Assembly: GCA_012932295.1 (NCBI GenBank)
Contig: JAAONU010000014.1
Span: forward strand, 40,160,770-40,224,769
DNA length: 64,000 bases
Direction: 5' to 3'
Source: Cyclina sinensis
Lineage: Eukaryota; Mollusca; Bivalvia; Venerida; Veneridae
Position 1 is the stretch's first letter; the number at the start of each line of letters is the position of its first letter. This document shows positions 1 to 64,000 of the stretch, piece by piece. The notes beneath the pieces were generated by a model. It searched no databases and had not been told where the DNA came from. It saw only the letters and a program-made list of their open reading frames with translations. The position numbers were made by a program, and so were the translations under genes.

Positions 1-2996
1 AAAATGTCAAAGCGTGTGTCAAAACCAATAAGCTATTGTTTCAAAACATTCTCTCATCTAGCGCTAGGTGTGGATTAGTTGTCAAATTTTTCCTCTTGTA
101 TATTGTGACCGATTGCTCTGAAACTGACACTAAAAGGCTTGTCAGAAAAATGCATAGCAATCAATCGTGAAAGCACATTTATTGATTATTTGCACAAACC
201 TTTCAAGTTCAGTTCACTAATGCATAAATTCTGATAAACTTTTTCATAGCCTACGACGCACTACTGTGTAATCCGTGTAGCATACGGAGTACTTCAGTTT
301 TCTTTATTGATTTTGACCAACTACACCCGGACATATTTTTTGGAAATCGAACTCTTTGATTACTTTGAAGAAATGATTAATTCTTTAAGTTTTAACTTCC
401 TGCATAGAACATATATAATCACAGGGGGCCAGCGCGGTGTGGCAATGGTGTTTTATGAGTGATTGTGAACTAAAATGAAGAAACAAGCATGAACCATATA
501 TATCAGGTAGTATCACTGACAAGGGGAAGAACTCGAGAAATGTCATTTTCACCACCTCTGTAATCAACATGTTGTATTTTTCTACGTATTAATCAAATGC
601 TTAAATCATATTGTCATCTGTTAGATGTTAAATCCCTATACTAAAAATATTACGTCCTTTTTCTTTGGTGAATCACTCTTTCAGAACATTACTCAAAACT
701 TTAACAGAGCGTTCTACTTTCGATTAGTCGGTTGAGAAGTCGCAACAGTGTTTTCCACCTGTAAATTAGATTTGTTTATCAAAAAGAAAAGCAAAGAATT
801 GCATGCATTCATCTTATAACCTTATTATTTGTCAATCACCGATGTAACTATATCGATTGCTCTTAGAAAACTAGGAAACACGAATAATTTCATTTTAATC
901 TTATACTTTCTGTTTTGATGATGCCTAACGGTCACGTGACACTGTATATTACACGTTTCGTTGGATGAAGCTACGACTATGAACAGCATGGCAATAGAAC
1001 ACATGAGTAATGCCCCTTTATTTGCTTAAATTTCACAAAAGAAAGAACTGTCCGTCCGGAACCACATATTGCAAACTTATGAATTTTAAAATTTCTTGCA
1101 GACGTTAACTACAATAGGGGAATGCACCACTGCATGTACCGCTTACATAGTTCATAGAACACAAGTCTCAAATTCACAAAAGCTGTCGGTCTGGAGCCAT
1201 ATTTTGGAAACGGTTTTGAATGTTTAAATAACAATTTCTTGCTGACGTTTACTACGATAGGGGATTTGGTTTTTCTGACTATCACTCGCATAATTCTGGG
1301 AATATTAGATTTATGGTCCTTTGTTTGGAAAAGTTACAGATAATCTTAATATATATCTTTGTTTCTATAGCTGTATCTTGGAAAAAAATCATAGATTTGT
1401 ATCAGCATAGCGTGCTTATATATTTGCTGTCAGACTCTTCATGTCGAGCTCAGAAATAAATTAAGAAAAGAAAGCTTGCTCTTAGCCATTATTTAGTTAT
1501 GTTTATCAATGTTAAGATCATCACTTCTTACTACTATATCATATTAAGCTCAATCGTGTGAAGTTCTTCTGACATTTAATGTATAAGAACAAGCCATAGC
1601 TCTTGGATTTATTAGAATAGATATATTTCAGCTTCATAAGACTATGGTTCAGTATATGAACTTTCACAAATTACTATTCTCAACCGAATGGCAAAAGATA
1701 TTGTTTTGACGCTGTCTGCCCATCTATCCGTTCGTCCGTCTGTACATGCGTCCGTCCGCCCGTCACATTTTTCCGTCCTGAGTAATAACTTTGAAGTGTT
1801 TGAATGAATTTAGAAGTTTCTTGGTTGGATTACATAAAACTTTATGAAAAATCTTAAAAGACACGTTCTTTGCATGAACCTGTTCCAAAGTTGTTTCAAA
1901 CAAGTCCATTCATGGTTAATATTTTTAAAGAATAATCAAATTATGCCCTGATATTAAAAAGGACGACACTTCGGTGCTTCAAAGTTTTATGTGCCGTTAT
2001 AAGAAAAACAGAATATTTATATTTTCAAACCACAAGGCCTAAAGCTGTGTATTAAAATTGTGACATAATCTAGTATTACGTTTTTCTTTTTTAATATCTA
2101 AACTGTTTGAATTTCACAGTCATGTCATTTTCACGTCATGAATTGATAGAACCTAGTGGTCTTACTGTTATGAAAGCGTTTATCGTGTTTAAATATAAAC
2201 GATTAAAATATGTGAGTAAAAGGTTCCAGATCCACCCATTGTGTTTGCTCTATATATAAACAGGTAACTATGTTTACTAGACGTACACAAGAACCGGCGA
2301 TAGAGTAGAATTCGTTGTTTGACCAGCACTTCTACTTTGTAAGAACGGACCGATTTTGTGTAATGGTACCGCTTAGTACAAATGCAATACGTCTCGAAGA
2401 CACAAAATCTCCAAGCATAGATGATCATTAACAAGAACATTCTCATAAGAAAAATCTCGGACACTACTTTGCTGAAGTAAAACCTGTAACATTAAAATTT
2501 GAAGATTCTTATTATGTAAGACACATCACAGGAAGTTTAACATACAAAGAAATAACAGATACCAGGGAGTTTAGATACTATACGAGCAAATAAAATGACG
2601 ATTACATGCCGTCATACTCACAAACTGTACATACATCGCACTTAGTATGTGAACCAAACCTGGCTGAACAACATTGAAAGAGAAAAAAAACATTGATGTC
2701 TGATATTGGAATGACAGCAAAAACAATTTCTACATTATGAAGTCTTATTGCAACATTGTTTCCTCTGCTTTTGAACTATGTATACAGGTATATTTTTTAT
2801 AAAGGCTAGTTTGCGTTTTGATGAACTGACAGAACTATATATTAAAGTGTTGACTTGCTTACTTAGAGTGTAATGGTCATTGATTAATAAGATTAAAACA
2901 TTACATAATAATGAAGTTTTTGTAAGCTCTGGAAATGCTATGCTCTGAAAGAAAGAAATGATGTTTAAAAATTACTTTTAAATTTTTAATTTAATT
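1..2996. other. Gene-free AT-rich stretch
   Basis: I see no convincing exon, RNA gene or intact mobile element here. Short open frames have no family motif and no good splice borders. At 1735-1790 there is a run rich in GTCCGTCCG-like motifs, a common debris signature in bivalve genomes (established in general terms; no search was run). The only structured part is the duplication at 1029-1265. Confidence 0.5.
1029..1265. repeat. Two-copy tandem duplication, unit about 145 bp
   Basis: Two diverged copies of one block follow each other (about 1029-1120 and 1172-1265). Each begins with an AAATTCACAAAAG-like string, then a GTCCGTCCGGA / GTCGGTCTGGA segment, then TTTCTTGC(A/T)GACGTT(A/T)ACTAC and a GATAGGGGA-type end. 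The copies differ at many positions, so the duplication is old. Confidence 0.6.
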
Positions 2997-3368
2997 TTAT
3001 CTTGATCTATTTAATCCGTTCAATTTAAAAACTGAAAAATAACAACCTTTGATCAAGTTTACCTTTACATAAGTTGTTTTCGCCTTCTCAGACTTCTCAT
3101 AAACCCTTCCTAGCCAAGAAAAGCCCAAGCCACTGAATAGCAACGACGGTTTAAGTACTAAATATAGGTTCTCATTTCTTCTCCTGTTTGCTCTTTTCCA
3201 TTTCAAGGTGATATCTTTGAAACTAAAATCCCCAACTTTTCTAGCTGTGACTGTTGACGTCATACAAAAAGGCTTTGTTTCTTCCAATCCGTTTCCATCT
3301 TTTATTATGTGATATGTCATGTTCTTGCTCAGATCGAATGTGTACTTGATGCAGCGTTGATTCAGCAC
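2997..3368 (-). other. Unassigned candidate exon (123 codons)
   Basis: An open frame of 123 codons with a fairly protein-like composition (mixed charged and hydrophobic residues, KVGDFSFKDITLKWKRANRR in the middle). On the minus strand a plausible donor (AAAG|GTAAAC, about 3061) lies inside the frame, so a real exon would end before the last codons. The upstream acceptor is weak. I recognise no family with confidence; the alternating beta-like pattern could fit a tubby/LURP-like fold, but this is a guess. It may equally be a chance frame. Confidence 0.25.
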
Positions 3369-4630
3369 AACTTATGTCAAAGATATTGCAGTTATTACAA
3401 TCAATTTTCCACAGTCTACTTCAAGACATACATGCATTTCTAACTCATGCGTGTTTAGGATTATCATGTTTTTGTTCAATCATTATTTTACGTCTTTTCC
3501 CAAATAAGACTAGGCTTTCTCAACCTCAAATGAATTGTTTCTGATTCTTCAACCTTTTCTCTGATTCATTAATTATGTTCTACACTCAGTCTATATTTTA
3601 CAGTTGACTAATAGAAAAGAAAACATAAACATATTATTATGATCACAGAGCAATTGACTTTATAAATAATAGACATCATAATTGCCTTTCCTCTTACAAT
3701 ACCAATTTATAAATAAATGTGAAATGGACAATGTTTAGTCAATGTACAGCAAAAGCTGTCGTTCTTTAAAGACACGTTTTTTTAAATATGACAACTTCAT
3801 AACTTTTGAACTTGAAGTTTTAAGTTCCTAGCAAAAATTAAAAAATTTAAATACACAGACACTCTCAACTACATGGTACCGCAAATCAATATGGAGATAA
3901 AAAGTTGCCATGAAATTTTTTAGATACTCTTCACTTTTAGAATACAAGGAAAATGTATATTTTCTAATATCTGGAGTTTGAGGTACAGGGTGGTACACAG
4001 CAATGAACATTTGAACCTTGTTTTTGTGCCATTAACAATCTCTGCAAAAGCCAACTGATCAGTGTGTTTATATATGTGCAAGTTTAATCTAGTGTGTTTG
4101 GACACACAAGTCTATCCTTCAGTTACATGTTATTACAATATACATGCATTTTCAAACTACTTCTTCTTTAAGATTATACATTGCATCAGTTTTATAGAAT
4201 CGGCAAAAATACATTTAGTGAATTTCTTGCATTATTTTGTTTGTGTTCCATGACTAATCGTGATTGAGTGTTTCAAACACCTGTTACTTATTTTCAACAG
4301 CAACAGATGCATGAACACTAGTCAAATCAGACAGATGAATATCATTATAGGGTTAAACAATCAAAAAGGCAGTGGAAAATTAAGCTTACAATGGTCGACG
4401 TTTATCGTTTACCTGAGCACCATTACTTTTAACAGTTCGTCGGCAAATGAAAAACATTCAAATATAGTAGAGCATTTTCAGTCATCCAAAAATATGGCAA
4501 TCTATGGCAATTTCCTTACCTTGACCCTATTCTTTGTCACCTGACCAGATGTTTTACTGTGTGAACTTTTTTGCATTAGTAGCTAGATACCCCCAAAGAA
4601 GGTTCAGTTCACAGTAGTAGTAGTAGTTCA
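3369..4630. other. No supported feature
   Basis: Small frames at 3828-4544 have no motif, and their composition is low-complexity and hydrophobic, as expected of AT-rich noncoding DNA. A short AGT trinucleotide run lies at 4613-4627. Confidence 0.5.
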
Positions 4631-5199
4631 GTTCATGTAGTGCAAAAATATCAAGTAGGTCAAGGTCGTGCGCACCTAAAGTGAACGTTGAAAAAATGCA
4701 ACCAAAATTATATCTGTAGAAGACTTTATTGCTCAAGAATAGAAAACACTGAAGTAAAATACAATAAAGTAAACCCAGGATCTGCTAGTCTGCAGAAGTT
4801 AGTCTGCTAGTCTGCTAACTTCACAGAGACGGAAAGAATTAGAAGTTAAAATCTACAGGAAAAGCTATACACATTATCCAAATTTCATACAAAGTTTCAA
4901 AAGACATTGGAAGTAGAACAGTAAGGGAAGGTAAAGGGAAGGTAACGGTCTTATTTAGTTAAAGGGCTAAGTTAAATTGTTCTGACAGGAATATTTGTCC
5001 TATGTAAGTCTATGTAAAAACAAGTGACTCCTAGGGCGTGGCAAATTTATCTAGCGCTCAAAATTGAAACAAAAACGAACTCACCTAATTGAAATGGTTA
5101 CAGGGCTGACTCAATAAACTTTGCCTGGTGGCACTTCTGTAACATTGAATGCCAAATGACTAGTGTTAAAAATAAAAGCGGTGCATTAATGCTGTTGCG

Positions 5200-5870
5200 A
5201 CGTTACAACGATTACTTGTAGTTTCTTGAGTTTTAAAAAAAAAGTTACAGCCTGGTTCTCGAGTTCATGGTGTAAATTTTTTTCTGCCTGCATATGCTGG
5301 TTACGCGACTTAAATGGTTACACTGGTTACAGCAGCCATAATGGAAAACTGAAGCGGTGCTTTTAAACTCTTACGTGGTTAAAATAGATACAATCAGTTA
5401 CACACCGTTTCTTTGTTTTATCAAACAGTTTCTTTATTTTTATTAAACCTGTCTGCATTCGTCGGTTACGCGGTAACAATGGCAAACATGGTTATAACTG
5501 CTCATAATTGAAAATAAAAGCTCTGCATTCATACTGTAACGTAGATTTAATTGTCACACAAAGTAACAGCTTGGCTCTTGAGTTTATGAAATAATATTTT
5601 TCCTGACTAAATATTCCGGCTAGGTGGTTACAATGGTTACACTGGTTACAACTGCCATAATTGAAAATGTATGATATGCATTCATACTGTTACATAGTTA
5701 CAATAGATTGAATCAGTTTCGACTAGGTTCTTCAGTTTATAAAAAGTTTATTTTCTGTCTGCATATGCTGGTTACGTGGTTACAGTGGTTTCACTAATTA
5801 CAATTTCCCATATTTGAAAATAAAAGCAGTGCAATTAAACTGTATCGTAATCACAATAGTTACAATTAGG
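5200..5870. repeat. Tandem array, about 160-bp unit, four copies
   Basis: Four diverged units recur with a landmark GCTGGTTACG/GTGGTTAC near 5299, 5464, 5626 and 5770. Each unit carries a TGGTTACA..CATAATTGAAAATAAAAGC segment and a GTTTCTTGAGTTT-like segment. Spacing is about 145-165 bp. The array sits inside duplicate D and is absent from the matching place beside gene B, so it inserted or expanded after the duplication. Confidence 0.65.
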
Positions 5871-6646
5871 TTTTCAGATTTTTAAAGTTTTATACTGACT
5901 TTTTTTACCTATAAGGCCGGCCAAATAATGAAGATAAGGACATAGTTTAAATCTAGTGGTCCACTACCTTTCCTCGATATGTCTATGTCTATGTTAAAAA
6001 ACAGTAACCTCATGGCGGAATTAATAGTGATCCCAGGGATATCTTGTCTTATTATTGTTAGAGGTCTACTAGACAATGCTATGTCTTGTTGTTGAACATG
6101 TCCTGATCTTAATTTTTTTCTGTACCACAAAAACACGTAAATCAAAGACTAATAATTTAAGAGATAGTGCAAAATACTGAAGACCTGGCATCATTGTGAC
6201 TGACCATTCAGCCTACAAATATTGCCAAACTGAATTGAAAGGCTTAGGTTTATTTAGCATTTGAGACTGACTGTGATGTCAGTTTACTGTAAGCATGTCC
6301 GATGGCAGGGATAAATTCTATTTCTTGTATATTACTGCACATTAATTCTACGTTTTCTTGTAAAACCTAAAACAAAAACTTAACAGCATGTCTACAAATT
6401 GATCAATTGATGTGTCTTAAAAATTCGTTACACTCACATAGATGTTAAACCCACGTAAGTTAATAAGGTCGTTATACTATACTAACGACCAGTATAAAGG
6501 CCCCGGAATACCAATGACATTTATAGAAGCTAAATCAAATTGAACAAAAACACCCTACTGTTTTTCCACACACAAAAAAATGATGAAACGTTTAAATTGC
6601 TATTCTTCTTAACAAAGAAAAAAATACGTAAATATTTATGTTCCCT

Positions 6647-6892
6647 TCATTCCCATTTGAGGTAGATGCCATAAACGAGACGATTTATGATTGCCTGACT
6701 AATATAGTCAGTATTGACTTTTGGCAGTAATAAGTTGAATTTGAAGTTTATCGCCCGAAAAGTATCATGACAGTCAAGACACAAAAAATACAGTGTCATT
6801 TCTCTTCCTGTTGGACTTCTTTTCGCTTTATTAGATAGTTTACGCGAATTTGTTACTTTGTTGACTGCTGGTATGATGTTCAGCTGAGACAT
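6647..6892 (-). pseudogene. Decayed last exon of a MIEAP-like gene (copy D)
   Basis: The reading VNKVTNSRKLSNKAKRSP, then T.REMT.YF...D, aligns with the C-terminal tail of gene B (VDKETNTRKLSNKTERSP..EEMTPFLRYPDR). Similarity starts abruptly at about 6875 and fades after the Asp-rich part. The upstream part with the VWPA core and most other exons of this copy are gone. It is a relic of the last exon, not a functional gene. Confidence 0.7.
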
Positions 6893-6939
6893 CTGAATTG
6901 TTTAATAATATGTTGCCTGCCTTTATTCAGTCCAACAGC

Positions 6940-7830
6940 TTTTTATATGCCCGAAGGGCATCTACTTCGTTTATGGCATCTACCTCGTTGGCGTCCATTA
7001 GCAATTTGGATTCCGGAGGATAACTTGAGTACTCTTTGGCCTGCCGTCTTTAACCTTTGAAGACGGCCCACATTGAGTGGATAACCCCTATTGATTTTGG
7101 AGTCAGTAGCTTAAAGGTCAAGGTGATATAGACCTTAACATTGAAAACAATCACCGCCATGTAACTTGACAAACATTTGTTAAAGAGACTTCAAACCTTA
7201 TGTCGTGATTGCACACATTCAGTTGATGACCCCTATTTATTTTGAGGTCAGTATGTGAAAGGTCAAGGTCACAGTGAACTAAATGTTTATAAACATTTAC
7301 ACTCTGTAACTCGACAACCATTTCAACCATAGAGACTTTTATGTACTTACCTCGAACAGTAAAGGGGTCATGTAATCATCCTAAGAAGTTTGAAGTCTGT
7401 ATTGGAAGTAGTTCTCATAGAGACTTCAAAATCCATACAATGGTTGCACTTATTGAGTGAATGACCTCTATTGATTTTGAGGTCAGTAGGTCAGAGGTCT
7501 GGGTCACAGTGACCTAGGAACTGAAAACTATTTCCGCTGTAAACTTTATAACCATTTGTCACACGACTTTAAACTTCATATGATGATTGATTACATTGAG
7601 AAAATGATCCTCGTACATCTTAGGATGAGTGGGTCAGATGTCAAGGTTACATTGACCTAAATACTGAAAAGCATTTGTGCTGTTTAACTTGGCAACTACT
7701 TCCCATACAGACTTCAAACTTCTTAGGATGATTACATGACCCCTATACTGTTCGAGGTAAGTACATAAAAGATCAAGGTGACGAGCAACTAAACAATCAG
7801 TATTTCTGCACTACAACTTGATGACCATGC
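6940..7830. repeat. Diverged tandem array, about 140-bp unit
   Basis: Units share TTTTGAGGTCAGTAGGT..AAGGTCAAGGTCACAGTGACCT-like text (near 7098, 7239, 7478, 7618) followed by CAACTTGACAACCATTTG and AGACTTCAAAC. A related single block occurs at 30330-30370 inside another repeat. The left edge (6945-7020) carries CCCGAAGGGCATC and TTCCGGAGGATAAC, which resemble edges of common bivalve interspersed repeats. No protein is encoded. Confidence 0.6.
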
Positions 7831-8214
7831 ATTACAGCATGAACATCATAACTATGAAATACTGACATTAATACAAATTATAAAACCTGAAACTCAGATA
7901 TGATAAAGATCTATAAAACTCTAAAATGAAAATTATAAAATGTTAAAAATCAAAATATTATAAATCAAAGACAAAAAATTCAAAATTTACAGCAAATCAT
8001 TTAATTTCAAAGCCTAAGGTTTCCTCCTTTATATCATAAATGCATGATACTTAGTAAAGCGGTGCTCTTGTTATCTGTAGTTGCACGGGATAGACAATGT
8101 GTTTCATGCTGTTTAGTTATCGTTTGCAAGCAGAAATAAATGGCAGCATGTCACATAATCCATATGCATGTAATTCATGCAAACAGGATCCTCGTTTGCC
8201 TCACTGCAAGTAAG

Positions 8215-9240
8215 GGAACCAGAGTGCCAAGATGGCTCTAAAGCGCTCACCTGAGTATAACTGCTAAGATACAATTGTTACGTAATCAAAGTAATAAATA
8301 AATAATTAAACAAGCCGCATAATTTGAAAAATATTGGTAGAGACCCACTAGGTAATGTTTCAAACAAGATTTAATGTGTCAGCCTAATTGCTCCTGATAT
8401 TTTTTGTATGTCTTTACAAGTCTATGTCAAACATCATATCCAAAGAAAAAGGCTAAATTGACCTCTGGGGCAAAGTATCTGCAAACAATCTTGGTAGAGG
8501 GTTACTAGGTATTATTTGATGCAAAAATGCAGAGTTCTGAGTCTTTTTGTTTCATAAAAGAAGAGTTATTTAAAGATGTCTTTATACTTTAAGGGACTCT
8601 TTTATCCTAAACATCTATGCAAAACATGTTACCCCTCGGGCGGGGCCAAAATTGAATTCATGGACATAATTTTAACATTCTTGATAGAGGTCTTCTAGGT
8701 AATGTGACATGCAAAAATTCAAAAGTCGTAACTTTGCGGGTTTTGACAAGAAGATTTTTGAAGAGTTTGTCTATACAAGTTGTTGGTATCTGACACCCTG
8801 AGCGGAGCCGATAAATAACCCCAATTGGAAATTTTCACCAGGTTATGGATTCATATAAAAATAATTTTGAATTTAAAACAGTTAACTCACGCGCAGATGA
8901 CATAATTTGAATACATTTGCTAGAGGTCCCCTAGGCAATGCAACACACCAAATCTCTGAGATCTTGGGCCGGTGGTTTTAAAGGAGAAGCTTTCTGTACG
9001 TTTTTCATTATTGTTGCCATAGCAAGCAGAGTTCTTCATGCCATGAAATTCTTTGAACAACTTTGATTGGGCTTTCTTAAAGAAACAATCCTGACAAGTT
9101 TCATCAGCTTTGCGGGTTGGTTTAAGTGATATTGTTTAAAGCAAAAATTTGACGACGGATGACGCACTGACTTACGACGGACATATGGCGATAAAAAATG
9201 TTCACATCGAGCACATTTTGCTCAGATGAGCAAGAAATGA
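8215..9240. mobile_element. Bivalve-type nonautonomous repeat with GCTCACCT / AGGTGAGC-like edges
   Basis: The left edge reads CAAGATGGCTCTAAAGCGCT followed by CACCTGAGT. The right edge reads CGAGCACATTTTGCTCAGATGAGCAAG. Between them are several repeats of (A/G)GAG(G/A)(C/T)C..CTAGGTAATG. Related pieces occur at 29709-30548, 36645-37425 and 49060-49370. No transposase frame is visible, so the element is nonautonomous or a relic. The class (DNA transposon or other) is uncertain. Confidence 0.5.
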
Positions 9241-9469
9241 TATCCTTGTTTGTCTAGATGTCCAGAAGAATTGCCTCTGGGTTATTTTCATTATCTGTTG
9301 AATATGTATTAGCTATATCTGATTTGCAACTGACAACATGTCATATTGAACCTAGAGAAAGTAGTTCTCAAAGAATTTACTAAAGCAACTTTGTGTCAAA
9401 TTAAAATCAGTTTAAGTAACAAAGTCAAACTGAGAAAGTTTTAGTACCTTTTGCAATGCATTTTACATT

Positions 9470-11620
9470 AAGCACTATCACTACTTTGACTTCCTTTGTT
9501 CACAACCTCAGCTAACGCTCCTCTGTTCTGACAATGTAAGGGTTTTGTGCAATGGACTATTAGATAATTGATAATTAGATCGCAGACATTTTGAATATCA
9601 CGTGATCTATCCGCCAAAAGTAAGGTCTGCTTTTATCTTGATACGGTGCTTAAGGTCCGTATATTCTTAAGTTCCGAAGCCCACTTGGACGTTACAGACT
9701 GCTTTATTCATTTGCGATATGGCGTGGATTTTGTTACAGAAATAAGAGCATTTCATTGTATTACTAGTAATATTTTTAATGTTTTATTCCTGACTTTAAA
9801 TGAATGATTAACCTTGTGTTAATTAAGTTTCCTGCATCTGGTAGTTATACAAAAAATTCGAAAGTATGGGACTCGGTAAAATCAGTAAAATAACATTGAA
9901 AAAAGATGTACATTTTTACACTTCAGACTGCTGTTCTTTCATTGTTCTGTAATTCTTTGTTCTGTAAATCTTGACCGAGACATTAGAAGCTCATTTTCTC
10001 ATTACTTTTCATACAATTTTGTTACACATTCATCTTAAAAATGGCTCCGGACTGTACAAGTTGGAAGCTTTAGTTGTGCAAAATACACTTTGCAAACACC
10101 ATTTTCCTTTTCAAAAGTTGAAACTACGATTTCAATCATTTGAACAACTTTGAAAAATGACAAAAGTTATTTTAAACATCACGTTCAACAACTGCATGCT
10201 AACTCTGATATAATCAAAACCACCTGCTTAATTTGTTTAATGCTGTTTCAAAGAATATTTGACATTCAATGTTTATTTACTCTTCTTATGGCAATGCATT
10301 ACATATGACAAACATATATTTTCAAACAGTACAGTAAATATATCAACAAATAAACATAGTTTCAAACATTACTTTAAATACATCAAAATACGAACATATT
10401 AATCAAAGTTTTTCAAAAGTGGTGCAGATATTGAAGAATTAATATTAAATGCATTTTCAGGCTGTAACAATTTTAATCATTTGCAGAAACAGTTATTCAA
10501 ATATTTATGTATTCAAAGTATATATCATTTTCCGAAGTTGACATAATGCCAGAACTTGTGAATGAGCATTAACAATGAAGGTTGCATTATTTAGCTTTCT
10601 TCTGTCTTCTGTAGTGCACTTTGCTGTATGGAATGTCGAGAGGTACATGCATGTTTTAATCAGTGTTTCTTGCAAAAAGTATGTACTTTTTATGTACTTT
10701 TTTACGGTAAGAATGAATCTTTGGTGATAGAATATGCTTAATTATGGACTCAGGGTGTCATCTCGAAGTTATGTTGTAATACCCAAATTCAAGACAAACT
10801 ATTACGAAGACTCGTTTCGTACTATAGTGCCCAAATTTGGAATGCTGTACGTACATCTATTCGTTTGACCCCAACTCTTAGCTCATTAAAATACAGATAC
10901 AAGCATCATTTATTGCAATCAACAATGGTAGATGACAAATAAGATATTTGATATTACCATGTTTATGTATATTTGCGTGAATGAAATGTTTAACTGATAA
11001 ATTATGAATTTGCACTTCTAAATCATTGCATTTTGCGGATACCACTTTGTCCTACATATTGGTTTAGGTTTAAGCGGGAAGGGTCTATTGTTAATTGATA
11101 TTTCGTAATGAATATAATTTTGAGTGTCTGTCGATGTGTACTGTTTATGTGAGTATCTTAAATGCATATATTATATGTTTATTTGTTATATGTTTATATG
11201 TTATATGTTTATATGTTATATGTTTAGTCTATTGTTTAAGAAGGCCATATTCTAAATAAGGTCTATGTATGTTTCATGTATAACCTTAATATGTCACCTT
11301 CTTTAAATAAAGATATTATTATCATTATTATTAATGTTGTTTATATGAGTCCAATTTTCTAGCATACAATACCAGCACATAACATTTATCAAAAATGGGA
11401 CCTTTTCTATGCTCCGCATAATAAAACTATTTCTATCAGTAGACCCTAAATTGCGTACGTAGGGGAGGTAATCAGGGAGGTACTTTTTTCTGGAATAGTC
11501 TATTTCTCAGTCTGACGTTCTGCTTGATTTTTGCAAAACTCCGTAACGTTCTGAAAGGAATAGACATAATGATGAACGTTTAACAAGTTCATAAACTACG
11601 GCATAGTAATGAGAACACAC
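9470..11620 (-). pseudogene. Split remnant of MIEAP-like exon 5 (copy D)
   Basis: 9470-9556 matches the gene B stretch around 49510-49610 (intron 5 border and the start of exon 5 on the plus strand, with AATGTAAGGGTTTTGTGCAA). The homology breaks and resumes at about 11506 (CTGCTTGATTTTTGCAAAAC, then TCCGTAACGTTCTG), which is the other half of the same exon. About 1.95 kb lies between, including a LINE 3' end. The boundary text GGACTATT / AATAGTC(T) hints at short inverted termini of the inserted piece. The exon is dead. Confidence 0.65.
10718..11340 (+). mobile_element. 3' end of a non-LTR retrotransposon (LINE relic)
   Basis: Across frameshifts the plus strand reads VIPKFKTNYYEDSF, then YYSAQIWNAVRTSIRLTP and LKYRYKHHLLQS before a stop near 10938. 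This is the typical C-terminal end of a LINE reverse-transcriptase polyprotein. A 3' tail with ATATGTTTATATGTT repeats and a terminal ATTATTATCATTATTA run follows. The element is 5'-truncated and frame-broken. The clade (CR1-like or another) is not settled. Confidence 0.55.
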
Positions 11621-11655
11621 ACAAACACACATACAAACGCACGCGCGCGCGCGTA
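11604..11655. repeat. (CA)n/(CG)n microsatellite
   Basis: A short run of ACACAAACACAC repeats is followed by GCGCGCGCGCG (11641-11653), an alternating purine-pyrimidine tract. No gene is attached. Confidence 0.7.
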
Positions 11656-14045
11656 AACATGGAATGTATTAATATTGTCAACAAAGCGTACACAAGAATC
11701 GCGTACACGGTGAAATTAATTTATTATTAAGCCAGCTTTTCTACTTCACAAAGACGGACAAATTTTATTTTGTGTGTGTAAGGGAATTGACCTTTAAACG
11801 GATATGATGGTGCGTTTCGTTTACCTTCTTATCTCCATCTGTAAACCAGAATCATATAAATTCTTATAAAAGTGACTTTGTTGACGCAAAACATGTCAAA
11901 GTAAAATCTGAGATTGGCGACTACACCAGTCAGTAACAAGGAAGTGTACACAAAGAAGACGAATATAGAACGGCAGCAACCTTTGACCCGATGGTGAGTC
12001 AACTCGTTTCATATGAAATTGCTTCCCTTTGATTTTGAAACTATATTGGCGCCATCTTTTTAAAAGAGAAATGTGATCATCATGAAGCTGTAACAGCCTG
12101 GAAGATGCGTTGCATGTGTTGAGAGAACACATACTAAAAACAACGTGCGCTACACTGTTAGTACCTCAACTAAAGGATTTGGATGCATAAATGACTGCAT
12201 AGTATCCTTTGAAAATTTTCGACACAAACAATTCGCTTAACAGACTCGCCGAATGTTTCCTTCAACCCCGATCTTCGAACAACTCTCCCCAAAAAAGAAG
12301 TGTATCATTATCATCAAATTTCATCGAGCTATTTTTATCTAGTTCCATCAGTTTTAGTTAGAACATTCACATATGACAACTAAATATGTACCCAACTTTC
12401 TCCTTAGAAGAAAATAAATTTTATAAATAAAAATAGTAATTGATTTTGATAATCTTCTTTATGTTCAAAGGCATTCATTTCTTTAAAATAATGTCTAAAC
12501 TGCTGTATAGAAAACGCTTGTTGTCTACTTTTTCAATCCATCATATAACAAAGACACTACCCTTTCTGACATCAGTTCTTTTTAATGGAAACTTAAAAAA
12601 AAAAATAATTCAAATTATTACAGAATTATTTTGTCAGAATTTGGGTCACCAGCTAGTGTATTTATCTAAAACAAATGGAAACATTGTCCATATTTTTGAA
12701 GGAAATTGGTATGTGGTTTTAACTTGATAAAGTTGTTTGTAAGCAAAATATATAGAATAACAGGTTAATGTCTTAATTGAGAAAGTTTATCTGGCAAGGC
12801 GTATGAATTTATCCGGTGAGACTGTCACATCTAAACATTTAGAAATAATTTACAAAAAATATTGAAAACCTATCTGTAAAGTGTTTCAAATAAGGTTAGA
12901 GTCAAGGTCATCCGCCAGGGGTACATATACACAAAATAGTTCCAAAGTTTCAATATTTTTTTTCCTAAAATGATGACTACATTGTACATATTGAAATATT
13001 TAATTTTTATTCAAGTTGTCTGTGTTTCAAAGTACAACAATGCGCGGATAGCGACCGCCATATCTGGTGTTTCGTTGAAAAAAATAGTCCGTCACGTATC
13101 ATGTGTTGTATAAAGCAAAATTTATACGCCACCCCTTTATCGCGTTGAATATGAAATTATTGACAAGATAATAAAGATATATAACCTACTGATGGTCACT
13201 TTTCTTTTATCTGACCTTGAAACCTCACGTTTTTAATTCAGCTGCTCTGTATTTATTGACCTCAAGTTTCTAGTCTGCAATTGGGTAATATTTGGCACAG
13301 TTATCAACTAGGCGTATATGTGTAACATAAATATCAAGGAAACAACGACGGTCACAGCAAACGTTGCGTCCATATGACAATGTCCATATCTATATCTATA
13401 TATCATACTGTCAGTTAGTTTATTCATTTATCAAATGAGTAAGATAAGTTTAAAAAAGATGACGTTTGTTTCATTTTCAGGATGGTTAATTTATAGCTTG
13501 AAGACGTTTTGCTCCCAGAGGCTTTGATAGGAATCTCAAAAATGTTCAGGAATGGACAGGGCCTCTACATAGAAGTACTGCGATTTTGTTTTGAATAAGT
13601 CAAGGAATGACGATGATGTCTGTCTTAGAATATCAGAATGTATTTTCTCACTAACTAGTCAGAAAAATCCGAAAATGTTACTAAAAATAGCCATGATGAA
13701 AAATCTTATCTCACAATGGCTTTAGAATGCGAACTACTTTTTGTATCATATCAGTCACTTTCAAGCGTTGACATTTCAAATTTATTTGTGTTTACAAATC
13801 ACATGTTCTCTAATTAATTTGCATCTAAATAACTTTAATCCATCAACTTTGCCCATTCCTGATGTTTAAACCTACGTAATATGTTTATTTTTAATCCATT
13901 TTTACTTGAATCGGTGAAACGTGTCTCCGCCATGTTAAATATTGTATATTGGAAATTTGGTTGTTATGCGATTCACAGGCGTGAATACCCATAAAAAAAT
14001 AGTTCAAAATATTTTTTATTTTCTCCATGAGTGAGTTAGTGAGAA
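11656..14045. other. No supported gene
   Basis: The 78-codon minus frame at 11896-12132 and the 95-codon plus frame at 12440-12727 lack motifs and credible splice borders. Part of 11690-11780 resembles 2275-2360 (ACACAAGAA.CG..., TTCTACTT..AA.ACGGAC), so a dispersed repeat is present there. Otherwise I see nothing. Confidence 0.45.
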
Positions 14046-14049
14046 AAAT

Positions 14050-14200
14050 AATCAATCATTGGGCGTGGTTGAAGATCAGGATATCCAAACCGTCAGGTGA
14101 CCGGTTCCCGACCGGAAACTCTCCAGAGGATCGTTTCCGGCGGGAACCGCTCCCCCTCGGGGTTGGATATCAAGATATTCGATAACCCCCAATGATAGAT
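14050..14200. mobile_element. GC-rich foldback (palindromic) MITE-like element
   Basis: The outer arms pair (AATCATTGGG at the left, CCCCCAATGAT at the right). The inner arms also pair (GGATATCCAAACC with GGTTGGATATC, and GACCGGAAAC with GTTTCCGGCGGG). The block is clearly richer in GC than its surroundings and nearly closes into a hairpin. A short nonautonomous foldback element is the simplest reading. Confidence 0.6.
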
Positions 14201-14699
14201 TCTATTAGTATTGCATCCAAAAACAGGAAAAAAAACACACTCGAATGAGGACTTGGTCAATAAATAAGGATTGAAAGGAAAGACAAGGTATTTTCCGATA
14301 CCAAATTATCGCGCTAATGCTACTATGGCCATTACATTAAAAAACACACAGCAAACGACACAACAAAATATATGAGCTTTTACATATAAAGAATGGTATA
14401 TTACATTCGCTACATGTATATCATTTCCTATTACTCTACACAGGTGATCACCTTAAGTGTGAAACGCAGATAAGGTAACATATCATAATACAAAATGAAA
14501 CAAAACGGAAAACCGTTTTGTTTTAGAAAGTTTATTTGTAAGGTTGTTTCCTTAGGGCAAAGATGGAAATCTGATATCCTTTGAGGTGTTTCAAATAATC
14601 TATTAAATAGAAGGAAACAACTTCTTGCTTTACAATAATATTATTGCTGCAATTTGAGCATAATTACAAAAATTATATGTTTCACACAAAGTTAAAATG

Positions 14700-15390
14700 G
14701 AAGACATTCCAATTCAACCACTTATGTCTAAAACTGTTCTGAAACAAGAACAGGAGTGTAGGTTTCTGTATGATAGACTTATTGTAACAAAAAACAAACC
14801 AATATCTCAAGAATAATGGATAAATGAGATAAATCCTGTTAACTTTGACTGGCAAAAGATTTATAGCTTATATTTTAAAGTTACCACAGACTTAAAACTG
14901 CTCTGGCTACAGCACAGAATCAATCTCAGAATTTTAAGAACAAATCATTTTTGTTTCAAAATGGCTAATATTGATGATAATCAGTGTCCCTTCGGTTACA
15001 GAGCTTCAGAGACTATTTTACATCTTTTCTGTAATTGACCCATTTTAACCACTTTTCGGTTAAATGTGAAAAATTGGATTCAACGTAAGTGTTCCTCAAT
15101 TAATATAGGGACAAACTTGGAAATCAGTTATTTCCAAGTGTACTAAATATTATATTTATCGCGTGTAAATCGTATATTTATGGATGTAAAATGAAACAAC
15201 AAAAACATTGCCAAATAAAGAAGACGTGAAGAGGACTGTAATCTCCTTATTTAAAGGAAACAAGTATAACGCAGTTAAGACTATGAATTTGCAGGATTTT
15301 GAAAATCAATGGAGAGACTTTCTTTCCTTGGAAATTTGTTCTTTTTGATCAAATGCTCTTTTGATATTAACATTTATGCTTTAAACATCA
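14700..15390 (+). mobile_element. LINE C-terminal relic
   Basis: The plus strand reads TTDLKLLWLQHRINLRILRT followed by NHFCFKMANIDDNQCPFGY and ETILHLFCN. This is the W-Q-R-I..RIL.TN..C..C...E.I.HLF signature found after the reverse-transcriptase domain of many LINEs. Stop codons interrupt it. The reading can be followed weakly to about 15350 (DFENQWRDFLSLEI). It lies just downstream of pseudogene A and is independent of it. Confidence 0.6.
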
Positions 15391-17514
15391 TATACTGAAA
15401 ACTGAATTTATCATTTGAACAAAAAAAGTGAAACATTTGACATACGTTTTACCGTAAGACCAATAATAGGGTCAGTGAGATGAATCTAGTTACCTATATA
15501 TTAAGTATTTTCGTATACATTAAGCTTTAAAGCTCATAAACTATAAGAGAATGGTTAAAGAAGATTTGTCACCGTCTAAAATCTTAGCATTTCCAGCCAT
15601 GATTTTCTACCTTCCAAAAGAAAATCGAAAGCAGTTCCGTCGCAATCCTTTAGCTAACTAAATGACTTAACAAATAACTAGACTACACCATTTTTCCACA
15701 AAAGTAGTCACTTAGATGTAATTCTTTTAAAGCGATGCCTAAAAGTGAATGGGTTTAGCAATATAAACTTCTTTTATGTTCTCTCTCTTGGCATTTCATG
15801 TAGACTTTATAACCAAGACGATCTATTGCTTTCGAATATTCACGACGATCAAGATAATGAAAATAAATTTTCATTTCCTCTCGTGTTGGACTCATTTCAA
15901 CTTTTGAAGATAGCTCACGAGCATAGGCTCGTGTGCCAACTGAACCGGTTGGCACAGTAGACTGCTTGAAAGATGGTCTTGTTTGGCCAGCACTATGAGA
16001 TCTGTAATGTCGGTCTTCCCTGGGTGCTTCATATCTTTTACCAATATGATTTGATATGCCTAAATCGTTATCGGGTTCATTAGCTGCATTGTACCGAGTA
16101 CTGGGAATTCTACTTTGTTCAAAAATATCCTTTTTACGATGACCATAAGTTTCCTTATCAAATCCCGACATATCGGCTTTACCAGACCATGCTTCTTTAG
16201 ACCTGTCCAGGCTCTCGCTCTTTCCTTGTGCCACGCCCTTTGCCAAAATAGGACCAGACTCGTGTATCAGCAACGCTGGCCAAACGACAAACTGAAACGC
16301 CCAGTGCGAGTGTAAGGCCTGTACATTTCTGTATCCAGTACATCCCCTTCCAGAGGTGTTTGGCTGAGAACAATTGGAGGATCTTGAATCTGTATATGAA
16401 ATAACGACCTTATCAAGGATGCCATTTTATTCGAGAAAAATGATAATAAATAAAATCACGAGAATCCCACAGAAAAAAAAAAAACATTTAACGATAGTCG
16501 GTTATCACAAATACACTATTGATCATAGCCTTTTACATTAGGGGGAAAAGATACTCTTTCCGGCAACCACAGCTGTATCTGTATGATAATACCTTAAACG
16601 CAAGTAACACTTTCCACTGAAATGACTTACTAACCCTTTTCTAGATAAGAATAACAATTAGAATTCTCATTAAATTTGAGTGAAACATGTTTAAACATTC
16701 AAAGGTAAAGTCGTTAGACTAGATCCGTAATGTCTAATTTCAAATATACCAACAAAAATAAAAATGACATATACATTGGATGAAAGACACAACTATTAAA
16801 TAACAAATAACTAATGCATTTTTAGCGATCATTTATTCTGATGCGTACAGAAAACATATGTGGCCATATCTATTATAAGTGAATACCTACAGCCATTAGC
16901 CAGCAGATCTCAAAGCACTCTTTTACAAATGGTTTGATTTCCATCGCATGTTTAAGAGTTTTGTCTCGGGACTTTCGTAGATGATCAATATATTCCTGAA
17001 AAAGTGACAAGCCTGATTTATTTATTTGGACTAACGCTTCATCCAACATGAAGAAAATGTTTGTTCAACGTCAAGAATGCATAGAAAGCGGCCTCCGAAA
17101 TTACGGAATTATTTGCAAAACAATTTACTGTGTATGAAGATATACTTACAATTATCTCTCGAACCATCAAACATCCAGGTTGAAAATCAAGTCTGTCTCT
17201 ACTGTCATTTTCTGTGTTCAAAATTTGAACTTTAAAAACGTTTTACCTGATACAAGTTTTGCGTTGCAGTATTGGACAATGCTTTCCTAACGTCTTTCAA
17301 CTGTTTTGTTACGTTGTCATGAATGTATTCACCCTGTAGCATATGAATATTATATTATTATAAATTCATTTCTAATATTCGTTTTTTCGATTTCGATTCT
17401 TGTCAAAAAGTAAAGGAAATTTAAAAAGGCATCATAATTACAACACTTCCTTGCATTTGAAAACTTCTGATAAATTCGTTGAGATAAATCCTATACATAA
17501 CAATTTTCTTTACA

Positions 17515-17538
17515 TCAATACAATACAATACAATACAA
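17515..17538. repeat. (AATAC)n microsatellite
   Basis: About five CAATA/AATAC units lie in the intron between exons 5 and 6 of pseudogene A. A similar run occurs at 35336-35365. Confidence 0.75.
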
Positions 17539-18928
17539 GACTAAATTTTATTTAAAGTCGGTGTACAAGAACAGTAAAACATTAGCGGTGTATCGCTATT
17601 GGCCGATTGATCGCATAAGGATAACATGTGGTTTTCTGTATTATTTCGTACAGCAACTCATGAGTGGACTTTTTTTAGTTCTCAAAATAAAACTTCAAGA
17701 ATTTAACAACAAAACGATTCAAAACATCTTAGCGTGGGCAGTTCAAGGGAATTGCGGAATCTAAACATTCAAGATAAAGAAGAGATAATATTGCATATAA
17801 TATAGACATACTTTCATGTAAATATCTGTTGAAATAATTGACCAATTCTACAGTGATATGGTGAGTTAGACTCTATGGACATACATCCCTAACTGAGAGT
17901 GTTAAAAGGGTACTTTTTCAAACTTTGTAGGTTCTGTTATCTTTATATAGATGCATTTACTCACTGTAATAGTGTACAAGATGATTTCATACTTGCAACG
18001 AGGTTGCGTGTTCATGTTTTGTACTTTAAACTGGAGGATATGAACATGATGCCCGTTTTTATGTTATTAATAATCAGACGTTTTCAGTGCAGGTATCTAA
18101 GCTTAGAATTATGACATTTTGTTTCAGGAAAACGGCTGAAGCGTCGGACAAAATTTTGAATTTCATATAAATATCAAATTATTTATTATTATCCGACGTC
18201 TACGCATTCATTCTAGGCAAATAATAATGACGGAATGTAAGCATGTAGAACTGTAGAAGAATTACCTCTGTTTTTTTTGTACCTTTTCAAGAAGGTATTT
18301 TTGTAGAATATGTATCAGTTAATCTCTTTTATACAACGAACATCTTTTACATATTCATCCTAAAAAGCTATTCTCAAAGGATTTGCTATAGCAACATTGT
18401 GCCCAAAACAAATCTGTGTCGAACTGCCGCTTCGCATTCAGAACTATCCTTACTTTGGTTTTCTTGTTTACAACTAAAAACTTACCTCCTGTTTTGAAAA
18501 TGTAAGGGTTCTTTGCAATTTCTCCAGCTGAAGTTTTGCTTGACTCTTGCAAAACTCCATAACGTCCTAAATGAAGGAAATATGATGATAATATTAAGCG
18601 TTTTACCTGTTCATAAACTATATATAACATCATGTACAATAAACATGTCAGCATAATTAGAAATAAAATATACAAAGTCCTTGCTAATGAATCATGTTTG
18701 AAGATGTTTACATGTGAACGACCTAGACCAAACCTCGCTACCTTGGCCACTTAATATTTTATGCACATTCAAAACGTTATATTACCATGAGTGTCTCTAA
18801 AAGCGTCTGTATGACTTCTTCTTCGTTTCCTAAATTGCAATAAATATTTTCATAGGCATCCGTCCATTGGTTTTCGTAAAGTTCAGCATATCTTTCAGCT
18901 AGTTTTGTTGGACGATCTTTGTCACTAA

Positions 18929-19867
18929 GGCTAAAAAAAATTAATGTTTAGTTTCTCAGGCCATTTTTATCAAAATTATATGAGGGAGGGCGGAATTTTT
19001 TTTATACCCTCATTTTTTTATTCATGATTTTGCACTTAATATGAGGTTTCATATCTCCAAAGAATCATATAAATGCAGTTTTAATGATCAATGCACTGAA
19101 TACGTGAAATTACCATCTGTATTAAGATGGTGTTTAATGTGTTGCAGAGTATTAACTTAAAAGATCTACTGAGAGCATTCAATAAAATCAAATCATATTT
19201 TACATTATAATGTGCAACATCACTTTTTATCCTTAACAAGACTTACTAGAACTTTTTTCTAAACAGAAATAACATGTCATGTGAAAAAAAAACACACAAT
19301 TAACTTTTTAGTAAGAATGTAATTCTACATGTACTTATTTGATACATGAATAATAAAATCCTAATTTAAAACAGTCTAAACACACGAAAATTAGTCTTAA
19401 TCTTTTAAAATTACGTCAAGAGAAAGGCATTGACAAAAGCATGGAATATTGTTCTGAAAACAAAATTAGTTTAACAAGCTTTATTTTTACCTATTTGTCG
19501 AAAATTTGTAGAAAACCAAAAACGTGGCCGTATTTGAATCAATGTGTCATAAACACTCGCTCGATCGAAGTTAATGAGACGCATATAGGTTACGCTCGAC
19601 TATTAAATAGGTTGCGCAACACTATTAACACATTCGGAACACCGCGGGCGAAATCAGTAAGTCTTTATACGAAGCTGTCGGAAAAGGCCGAGTTGTTACG
19701 ATTGCTTTTAACATAAACAAACCGTTTACCGCGGTACTTCTTGCCACCCCGGGAATAGTAAAAAGACGTTTTAATAAGTATTTTTTTTTTTGCCAGCGAT
19801 TGAAAATCGAAGCGGGCGTTCTAAACAAAGGCGGGGCCTGAGAAACAAAACATTATTTTTTTTAGCC
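18929..19867. mobile_element. PIF/Harbinger-like MITE, 939 bp, inside exon 4 of pseudogene A
   Basis: The termini are inverted repeats of about 33 bp that start GGCTAAAAAAAAT and end TTTCTCAGGCC, with a one-base indel between the two arms. The flanks carry TAA at 18926-18928 and 19868-19870. The paralogue B has the uninterrupted site (CACTAAGGTCGG, near 50018), with TAA once. A 3-bp TWA duplication and GGC-type ends are the known signature of PIF/Harbinger elements. No transposase is encoded; the open frame at 19441-19716 has no family motif. The target is the codon for Leu in NNPNI.DLSDK of the MIEAP-type module. Confidence 0.85.
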
Positions 19868-21970
19868 TAAGGTCGACAATATTCGGATTATTGTCTGTTA
19901 ATCTGACACCCATTGCTTTGCCTAGCCTAAATAAATTATAAATTCCAATTAATATAACAGCAGAACTCACAGTGTGAAGTGTCCTGTAATTTGACTTTTT
20001 CTTAGCATTACAACCGGTATAAAAAATATTTTAAAAAAGAAATATTAAGTAATTTATTGTATCATAAACAAAGTTTGAGGTCTATAAGGCTTTTTACAAC
20101 ATATGCTTTATACAAAACGGTCTTTTAAAACAGCTTTATTCTGTTTTTAGTTCTTTAGTTCGATTGCAATGTAGTCTCTTGACACAAGAATTTCTTTATT
20201 CAAATATACTTAGCAAAACAGTGTAAATACTCTTTAAGACTTTTATCAGGAGTGTGCTTTGTTTTTTTCTCATTTCCGAACGATGCAAAGCTAGTTTTAA
20301 TATTTACAACTTAACAATAAAAACTAAAAACCTTGTTTTTGTCTCGTCCAGTTCTCTTTCTGCATGTTTTAACCTTGTTAAAGCCCGATGAAGTTTGTCA
20401 TTGGTAACGTTTAACTGTTTCTGACTCTCCTCAAGTTTCTTTTCCAGCTCATGTCTACCACTGAAACCAAAGCTATTCTGTTCTAACGTCTCTTGAAGAC
20501 TTTTTATTTCCATCTCTTGCATTGTGGTTTGTTTCTGCATCTCTTCAATCTTCTGTTTTTGATCTTTGATTATATCATCACTTATCTCTTCTAAATCTTT
20601 CATTTTCTTTGCCCAGTCCTTCTCCTTTTGTTCGTGTGTGTTTTCAAGGTTTGCAATTTTTCGTTTAAATGCTAGTTCTTGGTCATTTGAAATCTTCTGC
20701 TGCCTTTCTTTAGAAAAATTGTTAAGTATTTTCCTCAAATCATTTCTTTCATTCCGATACCGGTCTCTGAGAGTTTCGGATTCCTTCAAACGTCCCTCAA
20801 GCTCCATTATTCTCTTTTCTAACTCAGCTCCGGTTTTTACAGCAATCTAATACATGTAGAAACTGTTTCTGATTACATTTTATTCCTTACAGTAATAATA
20901 TCTAGCAAAAAAACTTTCTGATACTTTTTTCATAAAAGAGACATCTCAAAGAGAAGCAGGTTTTCATATTTATTTTGTATTTCTTATTATCCTATTGTCA
21001 CAGTAGGAGGGAAGGGATTTATTTATGCCTAGTCTTTATCTGTATTAACTTAAGGTTATTTCAAAAGTCAGCATTATAACTACAATACTGAAGAGAGCAT
21101 TTTCCCATACTAACTTTATCGTGAAACAAGGATTTTAATCCTTTATTAAACAGATGACTGTCAGGGAATAAAAACTGCTTCTGACATTTATTGCTATAAG
21201 TTAACAACTTTAAAATAATACGTGACACAGAATATTTAATTTTACTTTCTGAAATTTCTGGCCAGATATCACGTAATAATTGTTTGATTACCTTTTACGG
21301 TACACAGAGTCAGAAAAAAACGCAACAAGACCAATGGAATGATACCTGTTCGATGTCTTCTGACGCTTCCTTGATACGTCTTTTAACTTCATTGTGATAT
21401 TCCCTCATAGGATCATTAATATACCCTGTGAGATTATGTAAAACTGTCCTGCCTCGCCCATCACCATTTCTATCATAATTGTCATGTGTTATATGTTCCA
21501 TTTTCCCACTCAGAACATGATTAGTTCTGTAATTAACACATACTGAGCGCCTAATTCGTATTGTTAAACAGTTATATAGAATATTACGACATAGATAAAT
21601 ACATGTGTTTTTAACCTTATGTAATGTCGTCTATTTGACAAGGTTCGCATTAATTGCATCAGTATTTTCATTGGTTAGAGCGTAACTTGATACAACAAAA
21701 TATAAAATATTAAACAAAAATAACAAACATTTTACAAGGAATATAATACTGATAATAAGTGCGATTTTTACTGGCAAGGGATAAAGTTTCTAAAAGACGT
21801 CTATATTATTATCATGAAATTGTAAAAACTTATCAAAGTCATAACAGTCAGTAATTCTATTAAAAATCTCGTAAACCTAAGACAATAATTAACACAGTGG
21901 TTAATGAGTTGGTGTTTAAAAGACAAAGACAAAAGTAATGAGAACCAAAGCATCCAGCAATCTTAAAAAT

Positions 21971-23515
21971 GATAAAGTCACTTTAGTAGACAATGTGATA
22001 AAGTGAAATTTAGTAGACAATGTGACGAAATGAACTTTGGTAGATAATGTTATAAAGTGAACTTTAGTAGAAAATGGGATAAAGAGAACTTTAGTAGATA
22101 ATGTGATAAAGTGAACTTTAGTAGATAATGTTATAAAAGGAACTTTAGTAGATAATATTATAAATTGAACTTTAGTAGATAATGTGATAAAGTGAACTTT
22201 AGTAGATAATGTGATAAAGTGAACTTTAGCAGATAATGTGATAAAGGGAACTTTAGTAGATAATATTATAATGTGAACTTTAGTAGATAATGTGATAAAG
22301 TGAATTTTAGTAGATAATGTGATAAAGTGAACTTTAGTAGATAATATTATAATGTGAACTTTAGTAGATAATGTGATAAAGTGAACTTTAGTAGATAATG
22401 TGATAATGTGAACTTTAGTAGATAATGTGATAAAGTGAACTTTAGTAGATAATATTATAATGGGAACTTTAGTAGATAATATTATAATGGGAACTTTAGT
22501 AGATAATATTATAATGGGAACTTTAGTAGATAATATTATAATGGGAACTTTAGTAGATAATATTATAATGGGAACTTTAGTAGATAATGTGATAATGGGA
22601 ACTTTAGTAGATAATGTGATAAAGTGAACTTTAGTAGATAGTGTGATAAAGTGAACTTTAGTAGATAATGTGATAAAGTAAACTTTAGTAGATAGTGTGA
22701 TAAAGTGAACTTTAGTAGATAATGTGATAAAGTGAACTTTAGTAGATAATGTTATAAAGGGAACTTTAGTAGATAATGTTATAATGTGAACTTTAGTAGA
22801 TAATGTGATAAAGTAAACTTTAGTAGATAGTGTGATAAAGTAAACTTTAGTAGATAATGTGATAAAGTAAACTTTAGCAGATAATGTTATAAAGTGAATT
22901 TTAGTAGATAATGTTATAAAGGGAACTTTAGTAGATAATGTGATAAAGTGTTCCTTGGTAGATAATGTTATAAAGTGAACTTTAGTAGATAATGTTATAA
23001 AGTGAACTTTAGTAGATAATGTTATAAAGTGAACTTTAGTAGATAATGTTATAAAGTGAACTTTAGTAGATAATGTGATAAAGTGAACTTTAGTAGATAA
23101 TGTTATAAAGTGAACTTTAGTAGATAATGTTATAAAGTGAACTTAAGTAGATAATGTGATAAAGTGTTCCTTGGTAGATAATGTTATAAAGGGAACTTTA
23201 GTAGATAATGTGATAAAGTGAACTTTAGTAGATAATGTTATAAAGTGATCTTTAGTAGATAATGTTATAAAGGGAACTTTAGTAGATAATGTGATAAAGT
23301 GTTCCTTGGTAGATAATGTTATAAAGTGAACTTTAGTAGATTATGTCAGAAAGTGCATTTTTGTAGCCAATATAACAAATTGTTCTTTAATAGATAATGC
23401 TACACAGTCTACTTTAGTAGATAATGTGATTGAATGTGTTAAAGTGCACTTTAGAAGATAATTAAATGCACTTTAGTAGTTAATGTCGTAAACTGAACTT
23501 TAGAACCTGGTTTAA
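21971..23515. repeat. 27-bp minisatellite, more than 50 units
   Basis: The unit is close to ACTTTAGTAGATAATGTGAT then AAAGTGA (27 bp). Variants alternate GTGATAAAGTG, GTTATAAAGTG and ATTATAATGGG and form short higher-order runs (for example five ATTATAATGGG units at about 22450-22560). The array fills intron 1 of pseudogene A. A decayed version of the same array fills intron 1 of gene B (52385-53160), so it predates the A/B duplication and was later homogenised in A. Confidence 0.9.
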
Positions 23516-23726
23516 ACCTCCGGTGGAAAATGTTTTACCACTGAACGTTCCATGGCGGTAACCCCTCGGTTCTCATTTTCGTTTATTGTTTGCGGTGCCT
23601 TTTTTTCTTCTTCTTTAAATTGATCAATATATAAATTTATGCTCTCTTTTCCTCTCAATTATAATTTTACTGTGTAGGGAGAATGTGTTTTCTGACCGTG
23701 ATTTTTCCCTATATGTGTGTTTAACA

Positions 23727-23935
23727 TTTTTAGCAGATAATGTGATAAATTACACTTTAGCAGATAATGTGATAAATTACACTTTAGCAGATAATGTGAT
23801 AAAGTACACTTTAGCAGATAATGTGATAAAGTACACTTTAGCAGATAATGTGATAATATGCATTTTAGCAGATAATGTGATAATGTGCACTTTAGCAGAT
23901 AATGTGATAAAGAACACATTAGCAGATGAATGTAA
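23727..23935. repeat. Second 27-bp block (AGCAGATAATGTGATAA variant)
   Basis: About seven units of CACTTTAGCAGATAATGTGA plus TAAATTA or TAAAGTA lie apart from the main array. The period of 27 keeps one frame open, so both strands show repeated nonapeptides (LADNVIKYT on the plus strand). This is a by-product of the period and not evidence of a gene. Confidence 0.85.
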
Positions 23936-24092
23936 AAGGAGGATACAGAATAGTAAAGAACATGAATTAAGTAAACTATTGAAATCTATTAAAACTATTG
24001 AACAAAAAAGTTTCCTTAGCAGTAGTAGGAAGTATTGTAGGATATTTAACGCTGGTGATGAAAACACACAAAAAAACTTACGTGCCAGACAT

Positions 24093-24260
24093 GCTTATAC
24101 AGGTTCCGTTGTTACATTTTCAAACTGAAATATTTTTGATACAGGCTATCCAATCATAAACAAACTGGCTACTTTCGATTTAGGAATTGTTTAGTGTTTG
24201 TTTCAGATGGACTCTACTTTTTGTTTCATGTGACATTGAAAAAGCGGTAAATATCAGAAA
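24093..24260 (-). promoter_or_regulatory. Conserved 5' flank / probable promoter of copy A
   Basis: The 100-150 bases upstream of the shared ATGTCTGGCAC start are strongly alike in A and in B (53634-53790): AAAATGTA.CAACGG, CAGTTTGAAAATG, and an inverted CCAAT motif (CTATCCAATCA on the plus strand). Such retention compared with the drift in the introns suggests promoter and 5' UTR sequence. No TATA box is evident. This is inference from paralogue comparison. Confidence 0.4.
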
Positions 24261-24583
24261 TGTCAAGAGTAAATTTCAATAAACAGTTTTTACATTTAGC
24301 CCGGTATCAGTAGAATCTTGTTCTATCTACAACCAGTATTAAACCAGCAAATAAAATAAGCACTTTGACGAACAGGAAAAATTAACCGCAAAAATTATCA
24401 GCAAATTTTGACATACCTTAACCGATTGTAACAGTGTTGTCAATTAGTAACTTTACGAAATTTCTTTTAATTTCCAAGAATAGAAATAACTTCCTTATTC
24501 CCCTAACTGTTCCAATTGTGATATTGACAAAAATTATCGATCTTGAGTTTAATATTTGCATTACCTCTGAAATATACGATCAC

Positions 24584-24588
24584 AGGTA
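24584..24588. repeat. Target-site duplication AGGTA, left
   Basis: AGGTA directly precedes the left inverted-repeat end and recurs directly after the right end (35191-35195). The paralogous uninserted sequence beside gene B carries GGGTA once at 54143-54147. Confidence 0.85.
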
Positions 24589-25112
24589 CACCCCTACTAA
24601 ACGGTGGCTCTTTCACATTTTGGTGATCTGTTTAGATGAGAGCCATCGACACTTCCGTTGCAGAGCCCTCGACCAAAACAAGTCGGAAAAAGGTAGGCAC
24701 ATGTTATAATAATATCCGTTTTTAAAGAACATGCTTGTTTTTCAAAAATCGAAGAATGTCATGCCACGTAGAACATTTTTGTCATCATTTTGGATGCAGT
24801 TTCGATAAGAATTACCCAAAAATGACGTTGCTAGAACTTTTACCAAATATCAACCCGTGTGTTTTCTTTTACGAGGAGTCACATCTTGAGTGATTTCTCT
24901 GTCGTGAAGTAGTTGTTGGCCCGGTTAATCGTGCATGTAACATTGTTCAAACCTCCCCTTCGGCTCAACACAAAAACATGATCAGAAAGCTCGCTTAAAA
25001 ACAAAATACTCACATTTTTTCAAATGTGATCGAGCCATCGACAAGGTGCTGGCGCCATCGGCAGTGTGAAAGGGCCCTCGCAAATGTGATGGAGCCAACA
25101 CCATTATTCAAT
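24589..25112 (+). repeat. Left terminal inverted repeat (about 524 bp)
   Basis: It is the reverse complement of 34666-35190, with scattered substitutions and a few one-base indels. Homology stops at ATTGAAT (25106-25112 / 34666-34672). It contains the first coding exon of the main gene (24636-24692), its GTAGGC donor, and repeated subterminal motifs. Long TIRs that include a promoter and an exon are unusual. Confidence 0.92.
24603..25098. promoter_or_regulatory. Repeated subterminal motif in the TIR (possible transposase-binding sites)
   Basis: The motif CAAATGTGATSGAGCCAWC occurs at 25021-25038 and 25081-25098. An inverted, slightly changed copy lies at the outer end (24603-24622; reverse complement AAATGTGAAAGAGCCACC). 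GAGCCATCGACA also occurs at 24640 and 25033. The same set is mirrored in the right TIR. Repeated subterminal motifs of this kind are often transposase-binding sites; the role here is inferred. Confidence 0.5.
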
Positions 25113-28100
25113 TAATGTTAATATATTGTGGAACTATACCGATTAATATTCATGTTTAGACTTAATTGCAGGAGTTGATAAAGACTTATTTTCATGAAAT
25201 GTTTCGAATAATTGTTCAATTAGATTCCTTAATGTTTCACGTAATGTGAACCAGTTTATCAGTACCCATAATTGTATATTCAAAATAAATTTTATTACAG
25301 ATGACGATATTTAGAGGAAAACGAAGAAAAAAGTGGCATTTAGCACGACGAAGAAAATATCGGCAAAGCAATGGAACACAAATAAGAAGTTATCGTCAAA
25401 GCAATGAACATGAATCACAGAAACATGGGAGAAAGAATCTTCGACGCACCACACCGGCGAAAACAAATAAAAGAAAACGTATACAAGGTTCAAGTTCCAA
25501 AAAGCAATTCAAACATTCTAGATGTAATACACAATTTTCGGCAATTAAACATTCTACACCAAGGAAAACATCAAAAAGAACATTGAATTTTTCACTTGAA
25601 AACCATTCAATCAGTGGTGAAGAAGTAACTGAAAACGAAACATTTTTATACTCGTTAGACGAAATTCTTACAGACAGTGATGTTGCAGATATCGAGGAAC
25701 CTTTATCAATTAGTCCAGAAAATGAACCAAAGGACATTATAAACGATTTACCCAATGATGCTGGAAATGAAGAAAAAACTGTATCCGATCTGTTCAATGA
25801 AGTTTTACCAATTTTAAAAAGGCATGGAAAAAGCGACGATCTGATTTCTTTTTTTAAACTAGTTGCTGAAGGAAGGTTTCCACTTGATAATGTGGCATTC
25901 ATGCTATTCCTAGATGTGATAAAATGGTTTAATTCTGATGATGTGTGACAAGTAAGGTACAGCGATACTACACTTAAGTTCTTTTGGCTTGGAAAGAAGT
26001 TATTTGATGGTAGATTTTTGCGCTTTATGTCTGGGCCTAAAAATGAATCTGATGGTGTTCTTCGAAAAACAAATCTCAGTCCGATGGATTCAAAGATCAA
26101 CTTTGCCTGTCCTAGTGACTCAAGATTAACAAATTATAATCCATTGGGGTATGATGTTGATGTTGAAGCTGGACCAGGTATAGTGAAACCAATGATTGAT
26201 CTCGCCGCCAAAAACAACAAAAATGAAATGTCTTATGTCATTATGTTTGATGGCAAGAAGATAAAAAGAGGAGCTGACATGGACCTCCTTGGATTTGAAA
26301 AAGAACCAGTAGCTGAAAAGAGAGAACAATTAAAGAAAGACCTTGACATACTTGACAATACATTCGACCAACTCCAGCTGATAGAAAATACCAAGGAAGG
26401 TGATGGTAAAATAAATCAGAAAATTAAGTTGAATTTAAAGGATAAAATTTATGCCTGTTTCCAAATAATCTCTAAATATATTATGCAAATGCGAAAGCTA
26501 AAGCAATCCAAAATTCTAGCATTAAAAAAATACAAAGAGAGAATACAGAAAGACGCCTCATTAGCTAAAACACTACAGTACGCAATGGATGCATGTCGAA
26601 CCTCGTCATACCAAATCGATAACTGTATTGAGGTATTTATGAATGTACAATGGGAACTATGTAAAGCCGGAGCGTACTTGAATGGTGTGCTCCATCTGTT
26701 TGCCAAGTCGAAGAATGTATCGGTAGAAAAGCAGCCTAACGTCAAACTGCTGAAGGATGTTGCTGATATGAAGCTGTTGCTGAACACAGACGTTGTTCCA
26801 ACACATTTGATAAAGCAACGAAGTGAAGAATGGCATGCTGCTAGGGAAACTGTTAAAGTTACAGGAAGCTCCATATACACTGCGATTGGCTGTGATGGAC
26901 TCAAGAGTCAGAACGAACATTTCGATTCTGTGTTCAGTAATGTCGCTAAGCCTAAGCCTGACGAAAATCAGAGAAAAGCTATGGAACATGGTGTACAATC
27001 CGAGGCACACCAGATTGCAACATTATCAAGTGTTGTCATACCATTCTTGTTTCCAGACATGAGTTACGTCGAAGAGGGGTATTATGTAGTAGATGGAGTA
27101 GTTGTTTCACCAGATGGAAGTCTCAGAGACTCATCAGGATCATTAGTATCACACGCCTTCGAAGGTAAAGCACCCATACCAAAAGAATTTACAACTAGAC
27201 AACATTATAATGTTCCATTAAGATACGTTACACAAACCATATACGAACAAAAGGCTGTACATTCTGACAAAGGGACTTTGTATATGTGCTGGACCCCGGA
27301 AAGTACAACATTATTTACAGTACCGAAAAATGATGAAGTGTATGCAATGATAAGAAGTGTTATAGAATATCTTTATGGCGAAGATATTCCAAGAAGGAGA
27401 ACGAGATTGTCCAATAAGACAAAGAAGTTGAAAGAAAAACTCCAAGAATGTGTAGGACAATGTGAATTTCTGGGAGAATTTCCATCAGTGAAAGCAGATG
27501 GTAATTCCACTACAAGCGAAGGACCAGAAGATACAGATGGCAGATTTGAATACAGTTGTCTGTCAAGATTGCTCCTCAAAACTAAAACCTCTGTCAGGGA
27601 AGCATATGATCTTAAGAGAAATTACGCATCACAAGTAGTTGTGTACCTGCTTGCCGATTTAGACAGACTATGGAAGTCAGAAATACCACATGCCATACCA
27701 GTTATGTATTACTATAGAGGATATAGTTTGTCGATGAATCAAGCTAGACAGTTACTTGACTTTTGTCGAAATGCATGCAAAGAAAAGGGATTGGATGTGA
27801 TAGCTACCGCTTCAGACGGTGAATTCAAGCAGCTGATGGTTGTAGGAAAGAATGAAGCCCCCCTCACATTATACCAGCTCAGCAAGATGGTATGGCATGA
27901 AGTATCCAAGATGAAGAAGTCTAGATTAGTAAATCTACTGAGCTCAGTGAATCGCAAATATACAGTCAAAATTGAAGCTAATAACAAGATTTCGCTCACA
28001 AGTACAGATGGCGGGAATAATATCAGAACATCGCCTGATGGATGGAAGAAGAAGAAGAACAAGTCAAAGAAAGAGTCAGTATCACAAACAACAATAGAAC

Positions 28101-31100
28101 CTGATGCATCAGATGAAGTTATTGAAGCTCTTGAGGATGTTAATCATGCACCAGTAGAGCTTAACACAAGTATGAATGTGACAATAGATAAAGATCTTCA
28201 AAGCGACGCTGATGAAACAGTATTGTATGACTTCGAAGAATTGCTACAGGAACAAGAGTTCAATGAGGGCAGTGAAGCGTTTCCACGTAAGCTTAACAAT
28301 GATGAGAAAAAAGATATTTTGCATCTTATACACCAGAGAAGGCCACAGAAATGGAAAGATACTTCAATTGAAGAATTGACAGATATCTTAGAAAACAAAC
28401 TCAAAGTACTGATCGTGGATGAATTGTTAGAGATATCAAAATATCTAAACTTAAAACTAAGAGGTACTAAACTACAAATGAAAGTAAGGAATATGAAGAA
28501 AAATGAACTGGTAGAACAACTGAGTCAAACAATACAAAGTCCAGTGAATGTACAACCCACAGTTCAAGCAAAGCCACCGACAAAGAAAACAAAGGTACGT
28601 CAACCAGGAACACTACATGATTTGGCAACTGCAGCTTTAAAAAACCAGTCATATCCCAAACAAGCTGTAAACATTGCTTATGCTAGCTACATATGGCCTC
28701 AAAGAGTAGAAGAATGGCGACGGAACAGTAAAGTCTCTAAAACCGTAATTGTACAAGGCACTTCAGAAGAATTATCCTTCGAACCATACTATGTTCCTGA
28801 ATTCGATGAGGAAGAGGATGATTTTAAAGTATTCATTTACGACAGAACACATCTGGGAACGAATTTACGCAAGTGTTTGTGTTTAGACAAAGTTGACGGT
28901 ATTTCAATTCATGCCTGGAAAATTGTTGCTGAAAGAAAACCTAATATTTTACACCCGACCATTGTGGAAGTATCTGAGGACGGTAAAATTTTGGATCAAA
29001 TGAAAGAAAAATTGGCCAGAGCAATGGTTACTGAAGCAGTTGAACAAGAAATGGAAACACTAGGTTATATCAAAGAGGCCAAATTTTGTAACGTAATTCG
29101 AGAAGGTCTCTATATAGCCGATGATATACCAGGAATCGATGCAATGGAGAGGTGTAAGAAAAGATTAAAACTGATCGAATGGTTAGACAAGGATGTCGAC
29201 TTTGGTAGATTCCCTCCATATGGTGGAAGGATAAAAGGATTATCCCACATTCTTTATGAAGGACTTCGAACTAGTCAGGAAGGAAAGCTCTACTTGTATG
29301 CTTTAGCAAAAGCAGGGAAGTACTGTGTCCGAGCTGCAAATACGTTGTGCAGTGAATCTTTTTTTGGATCGATGCAGGAGATGGATCCATGGGGTCAAGG
29401 AATATTAAGTAGCAGTGGTGTTCAGAAGCACATCTCCGACTTCACTACGATCACTGCTTTAAAAATGGAAAATACTAGGTATTTGAATCTATTTTATATA
29501 GAAATATGACCTCTAACAAGATATTCAAATATATTCCAATTAATAGCTTCAATGTTCTGCAATACAACAATGATAAAAATTCACATTTGTAAAGTGTTAT
29601 GAATAGAACATGTGACGTACTTCTCGAACGTGAGATCGTTATTGCATTTTTTGACAAACCGATAAACATAATTGTGTAGTTTATCGGTATATTACATACA
29701 CACTTTTTAGCTCACCTGTGCACTTTGTGCTCAAGGTGAGCTTTTGTGATCGCCCCTGTGTCCGTCGTGCCTGGTGCGTCTTGCGTCGTCAACCTTTTAC
29801 TTTGAACATCAGCTCCTTCTAAACCACTTGGTGAAAGATAATAAACGTTGCAGGAATGTTCCTTGCATGAAGCTTTACAAAGTTGTTCAAAAAATCCCAT
29901 TCCATGAAGAACTCTGGTTGCTATGGCAACAAGAATGAAAAATTTTGAAAGTATTCTTGTCTAAAATGGCTAACCCCATTGGTCAGAAATTTGGTGTGTA
30001 GCATTGTCCAGTGAACCTCTACCAAGTTTGTTCAAATAATGTCCCGGTGTCACTATTGGCCCTGCCCTAGGCGTCAGAAGTGTTACACAGCAATATAAAA
30101 GAACATTATAAAAAAAACTTTTTGTCTCAATCCCCAAGGCGTATAATTTTAAAATTTGGCATGAAGCATTGCCTAGTGGACCTTTACCAAGCTTGTTCAA
30201 ATTGTTTGATTGGGGTAAAGTTAATCGAAGCTAAAAATAGATTTATCTGCTTACCTCATAGAGTCTTCGTTTATAGACCAATAACTTTGATATTTTGTAT
30301 GTAGGTTCCTTTCATGGACTTCTACCCGTAGGTGGGATTTGAGGTCAATAGGTCATGGTCAAGGTCACCGTAGCTACAAATAGATATTTGTACTTTCTGT
30401 CATAGAGCCTTTATTTATTTACTTATATTTTAGAAATTTGGTTTGTAGGTACCTACAAATTTTCAATTTGAAAATGAAATACTGCTTCTTATGTTAACTT
30501 TACAGCAAACCCAAAGCCAAAGTACTCAGGTGAGCGATTCAAGGCCATTATGGTCCTCTTATCTTCAATCCATTAGTTAATTCGGAACGGAATAAAAACT
30601 TAATTATTCTTCCAAGAAATTGACATTTTTACAAAATGGTTATACTATCTTAAACTTAATTTTCTTAATTTCACAAATCTTAGAAATCAATCTCACAGAT
30701 ATCGAAACAGTCTAGATATAAAGTTTATAGCTCAACAATACAAGCTTAAATCACAGTCGCAGATATCAATACAGTCGAAACAACAATACAAGATTTTGTA
30801 GTGAAGATAAATTATATAAAATAAGTTGTGAAACGTAATTCAATTTCGTTTTACAGGAATGTGTATATCAAGACTAAAAAAGACACAGTTTATCCTTCAG
30901 CTCAGGTTTACTACGCAGATGACAAAGGAACGAACTGCGAGGATGATCAACCAACAAGAGAATGCAGATGCAGAAAAGACAAATACATCAGTTGTATTGT
31001 TCCCCGGTAATGCTATTAGTACTCAAGTATATAGATATTATAACCATCATGAGATTACAGTATACAATTCAATGTAGGTACCAATGATTTAAGTATCATT

Positions 31101-32148
31101 TGCCATAGAATTTACTATTTCGACTCGATACTAAGTATTAACTTAAATCGTATTTTAAATGAATAATCCAAATCATGCTATTCTTAATTTATAATTGCTT
31201 TATGACTTTAAGGTCCAATGGTGGACTGTTATATGTTCTGTTTTAACTGTACTCATAAATATGTATATATATGCACTTGTCACTAAAATAAAGTACTCAC
31301 TCACTCACTCACTTAAACTAATTTGTTCTGTGTATCATAATAACGGAAGCATGGAGAGGACATGGTCAGTTTATTTTATTAATCCGTGGGAACGACTTAT
31401 TATCAGAAATATTTTTTTCTAATCTGTGGGAACGGATTATTTTGCGCGAAAAATCTTTTTTTTTAACTTGTGGGAACGAGTTATTTGTTGCGAAAAATCT
31501 TTTTTTTAACTTGTGGGAACGAAATATTTTGTGCGAAAAATCTTTTTCTAACTTGTGGGAACGAGTTATTTTGTGCAAAAATCTTTTTTTAACTTGTGGG
31601 AACGAAATATTTTGTGCGAAAAAATCTTTTTTCGCACAAAATATTTCGTTCCCACAAGTTAAAAAAAGATTTTTCGCATAAAAAATAACTCGTTCCTACA
31701 AGTTAAAAAGGATTTTTCGCACAAAATAACTCGTTCCCACAAGTTAACAAAAAGATTTTTCGCAACAAATAACTCGTTCCCACAAGTTAAAAAAAGATTT
31801 TTCGCGCAAAAGAACTCGTTCTGACAAGTTAAAAAAAGATTTTTTTGCACAAAATAACTCGTTCCCGTATTACGATGATAATGCCTTCTCCAGGTTAATC
31901 TCTTTTCTTTTAGAAAACATAGAGATTCATAAGAGTTTTAACATCTTTTTATTTACAGAAATCATTTCTTTGACACTAAAGAGAGAGCTAGAGTATACAA
32001 AGGCGAGAAGTTGTACAAACCAGGCACGGAAGAATTAAAAGGCGAACAGCCAATCAGAGCCCAGTATGGATACAAAATAAACGAGGCGAAAATGTTGCCC
32101 TCCCAAAGACTTGGCATTTCGAAGTCAGTGTACCAAAATAAACATTAA
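24636..32148 (+). CDS. YqaJ-nuclease / DDE-type transposase fusion (4 exons, one internal TGA)
   Basis: Exons 24636-24692, 25301-29478, 30857-31006 and 31959-32148 join in phase to 1525 codons including the stop. Codon 235 (25946-25948) is TGA in an otherwise open frame. Residue numbers follow this joined frame. 20-60: strongly basic (KRRKKWHLARRRKY), likely DNA-binding or nuclear localisation. About 336: YVIMFDGKKIKRGADMDLLG, presumed first catalytic Asp. 526-690: YqaJ/lambda-exonuclease-type PD-(D/E)xK nuclease, with QRSEEWHAAR, E587 (GVQSEA), D624 (VSPDGSL), E640-G-K642 and YVTQTIYEQ. 858: VIATASDGEFKQL, presumed second Asp. 1200: YDRTHLGTNLRK, like the D..HL..NLR motif of P-element-type transposases. 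1371: LCSESFFGSMQ, presumed final Glu. Motif positions are seen; the DDE assignment is inference. AATAAA overlaps the end of the frame (32137-32142). An alternative start is the ATG at 25301. Confidence 0.75.
29709..30548. mobile_element. GCTCACCT-type bivalve repeat in intron 2 of the transposon gene
   Basis: It begins AGCTCACCTGTGCACTTTGT with GCTCAAGGTGAGCTTTTG and ends CAAAGTACTCAGGTGAGCGA, TTCAAGGCCATTATGG. The short outer inverted repeat (GCTCACCT / AGGTGAGC) and the internal GTCAATAGGTCATGGTCAAGG are seen in related copies elsewhere in the window. It is a passenger in the intron and has no coding role. Confidence 0.6.
31381..31868. repeat. Large palindromic array of about 40-bp units in intron 3
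   Basis: Six units of about 40 bp (AACTTGTGGGAACGAGTTAT, then TTTGTGCGAAAAATCTTT) run forward to about 31624. They are then mirrored by six reversed units to 31868. The axis lies between 31625 and 31626 (GCGAAAAAATCTTTTTTCGC). The whole block can fold into one hairpin with arms of about 240 bp. Open frames across it are repeat artefacts. It lies inside an intron, so it would be transcribed as a long hairpin. Confidence 0.85.
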
Positions 32149-33753
32149 AGTTGTTAAAGTCTACTAAAAGACATATGAACACATATGAATATTTCGACAC
32201 TTGTGTAAAATAATGTTAACATTTTTGAACGTTCATGTAGCATTACACTAGTACGCCTAATAGTTATCATACTATCCAATCTTATGTAGCTTTACTTTAG
32301 TAAGCTTTCGCCTCCAGTTTAACAGACATGATACTATGTAATTCTAGCGTAAATCTGCATTGATATGCATTAGGGCTGGTTACCATGTATACATGTAGCA
32401 ACCATGAACGTTTTCTTAATTGTAAACACGTACATGTTGATTTTGTTTGCAAATAACAGTAAATACGTCAATTGTAGAATAATTTTTGTTTTTCTTACAT
32501 CATAATAGAGGTCAGCTGTGTTGGTCGAATGTTTAAGGCGTTTGCTTCTAATCCAAAGGTCTTTGCTTGCTAAAGAAGGGTTTGGTACCGAATCCCGCTA
32601 GGAATCTACTGAATAAAATTTGGTAATATGGTATCACGAATGATGTTGAATGCAAGCAGGTACCCGCCTGCAAACTAGCCAACTCTTAGTTTGTGGAATT
32701 GTTGAAGGCATCTTACGTTTCAATAATGCAATAACAAAACAACGATACGTGTATTTCAACAGATATATTTCTCTGTATTTAATGAGATCAACATGTATTT
32801 GCATGTATTGACCTGCTAACCAAAACATAATAAATTAAACTGTAACAGAACCAAAAATAACAAATACAATTTTAAGAGAAATCAGGCACGTTCTCAGTTC
32901 TTAAAACTTCAAACGTATATGATACGTGTATCACAAAAATGCAAAATGGTTCTTCCAACCGCATCCAAAGACTTGAAATAAAATTGTTCAAATAATATTT
33001 CACAGAAACATTAAATTTGCTACACTTGCAAATACAATTTTGTACCTATAAATACAACAGTCATCGTTCCATTGCAACCTCGATTCATTCTGGATGCATT
33101 ACTTTAGTTTTCTTTAGCAGTTTTATCATTTAATTGACAAATGTTTATAACTTCAGGTGTTTTTTGCCAAAATATGACCATGTATTAATGCAGTTAAACT
33201 TTCTTTCAACAATGATAACTGTATGCATCACCAGCAAAGCAACCATGTTATCCGTGAGTGAAAAAAATTATAATGTACTAGTACCTCTATAAAATAATTC
33301 TTTATGAAAATACTATCCCATTATGTGGGGATATAATTGCATATCTGCATGATAACTTGAAAAAAACGGTCGTATCTGAAGGAAACATATAAAAAAATAA
33401 ACATAGAAACATTTCATAATCTATAAAAGGATCAAGCCAGTAATGTCGTTGGAGGTAAAGCAACCATTATTATTGACGTTGTTATGTAACGAAGGCTTCT
33501 GTATTTGTAGGCGTGTACACATCACAATTATTCTTACATGTAGAGATCAATGCATATATTTTGATAATTGGTAAAACAATATTTCTACATTTTGAAAGCA
33601 ATATAATGAAATAGAGAACAAACGTAACAAAACTAGGCACTATTTAGCATGTCAAACAATAATACTGCAAACACAACTTAATTAGCAACAAGTTCGTCAT
33701 TAAGTTCAATACAATTTATAGACATCAAATACGTTACGCTGTGATGTAACACG
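32149..33753. other. Intergenic part of the transposon
   Basis: This lies between the stop of the main gene and the end of the convergent C2H2 gene. Apart from the tRNA-like sequence at 32517-32603 I see no coding frame with motifs. It is AT-rich and would carry the 3' ends of both transcripts. Confidence 0.5.
32517..32603 (+). mobile_element. tRNA-derived SINE-like head
   Basis: TGTTGGTCGAATGTTTAAGG, CGTTTGCTTCTAATCCAAAG and GGTTTGGTACCGAATCCCGC follow the layout of a tRNA-Leu-like gene (A-box-like and B-box-like segments, long variable region). Arms pair imperfectly and an insertion breaks the T stem, so a functional tRNA is unlikely. It is best read as a SINE head or a tRNA relic inside the transposon. 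Confidence 0.45.
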
Positions 33754-33859
33754 TTTACATATGTCAGGCATGTCGGAACTAAGACCATGTGAGTATGAAA
33801 TGTTCGCAGTCAATCTAATCCAACTTGTGCACAGTTCTGACATGCCTGGCATATGTAAA
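33754..33859. repeat. 27-bp inverted repeat at the 3' end of the C2H2 gene
   Basis: Arms 33754-33780 and 33833-33859 pair with two mismatches (TTACATATG(T/C)CAGGCATGTC(G/A)GAACT). The right arm lies within the last finger's codons and the left arm is beyond the stop. A hairpin with a loop of about 52 nt would therefore tie the end of the coding sequence to the 3' UTR. Confidence 0.7.
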
Positions 33860-34366
33860 TTTACGGTCGAAGACTTTGCCACAGACTTCACAAACAAACT
33901 GCTTCACTTGTGTGTGCTTAACCTTCTCGTGCATTGCTAATGCCTCAGGACCGCCGAACTGTTTGGTACAAAATTTGCATGAATGGTTTTTCTTAACACT
34001 TTTGCCGCATCTTTGGATATGCCGCTTCAAGTTGCGTTCATAAGCGAACTCCTTTCTACAGTTCTCGCATTGCAACAGATTGACACGGTGTTTATTCCTT
34101 AAGTGATCAGTCCTGTCCTTCTTTGTGTAGAATGAAATGTTGCATTCGTCTACGGTACATAAAAATTCCCTTTTCCGTGCATGCACACGTTCCGTGTGCT
34201 TTTTCAGAGATGATGGTGTAGCATATCGGCCATCACATATACCACATACAGTGCTGTTCGTAGCCCGCTGATGATAGTTTTTTATATGGAACTTTACTCT
34301 TGCCTTATTGGCATACATTTTACCACAAACATCACATGAGAATCGTTTTTGTGTCCCCTTATTCAT
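33815..34366 (-). CDS. Six-finger C2H2-type zinc-finger protein of the transposon
   Basis: The frame has 183 codons and six fingers over nearly its whole length. They start CDVCGKMY, CGICDGRY, CTVDECNISF (C-x4-C), CENCRKEF, CKFCTKQF and CEVCGKVF. Finger 4 ends H-x3-C and is C2HC. Linkers are irregular and not TGEKP, so the protein is not a KRAB/Kruppel-type array. An acceptor (TATTTTAG|GAGAAAG) lies 13 nt upstream of the ATG, and the first exon is probably the 57-nt exon of the right TIR. If joined, that exon's frame ends at a TGA overlapping the ATG (TGACATG), so the finger frame would need reinitiation, or the TIR exon acts as a leader only. The likely role is binding element or host DNA; this is inferred. 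It is convergent with the main gene. Confidence 0.75.
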   Translation of the reverse strand: MNKGTQKRFSCDVCGKMYANKARVKFHIKNYHQRATNSTVCGICDGRYATPSSLKKHTERVHARKREFLCTVDECNISFYTKKDRTDHLRNKHRVNLLQCENCRKEFAYERNLKRHIQRCGKSVKKNHSCKFCTKQFGGPEALAMHEKVKHTQVKQFVCEVCGKVFDRKFTYARHVRTVHKLD

Positions 34367-34665
34367 GTCAAGCTTTCTCCTAAAATATAATTAAATTTCA
34401 TAAATTAATTACTTTAAGAAATAAAAAACTGTAACTTTACAAAGTAAAAAAACTGTAACTTAACCAAGTACAAACATCTTTTATAGTACCGAATCTGTTG
34501 CTGTTTTTTACAATGAGGTTGGAACCTTTGATGTGTGACAATTATCGTAATGATTTCAAATTATTTTATTTCGATATGTCAACCGGTGCTATAATGCTTA
34601 TAATATCTATTTTGTTGATCAATTACGTATCATACCAGGATAATTGCTCAATATTATCACTAAAT

Positions 34666-35190
34666 ATTGAATGACGGTGTTGGCTCCATCACATTTGCGA
34701 GGACTCTTTCACACTGCCGATGGCGCCAGCACCTTGTCGATGGCTCGATCACATTTGAAAAAAATGTGAGTTTTTTGTTTTTAAGCGAGCTCTCTGATCA
34801 TGTTTTTGTGTTAAGCCGAAGGGGAGGTTGGAACAATGTTACATGCACGAATAACTGGGCCAACAACTACTTCACGGCAGAGAAATCACTCAAGATGTGT
34901 CTCCTCGTAAAAGAAAACACACGGGTTGATATTTGGTAAAAGTTCTAGCAACGTCATTTTTGGGTAATTCTTATCGAAACTGCATCCAAAATGATGACAA
35001 AAATGTTCTACGTGGCATGACATTCTTCGATTTTTGAAAAACAAGCATGTTCTTTAAAAACGGATATTTTTATAACAAGTGCTTACCTTTTTCCGACTTG
35101 TTTTGGTCGAGGGCTCTGCAACGGAAGTGTCGATGGCTCTCATCTAAACAGATCACCAAAATGTGAAAGAGCCACCGTTTAGTAGGGGTG
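34666..35190 (-). repeat. Right terminal inverted repeat (about 525 bp)
   Basis: This is the mirror copy of the left TIR. It carries the same 19-codon exon on the minus strand (35087-35143), here with a better donor (AAG|GTAAGC against AAG|GTAGGC on the left). The exon points inward, toward the C2H2 gene. An open plus frame at 34667-34939 is only a shadow of this repeat. Confidence 0.92.
35087..35143 (-). CDS. Duplicate first coding exon in the right TIR
   Basis: This 57-nt frame (MRAIDTSVAEPSTKTSRKK) is the mirror of exon 1 of the main gene and is followed by a consensus donor (GTAAGC). It could serve as the leader exon of the minus-strand C2H2 gene. Joined in phase 0 to the acceptor at 34379 it gives a short frame ending EKA-stop. 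It is seen as sequence; the splicing is inferred. Confidence 0.5.
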
Positions 35191-35195
35191 AGGTA
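35191..35195. repeat. Target-site duplication AGGTA, right
   Basis: AGGTA directly follows the GGGGTG end of the right TIR. The sequence after it (GATCGCGCCATCCTACCGTTT) aligns with AATCGCGCTATCTTACCTTTT beside gene B. Confidence 0.85.
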
Positions 35196-36211
35196 GATCG
35201 CGCCATCCTACCGTTTAAAGAAAATATACCAATGTTAATAACATATTTTAACTATTGTCAATGTTCTCTTCGATTGAATGCATTTAAACACAATGGTTAT
35301 CTTCAGGAAACTTAATGTGTATTACAACACCACATAATACAATACAATACAATACAATACAATTTGTCAAGGTTTCAACAGTAACAACAGACATGTAGCT
35401 AAGCATTTTATGTATACGTTTATGGGTAAACCAAGTCAATAGAGATAACAAAATTACTATGCAAACATAATCAGTGGGGTCAGAGAAAATAATTGTTTCA
35501 TTGACCTAAAACAGGTACATTTTTACATAGGATGTATACATGGTATCAGGAATTATTTTTCATAATAATAGAGACATATGCTTTTTTTAATGTTTCATAG
35601 TGTGGACTATTTAAAAGCTGACTATATTTTATTACGATTGGATTTCAAAAATAATAGAACTGAATGAGTTGTTTTCTTTTTACACTGAAACGTGTACATA
35701 CTAGTAGTGAAATTCGTCGCCGAATGTTACAGACGCGGGACAAAGTCTTTCGTTATACGTTATAAGGAGTTTAAATCCATCTTCCGGTTTCAATAGGTAA
35801 TTTGTGGTTCGCTGCTCGAAATTCTAAAATGGGTGCCAAAGTCGAAACTTACACTCACAGTCCACTCAGACAAGTAAAAGTGACGCTCAAGTGAGTCTCG
35901 CGAAAGGCTTGAGTGAGCGATGGTCAAGTCAAGAAATGATATTCATAGTGTGCTATCAACCTTTACTCAGTCGAGTATAATCAAGTTTTACAAAAGTATC
36001 CTTAAATCAGTTTTTACTATTACTAGATAGCGAAAAGACTCTTACGGAATTTGAAACAGATTTATTGAAAGAACTGTTGCAAAAGAATTCAAATGTGATT
36101 GAAAACAAACAAACAAACACACAAAACGGACTTCAAATCAATGACAGAAAAAAGTAGCTCGGGTCAAAATACGTCACCAAGTTAATGCTCATCAAAACAA
36201 CTTTCTAAGGT
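35196..36211. other. Displaced upstream flank of pseudogene A
   Basis: 35196-35320 aligns with 54148-54275 near gene B (TTGAATGCATTTAAACAC and ATGGTATCTTCAG are shared). It is therefore the original upstream flank of A, now pushed away by the transposon. An (AATAC)n microsatellite lies at 35336-35365. No exon is recognisable in the rest. Confidence 0.6.
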
Positions 36212-36635
36212 AAGTCCGTGAAGTTAGCTCTGAGATCAGCAATCGACATTCAGCTCGACATTCCTTTTTTGTATTTTGATTTTTGAATGTCGGGCCGAAT
36301 GTCGAGCTGGCTCAACATTCAGCTCGACATTCGTTTTTGAACGATTTAAAGTGTTTCGAATGTCGAGCCGAATGTCGAGCTGGCTCAACATTCAGCTCGA
36401 CATTCGTTTTTTAGTATTTTTCAGTGTTTTGAATGTCAAAAACGAATGTCGAGCTGAATGTTGAGCCAGCTCGACATTCGGCTCGACATTTGAAATATGT
36501 TGAAACGTTCAAAAACGAATGTCGATCTGAATTTTAAGCCAGCTCGACATTCGGCTCGACATTCAAAAATCAAAATATAAAAAAAATGTCGAGCTGAATG
36601 TCGATTGCTGATCTCAGAGCTAACTTCACGGACTT
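36212..36635. mobile_element. 424-bp near-perfect palindrome (foldback element)
   Basis: The arms begin AAGTCCGTGAAGTTAGCTCT, continue with GAGATCAGCAATCGACATTC, and are mirrored to GGACTT at 36635. Inside, each arm is built from short repeats of GAATGTCGAGC(T/C)GAATGTCGAGC with CAGCTCGACATTC complements. TAAGGT flanks both sides (36206-36211 and 36639-36644, with three extra T on the right), a possible 6-bp duplication. No coding capacity; frames across it are artefacts. Confidence 0.8.
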
Positions 36636-36644
36636 TTTTAAGGT

Positions 36645-37425
36645 GGTCTTTCTCAAATTCCTTCAAGCCATTTGTGTCCCTTTAAAACCAGTGGCCTATT
36701 TTCACCTCAAAACTATATGGTAAACTTTTAAAATCTTTTCCTCAGAAACTGCTGACACGATTTCAAAATAGTTTTACAGAAATGCTTTAAATGGGCACTT
36801 AATCAAACTCCTCCACGCCATTTTTTTTGACTGACAGGGGACACCGCAACTTCTCAGAATTAAAAAAAAATGAAAGTCTTGTTCTGAGAAACCACTTGCA
36901 AAAGTTCAAATTAGTTTACCAAAAATTCTCCTTAGACGGACGTTTATTAAATAATCAAATACTGGATTGTAAACTAATTTGGCTGAAAGGGAACTTGGCA
37001 ATTTTTCAGCATACAACTATATAAAAAATGAAAAAAAATCTTCTACTCAGAAACCCTTGGCCAAATTAAAAATAATATCAGAGTAGTGGGCTTTTATGAA
37101 ATTCCTTGAAGCCATGTTGGTTCTTTCAAAACTTGATAGCAGTTGGGCAAGTTTTCACTATATAGTTCATGGAAAACTTCTCCTCAAAAACCCCTAGCCA
37201 GGTTTCGAAGATATTTCACAAAAATATTCCTTTGTTCGACTTTTACATCTTTGTTTTAGGTTGGTTTAAAAACACATGAACGATTTTGAAAACATATTTC
37301 AATCTTGACATAATGATCTATGTTCTATTGATGTCAACTTGTTTGAAGTTACAGCAAGGAAAATGGAAGAATATCTACAGTGGTTCGCAGGCGAGCGATT
37401 AAGGGCCATCATGTCCATCTTGTGT
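36645..37425. mobile_element. GCTCACCT-type repeat relic
   Basis: The right end GTTCGCAGGCGAGCGATTAA followed by GGGCCATCATGTCCATCTTG matches the end of the intron-2 element (GTGAGCGATTCAAGGCCATT). The body contains repeated CTCAGAAACC..GCCA and ATTCCTT(C/G)AAGCCAT blocks with a period of roughly 150 bp. It abuts the palindrome at 36212-36635. Confidence 0.5.
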
Positions 37426-38574
37426 AATATTGTTTCTAAAATTGTTGGTAAAAATACACATTTCTCGTTAAAACATTTTAACATAAGTGACAATTCTCAC
37501 AGAACAGAACGTGATATAACGTAAAGAAACCTAAAAATGAAGTGATTGTATAACATTGCCCATTAAGACGCAGCCTGACAAAAAAAACAGTTTTAAGTGA
37601 TTTTTTTTTCAATATAACCAAAATGTACCTGTCAACAACTACAAACGAAATATACGATTTAAAACAATAATATATTGTCTATGCAGACTTGAAATTTCAC
37701 AAGACACCCGCCTTATAATTTCAGTTACTCAGCAATTGTGTTATTACCACCTGAAAGGATCCTGTAATAAGATCTGCATAAAATCGCAGAATAGTGAGTA
37801 GTTGAAATATAAAAGGAAATGGGATTCCACTGTAAGTAGTTGCAATTAACCTGTTTATCTAGCTGCTTCATAATGTAATGTACAGAATATTTTGTGAACC
37901 GAAAGTTTTCATAAAAATTCTTATCATCTATTTATACAACAGGATTAATCCGGTCGATGTTTCGATTCCTAACAATTTGTACTTTTTATTAGTCCTACAG
38001 TTGTGATAAATACTCCATTCTTCTTCATCAAAATGTATTTGCTATTCTAAAACAATACTGGGGTACTAGTGAAACTGGTGTCCAAAATGCCCACTCAGCA
38101 AATCTCACATCAAGAAGTACACTCGAGCGGAAGTTACCACTATTAATATAAAACAAGACTAATTTATTAGTAAGATTAACTTAGTGAGTGCAGGTTTGAG
38201 TTTTGACACAAATACGGCTCTATATATATTTTGCCATGAACTATTTGTTTTCTTGAAATGAAACAGCCGAAATACACAGAAAGTTGTAAAGGTCTGTTTT
38301 GAATAGTATATAGCTTCACTGAGACATAAATATTGAAATCCAATGTAGTACTTTTTAACGGACAGAACCTATTCCAAAGAATCTCGTATTGAATCAATTT
38401 TCATTTTTTCATTTTTTCTTGTTTTTGCATTAAAGCATTTACAAGTGAAGTTTAACACGAAATCACCCAAACTTTCAGTATGGTATAAAACACAATGACA
38501 TAATTGCAATATAACATTCATAGTTGACACCGCTGCATACTTCATTCACATTTAACAGTAGTATTACTGTGCAA
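37426..38574. other. No gene; partial match to the gene B flank
   Basis: The end of this stretch (about 38400-38570: CATTTACAAGTGAAGTTTAA and the following 120 bases) aligns with 54605-54770 near gene B. It is thus part of the A/B segmental duplication. Nothing else is recognisable. Confidence 0.5.
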
Positions 38575-40521
38575 ACCATTTTAGCGATCTCTCTGCAAAC
38601 TCTGCGGTCTCTCTGTGTCGAAACCGGTAATTCTCTGCTGTAAACACAGTTTGTGGTGGACGACAGTCAGACAAATCGGACAGACATCAATTGATTTATG
38701 TGAGTTAGTTAAAATTACGAAGTGTACGGAACATTAGAATATCTTTGCAATGCATATACGTGCCTAAGTTTCAATTATCAGCCACTGCGATCAAAACCTC
38801 GGACAAATTGTTTAGTGGTGTACTGACATGGAACACAACCTCGGCACTGCACAGCAGCACAGGCCTACTCTCTGTATACAACAAGGACAGGCTTTCTGTC
38901 AGCGATTGATTGAGTAGCCACTCGTGAAAATATCTTTTTTTTGGTATTCGCTCGTGAAATAAAATATTTCATTCATTTATTCATACATTCGTTCGTTCGT
39001 TCGTTCGTTCGTTCGTTCATTCATTCATTCATTCATTCATTCATTTCTCTTTCTTTTTTTCTTTCTTTCTTTCGTTCGTTCGTTGTGTTTCTTTCATCAG
39101 TCTATAAATCAATGCAAACATTTATTGATCAAATCATACCCCGCAAGTTAATCTGAAGTTGCCGATCATGTGTGTTATAAATGTTTTGTATGTAGACTAA
39201 ATTGCATTAATTCAGGCAAATTTTCTTTTTTTCCATGTTAAGAAAGGGAAAACGGAAAACTGTGTTTTGGCTACATGGTCCTCAGAGCAGCAACTGGATG
39301 CAGCTGCTTCATTTATTTTTCGGGTCCATTCAACTCTCCCAATAACAGCGTATCTTCTGGAACTGAAAATACTCTTTTGCACTAAACAGCCAAAACTGTG
39401 CTCCCGTAAACCATAAAGCTTACCAAGGCTCGATTAAAGAAACGATTCGTGAGACAGACGCATTCAATGTGGTCATTCCGTTTTGTTTTGTTTGTTTGTA
39501 TGTATGTTTGTTTGTTTGTTTTTTGTGTTTTTTTTTCTCAAAAAATAACTAGAGTCAATTAAGATATATGAAGTAATAGATTTGGTTCAAAATATTTTAG
39601 AAAACCTTGAAAATGTCGAAATTCTGCATTTTTCTCAGATGACTAATTGCATTTAGTAAGTTATGACATTTGCTTCTTGCTCTTGCTAGATGTTGCAGGA
39701 TGGCCTTCACTTTAAAATACGTCACATACCAGTTATCCAAACCATACAATGCTATTTTGGAGAACCAAGTATCTTTGTTTCAGTTCAGGGCAAAAATAGA
39801 AAAGTAATACATACATAGATGATAAAAGGTAATAGAGTTGTGGACTGTGTCGCGTTTCTGACTGCAATTTATTTATACTAACTACATTTCGTAGTGCCTC
39901 TTGCATAACAGAGAATGGAATAGCATATTTTTAAAAGCCAATATAGAGTAACGGACATGATGAATTAAGGTCACACATTCGACAGTTAACACAGTGAACG
40001 GTAGGACACTACCTTCCTGCTCAAATCAATCGCTGGCATAGCACCTTCCTGTGCTGTGCTGTATGCGGAGTATACCTCTGCTTTAAAACTGCCGTGCAAA
40101 GAGACCTTCGGCCCACCATCAAAAACCGAAAGGAGAGGATGTACAAGAATTAGATACAAATATAGGCCAGTTTATCAATGATTGCTTGTATACTACTGAA
40201 AATGGAAGTTTTTTATTATTATGTTCGATATGAAAGATATAGCTCGTTTCAGCCTGTATAAGTGCCGGGGTTGTGTGTCATTATCCATTTGTCCGAGTTT
40301 CGGAGCGCATTGACTGATAATTACAAAGTAGACAAGCGTAACAAAGATGCAGTAATGATTCGTGAACTTCTATATTTACAGCAAATCGTCTATTTGAACT
40401 GATGTTTGTCCGATTTGTCTGCCTGTCGTCCATTGCAAACTGTGTTTACAGCAGAGAATTACCCGTGATGACGCAGAGAGCCCACCGACAAAGACAATTT
40501 TGCAAAGAGACTGCAATATGG
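38575..40521. mobile_element. 1.9-kb foldback element with long inverted arms
   Basis: The left arm (38575-38910) and right arm (40010-40521) are inverted copies. Pairs include TAATTCTCTGCTGTAAACAC / GTGTTTACAGCAGAGAATTA, CAGACAAATCGGACA / TGTCCGATTTGTCTG, and CAGCGATTGATTGAGTAG / CTCAAATCAATCGCTGGCAT. The edges carry GCAAAGAGAC / TCTCT(C/T)TGCAAA. Microsatellites lie in the core (38957-39095 ATTC/GTTC/CTTT; 39481-39527 GTTT). No transposase is visible. It is inserted within sequence that is continuous beside gene B. Confidence 0.65.
38957..39095. repeat. (ATTC)n/(GTTC)n/(CTTT)n microsatellite
   Basis: Uninterrupted GTTC units (38988-39018) pass into ATTC units and then CTTT units. The open frame with many Phe-Ile/Arg-Ser codons here is an artefact of the repeat. 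Confidence 0.85.
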
Positions 40522-42050
40522 TTATGTACCGTAAGCATTTGCATAACTAGTCGGGAAGAAAGGAGCAAAGTTTCAGTGAATTTAAACGCGGAAGTAAATT
40601 ATATCAGCTCATTTTCCTTTCTTATTTTCGTTTGAATTTATTATAAACTTAATCGAGAAAAAAAGGATTAAATGTGCGAACAGCAGTTTGGTTAGTGAAT
40701 AATAAAAGAAATTATTAGAATTTTTGATAATCTTGCAGAAATAGATTTTAATTGACAGGCTACACTTCTGTTCATACATGTTTTGCGCTAGAGAGATTAC
40801 AGTTAACTGTACAAGATAGATTGAGGAATAAGTTTCTGTTCGGGAATTTTTGGGAAACTAAGAGTATAAGATATGAGTATAAGATATGGGCTTATGATAT
40901 TGTTTATGGGAACATAAGGTCTTGGATACACTTTTCATATTTTGAACAAACGTTTATTACATAAATCACGGCGCAGGAGTTTGATAAAGCCGTTTAAATT
41001 TAATAAACTCGATAATAAACTAGATTAAGTTTAATAACTATGCAAATGAGGCAATTGACCATTTTATTTACGTATTCAAATGCGCTGTCAAAAAACAAAC
41101 AAACAAACAAACAAAAACAAAAAACAAACAAACATTGCGAACCGTGCGTTTATCGTCAGCGATACTGTTCAAATTGACAGCAAAGGTAGTGGCACTATAA
41201 GAGAAGGCTGTCGTGTCACAGTGCACGCCAGCACCTTGTTCAGAAATTAAAGGGAAACGAAAGCCACAAATTCAACCGACACCATGATAAAGTTTGTGCA
41301 TTAAGATACCAGATTCCTAATACCCTACCTCCACTCTGAAGAGTATTCAGTTCCATTAATTTGTGCAGGATTGAGACATTTTCACTGAAGGGCATGGGTT
41401 TAACCCCCATTCAAGCCATTTTTTTTTCTTTAGTTTTTGGCAGGTTTACATTGTTTTTGTTTTACAACAATAAATTTAAATTAAATATCTTTCGTTTTAA
41501 ATATATTTCAATTGTAACAAAGCTTTTTGACATGGTAAATGGATGAAAACTGGGTATCTGAGATTTCAGTTGTAAATTTCTCCCAAACTAGACAGTACAA
41601 GTATTTGATATTTTGCCAGTTTGTTAAGAATAGTACATGAATAAAAATAATTATAGCTAATTTGAAGCCCCGAAGATTTATGTTGAAGTTTACGTTGATA
41701 ACATTCCTTCATAATTAAGTGGGTGGGGTAAATTCGAGCTATGTTTATAATCATATTTCGTTTCTTTTCACTTTTGGCTTTTCATTTTATTTGTTTTTTT
41801 TGTCAGCAGTCAGTAGGTCTTCATAATATGAATGATTACATACCAAGTAACAGTTATTTTTCATTCATTCATAGAAGAAAACATTGTGTTTCTCTATACC
41901 TTATAATCCCAGTAAGTCGGTGAGGTTTGAAGTGAATATTAGTCATTTCTTGAAACCCCCACGGTAAAAGTGTCTTATAGTATGTATATTTTGTCATACG
42001 ATAGTAAATTTCTTTAAAAAGGTCAATTCAATGAGGGCTGAGCGTGTCAA
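40522..42050. other. Duplicated flank, then gene-free DNA
   Basis: 40540-40800 aligns with 54785-55035 (AATTTAAACGCGGAAGTAAA, CAGTAGTTTGGTT, ATCTTGCAGAAA), the outermost recognisable part of the A/B duplication. An (AAAC)n run lies at 41092-41133. The small frames at 41361-41923 have no motif. Confidence 0.5.
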
Positions 42051-42059
42051 TCTAACGAC

Positions 42060-44750
42060 ACAAAAACTTTTATAAACTATACTAGACCATGGTTCGAGCC
42101 AAAATGCCATAGGGCCAGGAAAAACTATCATGAAGCTAAAACATGTTATCGTAATAAGCGTTCTTACACAAATAAATTAAGGTTAAAAAATGCTAGTAAC
42201 GAATATAAAAGAACCATGAATTTTTGTATCAATAAATACAAATTTGAAAAGGCTAATAAATTACGAAACTGGCACTCTAAAAGCCCTAAGCAGTACTGGC
42301 TATTTCTGAAAACCTTACAGCCCAAAGTAACTTCTACGGAAAGTCCGTCTATTAAACATATATAATCTTTATTAATTCTAGCCCGACTGACATGGATATA
42401 TTGAAAGTTCAAAAACTGCTGCTCCCTGTATATAATCGTCTGTTTAACAATATCATTGGGTATCATTCCTAAACCTTGGCTAGAAGGTATGATCATCCCG
42501 ATATACAAAAATAAAGGTGATTCCATGGAGTGTAGTTCTTACAGACCAATAACAATTCTCTCGTGTCTTGGTAAATTATTTACAGCAGTATTAAACTATA
42601 GACTTACGAATTATGTTGGAGATTTTAACTTATTTGAAGAAAATCAGACAGGGTTCCTGTTCCGATCATTTTTTTTAAATTTTATGCGCTTATTGAAATA
42701 CTAAAGAAACAAAAGAATTTTTTGTGCATTTGTAGATTTTTCTCAATGTTTTGACAAAATTTAGTTTAAACATAGTTTATTCCCAAATATATACGATTAC
42801 ACATACCAAAATAGCAAATATATAACTGTACAATGAGGAAAAGGATAAGAATGAAAGACAATATAGTCTTATTTGATTTTTCTCCCTGACAAGACTTCTT
42901 AGTCATTTTGCGCTCTATAATCAATTACACGTAAAATTGGGTGTCAGAATTGTGTTTTATATACTTGAAAATGAAAACAATAAATAATAGATAAAATGGT
43001 CAAGAGAAATGATTTTGAAAAGAAAACTTAAGAAAAATAATACTTTACCAAAAAATTAGTAAGATAAACAGAAAGGAGGGCTACAGCTGAGGTAGAGGGA
43101 AAGAAACGTCTCGAGAACGCAAAATAGTTTGTGTGAATCTCTTGCTATTACGTATATAACACTGACCTGTTTAAAAATAAAGATATTGTCTTGATCCGAG
43201 AGGGTTGGAACGCCATAGAGGAGAGGGTTTAAGTTAACTTCGAAATTATTAAGCCAGGCAAGTAATATATTACGGATATCCTGAAAGAGTCGACACTCGA
43301 AGATGAAATGATAATTTGACTCTATTTGTCCACAATTACAAAGAGCTGTCGGAGAATTATTGCAAAGATACAAATGGTAGTTAAGTGAGTTACATTTAGT
43401 GCGTTCACAAAATTTGACCTTACAGGCTATGGCAGAAGTTATAACAGTCGTTTGTAAATGGTAAATTTTTCCAAGTTATATTTAACATGTACCAAAATAT
43501 TAAATCGTGTGTGTTATGCACAATGGTTCACAATCCGAATTTTTTTTCTATCCGAAATCAGTGGCATGTCAAGGAGAAAATTTAAGTCCGATTCTCTTCT
43601 CTCTCTCTCTCTCTCTCTCGCTTTCTCAGTCGGATTTTCAAAACAGTTTAAATGTATTCCATAGTTATTGCGATAGATGGAAACTAGTCGTTAAAAAAAC
43701 TAAAACTAAAATAATCGTTTTCGGTTCCCGCAATACCGCCAATTTTAATTTTAAATGAGGAGATGAACATATTGAGATCATAGACAATTATCACTATCTA
43801 GGTGTTACTTTCTCCAGTAACAGGTCATTTTTAAGAGCCAGAATACATGCAGCTTAACAGGCCAGTAAGGCCATGTATCTTCTTTTTACTAAGTCCCAAA
43901 ACGTGGATCTCCCAGTTGACTTAACTATCAAACTTTATCAGCATTCTGTACTATCGAAATTTATGGCTATAAGAATATTGAATTATTAGAGAAAATAAAC
44001 AATGACTTTTGACAAAAAATACTAGTGCAAGGAAAAGTACTCCATTATAAATGTTATACGGAGAAACTGGAATGTTTCCAGTATCAGTAACTGTTAAAAC
44101 AAAAATGATATCTTTTTGGACAAGGTTATTACTTCGAAAAGAAAGTAAAATTTCATTTTTATTATATAAGTATAATTACGCTAAATCAAAGCAATTTAAA
44201 TTTTAAATGGATTACTAAAATTAAAGATATCTTAAATTCAAATTTATGGTTAAATCAAAATGTGGTGCTAAACAAACGTACTCACAAAATAATAAATAAA
44301 ATATTAGAAGATCAGTATAAACGATACTGGCATAGCCAACTGCAATTTTTAAATAAAGTTGTTGTTTTTTTATTGTTTCTTTAATTATACCTTTAAGCAT
44401 ACCATAGAACACAAACCATACTTTAATTTACTCCTGAAGAAAGTTTTTTTAACTCTTTTAAAATCCGTACCAGTAATGACAGGCTGCCAGTTGAAACTGG
44501 TCGGTACGACGGCACCCCTTAATTGGAACGTACATGCCCGCTTTGCAATAGTCATTCAGTCGGAAATGAACGGCACTTCTTACTAAGTTGCGAATTCTTT
44601 AGACAGCAAAAAAGTCAGTGTATCCAGGATCCTTATCTTCAAAACAACGATCATTCAATTCGGAAGATTGTACAAATAAAAAAAACGGAAAAAAGCTTGC
44701 CCAAGTTTGTAAATTTATACGAATATTTTTTTTCTAAATTTTGAATATCC
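42060..44750 (+). mobile_element. Degenerate non-LTR retrotransposon (LINE) with reverse-transcriptase motifs
   Basis: In order on the plus strand, across frameshifts: a linker rich in K/R/N (KRSYTNKLRLKNASNEYKRT; 42150-42350); RT entry PKPWLEGMIIPIYKNKGDSM and YRPITILSCLGKLFTAVLN with ENQTGF (42467-42660); DFSQCFDKI; then after a nested insertion FNMYQNIKSCV and VACQGENLSPILFS (43490-43610, followed by a (CT)n expansion); DNYHYLGVTFSSN (43790); and a C-terminal zinc knuckle CPLCNSHSVGNERHFLLSC (44529-44600). The catalytic YADD-type block is lost near 43610-43640. It is dead. Confidence 0.8.
42770..43440 (-). mobile_element. LINE 3' fragment nested in reverse inside the LINE
   Basis: On the minus strand the frame at 43056-43373 reads ALCNCGQIESNYHFIFECRL and ends LSCSPPFCLSY. 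Upstream codons read KVKFCERTKCNSLNYHLYLC. This is the post-RT cysteine motif of a related LINE. It splits the plus-strand LINE between DFSQCFDKI and FNMYQNIKS. Its own 5' part is missing, as is usual for truncated LINE insertions. Confidence 0.7.
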
Positions 44751-45189
44751 AATATATCCTGTTTGCCGTAAACTTTTATGGTACCTCTTAGTAATATAGA
44801 ATTATGAATTAATATTTGTTTTAACTTTCAATATAATTCAATGCACGTGTACAGATGTATCTAAACATAGTGACCCATATCCTACTCTAAAATTAGAAGA
44901 CAGTCGCACTACTTTGCCCATTTTAAACTGGCCTTTTTTTAATTGACAGGTCAATTCGACCTCCCTCTCTTTATTTACGACAAGATATTAAGTCTAGTAC
45001 ATTTCGCTTTACTTCACTTTGTAAAATTTGTATTTATTAAATCTGTTGAGTACTTGATTTAACCAATTGACTGAATTCCCACTTTACACTTGATACTTTA
45101 TAAATACTTGAAAATTCTGTTTGCAGATTTCTACTGGATCTTGATATGGCTTTTGTTTTTTTAATTTGCGTATCCTCATGTTGTATTTT

Positions 45190-45475
45190 AAAATACCTTG
45201 AGTAATATAAAGTTATCTGTCTGTCTGTCTGTGTGTCTGGTAAACCAGGGGTTCTGAGATCGATCCCCCGCACCTCCACTAACATTACTAACAGTCTTTC
45301 GGATGAAACGTTAAACTGAGGTCTCATGTATAAGTGTTGTACAATAAGCATGCAAAACAACCAGGGATGTTTCTGGGATGGGATACTTTCTGTATCTTGC
45401 ACTACCCCAACCACATACAATAACTGATATCTTTAGGCGGCGTCGATCATATGGGCAACCGGTTCTGACGATAAA
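45190..45475 (+). mobile_element. SINE-like element
   Basis: A B-box-like segment (GGTTCTGAGATCGATCCCCC) is followed by a conserved-looking body (CAGTCTTTCGGATGAAACGT, TAAACTGAGGTCTCATGTAT). This body type, with GGATGAGACGTTAAAC..GAGGTC, is common in marine-invertebrate SINEs (from memory, not searched). A (CTGT)n run precedes it at 45216-45232. The 127-codon minus frame here is incidental. Confidence 0.5.
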
Positions 45476-46793
45476 TGAGCTCAAATAGATAGAGATACAG
45501 AAGACTTGGACATTTTATTAGGAATTAAATGTCATTTTTCCAAAGATTCAGAACTGAATCTTTTTTAATTTTATTTGAAATATATTATATTTTGCCCTTC
45601 TTCAAATGTATGTCGCACGCGGTATGCTATACACATTTGTGACGTCATGTGTTGAAACGCAGACAGTCAGTCAAATTTGAGTTTACACGCAAACCTATAC
45701 ATGTGCTGCAAATTTCACTTCACAGATAGTGCCAAAAGCATCAAATAGGTCATGGGCTTCCATATTGAACGTCGAAAAGAACAACAAAAATAATATCTGT
45801 AGAAAATTTTATTGCTCAAGAATACAAAACAAGGAAGTAAGTCTCAATAAAGTTAATATAACAGAGAAGTTTAAATCTACATGGAACAGTGTACATATTA
45901 TCCAAATTTCATAGGCGTAGCTTTAGAAGACATTGAATTATATCAGTTAGTCGGGCCAAAAGTCATATGCAATTAAATAATTCTGATAAGAAATGTTTTC
46001 TTATGTAAGTGTATGTAAAAACAAATGACCGCTAGTGCGAGACCAATTTCAATCCTAGAGTCATTCGAACAATCGATGTTTAGTTTTACTAAACAATTCT
46101 ACTCACCAAATATTATTATGGAGATACTATTGCAAGCAGTTATAGAGAAAGAGTTTAAACCATTTTTTCTCAATATGTTCTTATATAAAACATGACCCTA
46201 AGAACAATCCTACCAGCGGTCCACTTCTCCAGGTCCTGCGGTTTAAGAGAAGTAGAAAATACACGTAAAGCAAAGACTGATAATTCAAGAGATAGTACAA
46301 ATCACTGAAGACACCCTGGCATCATTGTTTACGACTACAAATATAGTCTTACTTAATTTGAAGCTTAGGTTTATTTTGTATTTGGAACTGATTGTAAATG
46401 TAACTTTATTGCCAGTAATTCCGAATGTATTAATTCCTTTTCTTTTATAAAAGTCTACTGCACAGTATTTCTTCATTTTCTCTGAAAAAAAAACTAAATG
46501 AAAACTTAACATGATTAACAATTGATCAATTAATGTGTCATGAAAATTCCTTACACTCATTTAATAAATTTAACACATATACACCTAAGTTACGATAGTC
46601 GTTGTACTTAAAAAGTGAGCGGTATAGGGGTCAAACAATATCAATGTTATTTAAAGACAGTGATTTAAGCATTGATTATGTTCTTTATGATCTTGAAAAA
46701 AACTCATGCCATATATTGCATTTCTTACTTTAACTATGTTAAATTAAACAAATGGTCTCTACAGTTCATTATGTTAGACCAAAAGTCAATATT
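45476..46793. other. Downstream flank of gene B
   Basis: From 45722 on this aligns with duplicate D (4632-6640). It contains no exon of its own. The 91-codon minus frame at 46285-46560 lies in this flank and its equivalent in D is broken, so it is not kept as a gene. Confidence 0.55.
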
Positions 46794-49700
46794 CTAGTTA
46801 TAAAGATGTCTTCTATATTCCCTTTGTGAGCGTTTCTGGCAGATACCATGACGATTTATCGCCCCGACATAATCAAAACGGTCGGGATACCGAAGAAACG
46901 GTGTCATTTCCTCTTGTGTTGGACTCCTTTCCGTTTTATTAGATAGTTTACGCGTATTTGTTTCTTTGTCAACAGTAGTGGTCATCACAGTAGACTGCTG
47001 GTATGATGGTCTTGTATGTCCAGCACTGTGAGTCCTGTAATGTCGGTGTTCATAGGTTCCATATCTTTTATTCTCATATGTGATGCCAGAACAGTAATTG
47101 GTTTCAAGAGGAGTATCGTATCGAGTACTTAAATATCTGCCTTTTTCGTAGACACCCTTTTCTTGAAGACCATAGTTTTCTTGTAGAACTCCCGACTTAT
47201 TTGTTTTATCAATCCATGTCTCTATAGGTCTTTCATGTCTCTCATTCACTCCTTGAGCCACCCCCTTTGCCAGAACAGGTCCGGAATCATGAAGCAACAA
47301 CGCTGGCCAAACGACAAACTGAATGAGACGCCCGCTGCGCATGTACGGCTTATACATTTCGGTATTGAGAACGTCTCCATTCCGAGGTATTGGACATATA
47401 ACAATTGGAGGATCTTGAATCTTTATATGTAAAAATGTAAACAATGCATATCAGGAAAACCAACAGTAAACAAAAAACAGTTTCCTTATACAGTAAAAAG
47501 TAGAGGAAAAGATAGCATAAACTTATTCATAGATCAATACAAAAAAGACACCACAATCAATTAACGAAAAAGAGAACCAGAGGAGTTACCGCCTTGGAAA
47601 AGTCAATGGCAAATCACTGACAGTTTTAACCAGGTATTTTGTAAGTGCACCAACCTCACACTTGCCCCAACAGGTATTTATTAGAACAAACAAGAACATA
47701 TGTCTTGGTGAATTAACTCCAACGGTCCCATCAACTCGTAAATGTTGCAAAAGCACACAAACATATGAACATAAAAAAGCTAAAATGGCATTGTAGAGTG
47801 AAAAGGATACGTACTCAATGACCTGACATCAGAGTTCTTTGAGTTAAATCATCAAGAATATTATGAATACAATTTTATTAAAAGATGACAGCTTATTCTA
47901 GACACCTGTTATTTTGCCATTTAAGCATGAGAAAAAAAGAAAGAAATGCCAAGTTTTTTCATCGAACGGTAGTCAGCCATTATAGTAACTGACAATTTGA
48001 TGAAATAAAAGCCTTTAATATTTAGTTAAAAAACAACTTTTTTCACCTCAAGTACTTTAAAAGAATGGCAAATGCACCTTACTAGTGGATCCTGAATTTT
48101 ACTGTGTGTAAAAACCACGTACCCCTTTATTATAATGTCTTCTGGATACTTACTGCCATTAGCCAGCATGTCTCAACGCACTCTTTTACAAATGATTTAA
48201 TCTCCATTGCCTGTCTAAGAGTTTGATCTCTTGACACTCGCAGACGGTCAATATATTCCTGTAAAGAAATGCAAGACTGATAGAGTACTTCATTTCATTT
48301 CACTAGCGATTCATAACTGCTTACTGAGGATGAAAAATATCCGTGACTGTATGTCGCAGTCATAAAGGATCAAGGTTGTAAGACAAGACTGTCTCGACTG
48401 TATGTCGCAGTCATAAAGGATCAAGGTTGAAAGACAAGTCTGTCTCGACTATATGTCGCAGTCATAAAGGATCAAGGTTGAAAGACAAGTCTGTCTCGAC
48501 TGTATGTCGCAGTCATAAATGATCAAGGTTGTAAGACAAGACTGTCTCGACTGTATGTCGCAGTCATAAATGATCAAGGTTGTAAGATAAGACTGTCTCG
48601 ACTGTATGTCGCAGTCATAAAGGATCAAGATTGAAAGACAAGTCTGTCTCGACTGTATGTCGCAGTCATAAAGGATCAAGGTTGAAAGACAAGTCTGTCT
48701 CGACTGTATGTCGCAGTCATAAAGGATCAAGGTTGAAAGACAAGTCTGTCTCGACTGTATGTCGCAGTCATAAAGGATAAAGGTTGTAAGACAAGACTGT
48801 CTCGACTGCCATTTTCTATGTGCAAATTTCCTTTCAAATTCAAGTTAAACAGTTGCCACTTTTAAAAAAAGTTTTACCTGATATAGGTTCAGCTTTGCCG
48901 TTGATGACAGTGCTTTCCTCATGTCTTTCAACTGTTTTGTAATGTTATCAGGAACTGGTTCATCTCCCTGTAGCATATAAATGTTAGATTTTACTAACTT
49001 CTGACACTCGTATTTGATTCCGATAACCCAGGGACATTATTTGAACAATCGTGATAGAGATTTACTTAATAATGCTATAACCATATCTCAGAGCTCTGGG
49101 TGGTTTTAAAGGAGAAGATTCTTTGTAGTTTTTCATCATATTTTTATAGAAGGGAGAATTCTGCAAGGACTGACATTCTTTGAACAATTTTGATAGAGCT
49201 TCATGCAAGTAACATTCCTGCCAAGTTAAATAAACTATGACCCGGTAGTTTAAGTGAAGATGTTGTCGGACGAATAACTTGACTACGCACTGACGTAGAA
49301 CACATAGGGATAATGAAATCTCACACCAAGCATATTTTGCTCAGGTTTACGAAAAGTGATAACTTTATTTATCCAGATGTCCAGTAAAATCATCTCTGTT
49401 CTTTCATTACAAGATGTATCTACAGTGCGTCTAATCGAAATCAATTAATTTAATATGTCAAACAGAGAAATCCAATGTGTTTTCTTTCTTCTTATTCGAC
49501 TTCTGCATTCAGCACTATTACTACTTTGATTTTCTTTGTTGACAACTGTAGCTAACTAACAACTCAAACACTTACCTCGTTTGTTGAAAATGTAAGGGTT
49601 TTGTGCAATTTCTCCATTTGAAGTTTTGCTTGACTTTTGCAAAACTCCATAACGTTCTGGAAGAAGGAAATATGAAGATAAAGTTTAACGTTATACATAT

Positions 49701-52700
49701 GAAGAGAGATGAAAATAACATCAAATATTAAAAAGATTTCAGCAAAAACAGAATAATATTTTCCACATTTCATGACAATGAATAATTTGTGACGTTGTTT
49801 CTGTGTTATCGATCTAGACCAGTCGTCGCTACTTTGACCACTAAAAAGTATATGCCAATTCAAAACGTTATAATACCATGAGTATCCCTAACAGCGTCTG
49901 GATGACTTCTTCCTCGCTACCGAAATGACATTCAATAATTTCATAGGCATCCGTCCATTGGTTGTCGTAAAGTTCAGCATATCTTTCAGCTAGTTTTGTT
50001 GGGCGATCTTTGTCACTAAGGTCGGCAATATTCGGATTATTGTTTGTTAATTTGTCACCCATTGCTTTGCTGGGCCTAAATAGATCACAAATTCCAATAA
50101 TAACAGCAGAACTCACAGTGTGAAGTATCCTATAATTTCATTTTCTCTTAGCATTACAACCGGTATAAAAAAAGGAAAAAGTAATTATATCATATCATAA
50201 ACATTAAGTAAGAGCTTTTTCAGGGTTTTTACAATATAAAGTATTTACAAAATGATCTTTTAAAACAGCTTTAAGACCTTTTTAGCTCGAATGCAATGTA
50301 GTCTCTAGATACAAGACTGTTTTTACTCAAGGCAGTACATATTTCAAGTACACTGCGTAGAACAGTGTAAATGCATGATTTAGTAGATACACCATGTTAA
50401 GTAAATACAATTTACATATGGTTAGACTTAGACAGGTATATCATAAAGTGGTTTTATCGGGAGTGTGCTTTGTTTTTTCTCATTTCCGAACGATGCAAAG
50501 CTAGTTCTAATATTTACAACTTCATAATAAAAAATTAAAACCTTGTTTTTGTCTCGTCAAGTTCTCTCTCTGCATGTTTTAACTTTGTTAAAGCCCGATG
50601 AAGCTTGTCATTGGTATCATTTAACTGTTTCTGGCTCTCCTCAAGCTTCTTCTCCAGCTCACGTCTACCACTGAAACCAAACCTATTCTGTTCTAACTTC
50701 TCTTGAAGACTTTTAATTTCCATCTCTTGCATTTTGGTTTGATTCTGCATCTCTTCAATCTTCTTTTTTTTATCTTTAATGATATCGTCACTTGTCTCTT
50801 CTAAATCTTTCAGTTTCTTTGCCCAGTCTTTCTCCTTTTGTTCGAGTGTATTTTCAATGTTCGCGATTTCTCGTTTAAATGCCAGTTCTTGGTCATTTGA
50901 AATCTTCTGCTGCCTTTCTTTGGAGAAAGTGCTAAGTATTTTCCTCAAATCATTTCTTTCATTCCGATAGCGGTCTCTGTGAGTTTCGGATTCCTTCAAA
51001 CGTCTTTCAAAGTCGATTATTGTCTTTTCTATCTCAGCTTTTGTTTTTACAACAACCTAATACATGTAGAAACTGTATCTGATGACATGTTTCCCTCTAA
51101 CATTATAACTGTTTAGCGAGCAACTAACTGATACTTCGTCATTAAAGAGACATCTCATAGAGAAACAGATTTTCGTAATTATTTTTTTTAAATAGGAAGG
51201 GAGGGATTTATTCATGCTTAGTCTTTGTCTATAACAACCTCATATCGAAGCAAGAAAAGTCAGCATCATAATTGCTTACTGAGTAGAGCATTTTCCCGTA
51301 CTAACGATAATATAAATCAAGGATTTTAATCTTATATTAAAAAAGATAACTGTCAAAGGAATAAAACTGCTTTTGAGGTGTATTGCTTTAATTCCAAACA
51401 TTTGAAAATAATACATGACACTAAATATTAAAAGAAATTGTCTGAAATGTTTTACTAGATATCACTTAATGAATTCATGATTATTTCATAATGAACACAG
51501 AGTCAGCCCACAAAGTCAGCAAAAAAAGGCATGCTATTTTTTGAGGCAGACAAAGAGACGCTACTTTTTAAGGCACACAAAGGAAATTGCAAAAAGACCT
51601 ATGAAGCTATACCTGTTCTATTTCTTCTGACACTGCCTGGAGAAGCTTATTAACTTCTTTCTCATATTCTCTCAGGTGGTTAGGCCCATTTATGTACTCT
51701 TGGAGATTTTGTAAAGCTGTCCTGTCACACCCATCACCATTTCGATCGTATGTGTCGTGTGTCATGTTTTCCATTCTTCCTCTCATAACGTGATGAGTTC
51801 TACAATTAGCACGTCGTATTGAACGCCACATTTGTATTGTGAAGCGGTTATTTAGAATATCACGACATAGATCAGATGAAGTGATTTTTCAACCTTATAT
51901 AGTGAAGACTATTTGAAACAGTTTGCATTCATTGTATCAGTATTTTAACTAGTATAAGCTTAACAAAACTTGCTAAAGATTTGACTTTTTATTTTATGAA
52001 TTTTAAAGATAAGGGTTTGACTTTTTATTTTATTAGTTTGGTTGGAAACTGTCTACCAGTGTGTGGATCTCATTCTAAAATGTTTATTATTCAACACACA
52101 AAAAAGAAAAATATAATATATAAATAACAAAAAAAAAGTCAAAGATAACTTAAACTAAGTGTAATTTTTATTGGAACGACATAGGAGTTGCTAAAACACG
52201 TCTAAATAATCATCAGAAAATTGTAGAAAAAACAACATTCTGTATTTCTATTTATAATTTCGTAGAGCTCAGACAGCGATCAACAAAAAAAATCACGCAA
52301 GAATTATTTAAAGAAATAATGTAATAAGGAACCAAGTACCCTGCAATCTTTATACTGAAAAAAATCTTAAGTCGTAAATGTAATAAAGTGCACTTTAGTA
52401 AAACACTTAAGTATATGTGTGATAAACTGCACTTTAGTAGAAGATATTATAACAAACACATTAGCATATAATATGAAAAATGTGCACTTAGTAGATAACC
52501 TTTCAAATCACACTTAAGCTGATCATGTTATAAAGCGCACTTTAGTTGATGTTGTGATAAAGTGCGCTTTAGTAGATAATGTAATGAGACTCACTTTAGA
52601 AAGCAATGTGATAAAGAACACTTTAATAGATAATGTGATAGACTGTTGTACAGCTGACAATGTAGAAAGTGCACTTTTGTAGATAATATGACAAAATGCA

Positions 52701-53633
52701 CTATTATAGTAATGTCATTATGTCACATTTAATGATAAAATACACTTTTGTTGATTATGTGAAAAAGTGCACTTTTGAAAATAATTTTATTAATCGAACT
52801 TTAGTAGATCGTGTGATAAAGTGCCGCTTAGTTGATCATGAGCGAAAGTACACTTCAGTTGATCATTTAATAGTGTTCACTTTAGTATATAATGTGATAG
52901 AGAACACTTAAAACGATAATGTGATAAATGTTCTTGTGATAAAGCGAACTTCCATTGTAAATGTGATTAAGAGCACTTTAGTAGATACTCCGATTAATAG
53001 CACTTTATTAGATCATGTCATAAAGTGCACTTGATTTGATTATGTGAAAAATTGTCCTTCAAAAGATCATGTGACAACGTGTACTTAAATAGATCATGTG
53101 ACAAAGTGCACTTAAGTAGATCATATGATTATGTACACTTTTGTACATAATAAATAAGCAGGATACAGAATACTTAAGGACATAAATTACGTTGACAACA
53201 AAATACTGACATAATCACAAAGAAAATAAACTTCTAAATATTCTTAAATGAAACCGAGTTTGAAAATGTTACGCAAGTAGGTCAGAAATCTGTTTTTATT
53301 TGTCATTCATATTGTTGACAACATAAAAATGATCTTTTAATTCTGAAACAGTTTAGTTTGAAACTCCTTTAAGAAATGCGTCTAGAAAAATGTTAAACAA
53401 GTAAACTCATAGCGTAGTTTTAGAAATACATAAAGTACAATGATAAAAAACATATGGAATACAAACTATCTAAAATCACATGTATTTTTTATGTTAAATA
53501 TTCAGCGTGATATATATCAAGTATAAAGTGTACAAAAGAAACAAAAAAAACCAAGCCTATTAGTTCTAGTAAAAATATTATCATAGGGCATTAAATGCTG
53601 GTGAATAAGAAAGAAAACTTACGTGCCAGACAT
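46794..53633 (-). CDS. Mitochondria-eating-protein-like gene B (8 exons, 604 aa)
   Basis: Exons (minus strand): 53623-53633, 51613-51799, 50542-51056, 49877-50075, 49576-49656, 48878-48967, 48154-48258 and 46794-47420. Lengths sum to 1815 nt (605 codons with stop); all phases agree and no stop intervenes. Residues 1-66: short N-terminal region with DRNGDG. 67-237: coiled coil (ERNDLRKIL...KKIEEMQNQ). 243-361: helical module MGDKLTNNN..SDKDRPTKLAERYAELYDNQWTD. 362-396: EYIDRLRV...ECVETCWLMA. 397-453: IQDPPIVIC...VVWPALLLHDSGPVLAKGVAQG, which aligns in order with the C-terminal domain of vertebrate MIEAP/SPATA18 (ETCWLM.., PP.., VWPAL, KG.A). 454-604: a polar, probably disordered tail. MIEAP works in mitochondrial quality control; the coiled-coil arrangement here is longer at the N terminus than I expect of vertebrates. 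The donor after exon 3 is weak (GTTTTAA). Confidence 0.85.
48347..48808. repeat. 51-bp minisatellite, nine units, in intron 6 of gene B
   Basis: The unit is CTGTATGTCGCAGTCATAAA, GGATCAAGGTTGAAAGACAA, GTCTGTCTCGA with few differences between copies. Pseudogene A has a single equivalent at about 17168-17210 (CCAGGTTGAAAATCAAGTCT then GTCTCTACTGTCATTTTC). The array therefore expanded in B after the duplication. A period of 51 keeps frames open and accounts for the 93-codon minus frame. Confidence 0.9.
49060..49370. mobile_element. GCTCACCT-type repeat fragment in intron 5 of gene B
   Basis: TCTCAGAGCTCTGGGTGGTT, TTAAAGGAGAAGATTCTTTG and the end CCAAGCATATTTTGCTCAGG match 8955-9235. It lies at the same position relative to exon 5 in both places, so it was present before copy D split off. 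Confidence 0.6.
52385..53160. repeat. Decayed 27-bp minisatellite in intron 1 of gene B
   Basis: Units of GTGATAAAGTGCACTTTAGT plus AGATAAT are still visible but heavily mutated. Where intact, the unit junction AAAGTGCACTTT is a perfect 12-bp palindrome. It is the counterpart of 21971-23515. Confidence 0.8.
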
Positions 53634-53790
53634 GTTTACACTGGCCCGTTGCTACATTTTCAAACTGAAATACATTTAAAACAGGCTATCCAATCAGAAA
53701 CAAGCTCGCTACTTTCGATTTCGGAATAGAGTAGTACTTTTTTTACCGGACACCGTTTATTGTAATCACGTGACATAAAAAAAGCGAGAA
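53634..53790 (-). promoter_or_regulatory. Conserved 5' flank / probable promoter of gene B
   Basis: It aligns closely with 24093-24260 upstream of A: CAGTTTGAAAATGTA, the inverted CCAAT motif (CTATCCAATCA on the plus strand) and CTACTTTCGATTT. No TATA box is clear. Its role is inferred from conservation beside the shared start exon. Confidence 0.4.
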
Positions 53791-55300
53791 GTATCCGAAA
53801 TGTCAAGACTTAAGGTCAATATTAACACGGCATCAGTAAAATCTTGTTCTATCAACTAAAAAACAATAACAGCCAATATTGAACAAAACAAATAGATGAA
53901 GCACTTTGACGAAGAAGAAAAATTTACCGCGATAATGTGAACAAGTTTTGACATACCTTTACCGATTGTAACAGCGTTGTCACAAATTAAATAGTAACTT
54001 CACAAAACAGCTGTTATTCGTGGAATATAATTTACTTCCTTGTCCCACTAACTGTTCCAAGCCATGATATTGGCAAAAATATTGATTTAAATCTTCTTTG
54101 CTTAGTTTGATATTTACCTTACCTCTTTAAACAAACGATTACGGGTAAATCGCGCTATCTTACCTTTTAAAGAAGTGTTCAAATATAAATAACGTAATTG
54201 ACACCGCCACGAACCCCTCTGCGCTTGAATGCATTTAAACACGAATGGTATCTTCAGTGTCTTTTTTTCTGAAGCGCATGAAGCGTATCTTATATAGACT
54301 ATATTTTGTCATGATATAGGTTTTTTTCTTGAAACGATACAACTCAATTCATCCGAAGGTTGAAAAAGTCTGATATAGATAGTATAGATTAATTGAGACA
54401 GACTTAATTACAATGTAGACTAAACCTGTTTCAAAGAATTTCATAAATAAAATTTTCGTGGTTTTATTTATTCATTTTTATTTTTAGGCCCCCGGAGGGA
54501 GCATATTGAATTGTTTACTGTATGTTTGCCCCAAATTTTTAACCTTTTTGAGGCACCGACGGGGGCATGGCGTTTATTCGAACGTATTGCTTGTTTATTT
54601 TTTTATCCATTATTTATAATCATCTACAAGTGAGGTTTAACAGAAAATAACCCGAGACCTTATTTTCAGCATGATTTAAAAGACCATAAACAAAGTTTTA
54701 ACAGAAAATAAGACGACACCATGAAATAGCCAAAATATTATACACTTTAAACCGTTCATATACATTTAACACTAGTTTCGGCCTAACCAGTCGGAAAGAA
54801 AGAAGCACTGCACGCGTTTCATTGAATTTAAACGCGGAAGTAAATTATATCTGTGTTAGATAAATTGTTAATTTCCTCTCTTATTTATTATTTAGTTTAT
54901 TATGAGCTTAACCGAAAAAAACAAAAATGATTTAATGAGCATACAGTAGTTTGGTTGTTGAATATTAAAAGCAATAATGATGATCTTGCAGAAAGAGTTT
55001 TTGATGGATACTCTCCTGTCCATGCATGTTTTCGCGGCAAGGACAGATAACCCAACTGTAAAGGTATAAGTTGTTGAAACAGGTGGATCTAGATCGAGAC
55101 TTGGAAACTTAAAGTAGGTACATAAAGGTATTTTTCTTTGCAACCGTTTTGTGTACTTGAAATGATTAATACGTATGTCTATACAATCCGATTCGATAAA
55201 CATGTAAATATATACAATAGGTTATAGTCAAAATACATGAACACGTACATGCTGAAACCTATTTTATAATATTAGATGCTAGAGTCATTTTAATGTCGTC
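53791..55300. other. Upstream flank of gene B with the empty transposon site
   Basis: This flank aligns piecewise with 24260-24588, 35191-35320, 38400-38570 and 40540-40800. GGGTA at 54143-54147 is the uninserted equivalent of the AGGTA target of the 10.6-kb transposon. A remnant with CCCCCGGAGGGAGCATATTG (54487-54506) and CACCGACGGGGGCATGG (54555-54571) is a common bivalve repeat edge. No exon is seen. Confidence 0.6.
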
Positions 55301-55383
55301 TGATTGCTTTGTTATTTGTTACGGTCTAGTGCATACCTATAAGTGTATAAATACAACCCCTGACAACTGCGTCAGGGAATCGA

Positions 55384-55445
55384 TTCTTTGGCTCAGTGGT
55401 TAGAAAGTTGGTCTTCGAGTTCGAATCCCACTCTGGGTTGTGCAT
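55384..55445 (+). other. tRNA-like sequence (A and B boxes)
   Basis: TTTGGCTCAGTGGTTAGAAAG resembles an A-box region and GAGTTCGAATCCCACTC a B-box and T arm. The distance between them is too short for a full tRNA with an anticodon stem, and the acceptor stem does not pair. It is probably a SINE head or tRNA relic. Confidence 0.4.
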
Positions 55446-56829
55446 TCTAAGATACATTGAATCGGACTTTCTTTTTCGTAAGATGTTTCTCCTATTATTT
55501 TCTGTCTGTGCAGAGCCCGCCCGTCCGACTTTTGTCTGAAGAGTATATCTAACGACTTTCTTTACTACCTATAAAAAGTTTAACTATTTTGTTAAACAAA
55601 CTGCAAGACAAGCTATATTGTGCTATATCGCAGATTTACTAATATATGAGTATCTCTAGCTTAACTGGATAGGTTGGAAAGCAGGTAAAAGTGTCCAAAC
55701 AACATTTGAAAACACCTAGGTCTAAAAATAGATCTTTTAAGTTTATTTTTACGTAAATATTCTCCTTGAAGGACAATGCACCTGGTCAACATTGAGACCC
55801 CCCGTCGCTACCCACGTACCTGCCACAACTCCCACACAAACTCCTGTGCTTAAAATACAGTTAAAGTAATGAAAACAGATTGGCTTAAATATTGTGAAAA
55901 AAGAGCACAAAAAGTAATTCACTTTTTCTTGTTCTTTGCACTAATAGAAAATTAAAAGATAGAGATGACCATAAACTCCATACAATAATACAGTGCAACA
56001 AAAACAAACCGTTGCGGCGATTAGATTATAATTATCCATCTGGAAAGTACCCAAGTGATAAACTGAAATACTTTATTACTAAACTAACAACTTACTTTGA
56101 GGACACCTAAACATTTAATTTGTCTAATCTCTCTCTCTCTTTCTTTCTCTCTCTCTCTTTCTTTCTCTCTCTCTCTCTCTCTCTCACACAGTACATTTAA
56201 GCCTTTTCAACAAACTTTTAAATGACACAATCCATCTATGTGGATGTATGGGCTTGTGATATCTGCTGACATATTTATGATATTAAACATAATGCATTGG
56301 ATCCATTTTTTATTTTTAACACATGTTCATATTTTTAACCCTCTTAAAAATGAAACTTAGATATAGTTATTTCAGAATGTTGTATCAGTAATATTTTGTT
56401 TTCATGTAAACCATATGTTAAATGCATTGCCGTCATATCTTTTAAATATATCATATATACCACTTGGGGTGATGACCTTGTGGTTGTTATTGAAATTGAT
56501 AAATATGAAAAAGACTACTTTGAGCCAACCGTATCTTACTTTTGTTAGAAAAAAAATCCTCTTTTTGAGGAGTTTTACCTAACTTACGATAGAATAAACT
56601 CTAAGTTATTCGACTGAAAGTCACTTATTTATTCAATTAATTCGTCAGTCTTTGGTTACACCTCTTCTTTCCTAATTCGTTAACAGTCTATGATGTGGTT
56701 CTAAATCGCTTAAATATTTACAACAATTTATCGAAATCTTTAATCATGATTTGTATACTGTACTTTTTCAGGATAAATCCGAAGTGGAGCTAAATGCCAA
56801 ACAAAAAATAATAATTGCCGATCGTCAAA
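55446..56829. other. Intergenic stretch before gene C
   Basis: A (CT)n microsatellite lies at 56129-56188. A weak LINE-like or low-complexity piece precedes it (55900-56110). The acceptor TTTTTCAG at 56764-56771 opens the exon that holds the likely start codon of gene C; its first part (56772-56829) is probably 5' UTR with two very short upstream frames. The first noncoding exon is not identified. Confidence 0.45.
56129..56188. repeat. (CT)n microsatellite
   Basis: CTCTCT runs interrupted by TTTCTTTCTCT, ending CACACA. Confidence 0.9.
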
Positions 56830-59800
56830 ATGACAACTCATCTGGCACAAAGAAATATTCCTCAGCGACTTGGTTGCTCGGTCTGTGGTAAATATTTCAA
56901 TAAAGTGCCATTGAGTGGTACACATAAGAGTAATGCAGTTAGACCAAAATCGAAAGCGTTCAAACATGAGAAGTTTGGTTCCATGCACGATTTCTCTGAC
57001 AAAGCGTTGCATAAATACAGCTTCAATGAACCGACATGCGGTGAGTTACATGTTTTGTCAGTGTCTTTGTTCAAACGGTGATTAATTGATATGGTAATAT
57101 GTTTTTCCTTTTGAAAATGTCATCGTTGCCAAGTTATTTAATTAATAACGAATAATTCAATTGACCATGGTATGTATACAGTCTGAAAACTTTTTTTTTT
57201 ACAACTCCGTTGCTGAGTAGGACCTGTTGTTATATACACTCCCATTATCATAGCAAGCAACTGGTAAATGACAACAGGAGCTTGCAAAACCAAAAGCTAG
57301 TTATTGTTTAAATTCATGAAAGGGAATTTATGAAAGATATTTTATAAAGCACTCAAGACTAATGACAATCAAGACAAAGAACAGCGTTCTGCATTTTGTG
57401 GCCAAAGGTCTTTGAGACTTTCTCTCGCATCATATTCTTGTTTCCTTTAGAATCAAGACAGAATCATTAGTTAAATTTGTGTTAGGCTAAGAGATGCTAA
57501 TCAAAAGAGATACTAATCAAAAGGAAATATTGGAAAAAAGACTTCTATCTGTTGATGTATCGGTTATTAAAAATATCATTTTCAGACAAGCAGTTGGACA
57601 TTGATGAAATCGAAGAAGATGACTTTGACCCATTGTACTTATATAAAGCTGTAGATAATCTCCAGGCTTACGCTGAAATACACAATACCCGTCCTTTCAA
57701 TAAACCTGTATCAAATATAGTCAGTGGGACGGCTAAGGTCAGATTCTGTGTAAGTACATTTCAAAACGTATTGAAAGATATATTACTTCAGTCTAAAGCT
57801 TTACCTTTTATCATAAGCAGGGAAACTACACTAAAGACAACAAACCGTAATTGAAAGAGCATTACAACGAGAAAAAGCAGCAATTTCTGAAAAAGAAGCA
57901 AACAAAACGTGATGTTATGAAACAATGATCAGTGGTTATTATACGTTAGCAGTAGTGTAGCAATATCGAGCTTCAAAAGTTTTAATGACAATATTAGTTT
58001 CTCAACTGTTTAGAATGAATATTTTATAACAATATGAAATATACTAGAACAGTCAAAAAGCGACAGTTTCTTTGTCAGTCTGAAATCGTAAGTGAAGATT
58101 TTGACTAGCATATCTGAATATGACTTTTAAAAAATTCATATCGGACATTTTATTTGCTTACATGTTTTTGCTAATTACATTAAAACGTTTTTTTCCTTAA
58201 AAGTTTAAAATATCTATGAATAAATAAAAGTTAGAAAAATCTTTTGTTTTAAAATAGTGACATTTTTTGCAAATTTATTTTAGCCAACCATGTAATAGAA
58301 TGATACTTTAAAAGTACTATTGGCGTTTACAGACGGATGAACTTAGAACGTTTAAAATGGAAAACAAAACACTGCAAGACAAAAATGAAGAACTGGCAAC
58401 ATTATTTTTTTATTCAAAAGACGAAAACAGAAAATTGAAGGAACGGGAGGGCAATCAACATGCCTTCAAAGATGAACAGCAAGAACGTATTTTCTGTCTT
58501 AAACGACAAGTAGACAAGAAAGATACAACAATAAGAAATATGGAAAAAATGCTAGAAACAGCCAAATCTGAAAAGGAAATGACTGCCAAAATCAGCCGTT
58601 TAGTAAAGGAAAATAAAAAGTACAAACAGCAGCTCAAAGAAAATGACACTAAAATAAAGGAAAGAGATGCACAGTTAAGAGTTTATGAAAAAAATCTTCA
58701 AAAATTGAGAAATGATTTAAATGAGAGAAATAAAACAGTAAAAGAATTAAAGGGGAAAATAGAGGTACAAAAGATGAAAAGACAAGACGACATACGCTCA
58801 TTGAAAGAATCAGATAAAAAGACAAGAGAGAATGAACACTGCATCAGGAATTCCAAAAAATCAAATGATACAGAAGTGAATTTTCTTCAGCATAGAATAA
58901 CCAAACTTGAGAATGAGCTACATGATAAAGACCGCGAAAGAAAAGCCCTAAAAAGCCAAATTATTAGTATTAGTGCTGAAGTCAGTGAAGGAAAGACACT
59001 AAAGAAAAAACTAAAAGAAACGGAGGTATTGTTATCAGAGTCAAAAAAGAGGCTGCGTGAAGAATCTCTTCCATTGAAGAAAAGAGAAAAAGAATTAATA
59101 GATGAAAACTCAGAATTGGAGAGACAAATAAATGAAAACCAGGCTCGTATGCGTTATTTAGAAGACAAACACAAAACAGAGAAAAAAACTAAAGATAGCC
59201 AAATAAAAAGATTAGAAATGTCGCTTGAGAAGTACAGACAAAGGATAGACAAAACAGATCAAATCGAGGCGAATTTAAAAGAGACCATGATCACGATGGC
59301 ACAACAGGAAAATGAATTACAAAATGCGCTAGAAAAACTTAGAGAGGTTGAATCCAAACTGACTGAGAAGACGTCTGAAACAGAGTATTGCCAACTTTTA
59401 AAAGAAAGATTGATGAAAGAAGAAGCTGAGTATGAGGAACGTATCAAAACTTTAAAAGATGAAAATACAGAAATAAGGACATCTTCGCAACACAGGATAA
59501 CGCAACTTGAGAATGAGGTTGACGAGAAAAAACGGAAGATAAAAGGAGGTTTAGACCAGAGGGAGTGTATCTATTGTGAACTCAGTGCAGACAATATGCT
59601 TAGAAAGAAACTGAAAGAAACGGAGGAGTTATTATCCGAAACAAGGGATCAGCTGCAAGAAAAATGTCTAGTAATTAAAAAAATCGAAAGAGAATTGCAG
59701 GAGATGAAGCTGGAAAATGAGCAAGAACTGGGTAGACAGACCGTTGAGCACAAGCGTCATATCAGTCAGCTAGAACACAAAAACAAACAAGTTGTAGCAT

Positions 59801-62800
59801 CCCTCGAACAAACAATAAGTCGACTAGAGAACGAAACGAAACATAAAGAAAGCAAAATTAAAGCATTGCTTGAGCAGCACAAACAAAACGTAGACGAAAA
59901 AGACCAAACTACAGCAAATCTAAAAGTGAACGTGAACAAAATGTTACAAATGGAAAATGAACTCAAAAATACACGAGAAAAACTCAAAGAAGCTGAGGCA
60001 AAACTCATTCAGATGCAATCTGAAACAGAGTCTCGTCAACTTTTAAAACATAAATTAGTGGAGGAAGAAGCAAAGTATGAGAAAAGTGTCAAAGCATTGA
60101 GAGATGAACAAGATGAAATAAGGAAGACTCTACAACTGCGAATAAATGAACTTGAAAATCACATAGTGGAAAAAGATCAGGAAAAGGAGGCTATCAGAAA
60201 GGAAATCAGAGACAAAAATATGCTCACAGCAAAATTAGAAAAATCCGAAAAACAGCTTTTGAAAACCAGTCAGCAGCTACAAGAAGCATTCCAATTATTT
60301 GAGGAGAAAGAGCAAGAAATGCAGGCTTGCAAGAAGGAAAGTATCAATGAAACAACTGAATACAAAAACTACATCAAACAATTAGAAGAAACGAATAAAT
60401 CAGATTGGACATCTTTGCAAGCAACAATTCAACGACTAGAAAAAGAAGCTGAAGGTAAAGGGCAGATAATAGAACATTTAAAACAACAGATTGGCGATCT
60501 TAACAGCCGTGAAAAATATCTGAAATTAACAGAGGAAAAATGTCGTAAAACTGAAGGTGAATATCAACAAACATTAGCAAAACTTCGGGAAATGGAAGTC
60601 AAACACAAGGAGACGATGTCTGAGATAGTTTTAGAAAAACATAAAAGGAAAGAACTTGAAGTAAAAGTGAGTGAGTACGAAAGTAACATTAAACAGTCGA
60701 ACGAGGAAAATGAAAAATTACTGACCTCTCATAAACAGAACATCAGATTCCTTAAGGAAGAGATTAAAGACAAAGACAAAAAAGTCAAAGCATTAGAAGA
60801 TTTAGTAGACAGTCAGAAAACGGATGCATATGACCAAGATAAAATCAGACAGGAGCTAGAACAAACAAAAATTCAGTTAGTAGAGTTAGACAATCAGCAT
60901 AGACAGACGTTAGCAAAACTTCAGGAAATGGAAGTCAAACATAGGGAGACAATGTCTGAGATAGTTTTCGAAAAACATAAAAGGAAAGAGCTTGAAGTAA
61001 AAGTGAGTGAGTACGAAAGTAACAAACAGTCGAACGAGGAAAATGAAAAAGTACTGACCTCTTATAAACAGAACATCAGATTCCTTAAGGAAGAGATTAA
61101 AGACAAAGACAAAAAAGTCAAAGCATTAGAAGATTTAGTAGACAGTCTGAAAGCGGATGCCTATGACCGAGATAAAATCAGACAGGAGCTAAAACAAACA
61201 AAAATTCAGTTAGCAGAGTTAGACAATCAGCATAGACAGACGTTAGCAAAACTTCAGGAAATGGAAGTCAAACAAGGGGAGACAGAGTCTGAGATAGTTT
61301 TAGAAAAACATAAAAGGAAAGAGCTTGAAGTAAAAGTGAGTGAGTCTAAAAGTAACATTAAACAGTCGAACGAGGAAAATGAAAAAGTACTGACCTCTCT
61401 TAATCAGACAATAAGATTTCTTAAGAAAGAGATTAAAGAAAAAGATCAAAAAGTCAAAACATTAGAAGATTTAGTAGACAGTCTGAAAGCGGATGCCTAT
61501 GACCGAGATAAAATCAGACAGGAGCTAAAAGAAACAAAAATGCAGTTAGCAGAGTTAGACAATCAGCATAGAATGACTTTAGCAACACTGAGGAGGAAAG
61601 AAACTGAACTAAATGAAACAAAACATACTGGTAAATCTCAGAGTTTTGGGAGCACCACAACGGATTTAGGAGATAAACTAAGACAGGCTTTGACAAAATT
61701 GCAACAAACGGAGACAGAACTGGAGGAAACAAAAACAAGGTAAATACATTATAATTTATCACGCTATAACGAATTTGGCCTAATATATTAGGCTAAAAGT
61801 GTTAAACCCGTATATTGATTTATTATTTTTAGTTGTTCAACCTTTAAGCCTAATTTAAACTGCATATAACCGAGCGGATATCGTTTGACACGGTTTTTAC
61901 CCTGTCCTGGTTATCTATAAACCTAGAACACCGAGTATTCTGATTGCCAAATTTTGAATAAAATGGTGGACTAAATCAGGTACGAAATAAGTGTTTCAGT
62001 TCTATACTTATGTATTTGTGTGTTTTCTTGGATTACATGATCAGGTATGAATTTAGTTTTCATATTTTATCATTTTTGAACTCTGTGAACTGTTGGACAA
62101 ACGAGTGATAAAAAGTGCCCAATGGCCTACGATTGGGCGAGTCCGCTTAACCAGATGCAGATCAAAGTGAGACGTAGAAGGTGAACAACTATAAAATATC
62201 AGCCTATAAAATGGGTTCACCTTCGGAGGCGAAATAGTGAGACTACAACGAATTATGTAATGTAGAAAACGTAACGAATGTCTTAAGTTGTGTTTTCGTG
62301 TTAAATAATGTTTTAAGTTATATGGTGTGTTGTTGAAAAAAGTTATTCACTTAAATCGTCTTTCGATTACATTTAGACAAAGTAAAGCAATGGGAGATAA
62401 ACTGACTGACAACAATCCTAAAATAGCAGACCTTAGCGACAAGAACCGTCCAGTTAAATTAGCAGAAAGATTTAATGAATTATATGACAATCAGTGGACA
62501 GATGCCTTTGACATCCTTGAGAAACAGTTTGATAGTGAGCAAATGACAATCGAGGCTCTCTTAGAAATACTGCAGGTAAATCTTTATCGAGATTTCAGGT
62601 AATATCAAATTACAGCATGATCTTTTCTACGAGTTTATACCATTTTATGTATTTCTGCAGAATATTTGCTCAGAACATAAGTAATATTGCTACAACTTTA
62701 AATTAAACCTTTTCTAATTTACCCATTTAATAACCTTGCCTCGTATATTTTTTAAGTGCTATGTATACTTTATTTACATATCGATGTGAACACATTTGTT

Positions 62801-63562
62801 TTTCTTCACGCCTGAACTGTAAAACGTTTTAGAACAAAGTTAATGGAATAAGATAAGTTTTCTTCTACCAATGATTAGGATCTTGCAAAATGTCGAACAA
62901 TTTAATTTGGTTTAACAGTAAATTATGTCCAACGCCTTGACCTAGTGAATACATGAGAACTGTAGACAGTTTTTGTTGATGTTACATTCAAAATATGCAT
63001 TTTATTTCATTGCTAGGATGTCATGATTTTCTGCAGAGACACTGCTGACCAACAGTTACAGGATTTACAGAATTCTCTTCAGTTGTCAAGTTCTAGAGTA
63101 AGCCTTTCTCCATCAAAAAATAAAATTCGGAAAAATGTTCAAAAGTCCGTTGTAGGCTTTTGCGTAGACATAAATTAAGATTTGCTTTAAAAAATTAAAT
63201 TTTACTGATTGTGTACCTGTAAAACAAAATATCTATGGCTAGTCTAATTTCAATCGTAGATAGGTTTCGAGATCTACGTTTTTTTCCAAGTCCCGTCCTC
63301 GTGTATGAATGTTGGACAGCCCTCGTGTATGACTATGGAATAGCTTTCGTATATTGAAATAAACAAAATTACTCGTAAAAACAATTGTGTAGATGTTATG
63401 TCAATAAATTCTGTATTAAGTTATACTAATCAAAAGAAAATAATGATAAAAATCCTTTTTAAATATGTTTAGGAAGGTGGGGAATTCCCAGCTGATGTAC
63501 GAAAATACTTAAAGGACTGCAGGAAGAAAATGGCATCGGCAGTGGCAAAGAACCTGCATGGG
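56830..63562 (+). CDS. Giant coiled-coil MIEAP-like gene C (partial, 6 exons, at least 1384 aa)
   Basis: Exons 56830-57040, 57586-57749, 58333-61739, 62377-62575, 63017-63097 and 63473-63562 join in phase. The last four have the same phases as exons 3-6 of gene B, and the last three the same lengths (199, 81, 90). Residues 1-70: Cys/His-containing (CSVCGKYF..GTH), an incomplete zinc-finger-like piece. 71-125: acidic segment (DEIEEDDFDPLY). 126-1260: almost continuous coiled coil rich in E/K/L/Q, with 112-residue repeats at about 862-1205. From 1266: MGDKLTDNNPKIADLSDKNR, VKLAERFNELYDNQWTD, the MIEAP-type module, up to VAKNLHG. Downstream exons equal to B exons 7-8 should lie beyond the window. 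The ATG at 56830 is chosen because stops precede it in frame. Function is inferred from the paralogues: a long scaffold attached to a MIEAP-type domain. A myosin- or golgin-like protein is excluded by the in-frame MIEAP module. Confidence 0.75.
60571..61570 (+). repeat. Three 336/333-bp tandem duplications in the coiled-coil exon
   Basis: The markers EMEVK (60592, 60928 and 61261 region), KHKRKELEVKVSE, FLK(E/K)EIKDKDKKVKALEDLVDS and RQEL.QTK recur in order. Spacing is 336 bp and then 333 bp; the second copy lacks one Ile codon (YESN-KQSN). 112 residues are 16 heptads, so the duplications preserve the heptad register. A partial fourth unit begins at about 61568. Confidence 0.9.
61740..62376 (+). 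other. Intron of gene C
   Basis: Donor AAG|GTAAAT at 61740 and acceptor ACATTTAG before 62377. It contains an inverted pair (AGAAGGTGAAC near 62177 and GTTCACCTTCG near 62214), a small hairpin without known role. Equivalent introns in A and B are bounded the same way. Confidence 0.6.
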
Positions 63563-64000
63563 GTAAATATCAGTAGGACCAATAACAATGAGAATGATTC
63601 GCACCCAAGCATTAACTAATACTGTTTACCATTTTGAATTCCTCCTGTCAAAATACAATAAGCAAAAATCATTAGTTATACATAAAATCACATTGATTAC
63701 CGAATACAATAACGACGTGCGCATTACACGAGGAGTAGATCAGATATATGCGATTTCGTCGAATACAGAATAAGCATTCTGAAGTGTCGTATTTCACGAC
63801 AAATTTTCTTTTGAAATATTAAGGGAAAAAATAATTTAGTAATTTTCTAATACTTTTTAACAAATAGATTATTTTTGCAATTTTCAAAAACAGGTTTGAA
63901 ATAATATAAATCAGGTTTTATTACCCCGCTGGAAAAGATGACAACAATTCGAAGAATAAATCACATTTAATTAGATAAAAAATATGAAGTAGTACGTATA
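63563..64000 (+). other. Start of the next intron of gene C
   Basis: After the donor GTAAAT at 63563 I see no further exon in the window. The 61-codon frame at 63588-63773 has no MIEAP similarity and is intronic. Confidence 0.55.

Follow-up and report, generated by a model that had tools for sequence, protein, structure and literature searches.

A probable P-related cut-and-paste transposon of the bivalve Cyclina sinensis with a predicted nuclease inside the RNase H fold of its transposase

The window, i.e. the whole stretch of 64,000 nucleotides of Cyclina sinensis DNA that was analysed, contains a DNA transposon of 10.6 kb at positions 24589-35190, with defined borders, a 5-bp target-site duplication, an empty paralogous site, and open reading frames of which that of the transposase is interrupted by a stop codon. 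The best explanation of these data, to which we give a probability of roughly 0.85, is a P-related cut-and-paste transposon whose transposase would carry a nuclease inside its RNase H fold and whose second gene would provide a C2H2 DNA-binding partner. The P-type fold, the inserted nuclease fold and the conserved active-site residues are supported by homology and by structure models.

The borders can be placed to the base, since the terminal sequence CACCCCTACTAAACGGTGGC starts at 24589 and its reverse complement ends at 35190, in agreement with the exact inverted ends described in an earlier note on this DNA and with the alignment of the terminal inverted repeats (TIRs). The two copies of the target-site duplication, AGGTA, lie directly outside, at 24584-24588 on the left and 35191-35195 on the right, as had also been read before. 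One base further out, the left flank has C and the right flank G, so that the duplicated target measures 5 bp and no more. Moreover, the two flanks, once joined with the target kept a single time, align over the junction with positions 53584-54257 of the window at 72% identity (508 of 702 columns, 10% gaps). This diverged paralogous segment contains GGGTA once, at 54143-54147 on the plus strand, with no insert; the empty locus reported earlier is thus real, and both borders of the element are thereby confirmed. The evidence on borders and duplication, which concerns one insertion at one target site, demonstrates at the level of sequence an insertion with a 5-bp stagger.

The left TIR begins with CACCCCTACTAAACGG and extends from 24589 to 25124 on the plus strand; the right TIR is its inverted copy on the minus strand at 34651-35190 (aligned from 35190 down to 34651), the two arms being 96.1% identical over 540 alignment columns. 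The outermost 524 bases, the approximate TIR length given by the earlier note, reach 97.0% identity over 525 columns. No further TIR copy was found in the 64-kb window, where matches besides the arms and those within an arm are short (E of at least 0.027), and no exact match to the first 20 TIR bases was present in the viral contigs. Related motifs, GAGCCATCGAC and AATGTGATCGAGCCATCGAC, recur in each TIR, where they form a pair towards the outside and a cluster towards the inside. More precisely, the outer pair GAGCC(A/C)TCGAC, a pattern derived from the TIR, is found in the left arm at 24640-24650 and 24663-24673 and is mirrored in the right arm at 35129-35139 and 35106-35116; the inner cluster of related 20-bp motifs occupies 25023-25102 on the left (25023, 25043 and 25083) and is mirrored at 34681-34755. 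The pattern GVGCCMTCGVC has eight matches in the 64 kb, all of them inside the TIRs, against 0.02 expected, a count that is circular and amounts to four sites per TIR, given that the pattern comes from the TIR itself and that each TIR duplicates the other. With up to three mismatches allowed, AATGTGATSGAGCCA gives ten matches, eight in the TIRs and two elsewhere, for 2.3 expected. By likeness to the Galileo element, these motifs are candidate transposase-binding sites.

The transposase gene comprises three coding exons on the plus strand, at 25301-29478, 30857-31006 and 31959-32148, the last one ending with the stop codon TAA, and the joined sequence encodes 1505 residues. Although the splice sites were set by visual inspection, the gene structure is supported by homology at the sequence level: homologues align along exon 1, and the last 205 residues (about 92 from exon 1, about 113 from exons 2 and 3) match P0014 and P0015 nearly to their ends with 34% and 33% identity (E 2e-30 and 4e-29), the alignment spanning exons 2 and 3 up to a common segment close to the end (EAKMLP..R.G versus EAKILPHVRRG). 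Of the four exons proposed earlier, three are thus coding, and the fourth would be a probable non-coding first exon located in the TIR, within 24589-24692, with a GT donor at 24693 and an equivalent place at 35086 in the right TIR. AAAAAG occurs in both TIRs, just before GTAGGCAC in the left one, with the donor at 24693, and just before GTAAGCAC in the right one, with the donor at 35086; an acceptor AG precedes the first coding exon of both the transposase gene and the C2H2 gene. These shared donors and acceptors suggest that the two genes, which are convergent, may each receive a promoter and a non-coding first exon from one TIR. The C2H2 gene that had been noticed earlier is indeed present on the minus strand at 33815-34366; it encodes 183 residues, with six zinc-finger stretches according to Pfam.

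The present copy has been damaged and enlarged. An in-frame TGA at 25946-25948 (plus strand) occupies codon 216 of the transposase and is followed by 1176 open codons up to the first splice site. The earlier description of a complete, bounded 10.6-kb transposon therefore holds for the borders, but the copy is not autonomous as read. All eight relatives P0001-P0008 read through the position of this TGA and retain all catalytic positions. Intron 1 hosts a dispersed repeat at 29710-30535, foreign to the original element and delimited by 18-bp imperfect inverted ends, to which similar sequence was detected in two stretches, L006 and L019, of the 21 sampled from the genome, and intron 2 contains an imperfect palindrome, about 480 bp long (31388-31866) and built from units of about 43 bp. 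In the light of these two additions, the element was probably shorter on arrival.

At least 39 homologous proteins were retrieved over three protein searches: 13 with the joined sequence, at least 31 with the alignment A1 (20 of them new), and at least seven with divergent members (six new). The total is a lower bound, the second and third searches having scored the 7996 and 7987 candidates with most words in common. The eight homologues for which an organism is named all come from bivalves, namely Mercenaria (two), Solemya, Mya, Dreissena (two), Mytilus galloprovincialis and M. edulis, and the cluster P0009 comprises 107 member sequences, as expected of a multicopy element. In a tree of 23 members, midpoint-rooted for drawing only, P0001 and P0002 join the window protein with a support of 100/100 inside a clade of 11; a second clade contains nine proteins, a third one consists of P0013, P0034 and P0035, and P0012 forms a long branch. 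Outside these sets, 70 stretches of viral contigs and 15 of prokaryote genomes fitted the search pattern, and none was confirmed as a relative. Neither the TIR nor the transposase had a match at E up to 1e-3 in the genome sample (21 stretches, 202 kb, too small for an estimate of copy number), in which the nested repeat alone was recovered.

By homology and structure models, the catalytic core of the transposase is of the P-type DDE/RNase H kind. In the reading frame that opens at 25949, the putative catalytic residues, all on the plus strand, are D101 in beta1 (FDGKKI, 26249-26251), with D in 31 of the 31 aligned rows that have a letter there; D623 directly after beta4 (SDGE, 27815-27817), with D in 27 of 29; and E1136 in alpha4 (SESFF, 29354-29356), with E in 19 of 19. 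A DxxH motif, D965-R-T-H968 (28841-28852), follows beta5, its D being found in 19 of 20 rows and its H in 20 of 20. In the model, helices 966-1119 separate the strand 958-964 from the helix 1133-1144, which is the usual place of insertion between beta5 and alpha4. According to the secondary structure of the model and to structural matches, a second insertion would span residues 113-556 (26285-27616), between beta1 and beta2, with long helices at 121-244 followed by a nuclease domain at about 270-515, as the strands of the model are read here. The nuclease domain that had been suspected in the transposase is borne out through the relatives and the model: it is YqaJ/lambda-exonuclease-like, a type of enzyme also found in viruses, lies at 26756-27493 (plus strand), and displays the conserved residues E352, D389, E405, K407 and Q429.

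Both assignments rest on the relatives and the model, since the Pfam scores of the window protein itself are below threshold or absent. The profile TNP-like_RNaseH_N reaches E 0.048 on this protein (14.4 bits, for a cut-off of 24.6). With E up to 1 allowed, this profile matches 13 of the 34 members, the best at 4.1e-5, whereas YqaJ has no match in the window protein even at that threshold. When solved structures were searched by sequence, no significant hit emerged for either domain, the best hit being a designed protein in the first (E 0.068) and Huntingtin in the second (E 0.041), where lambda-type exonucleases followed at 0.29-1.7. In a viral structure library, a phage YqaJ protein ranked first (E 0.063).

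It is possible, if on the doubtful side, that the element represents a distinct superfamily whose kinship with P stops at the DDE fold shared within the C/DxxH group, P being then just the closest solved structure: few DDE superfamilies have solved structures, the model and the P transposase are 14% identical over the aligned part of the structural match, the target duplication measures 5 bp, the scans revealed no THAP domain, and the nuclease is inserted elsewhere in the fold. The C/DxxH signature is in addition common to P, hAT, Kolobok, MuDR and Dada (PMC10045372). A P-related transposase is preferred; the window protein shares with the P element and THAP9/Pdre2 the fold of the transposase core, the order D-D-DxxH-E and, in the model, helices before alpha4.

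Regarding the nuclease, one reading holds it to be a passenger that was retained for its structural or DNA-binding value and is devoid of a catalytic role in transposition. This is rather unlikely, since most of the family conserves the nuclease residues about as well as the transposase triad (D389 in 33 of 33 rows, E405 in 31 of 33, K407 in 31 of 32). In the lineage of P0013 and P0034-P0039, none of the six proteins scanned out of seven has a nuclease profile match, which suggests that nuclease activity may not be required by every member.

A working model for a P-related transposon with an active nuclease can be proposed as follows. The transposase, for which DDE chemistry of the P type is supported by fold and residues, would bind the element ends, probably through the repeated motifs of the long TIRs, pair them and then cut, and the element would be inserted with a 5-bp stagger. 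The nuclease, held on its helical arm between beta1 and beta2, would most likely process DNA arising from the cut, either by shortening the non-transferred strand where the transposon ends, or by resecting the donor break, so that repair would preferentially copy the sister chromatid and bring the element back. The C2H2 protein, encoded from the side of the opposite TIR, would bind the TIRs and most likely supply the DNA binding that the THAP domain provides in P transposases. In Drosophila, P makes 17-nt staggered cuts (PMC7776569). A change of the duplication from 8 to 5 bp could accompany the inserted nuclease.

If this model is extended to the family, one may tentatively envisage a lineage of superfamily rank, widespread in bivalves, whose transposase would be two nucleases in one: the P-type DDE enzyme would be interrupted by an exonuclease of the lambda type, which would resect the ends or the donor break in the course of transposition. 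Were this true, the built-in exonuclease would go together with the 5-bp duplication, the transposase would channel donor breaks into copy-restoring repair, and part of the abundant bivalve YqaJ genes, so far assigned to viral recombinases or endogenous viral elements, would be transposon genes. The P group is known for gap repair at donor sites, and the element would link it to the YqaJ exonucleases, which are a separate gene in ISL2EU. An embedded nuclease would offer a natural test of how a transposon could control the fate of its own break, and a whole nuclease at a point other than beta5-alpha4 would show that the RNase H fold tolerates a second enzyme there. Should the 5 bp recur in more copies, the duplication length would not be fixed among P-like transposases. 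In bivalve genomes, YqaJ gene families have been listed as recombinases or endogenous viral elements (PMC10225492, PMC7826175), and YqaJ-type domains can fuse with transposases (PMC7826175, which cites Inoue et al. 2018); the present data suggest that some of these families belong to transposons.

Compared with known systems, the element resembles the P superfamily, with which it also shares ends that start with CA (CATACC in Pdre2, PMC10983969). However, the P superfamily makes duplications of 7 or 8 bp (PMC7776569, PMC4168063, PMC1562414, PMC10983969), longer than the one seen here, as the earlier note had stated of P elements, and most P elements have TIRs of 13-50 bp (PMC10983969, PMC3688188, PMC1562414), whereas the present element combines a 5-bp duplication with TIRs of about 540 bp, a predicted nuclease between beta1 and beta2, and a separate C2H2 gene. 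THAP was detected neither in the reading frame 25289-25945 at E up to 1, nor in the 18 homologues scanned singly, nor among the matches listed in the joint scan of members (25 of 36 families). An upstream exon bearing a THAP domain may exist undetected. Two characters of canonical P elements, THAP and a duplication of 7 or 8 bp, were thus looked for and not found, and the element is therefore not filed as a P element, although its catalytic core is P-like. The earlier opinion that it fits no nameable superfamily is partly supported. The most suitable description is that of a P-related element with an embedded nuclease, which may be either a P subgroup or a superfamily of its own. As to the site of insertion, the domains inserted in DDE transposases often sit between beta5 and alpha4, as does the GTP-binding domain of the P transposase and likewise the insertion domains of Hermes, Tn5 and RAG1 (PMC7776569, PMC8230255), whereas in the present protein the nuclease would lie between beta1 and beta2, in addition to the helices at beta5-alpha4. 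No description of a P-type transposase with a nuclease was found among the titles and abstract openings listed from the PMC open-access library.

Within the P superfamily, the Drosophila element Galileo has a P-type transposase, TIRs of 0.5-1.2 kb and several transposase-binding sites (PMC3688188), but its duplications are of 7, sometimes 8 bp (PMC4168063), it has a THAP domain, and the cited passages on it mention no nuclease. In ISL2EU, of the PHIS group, a DDE transposase is likewise accompanied by a YqaJ exonuclease (PMC4482050, PMC9179366), but YqaJ is there a separate reading frame, the target duplication is AT and the ends are usually GG (PMC4482050); membership in ISL2EU was set aside, as the nuclease is here inside the transposase frame, the target is AGGTA and the ends are CAC. 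The CAC ends and 5-bp duplication recall Transib/RAG, as noticed earlier together with a protein unlike RAG1, and convergent genes occur in RAGL (PMC7204232). A divergent Transib/RAG-like element that inherited these ends, this duplication and this gene arrangement is nonetheless highly improbable, in that a RAG1-type core was not the best structural match and the terminal CACCCCT departs from CACTWMC, the protostome RAGL consensus (PMC7204232). Finally, Academ provides a precedent for accessory enzymes and varying duplication lengths within one superfamily, the lengths differing between AcademH and AcademX in a way believed to be linked to the encoded helicase and nuclease (PMC10045372).

Within the window, the pieces at 15812-24588 and those at 46845-54257 form two co-linear paralogous sets that are about 67-83% alike, and the insertion of the transposon is found in the 15812-24588 set only, without counterpart in the 46845-54257 set. 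The former includes a 27-bp minisatellite with a strong GC skew (21970-23430, 54 copies), of which a diverged 27-bp counterpart lies within the paralogous segment at 52511-53128. About 1 kb to the right of the element, an imperfect palindrome of about 424 bp (36212-36635) is 90% self-complementary and has a 73-bp unit.

The introns of the transposase gene carry repeats of their own. At 29710-30535 is nested a dispersed repeat whose ends are 18-bp imperfect inverted sequences, GCTCACCTG...CAGGTGAGC; similar sequence occurs in two of the sampled genome stretches, L006 and L019, the L006 version showing tandem repetition of the inner part. Intron 2 in turn contains a large imperfect palindrome built from units of about 43 bp (31388-31866). 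Elsewhere in the window, a 51-bp tandem repeat (48345-48808; 9 copies, 95% matches) is open on its minus strand, which carries QSRQTCLSTLILYDCDI repeats. A plus-strand open frame of 1143 codons (58312-61740), including three 336-bp tandem units at 60567-61589, looks like a coiled coil.

Regarding the homologues of the transposase, the YqaJ profile matches none of the six proteins scanned among the seven of the P0013/P0034-P0039 lineage. The model of P0035, the sole one made for this lineage, predicts that its insertion retains the exonuclease fold. In two divergent relatives, P0014 and P0021, residues 1-30 hold a C-x2-C...H...H stretch resembling a single zinc finger, for which Pfam gives no call. 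The zinc-finger-like stretch is N-terminal in these two proteins; in the window element, by contrast, the C2H2 fingers are encoded by a gene of their own.
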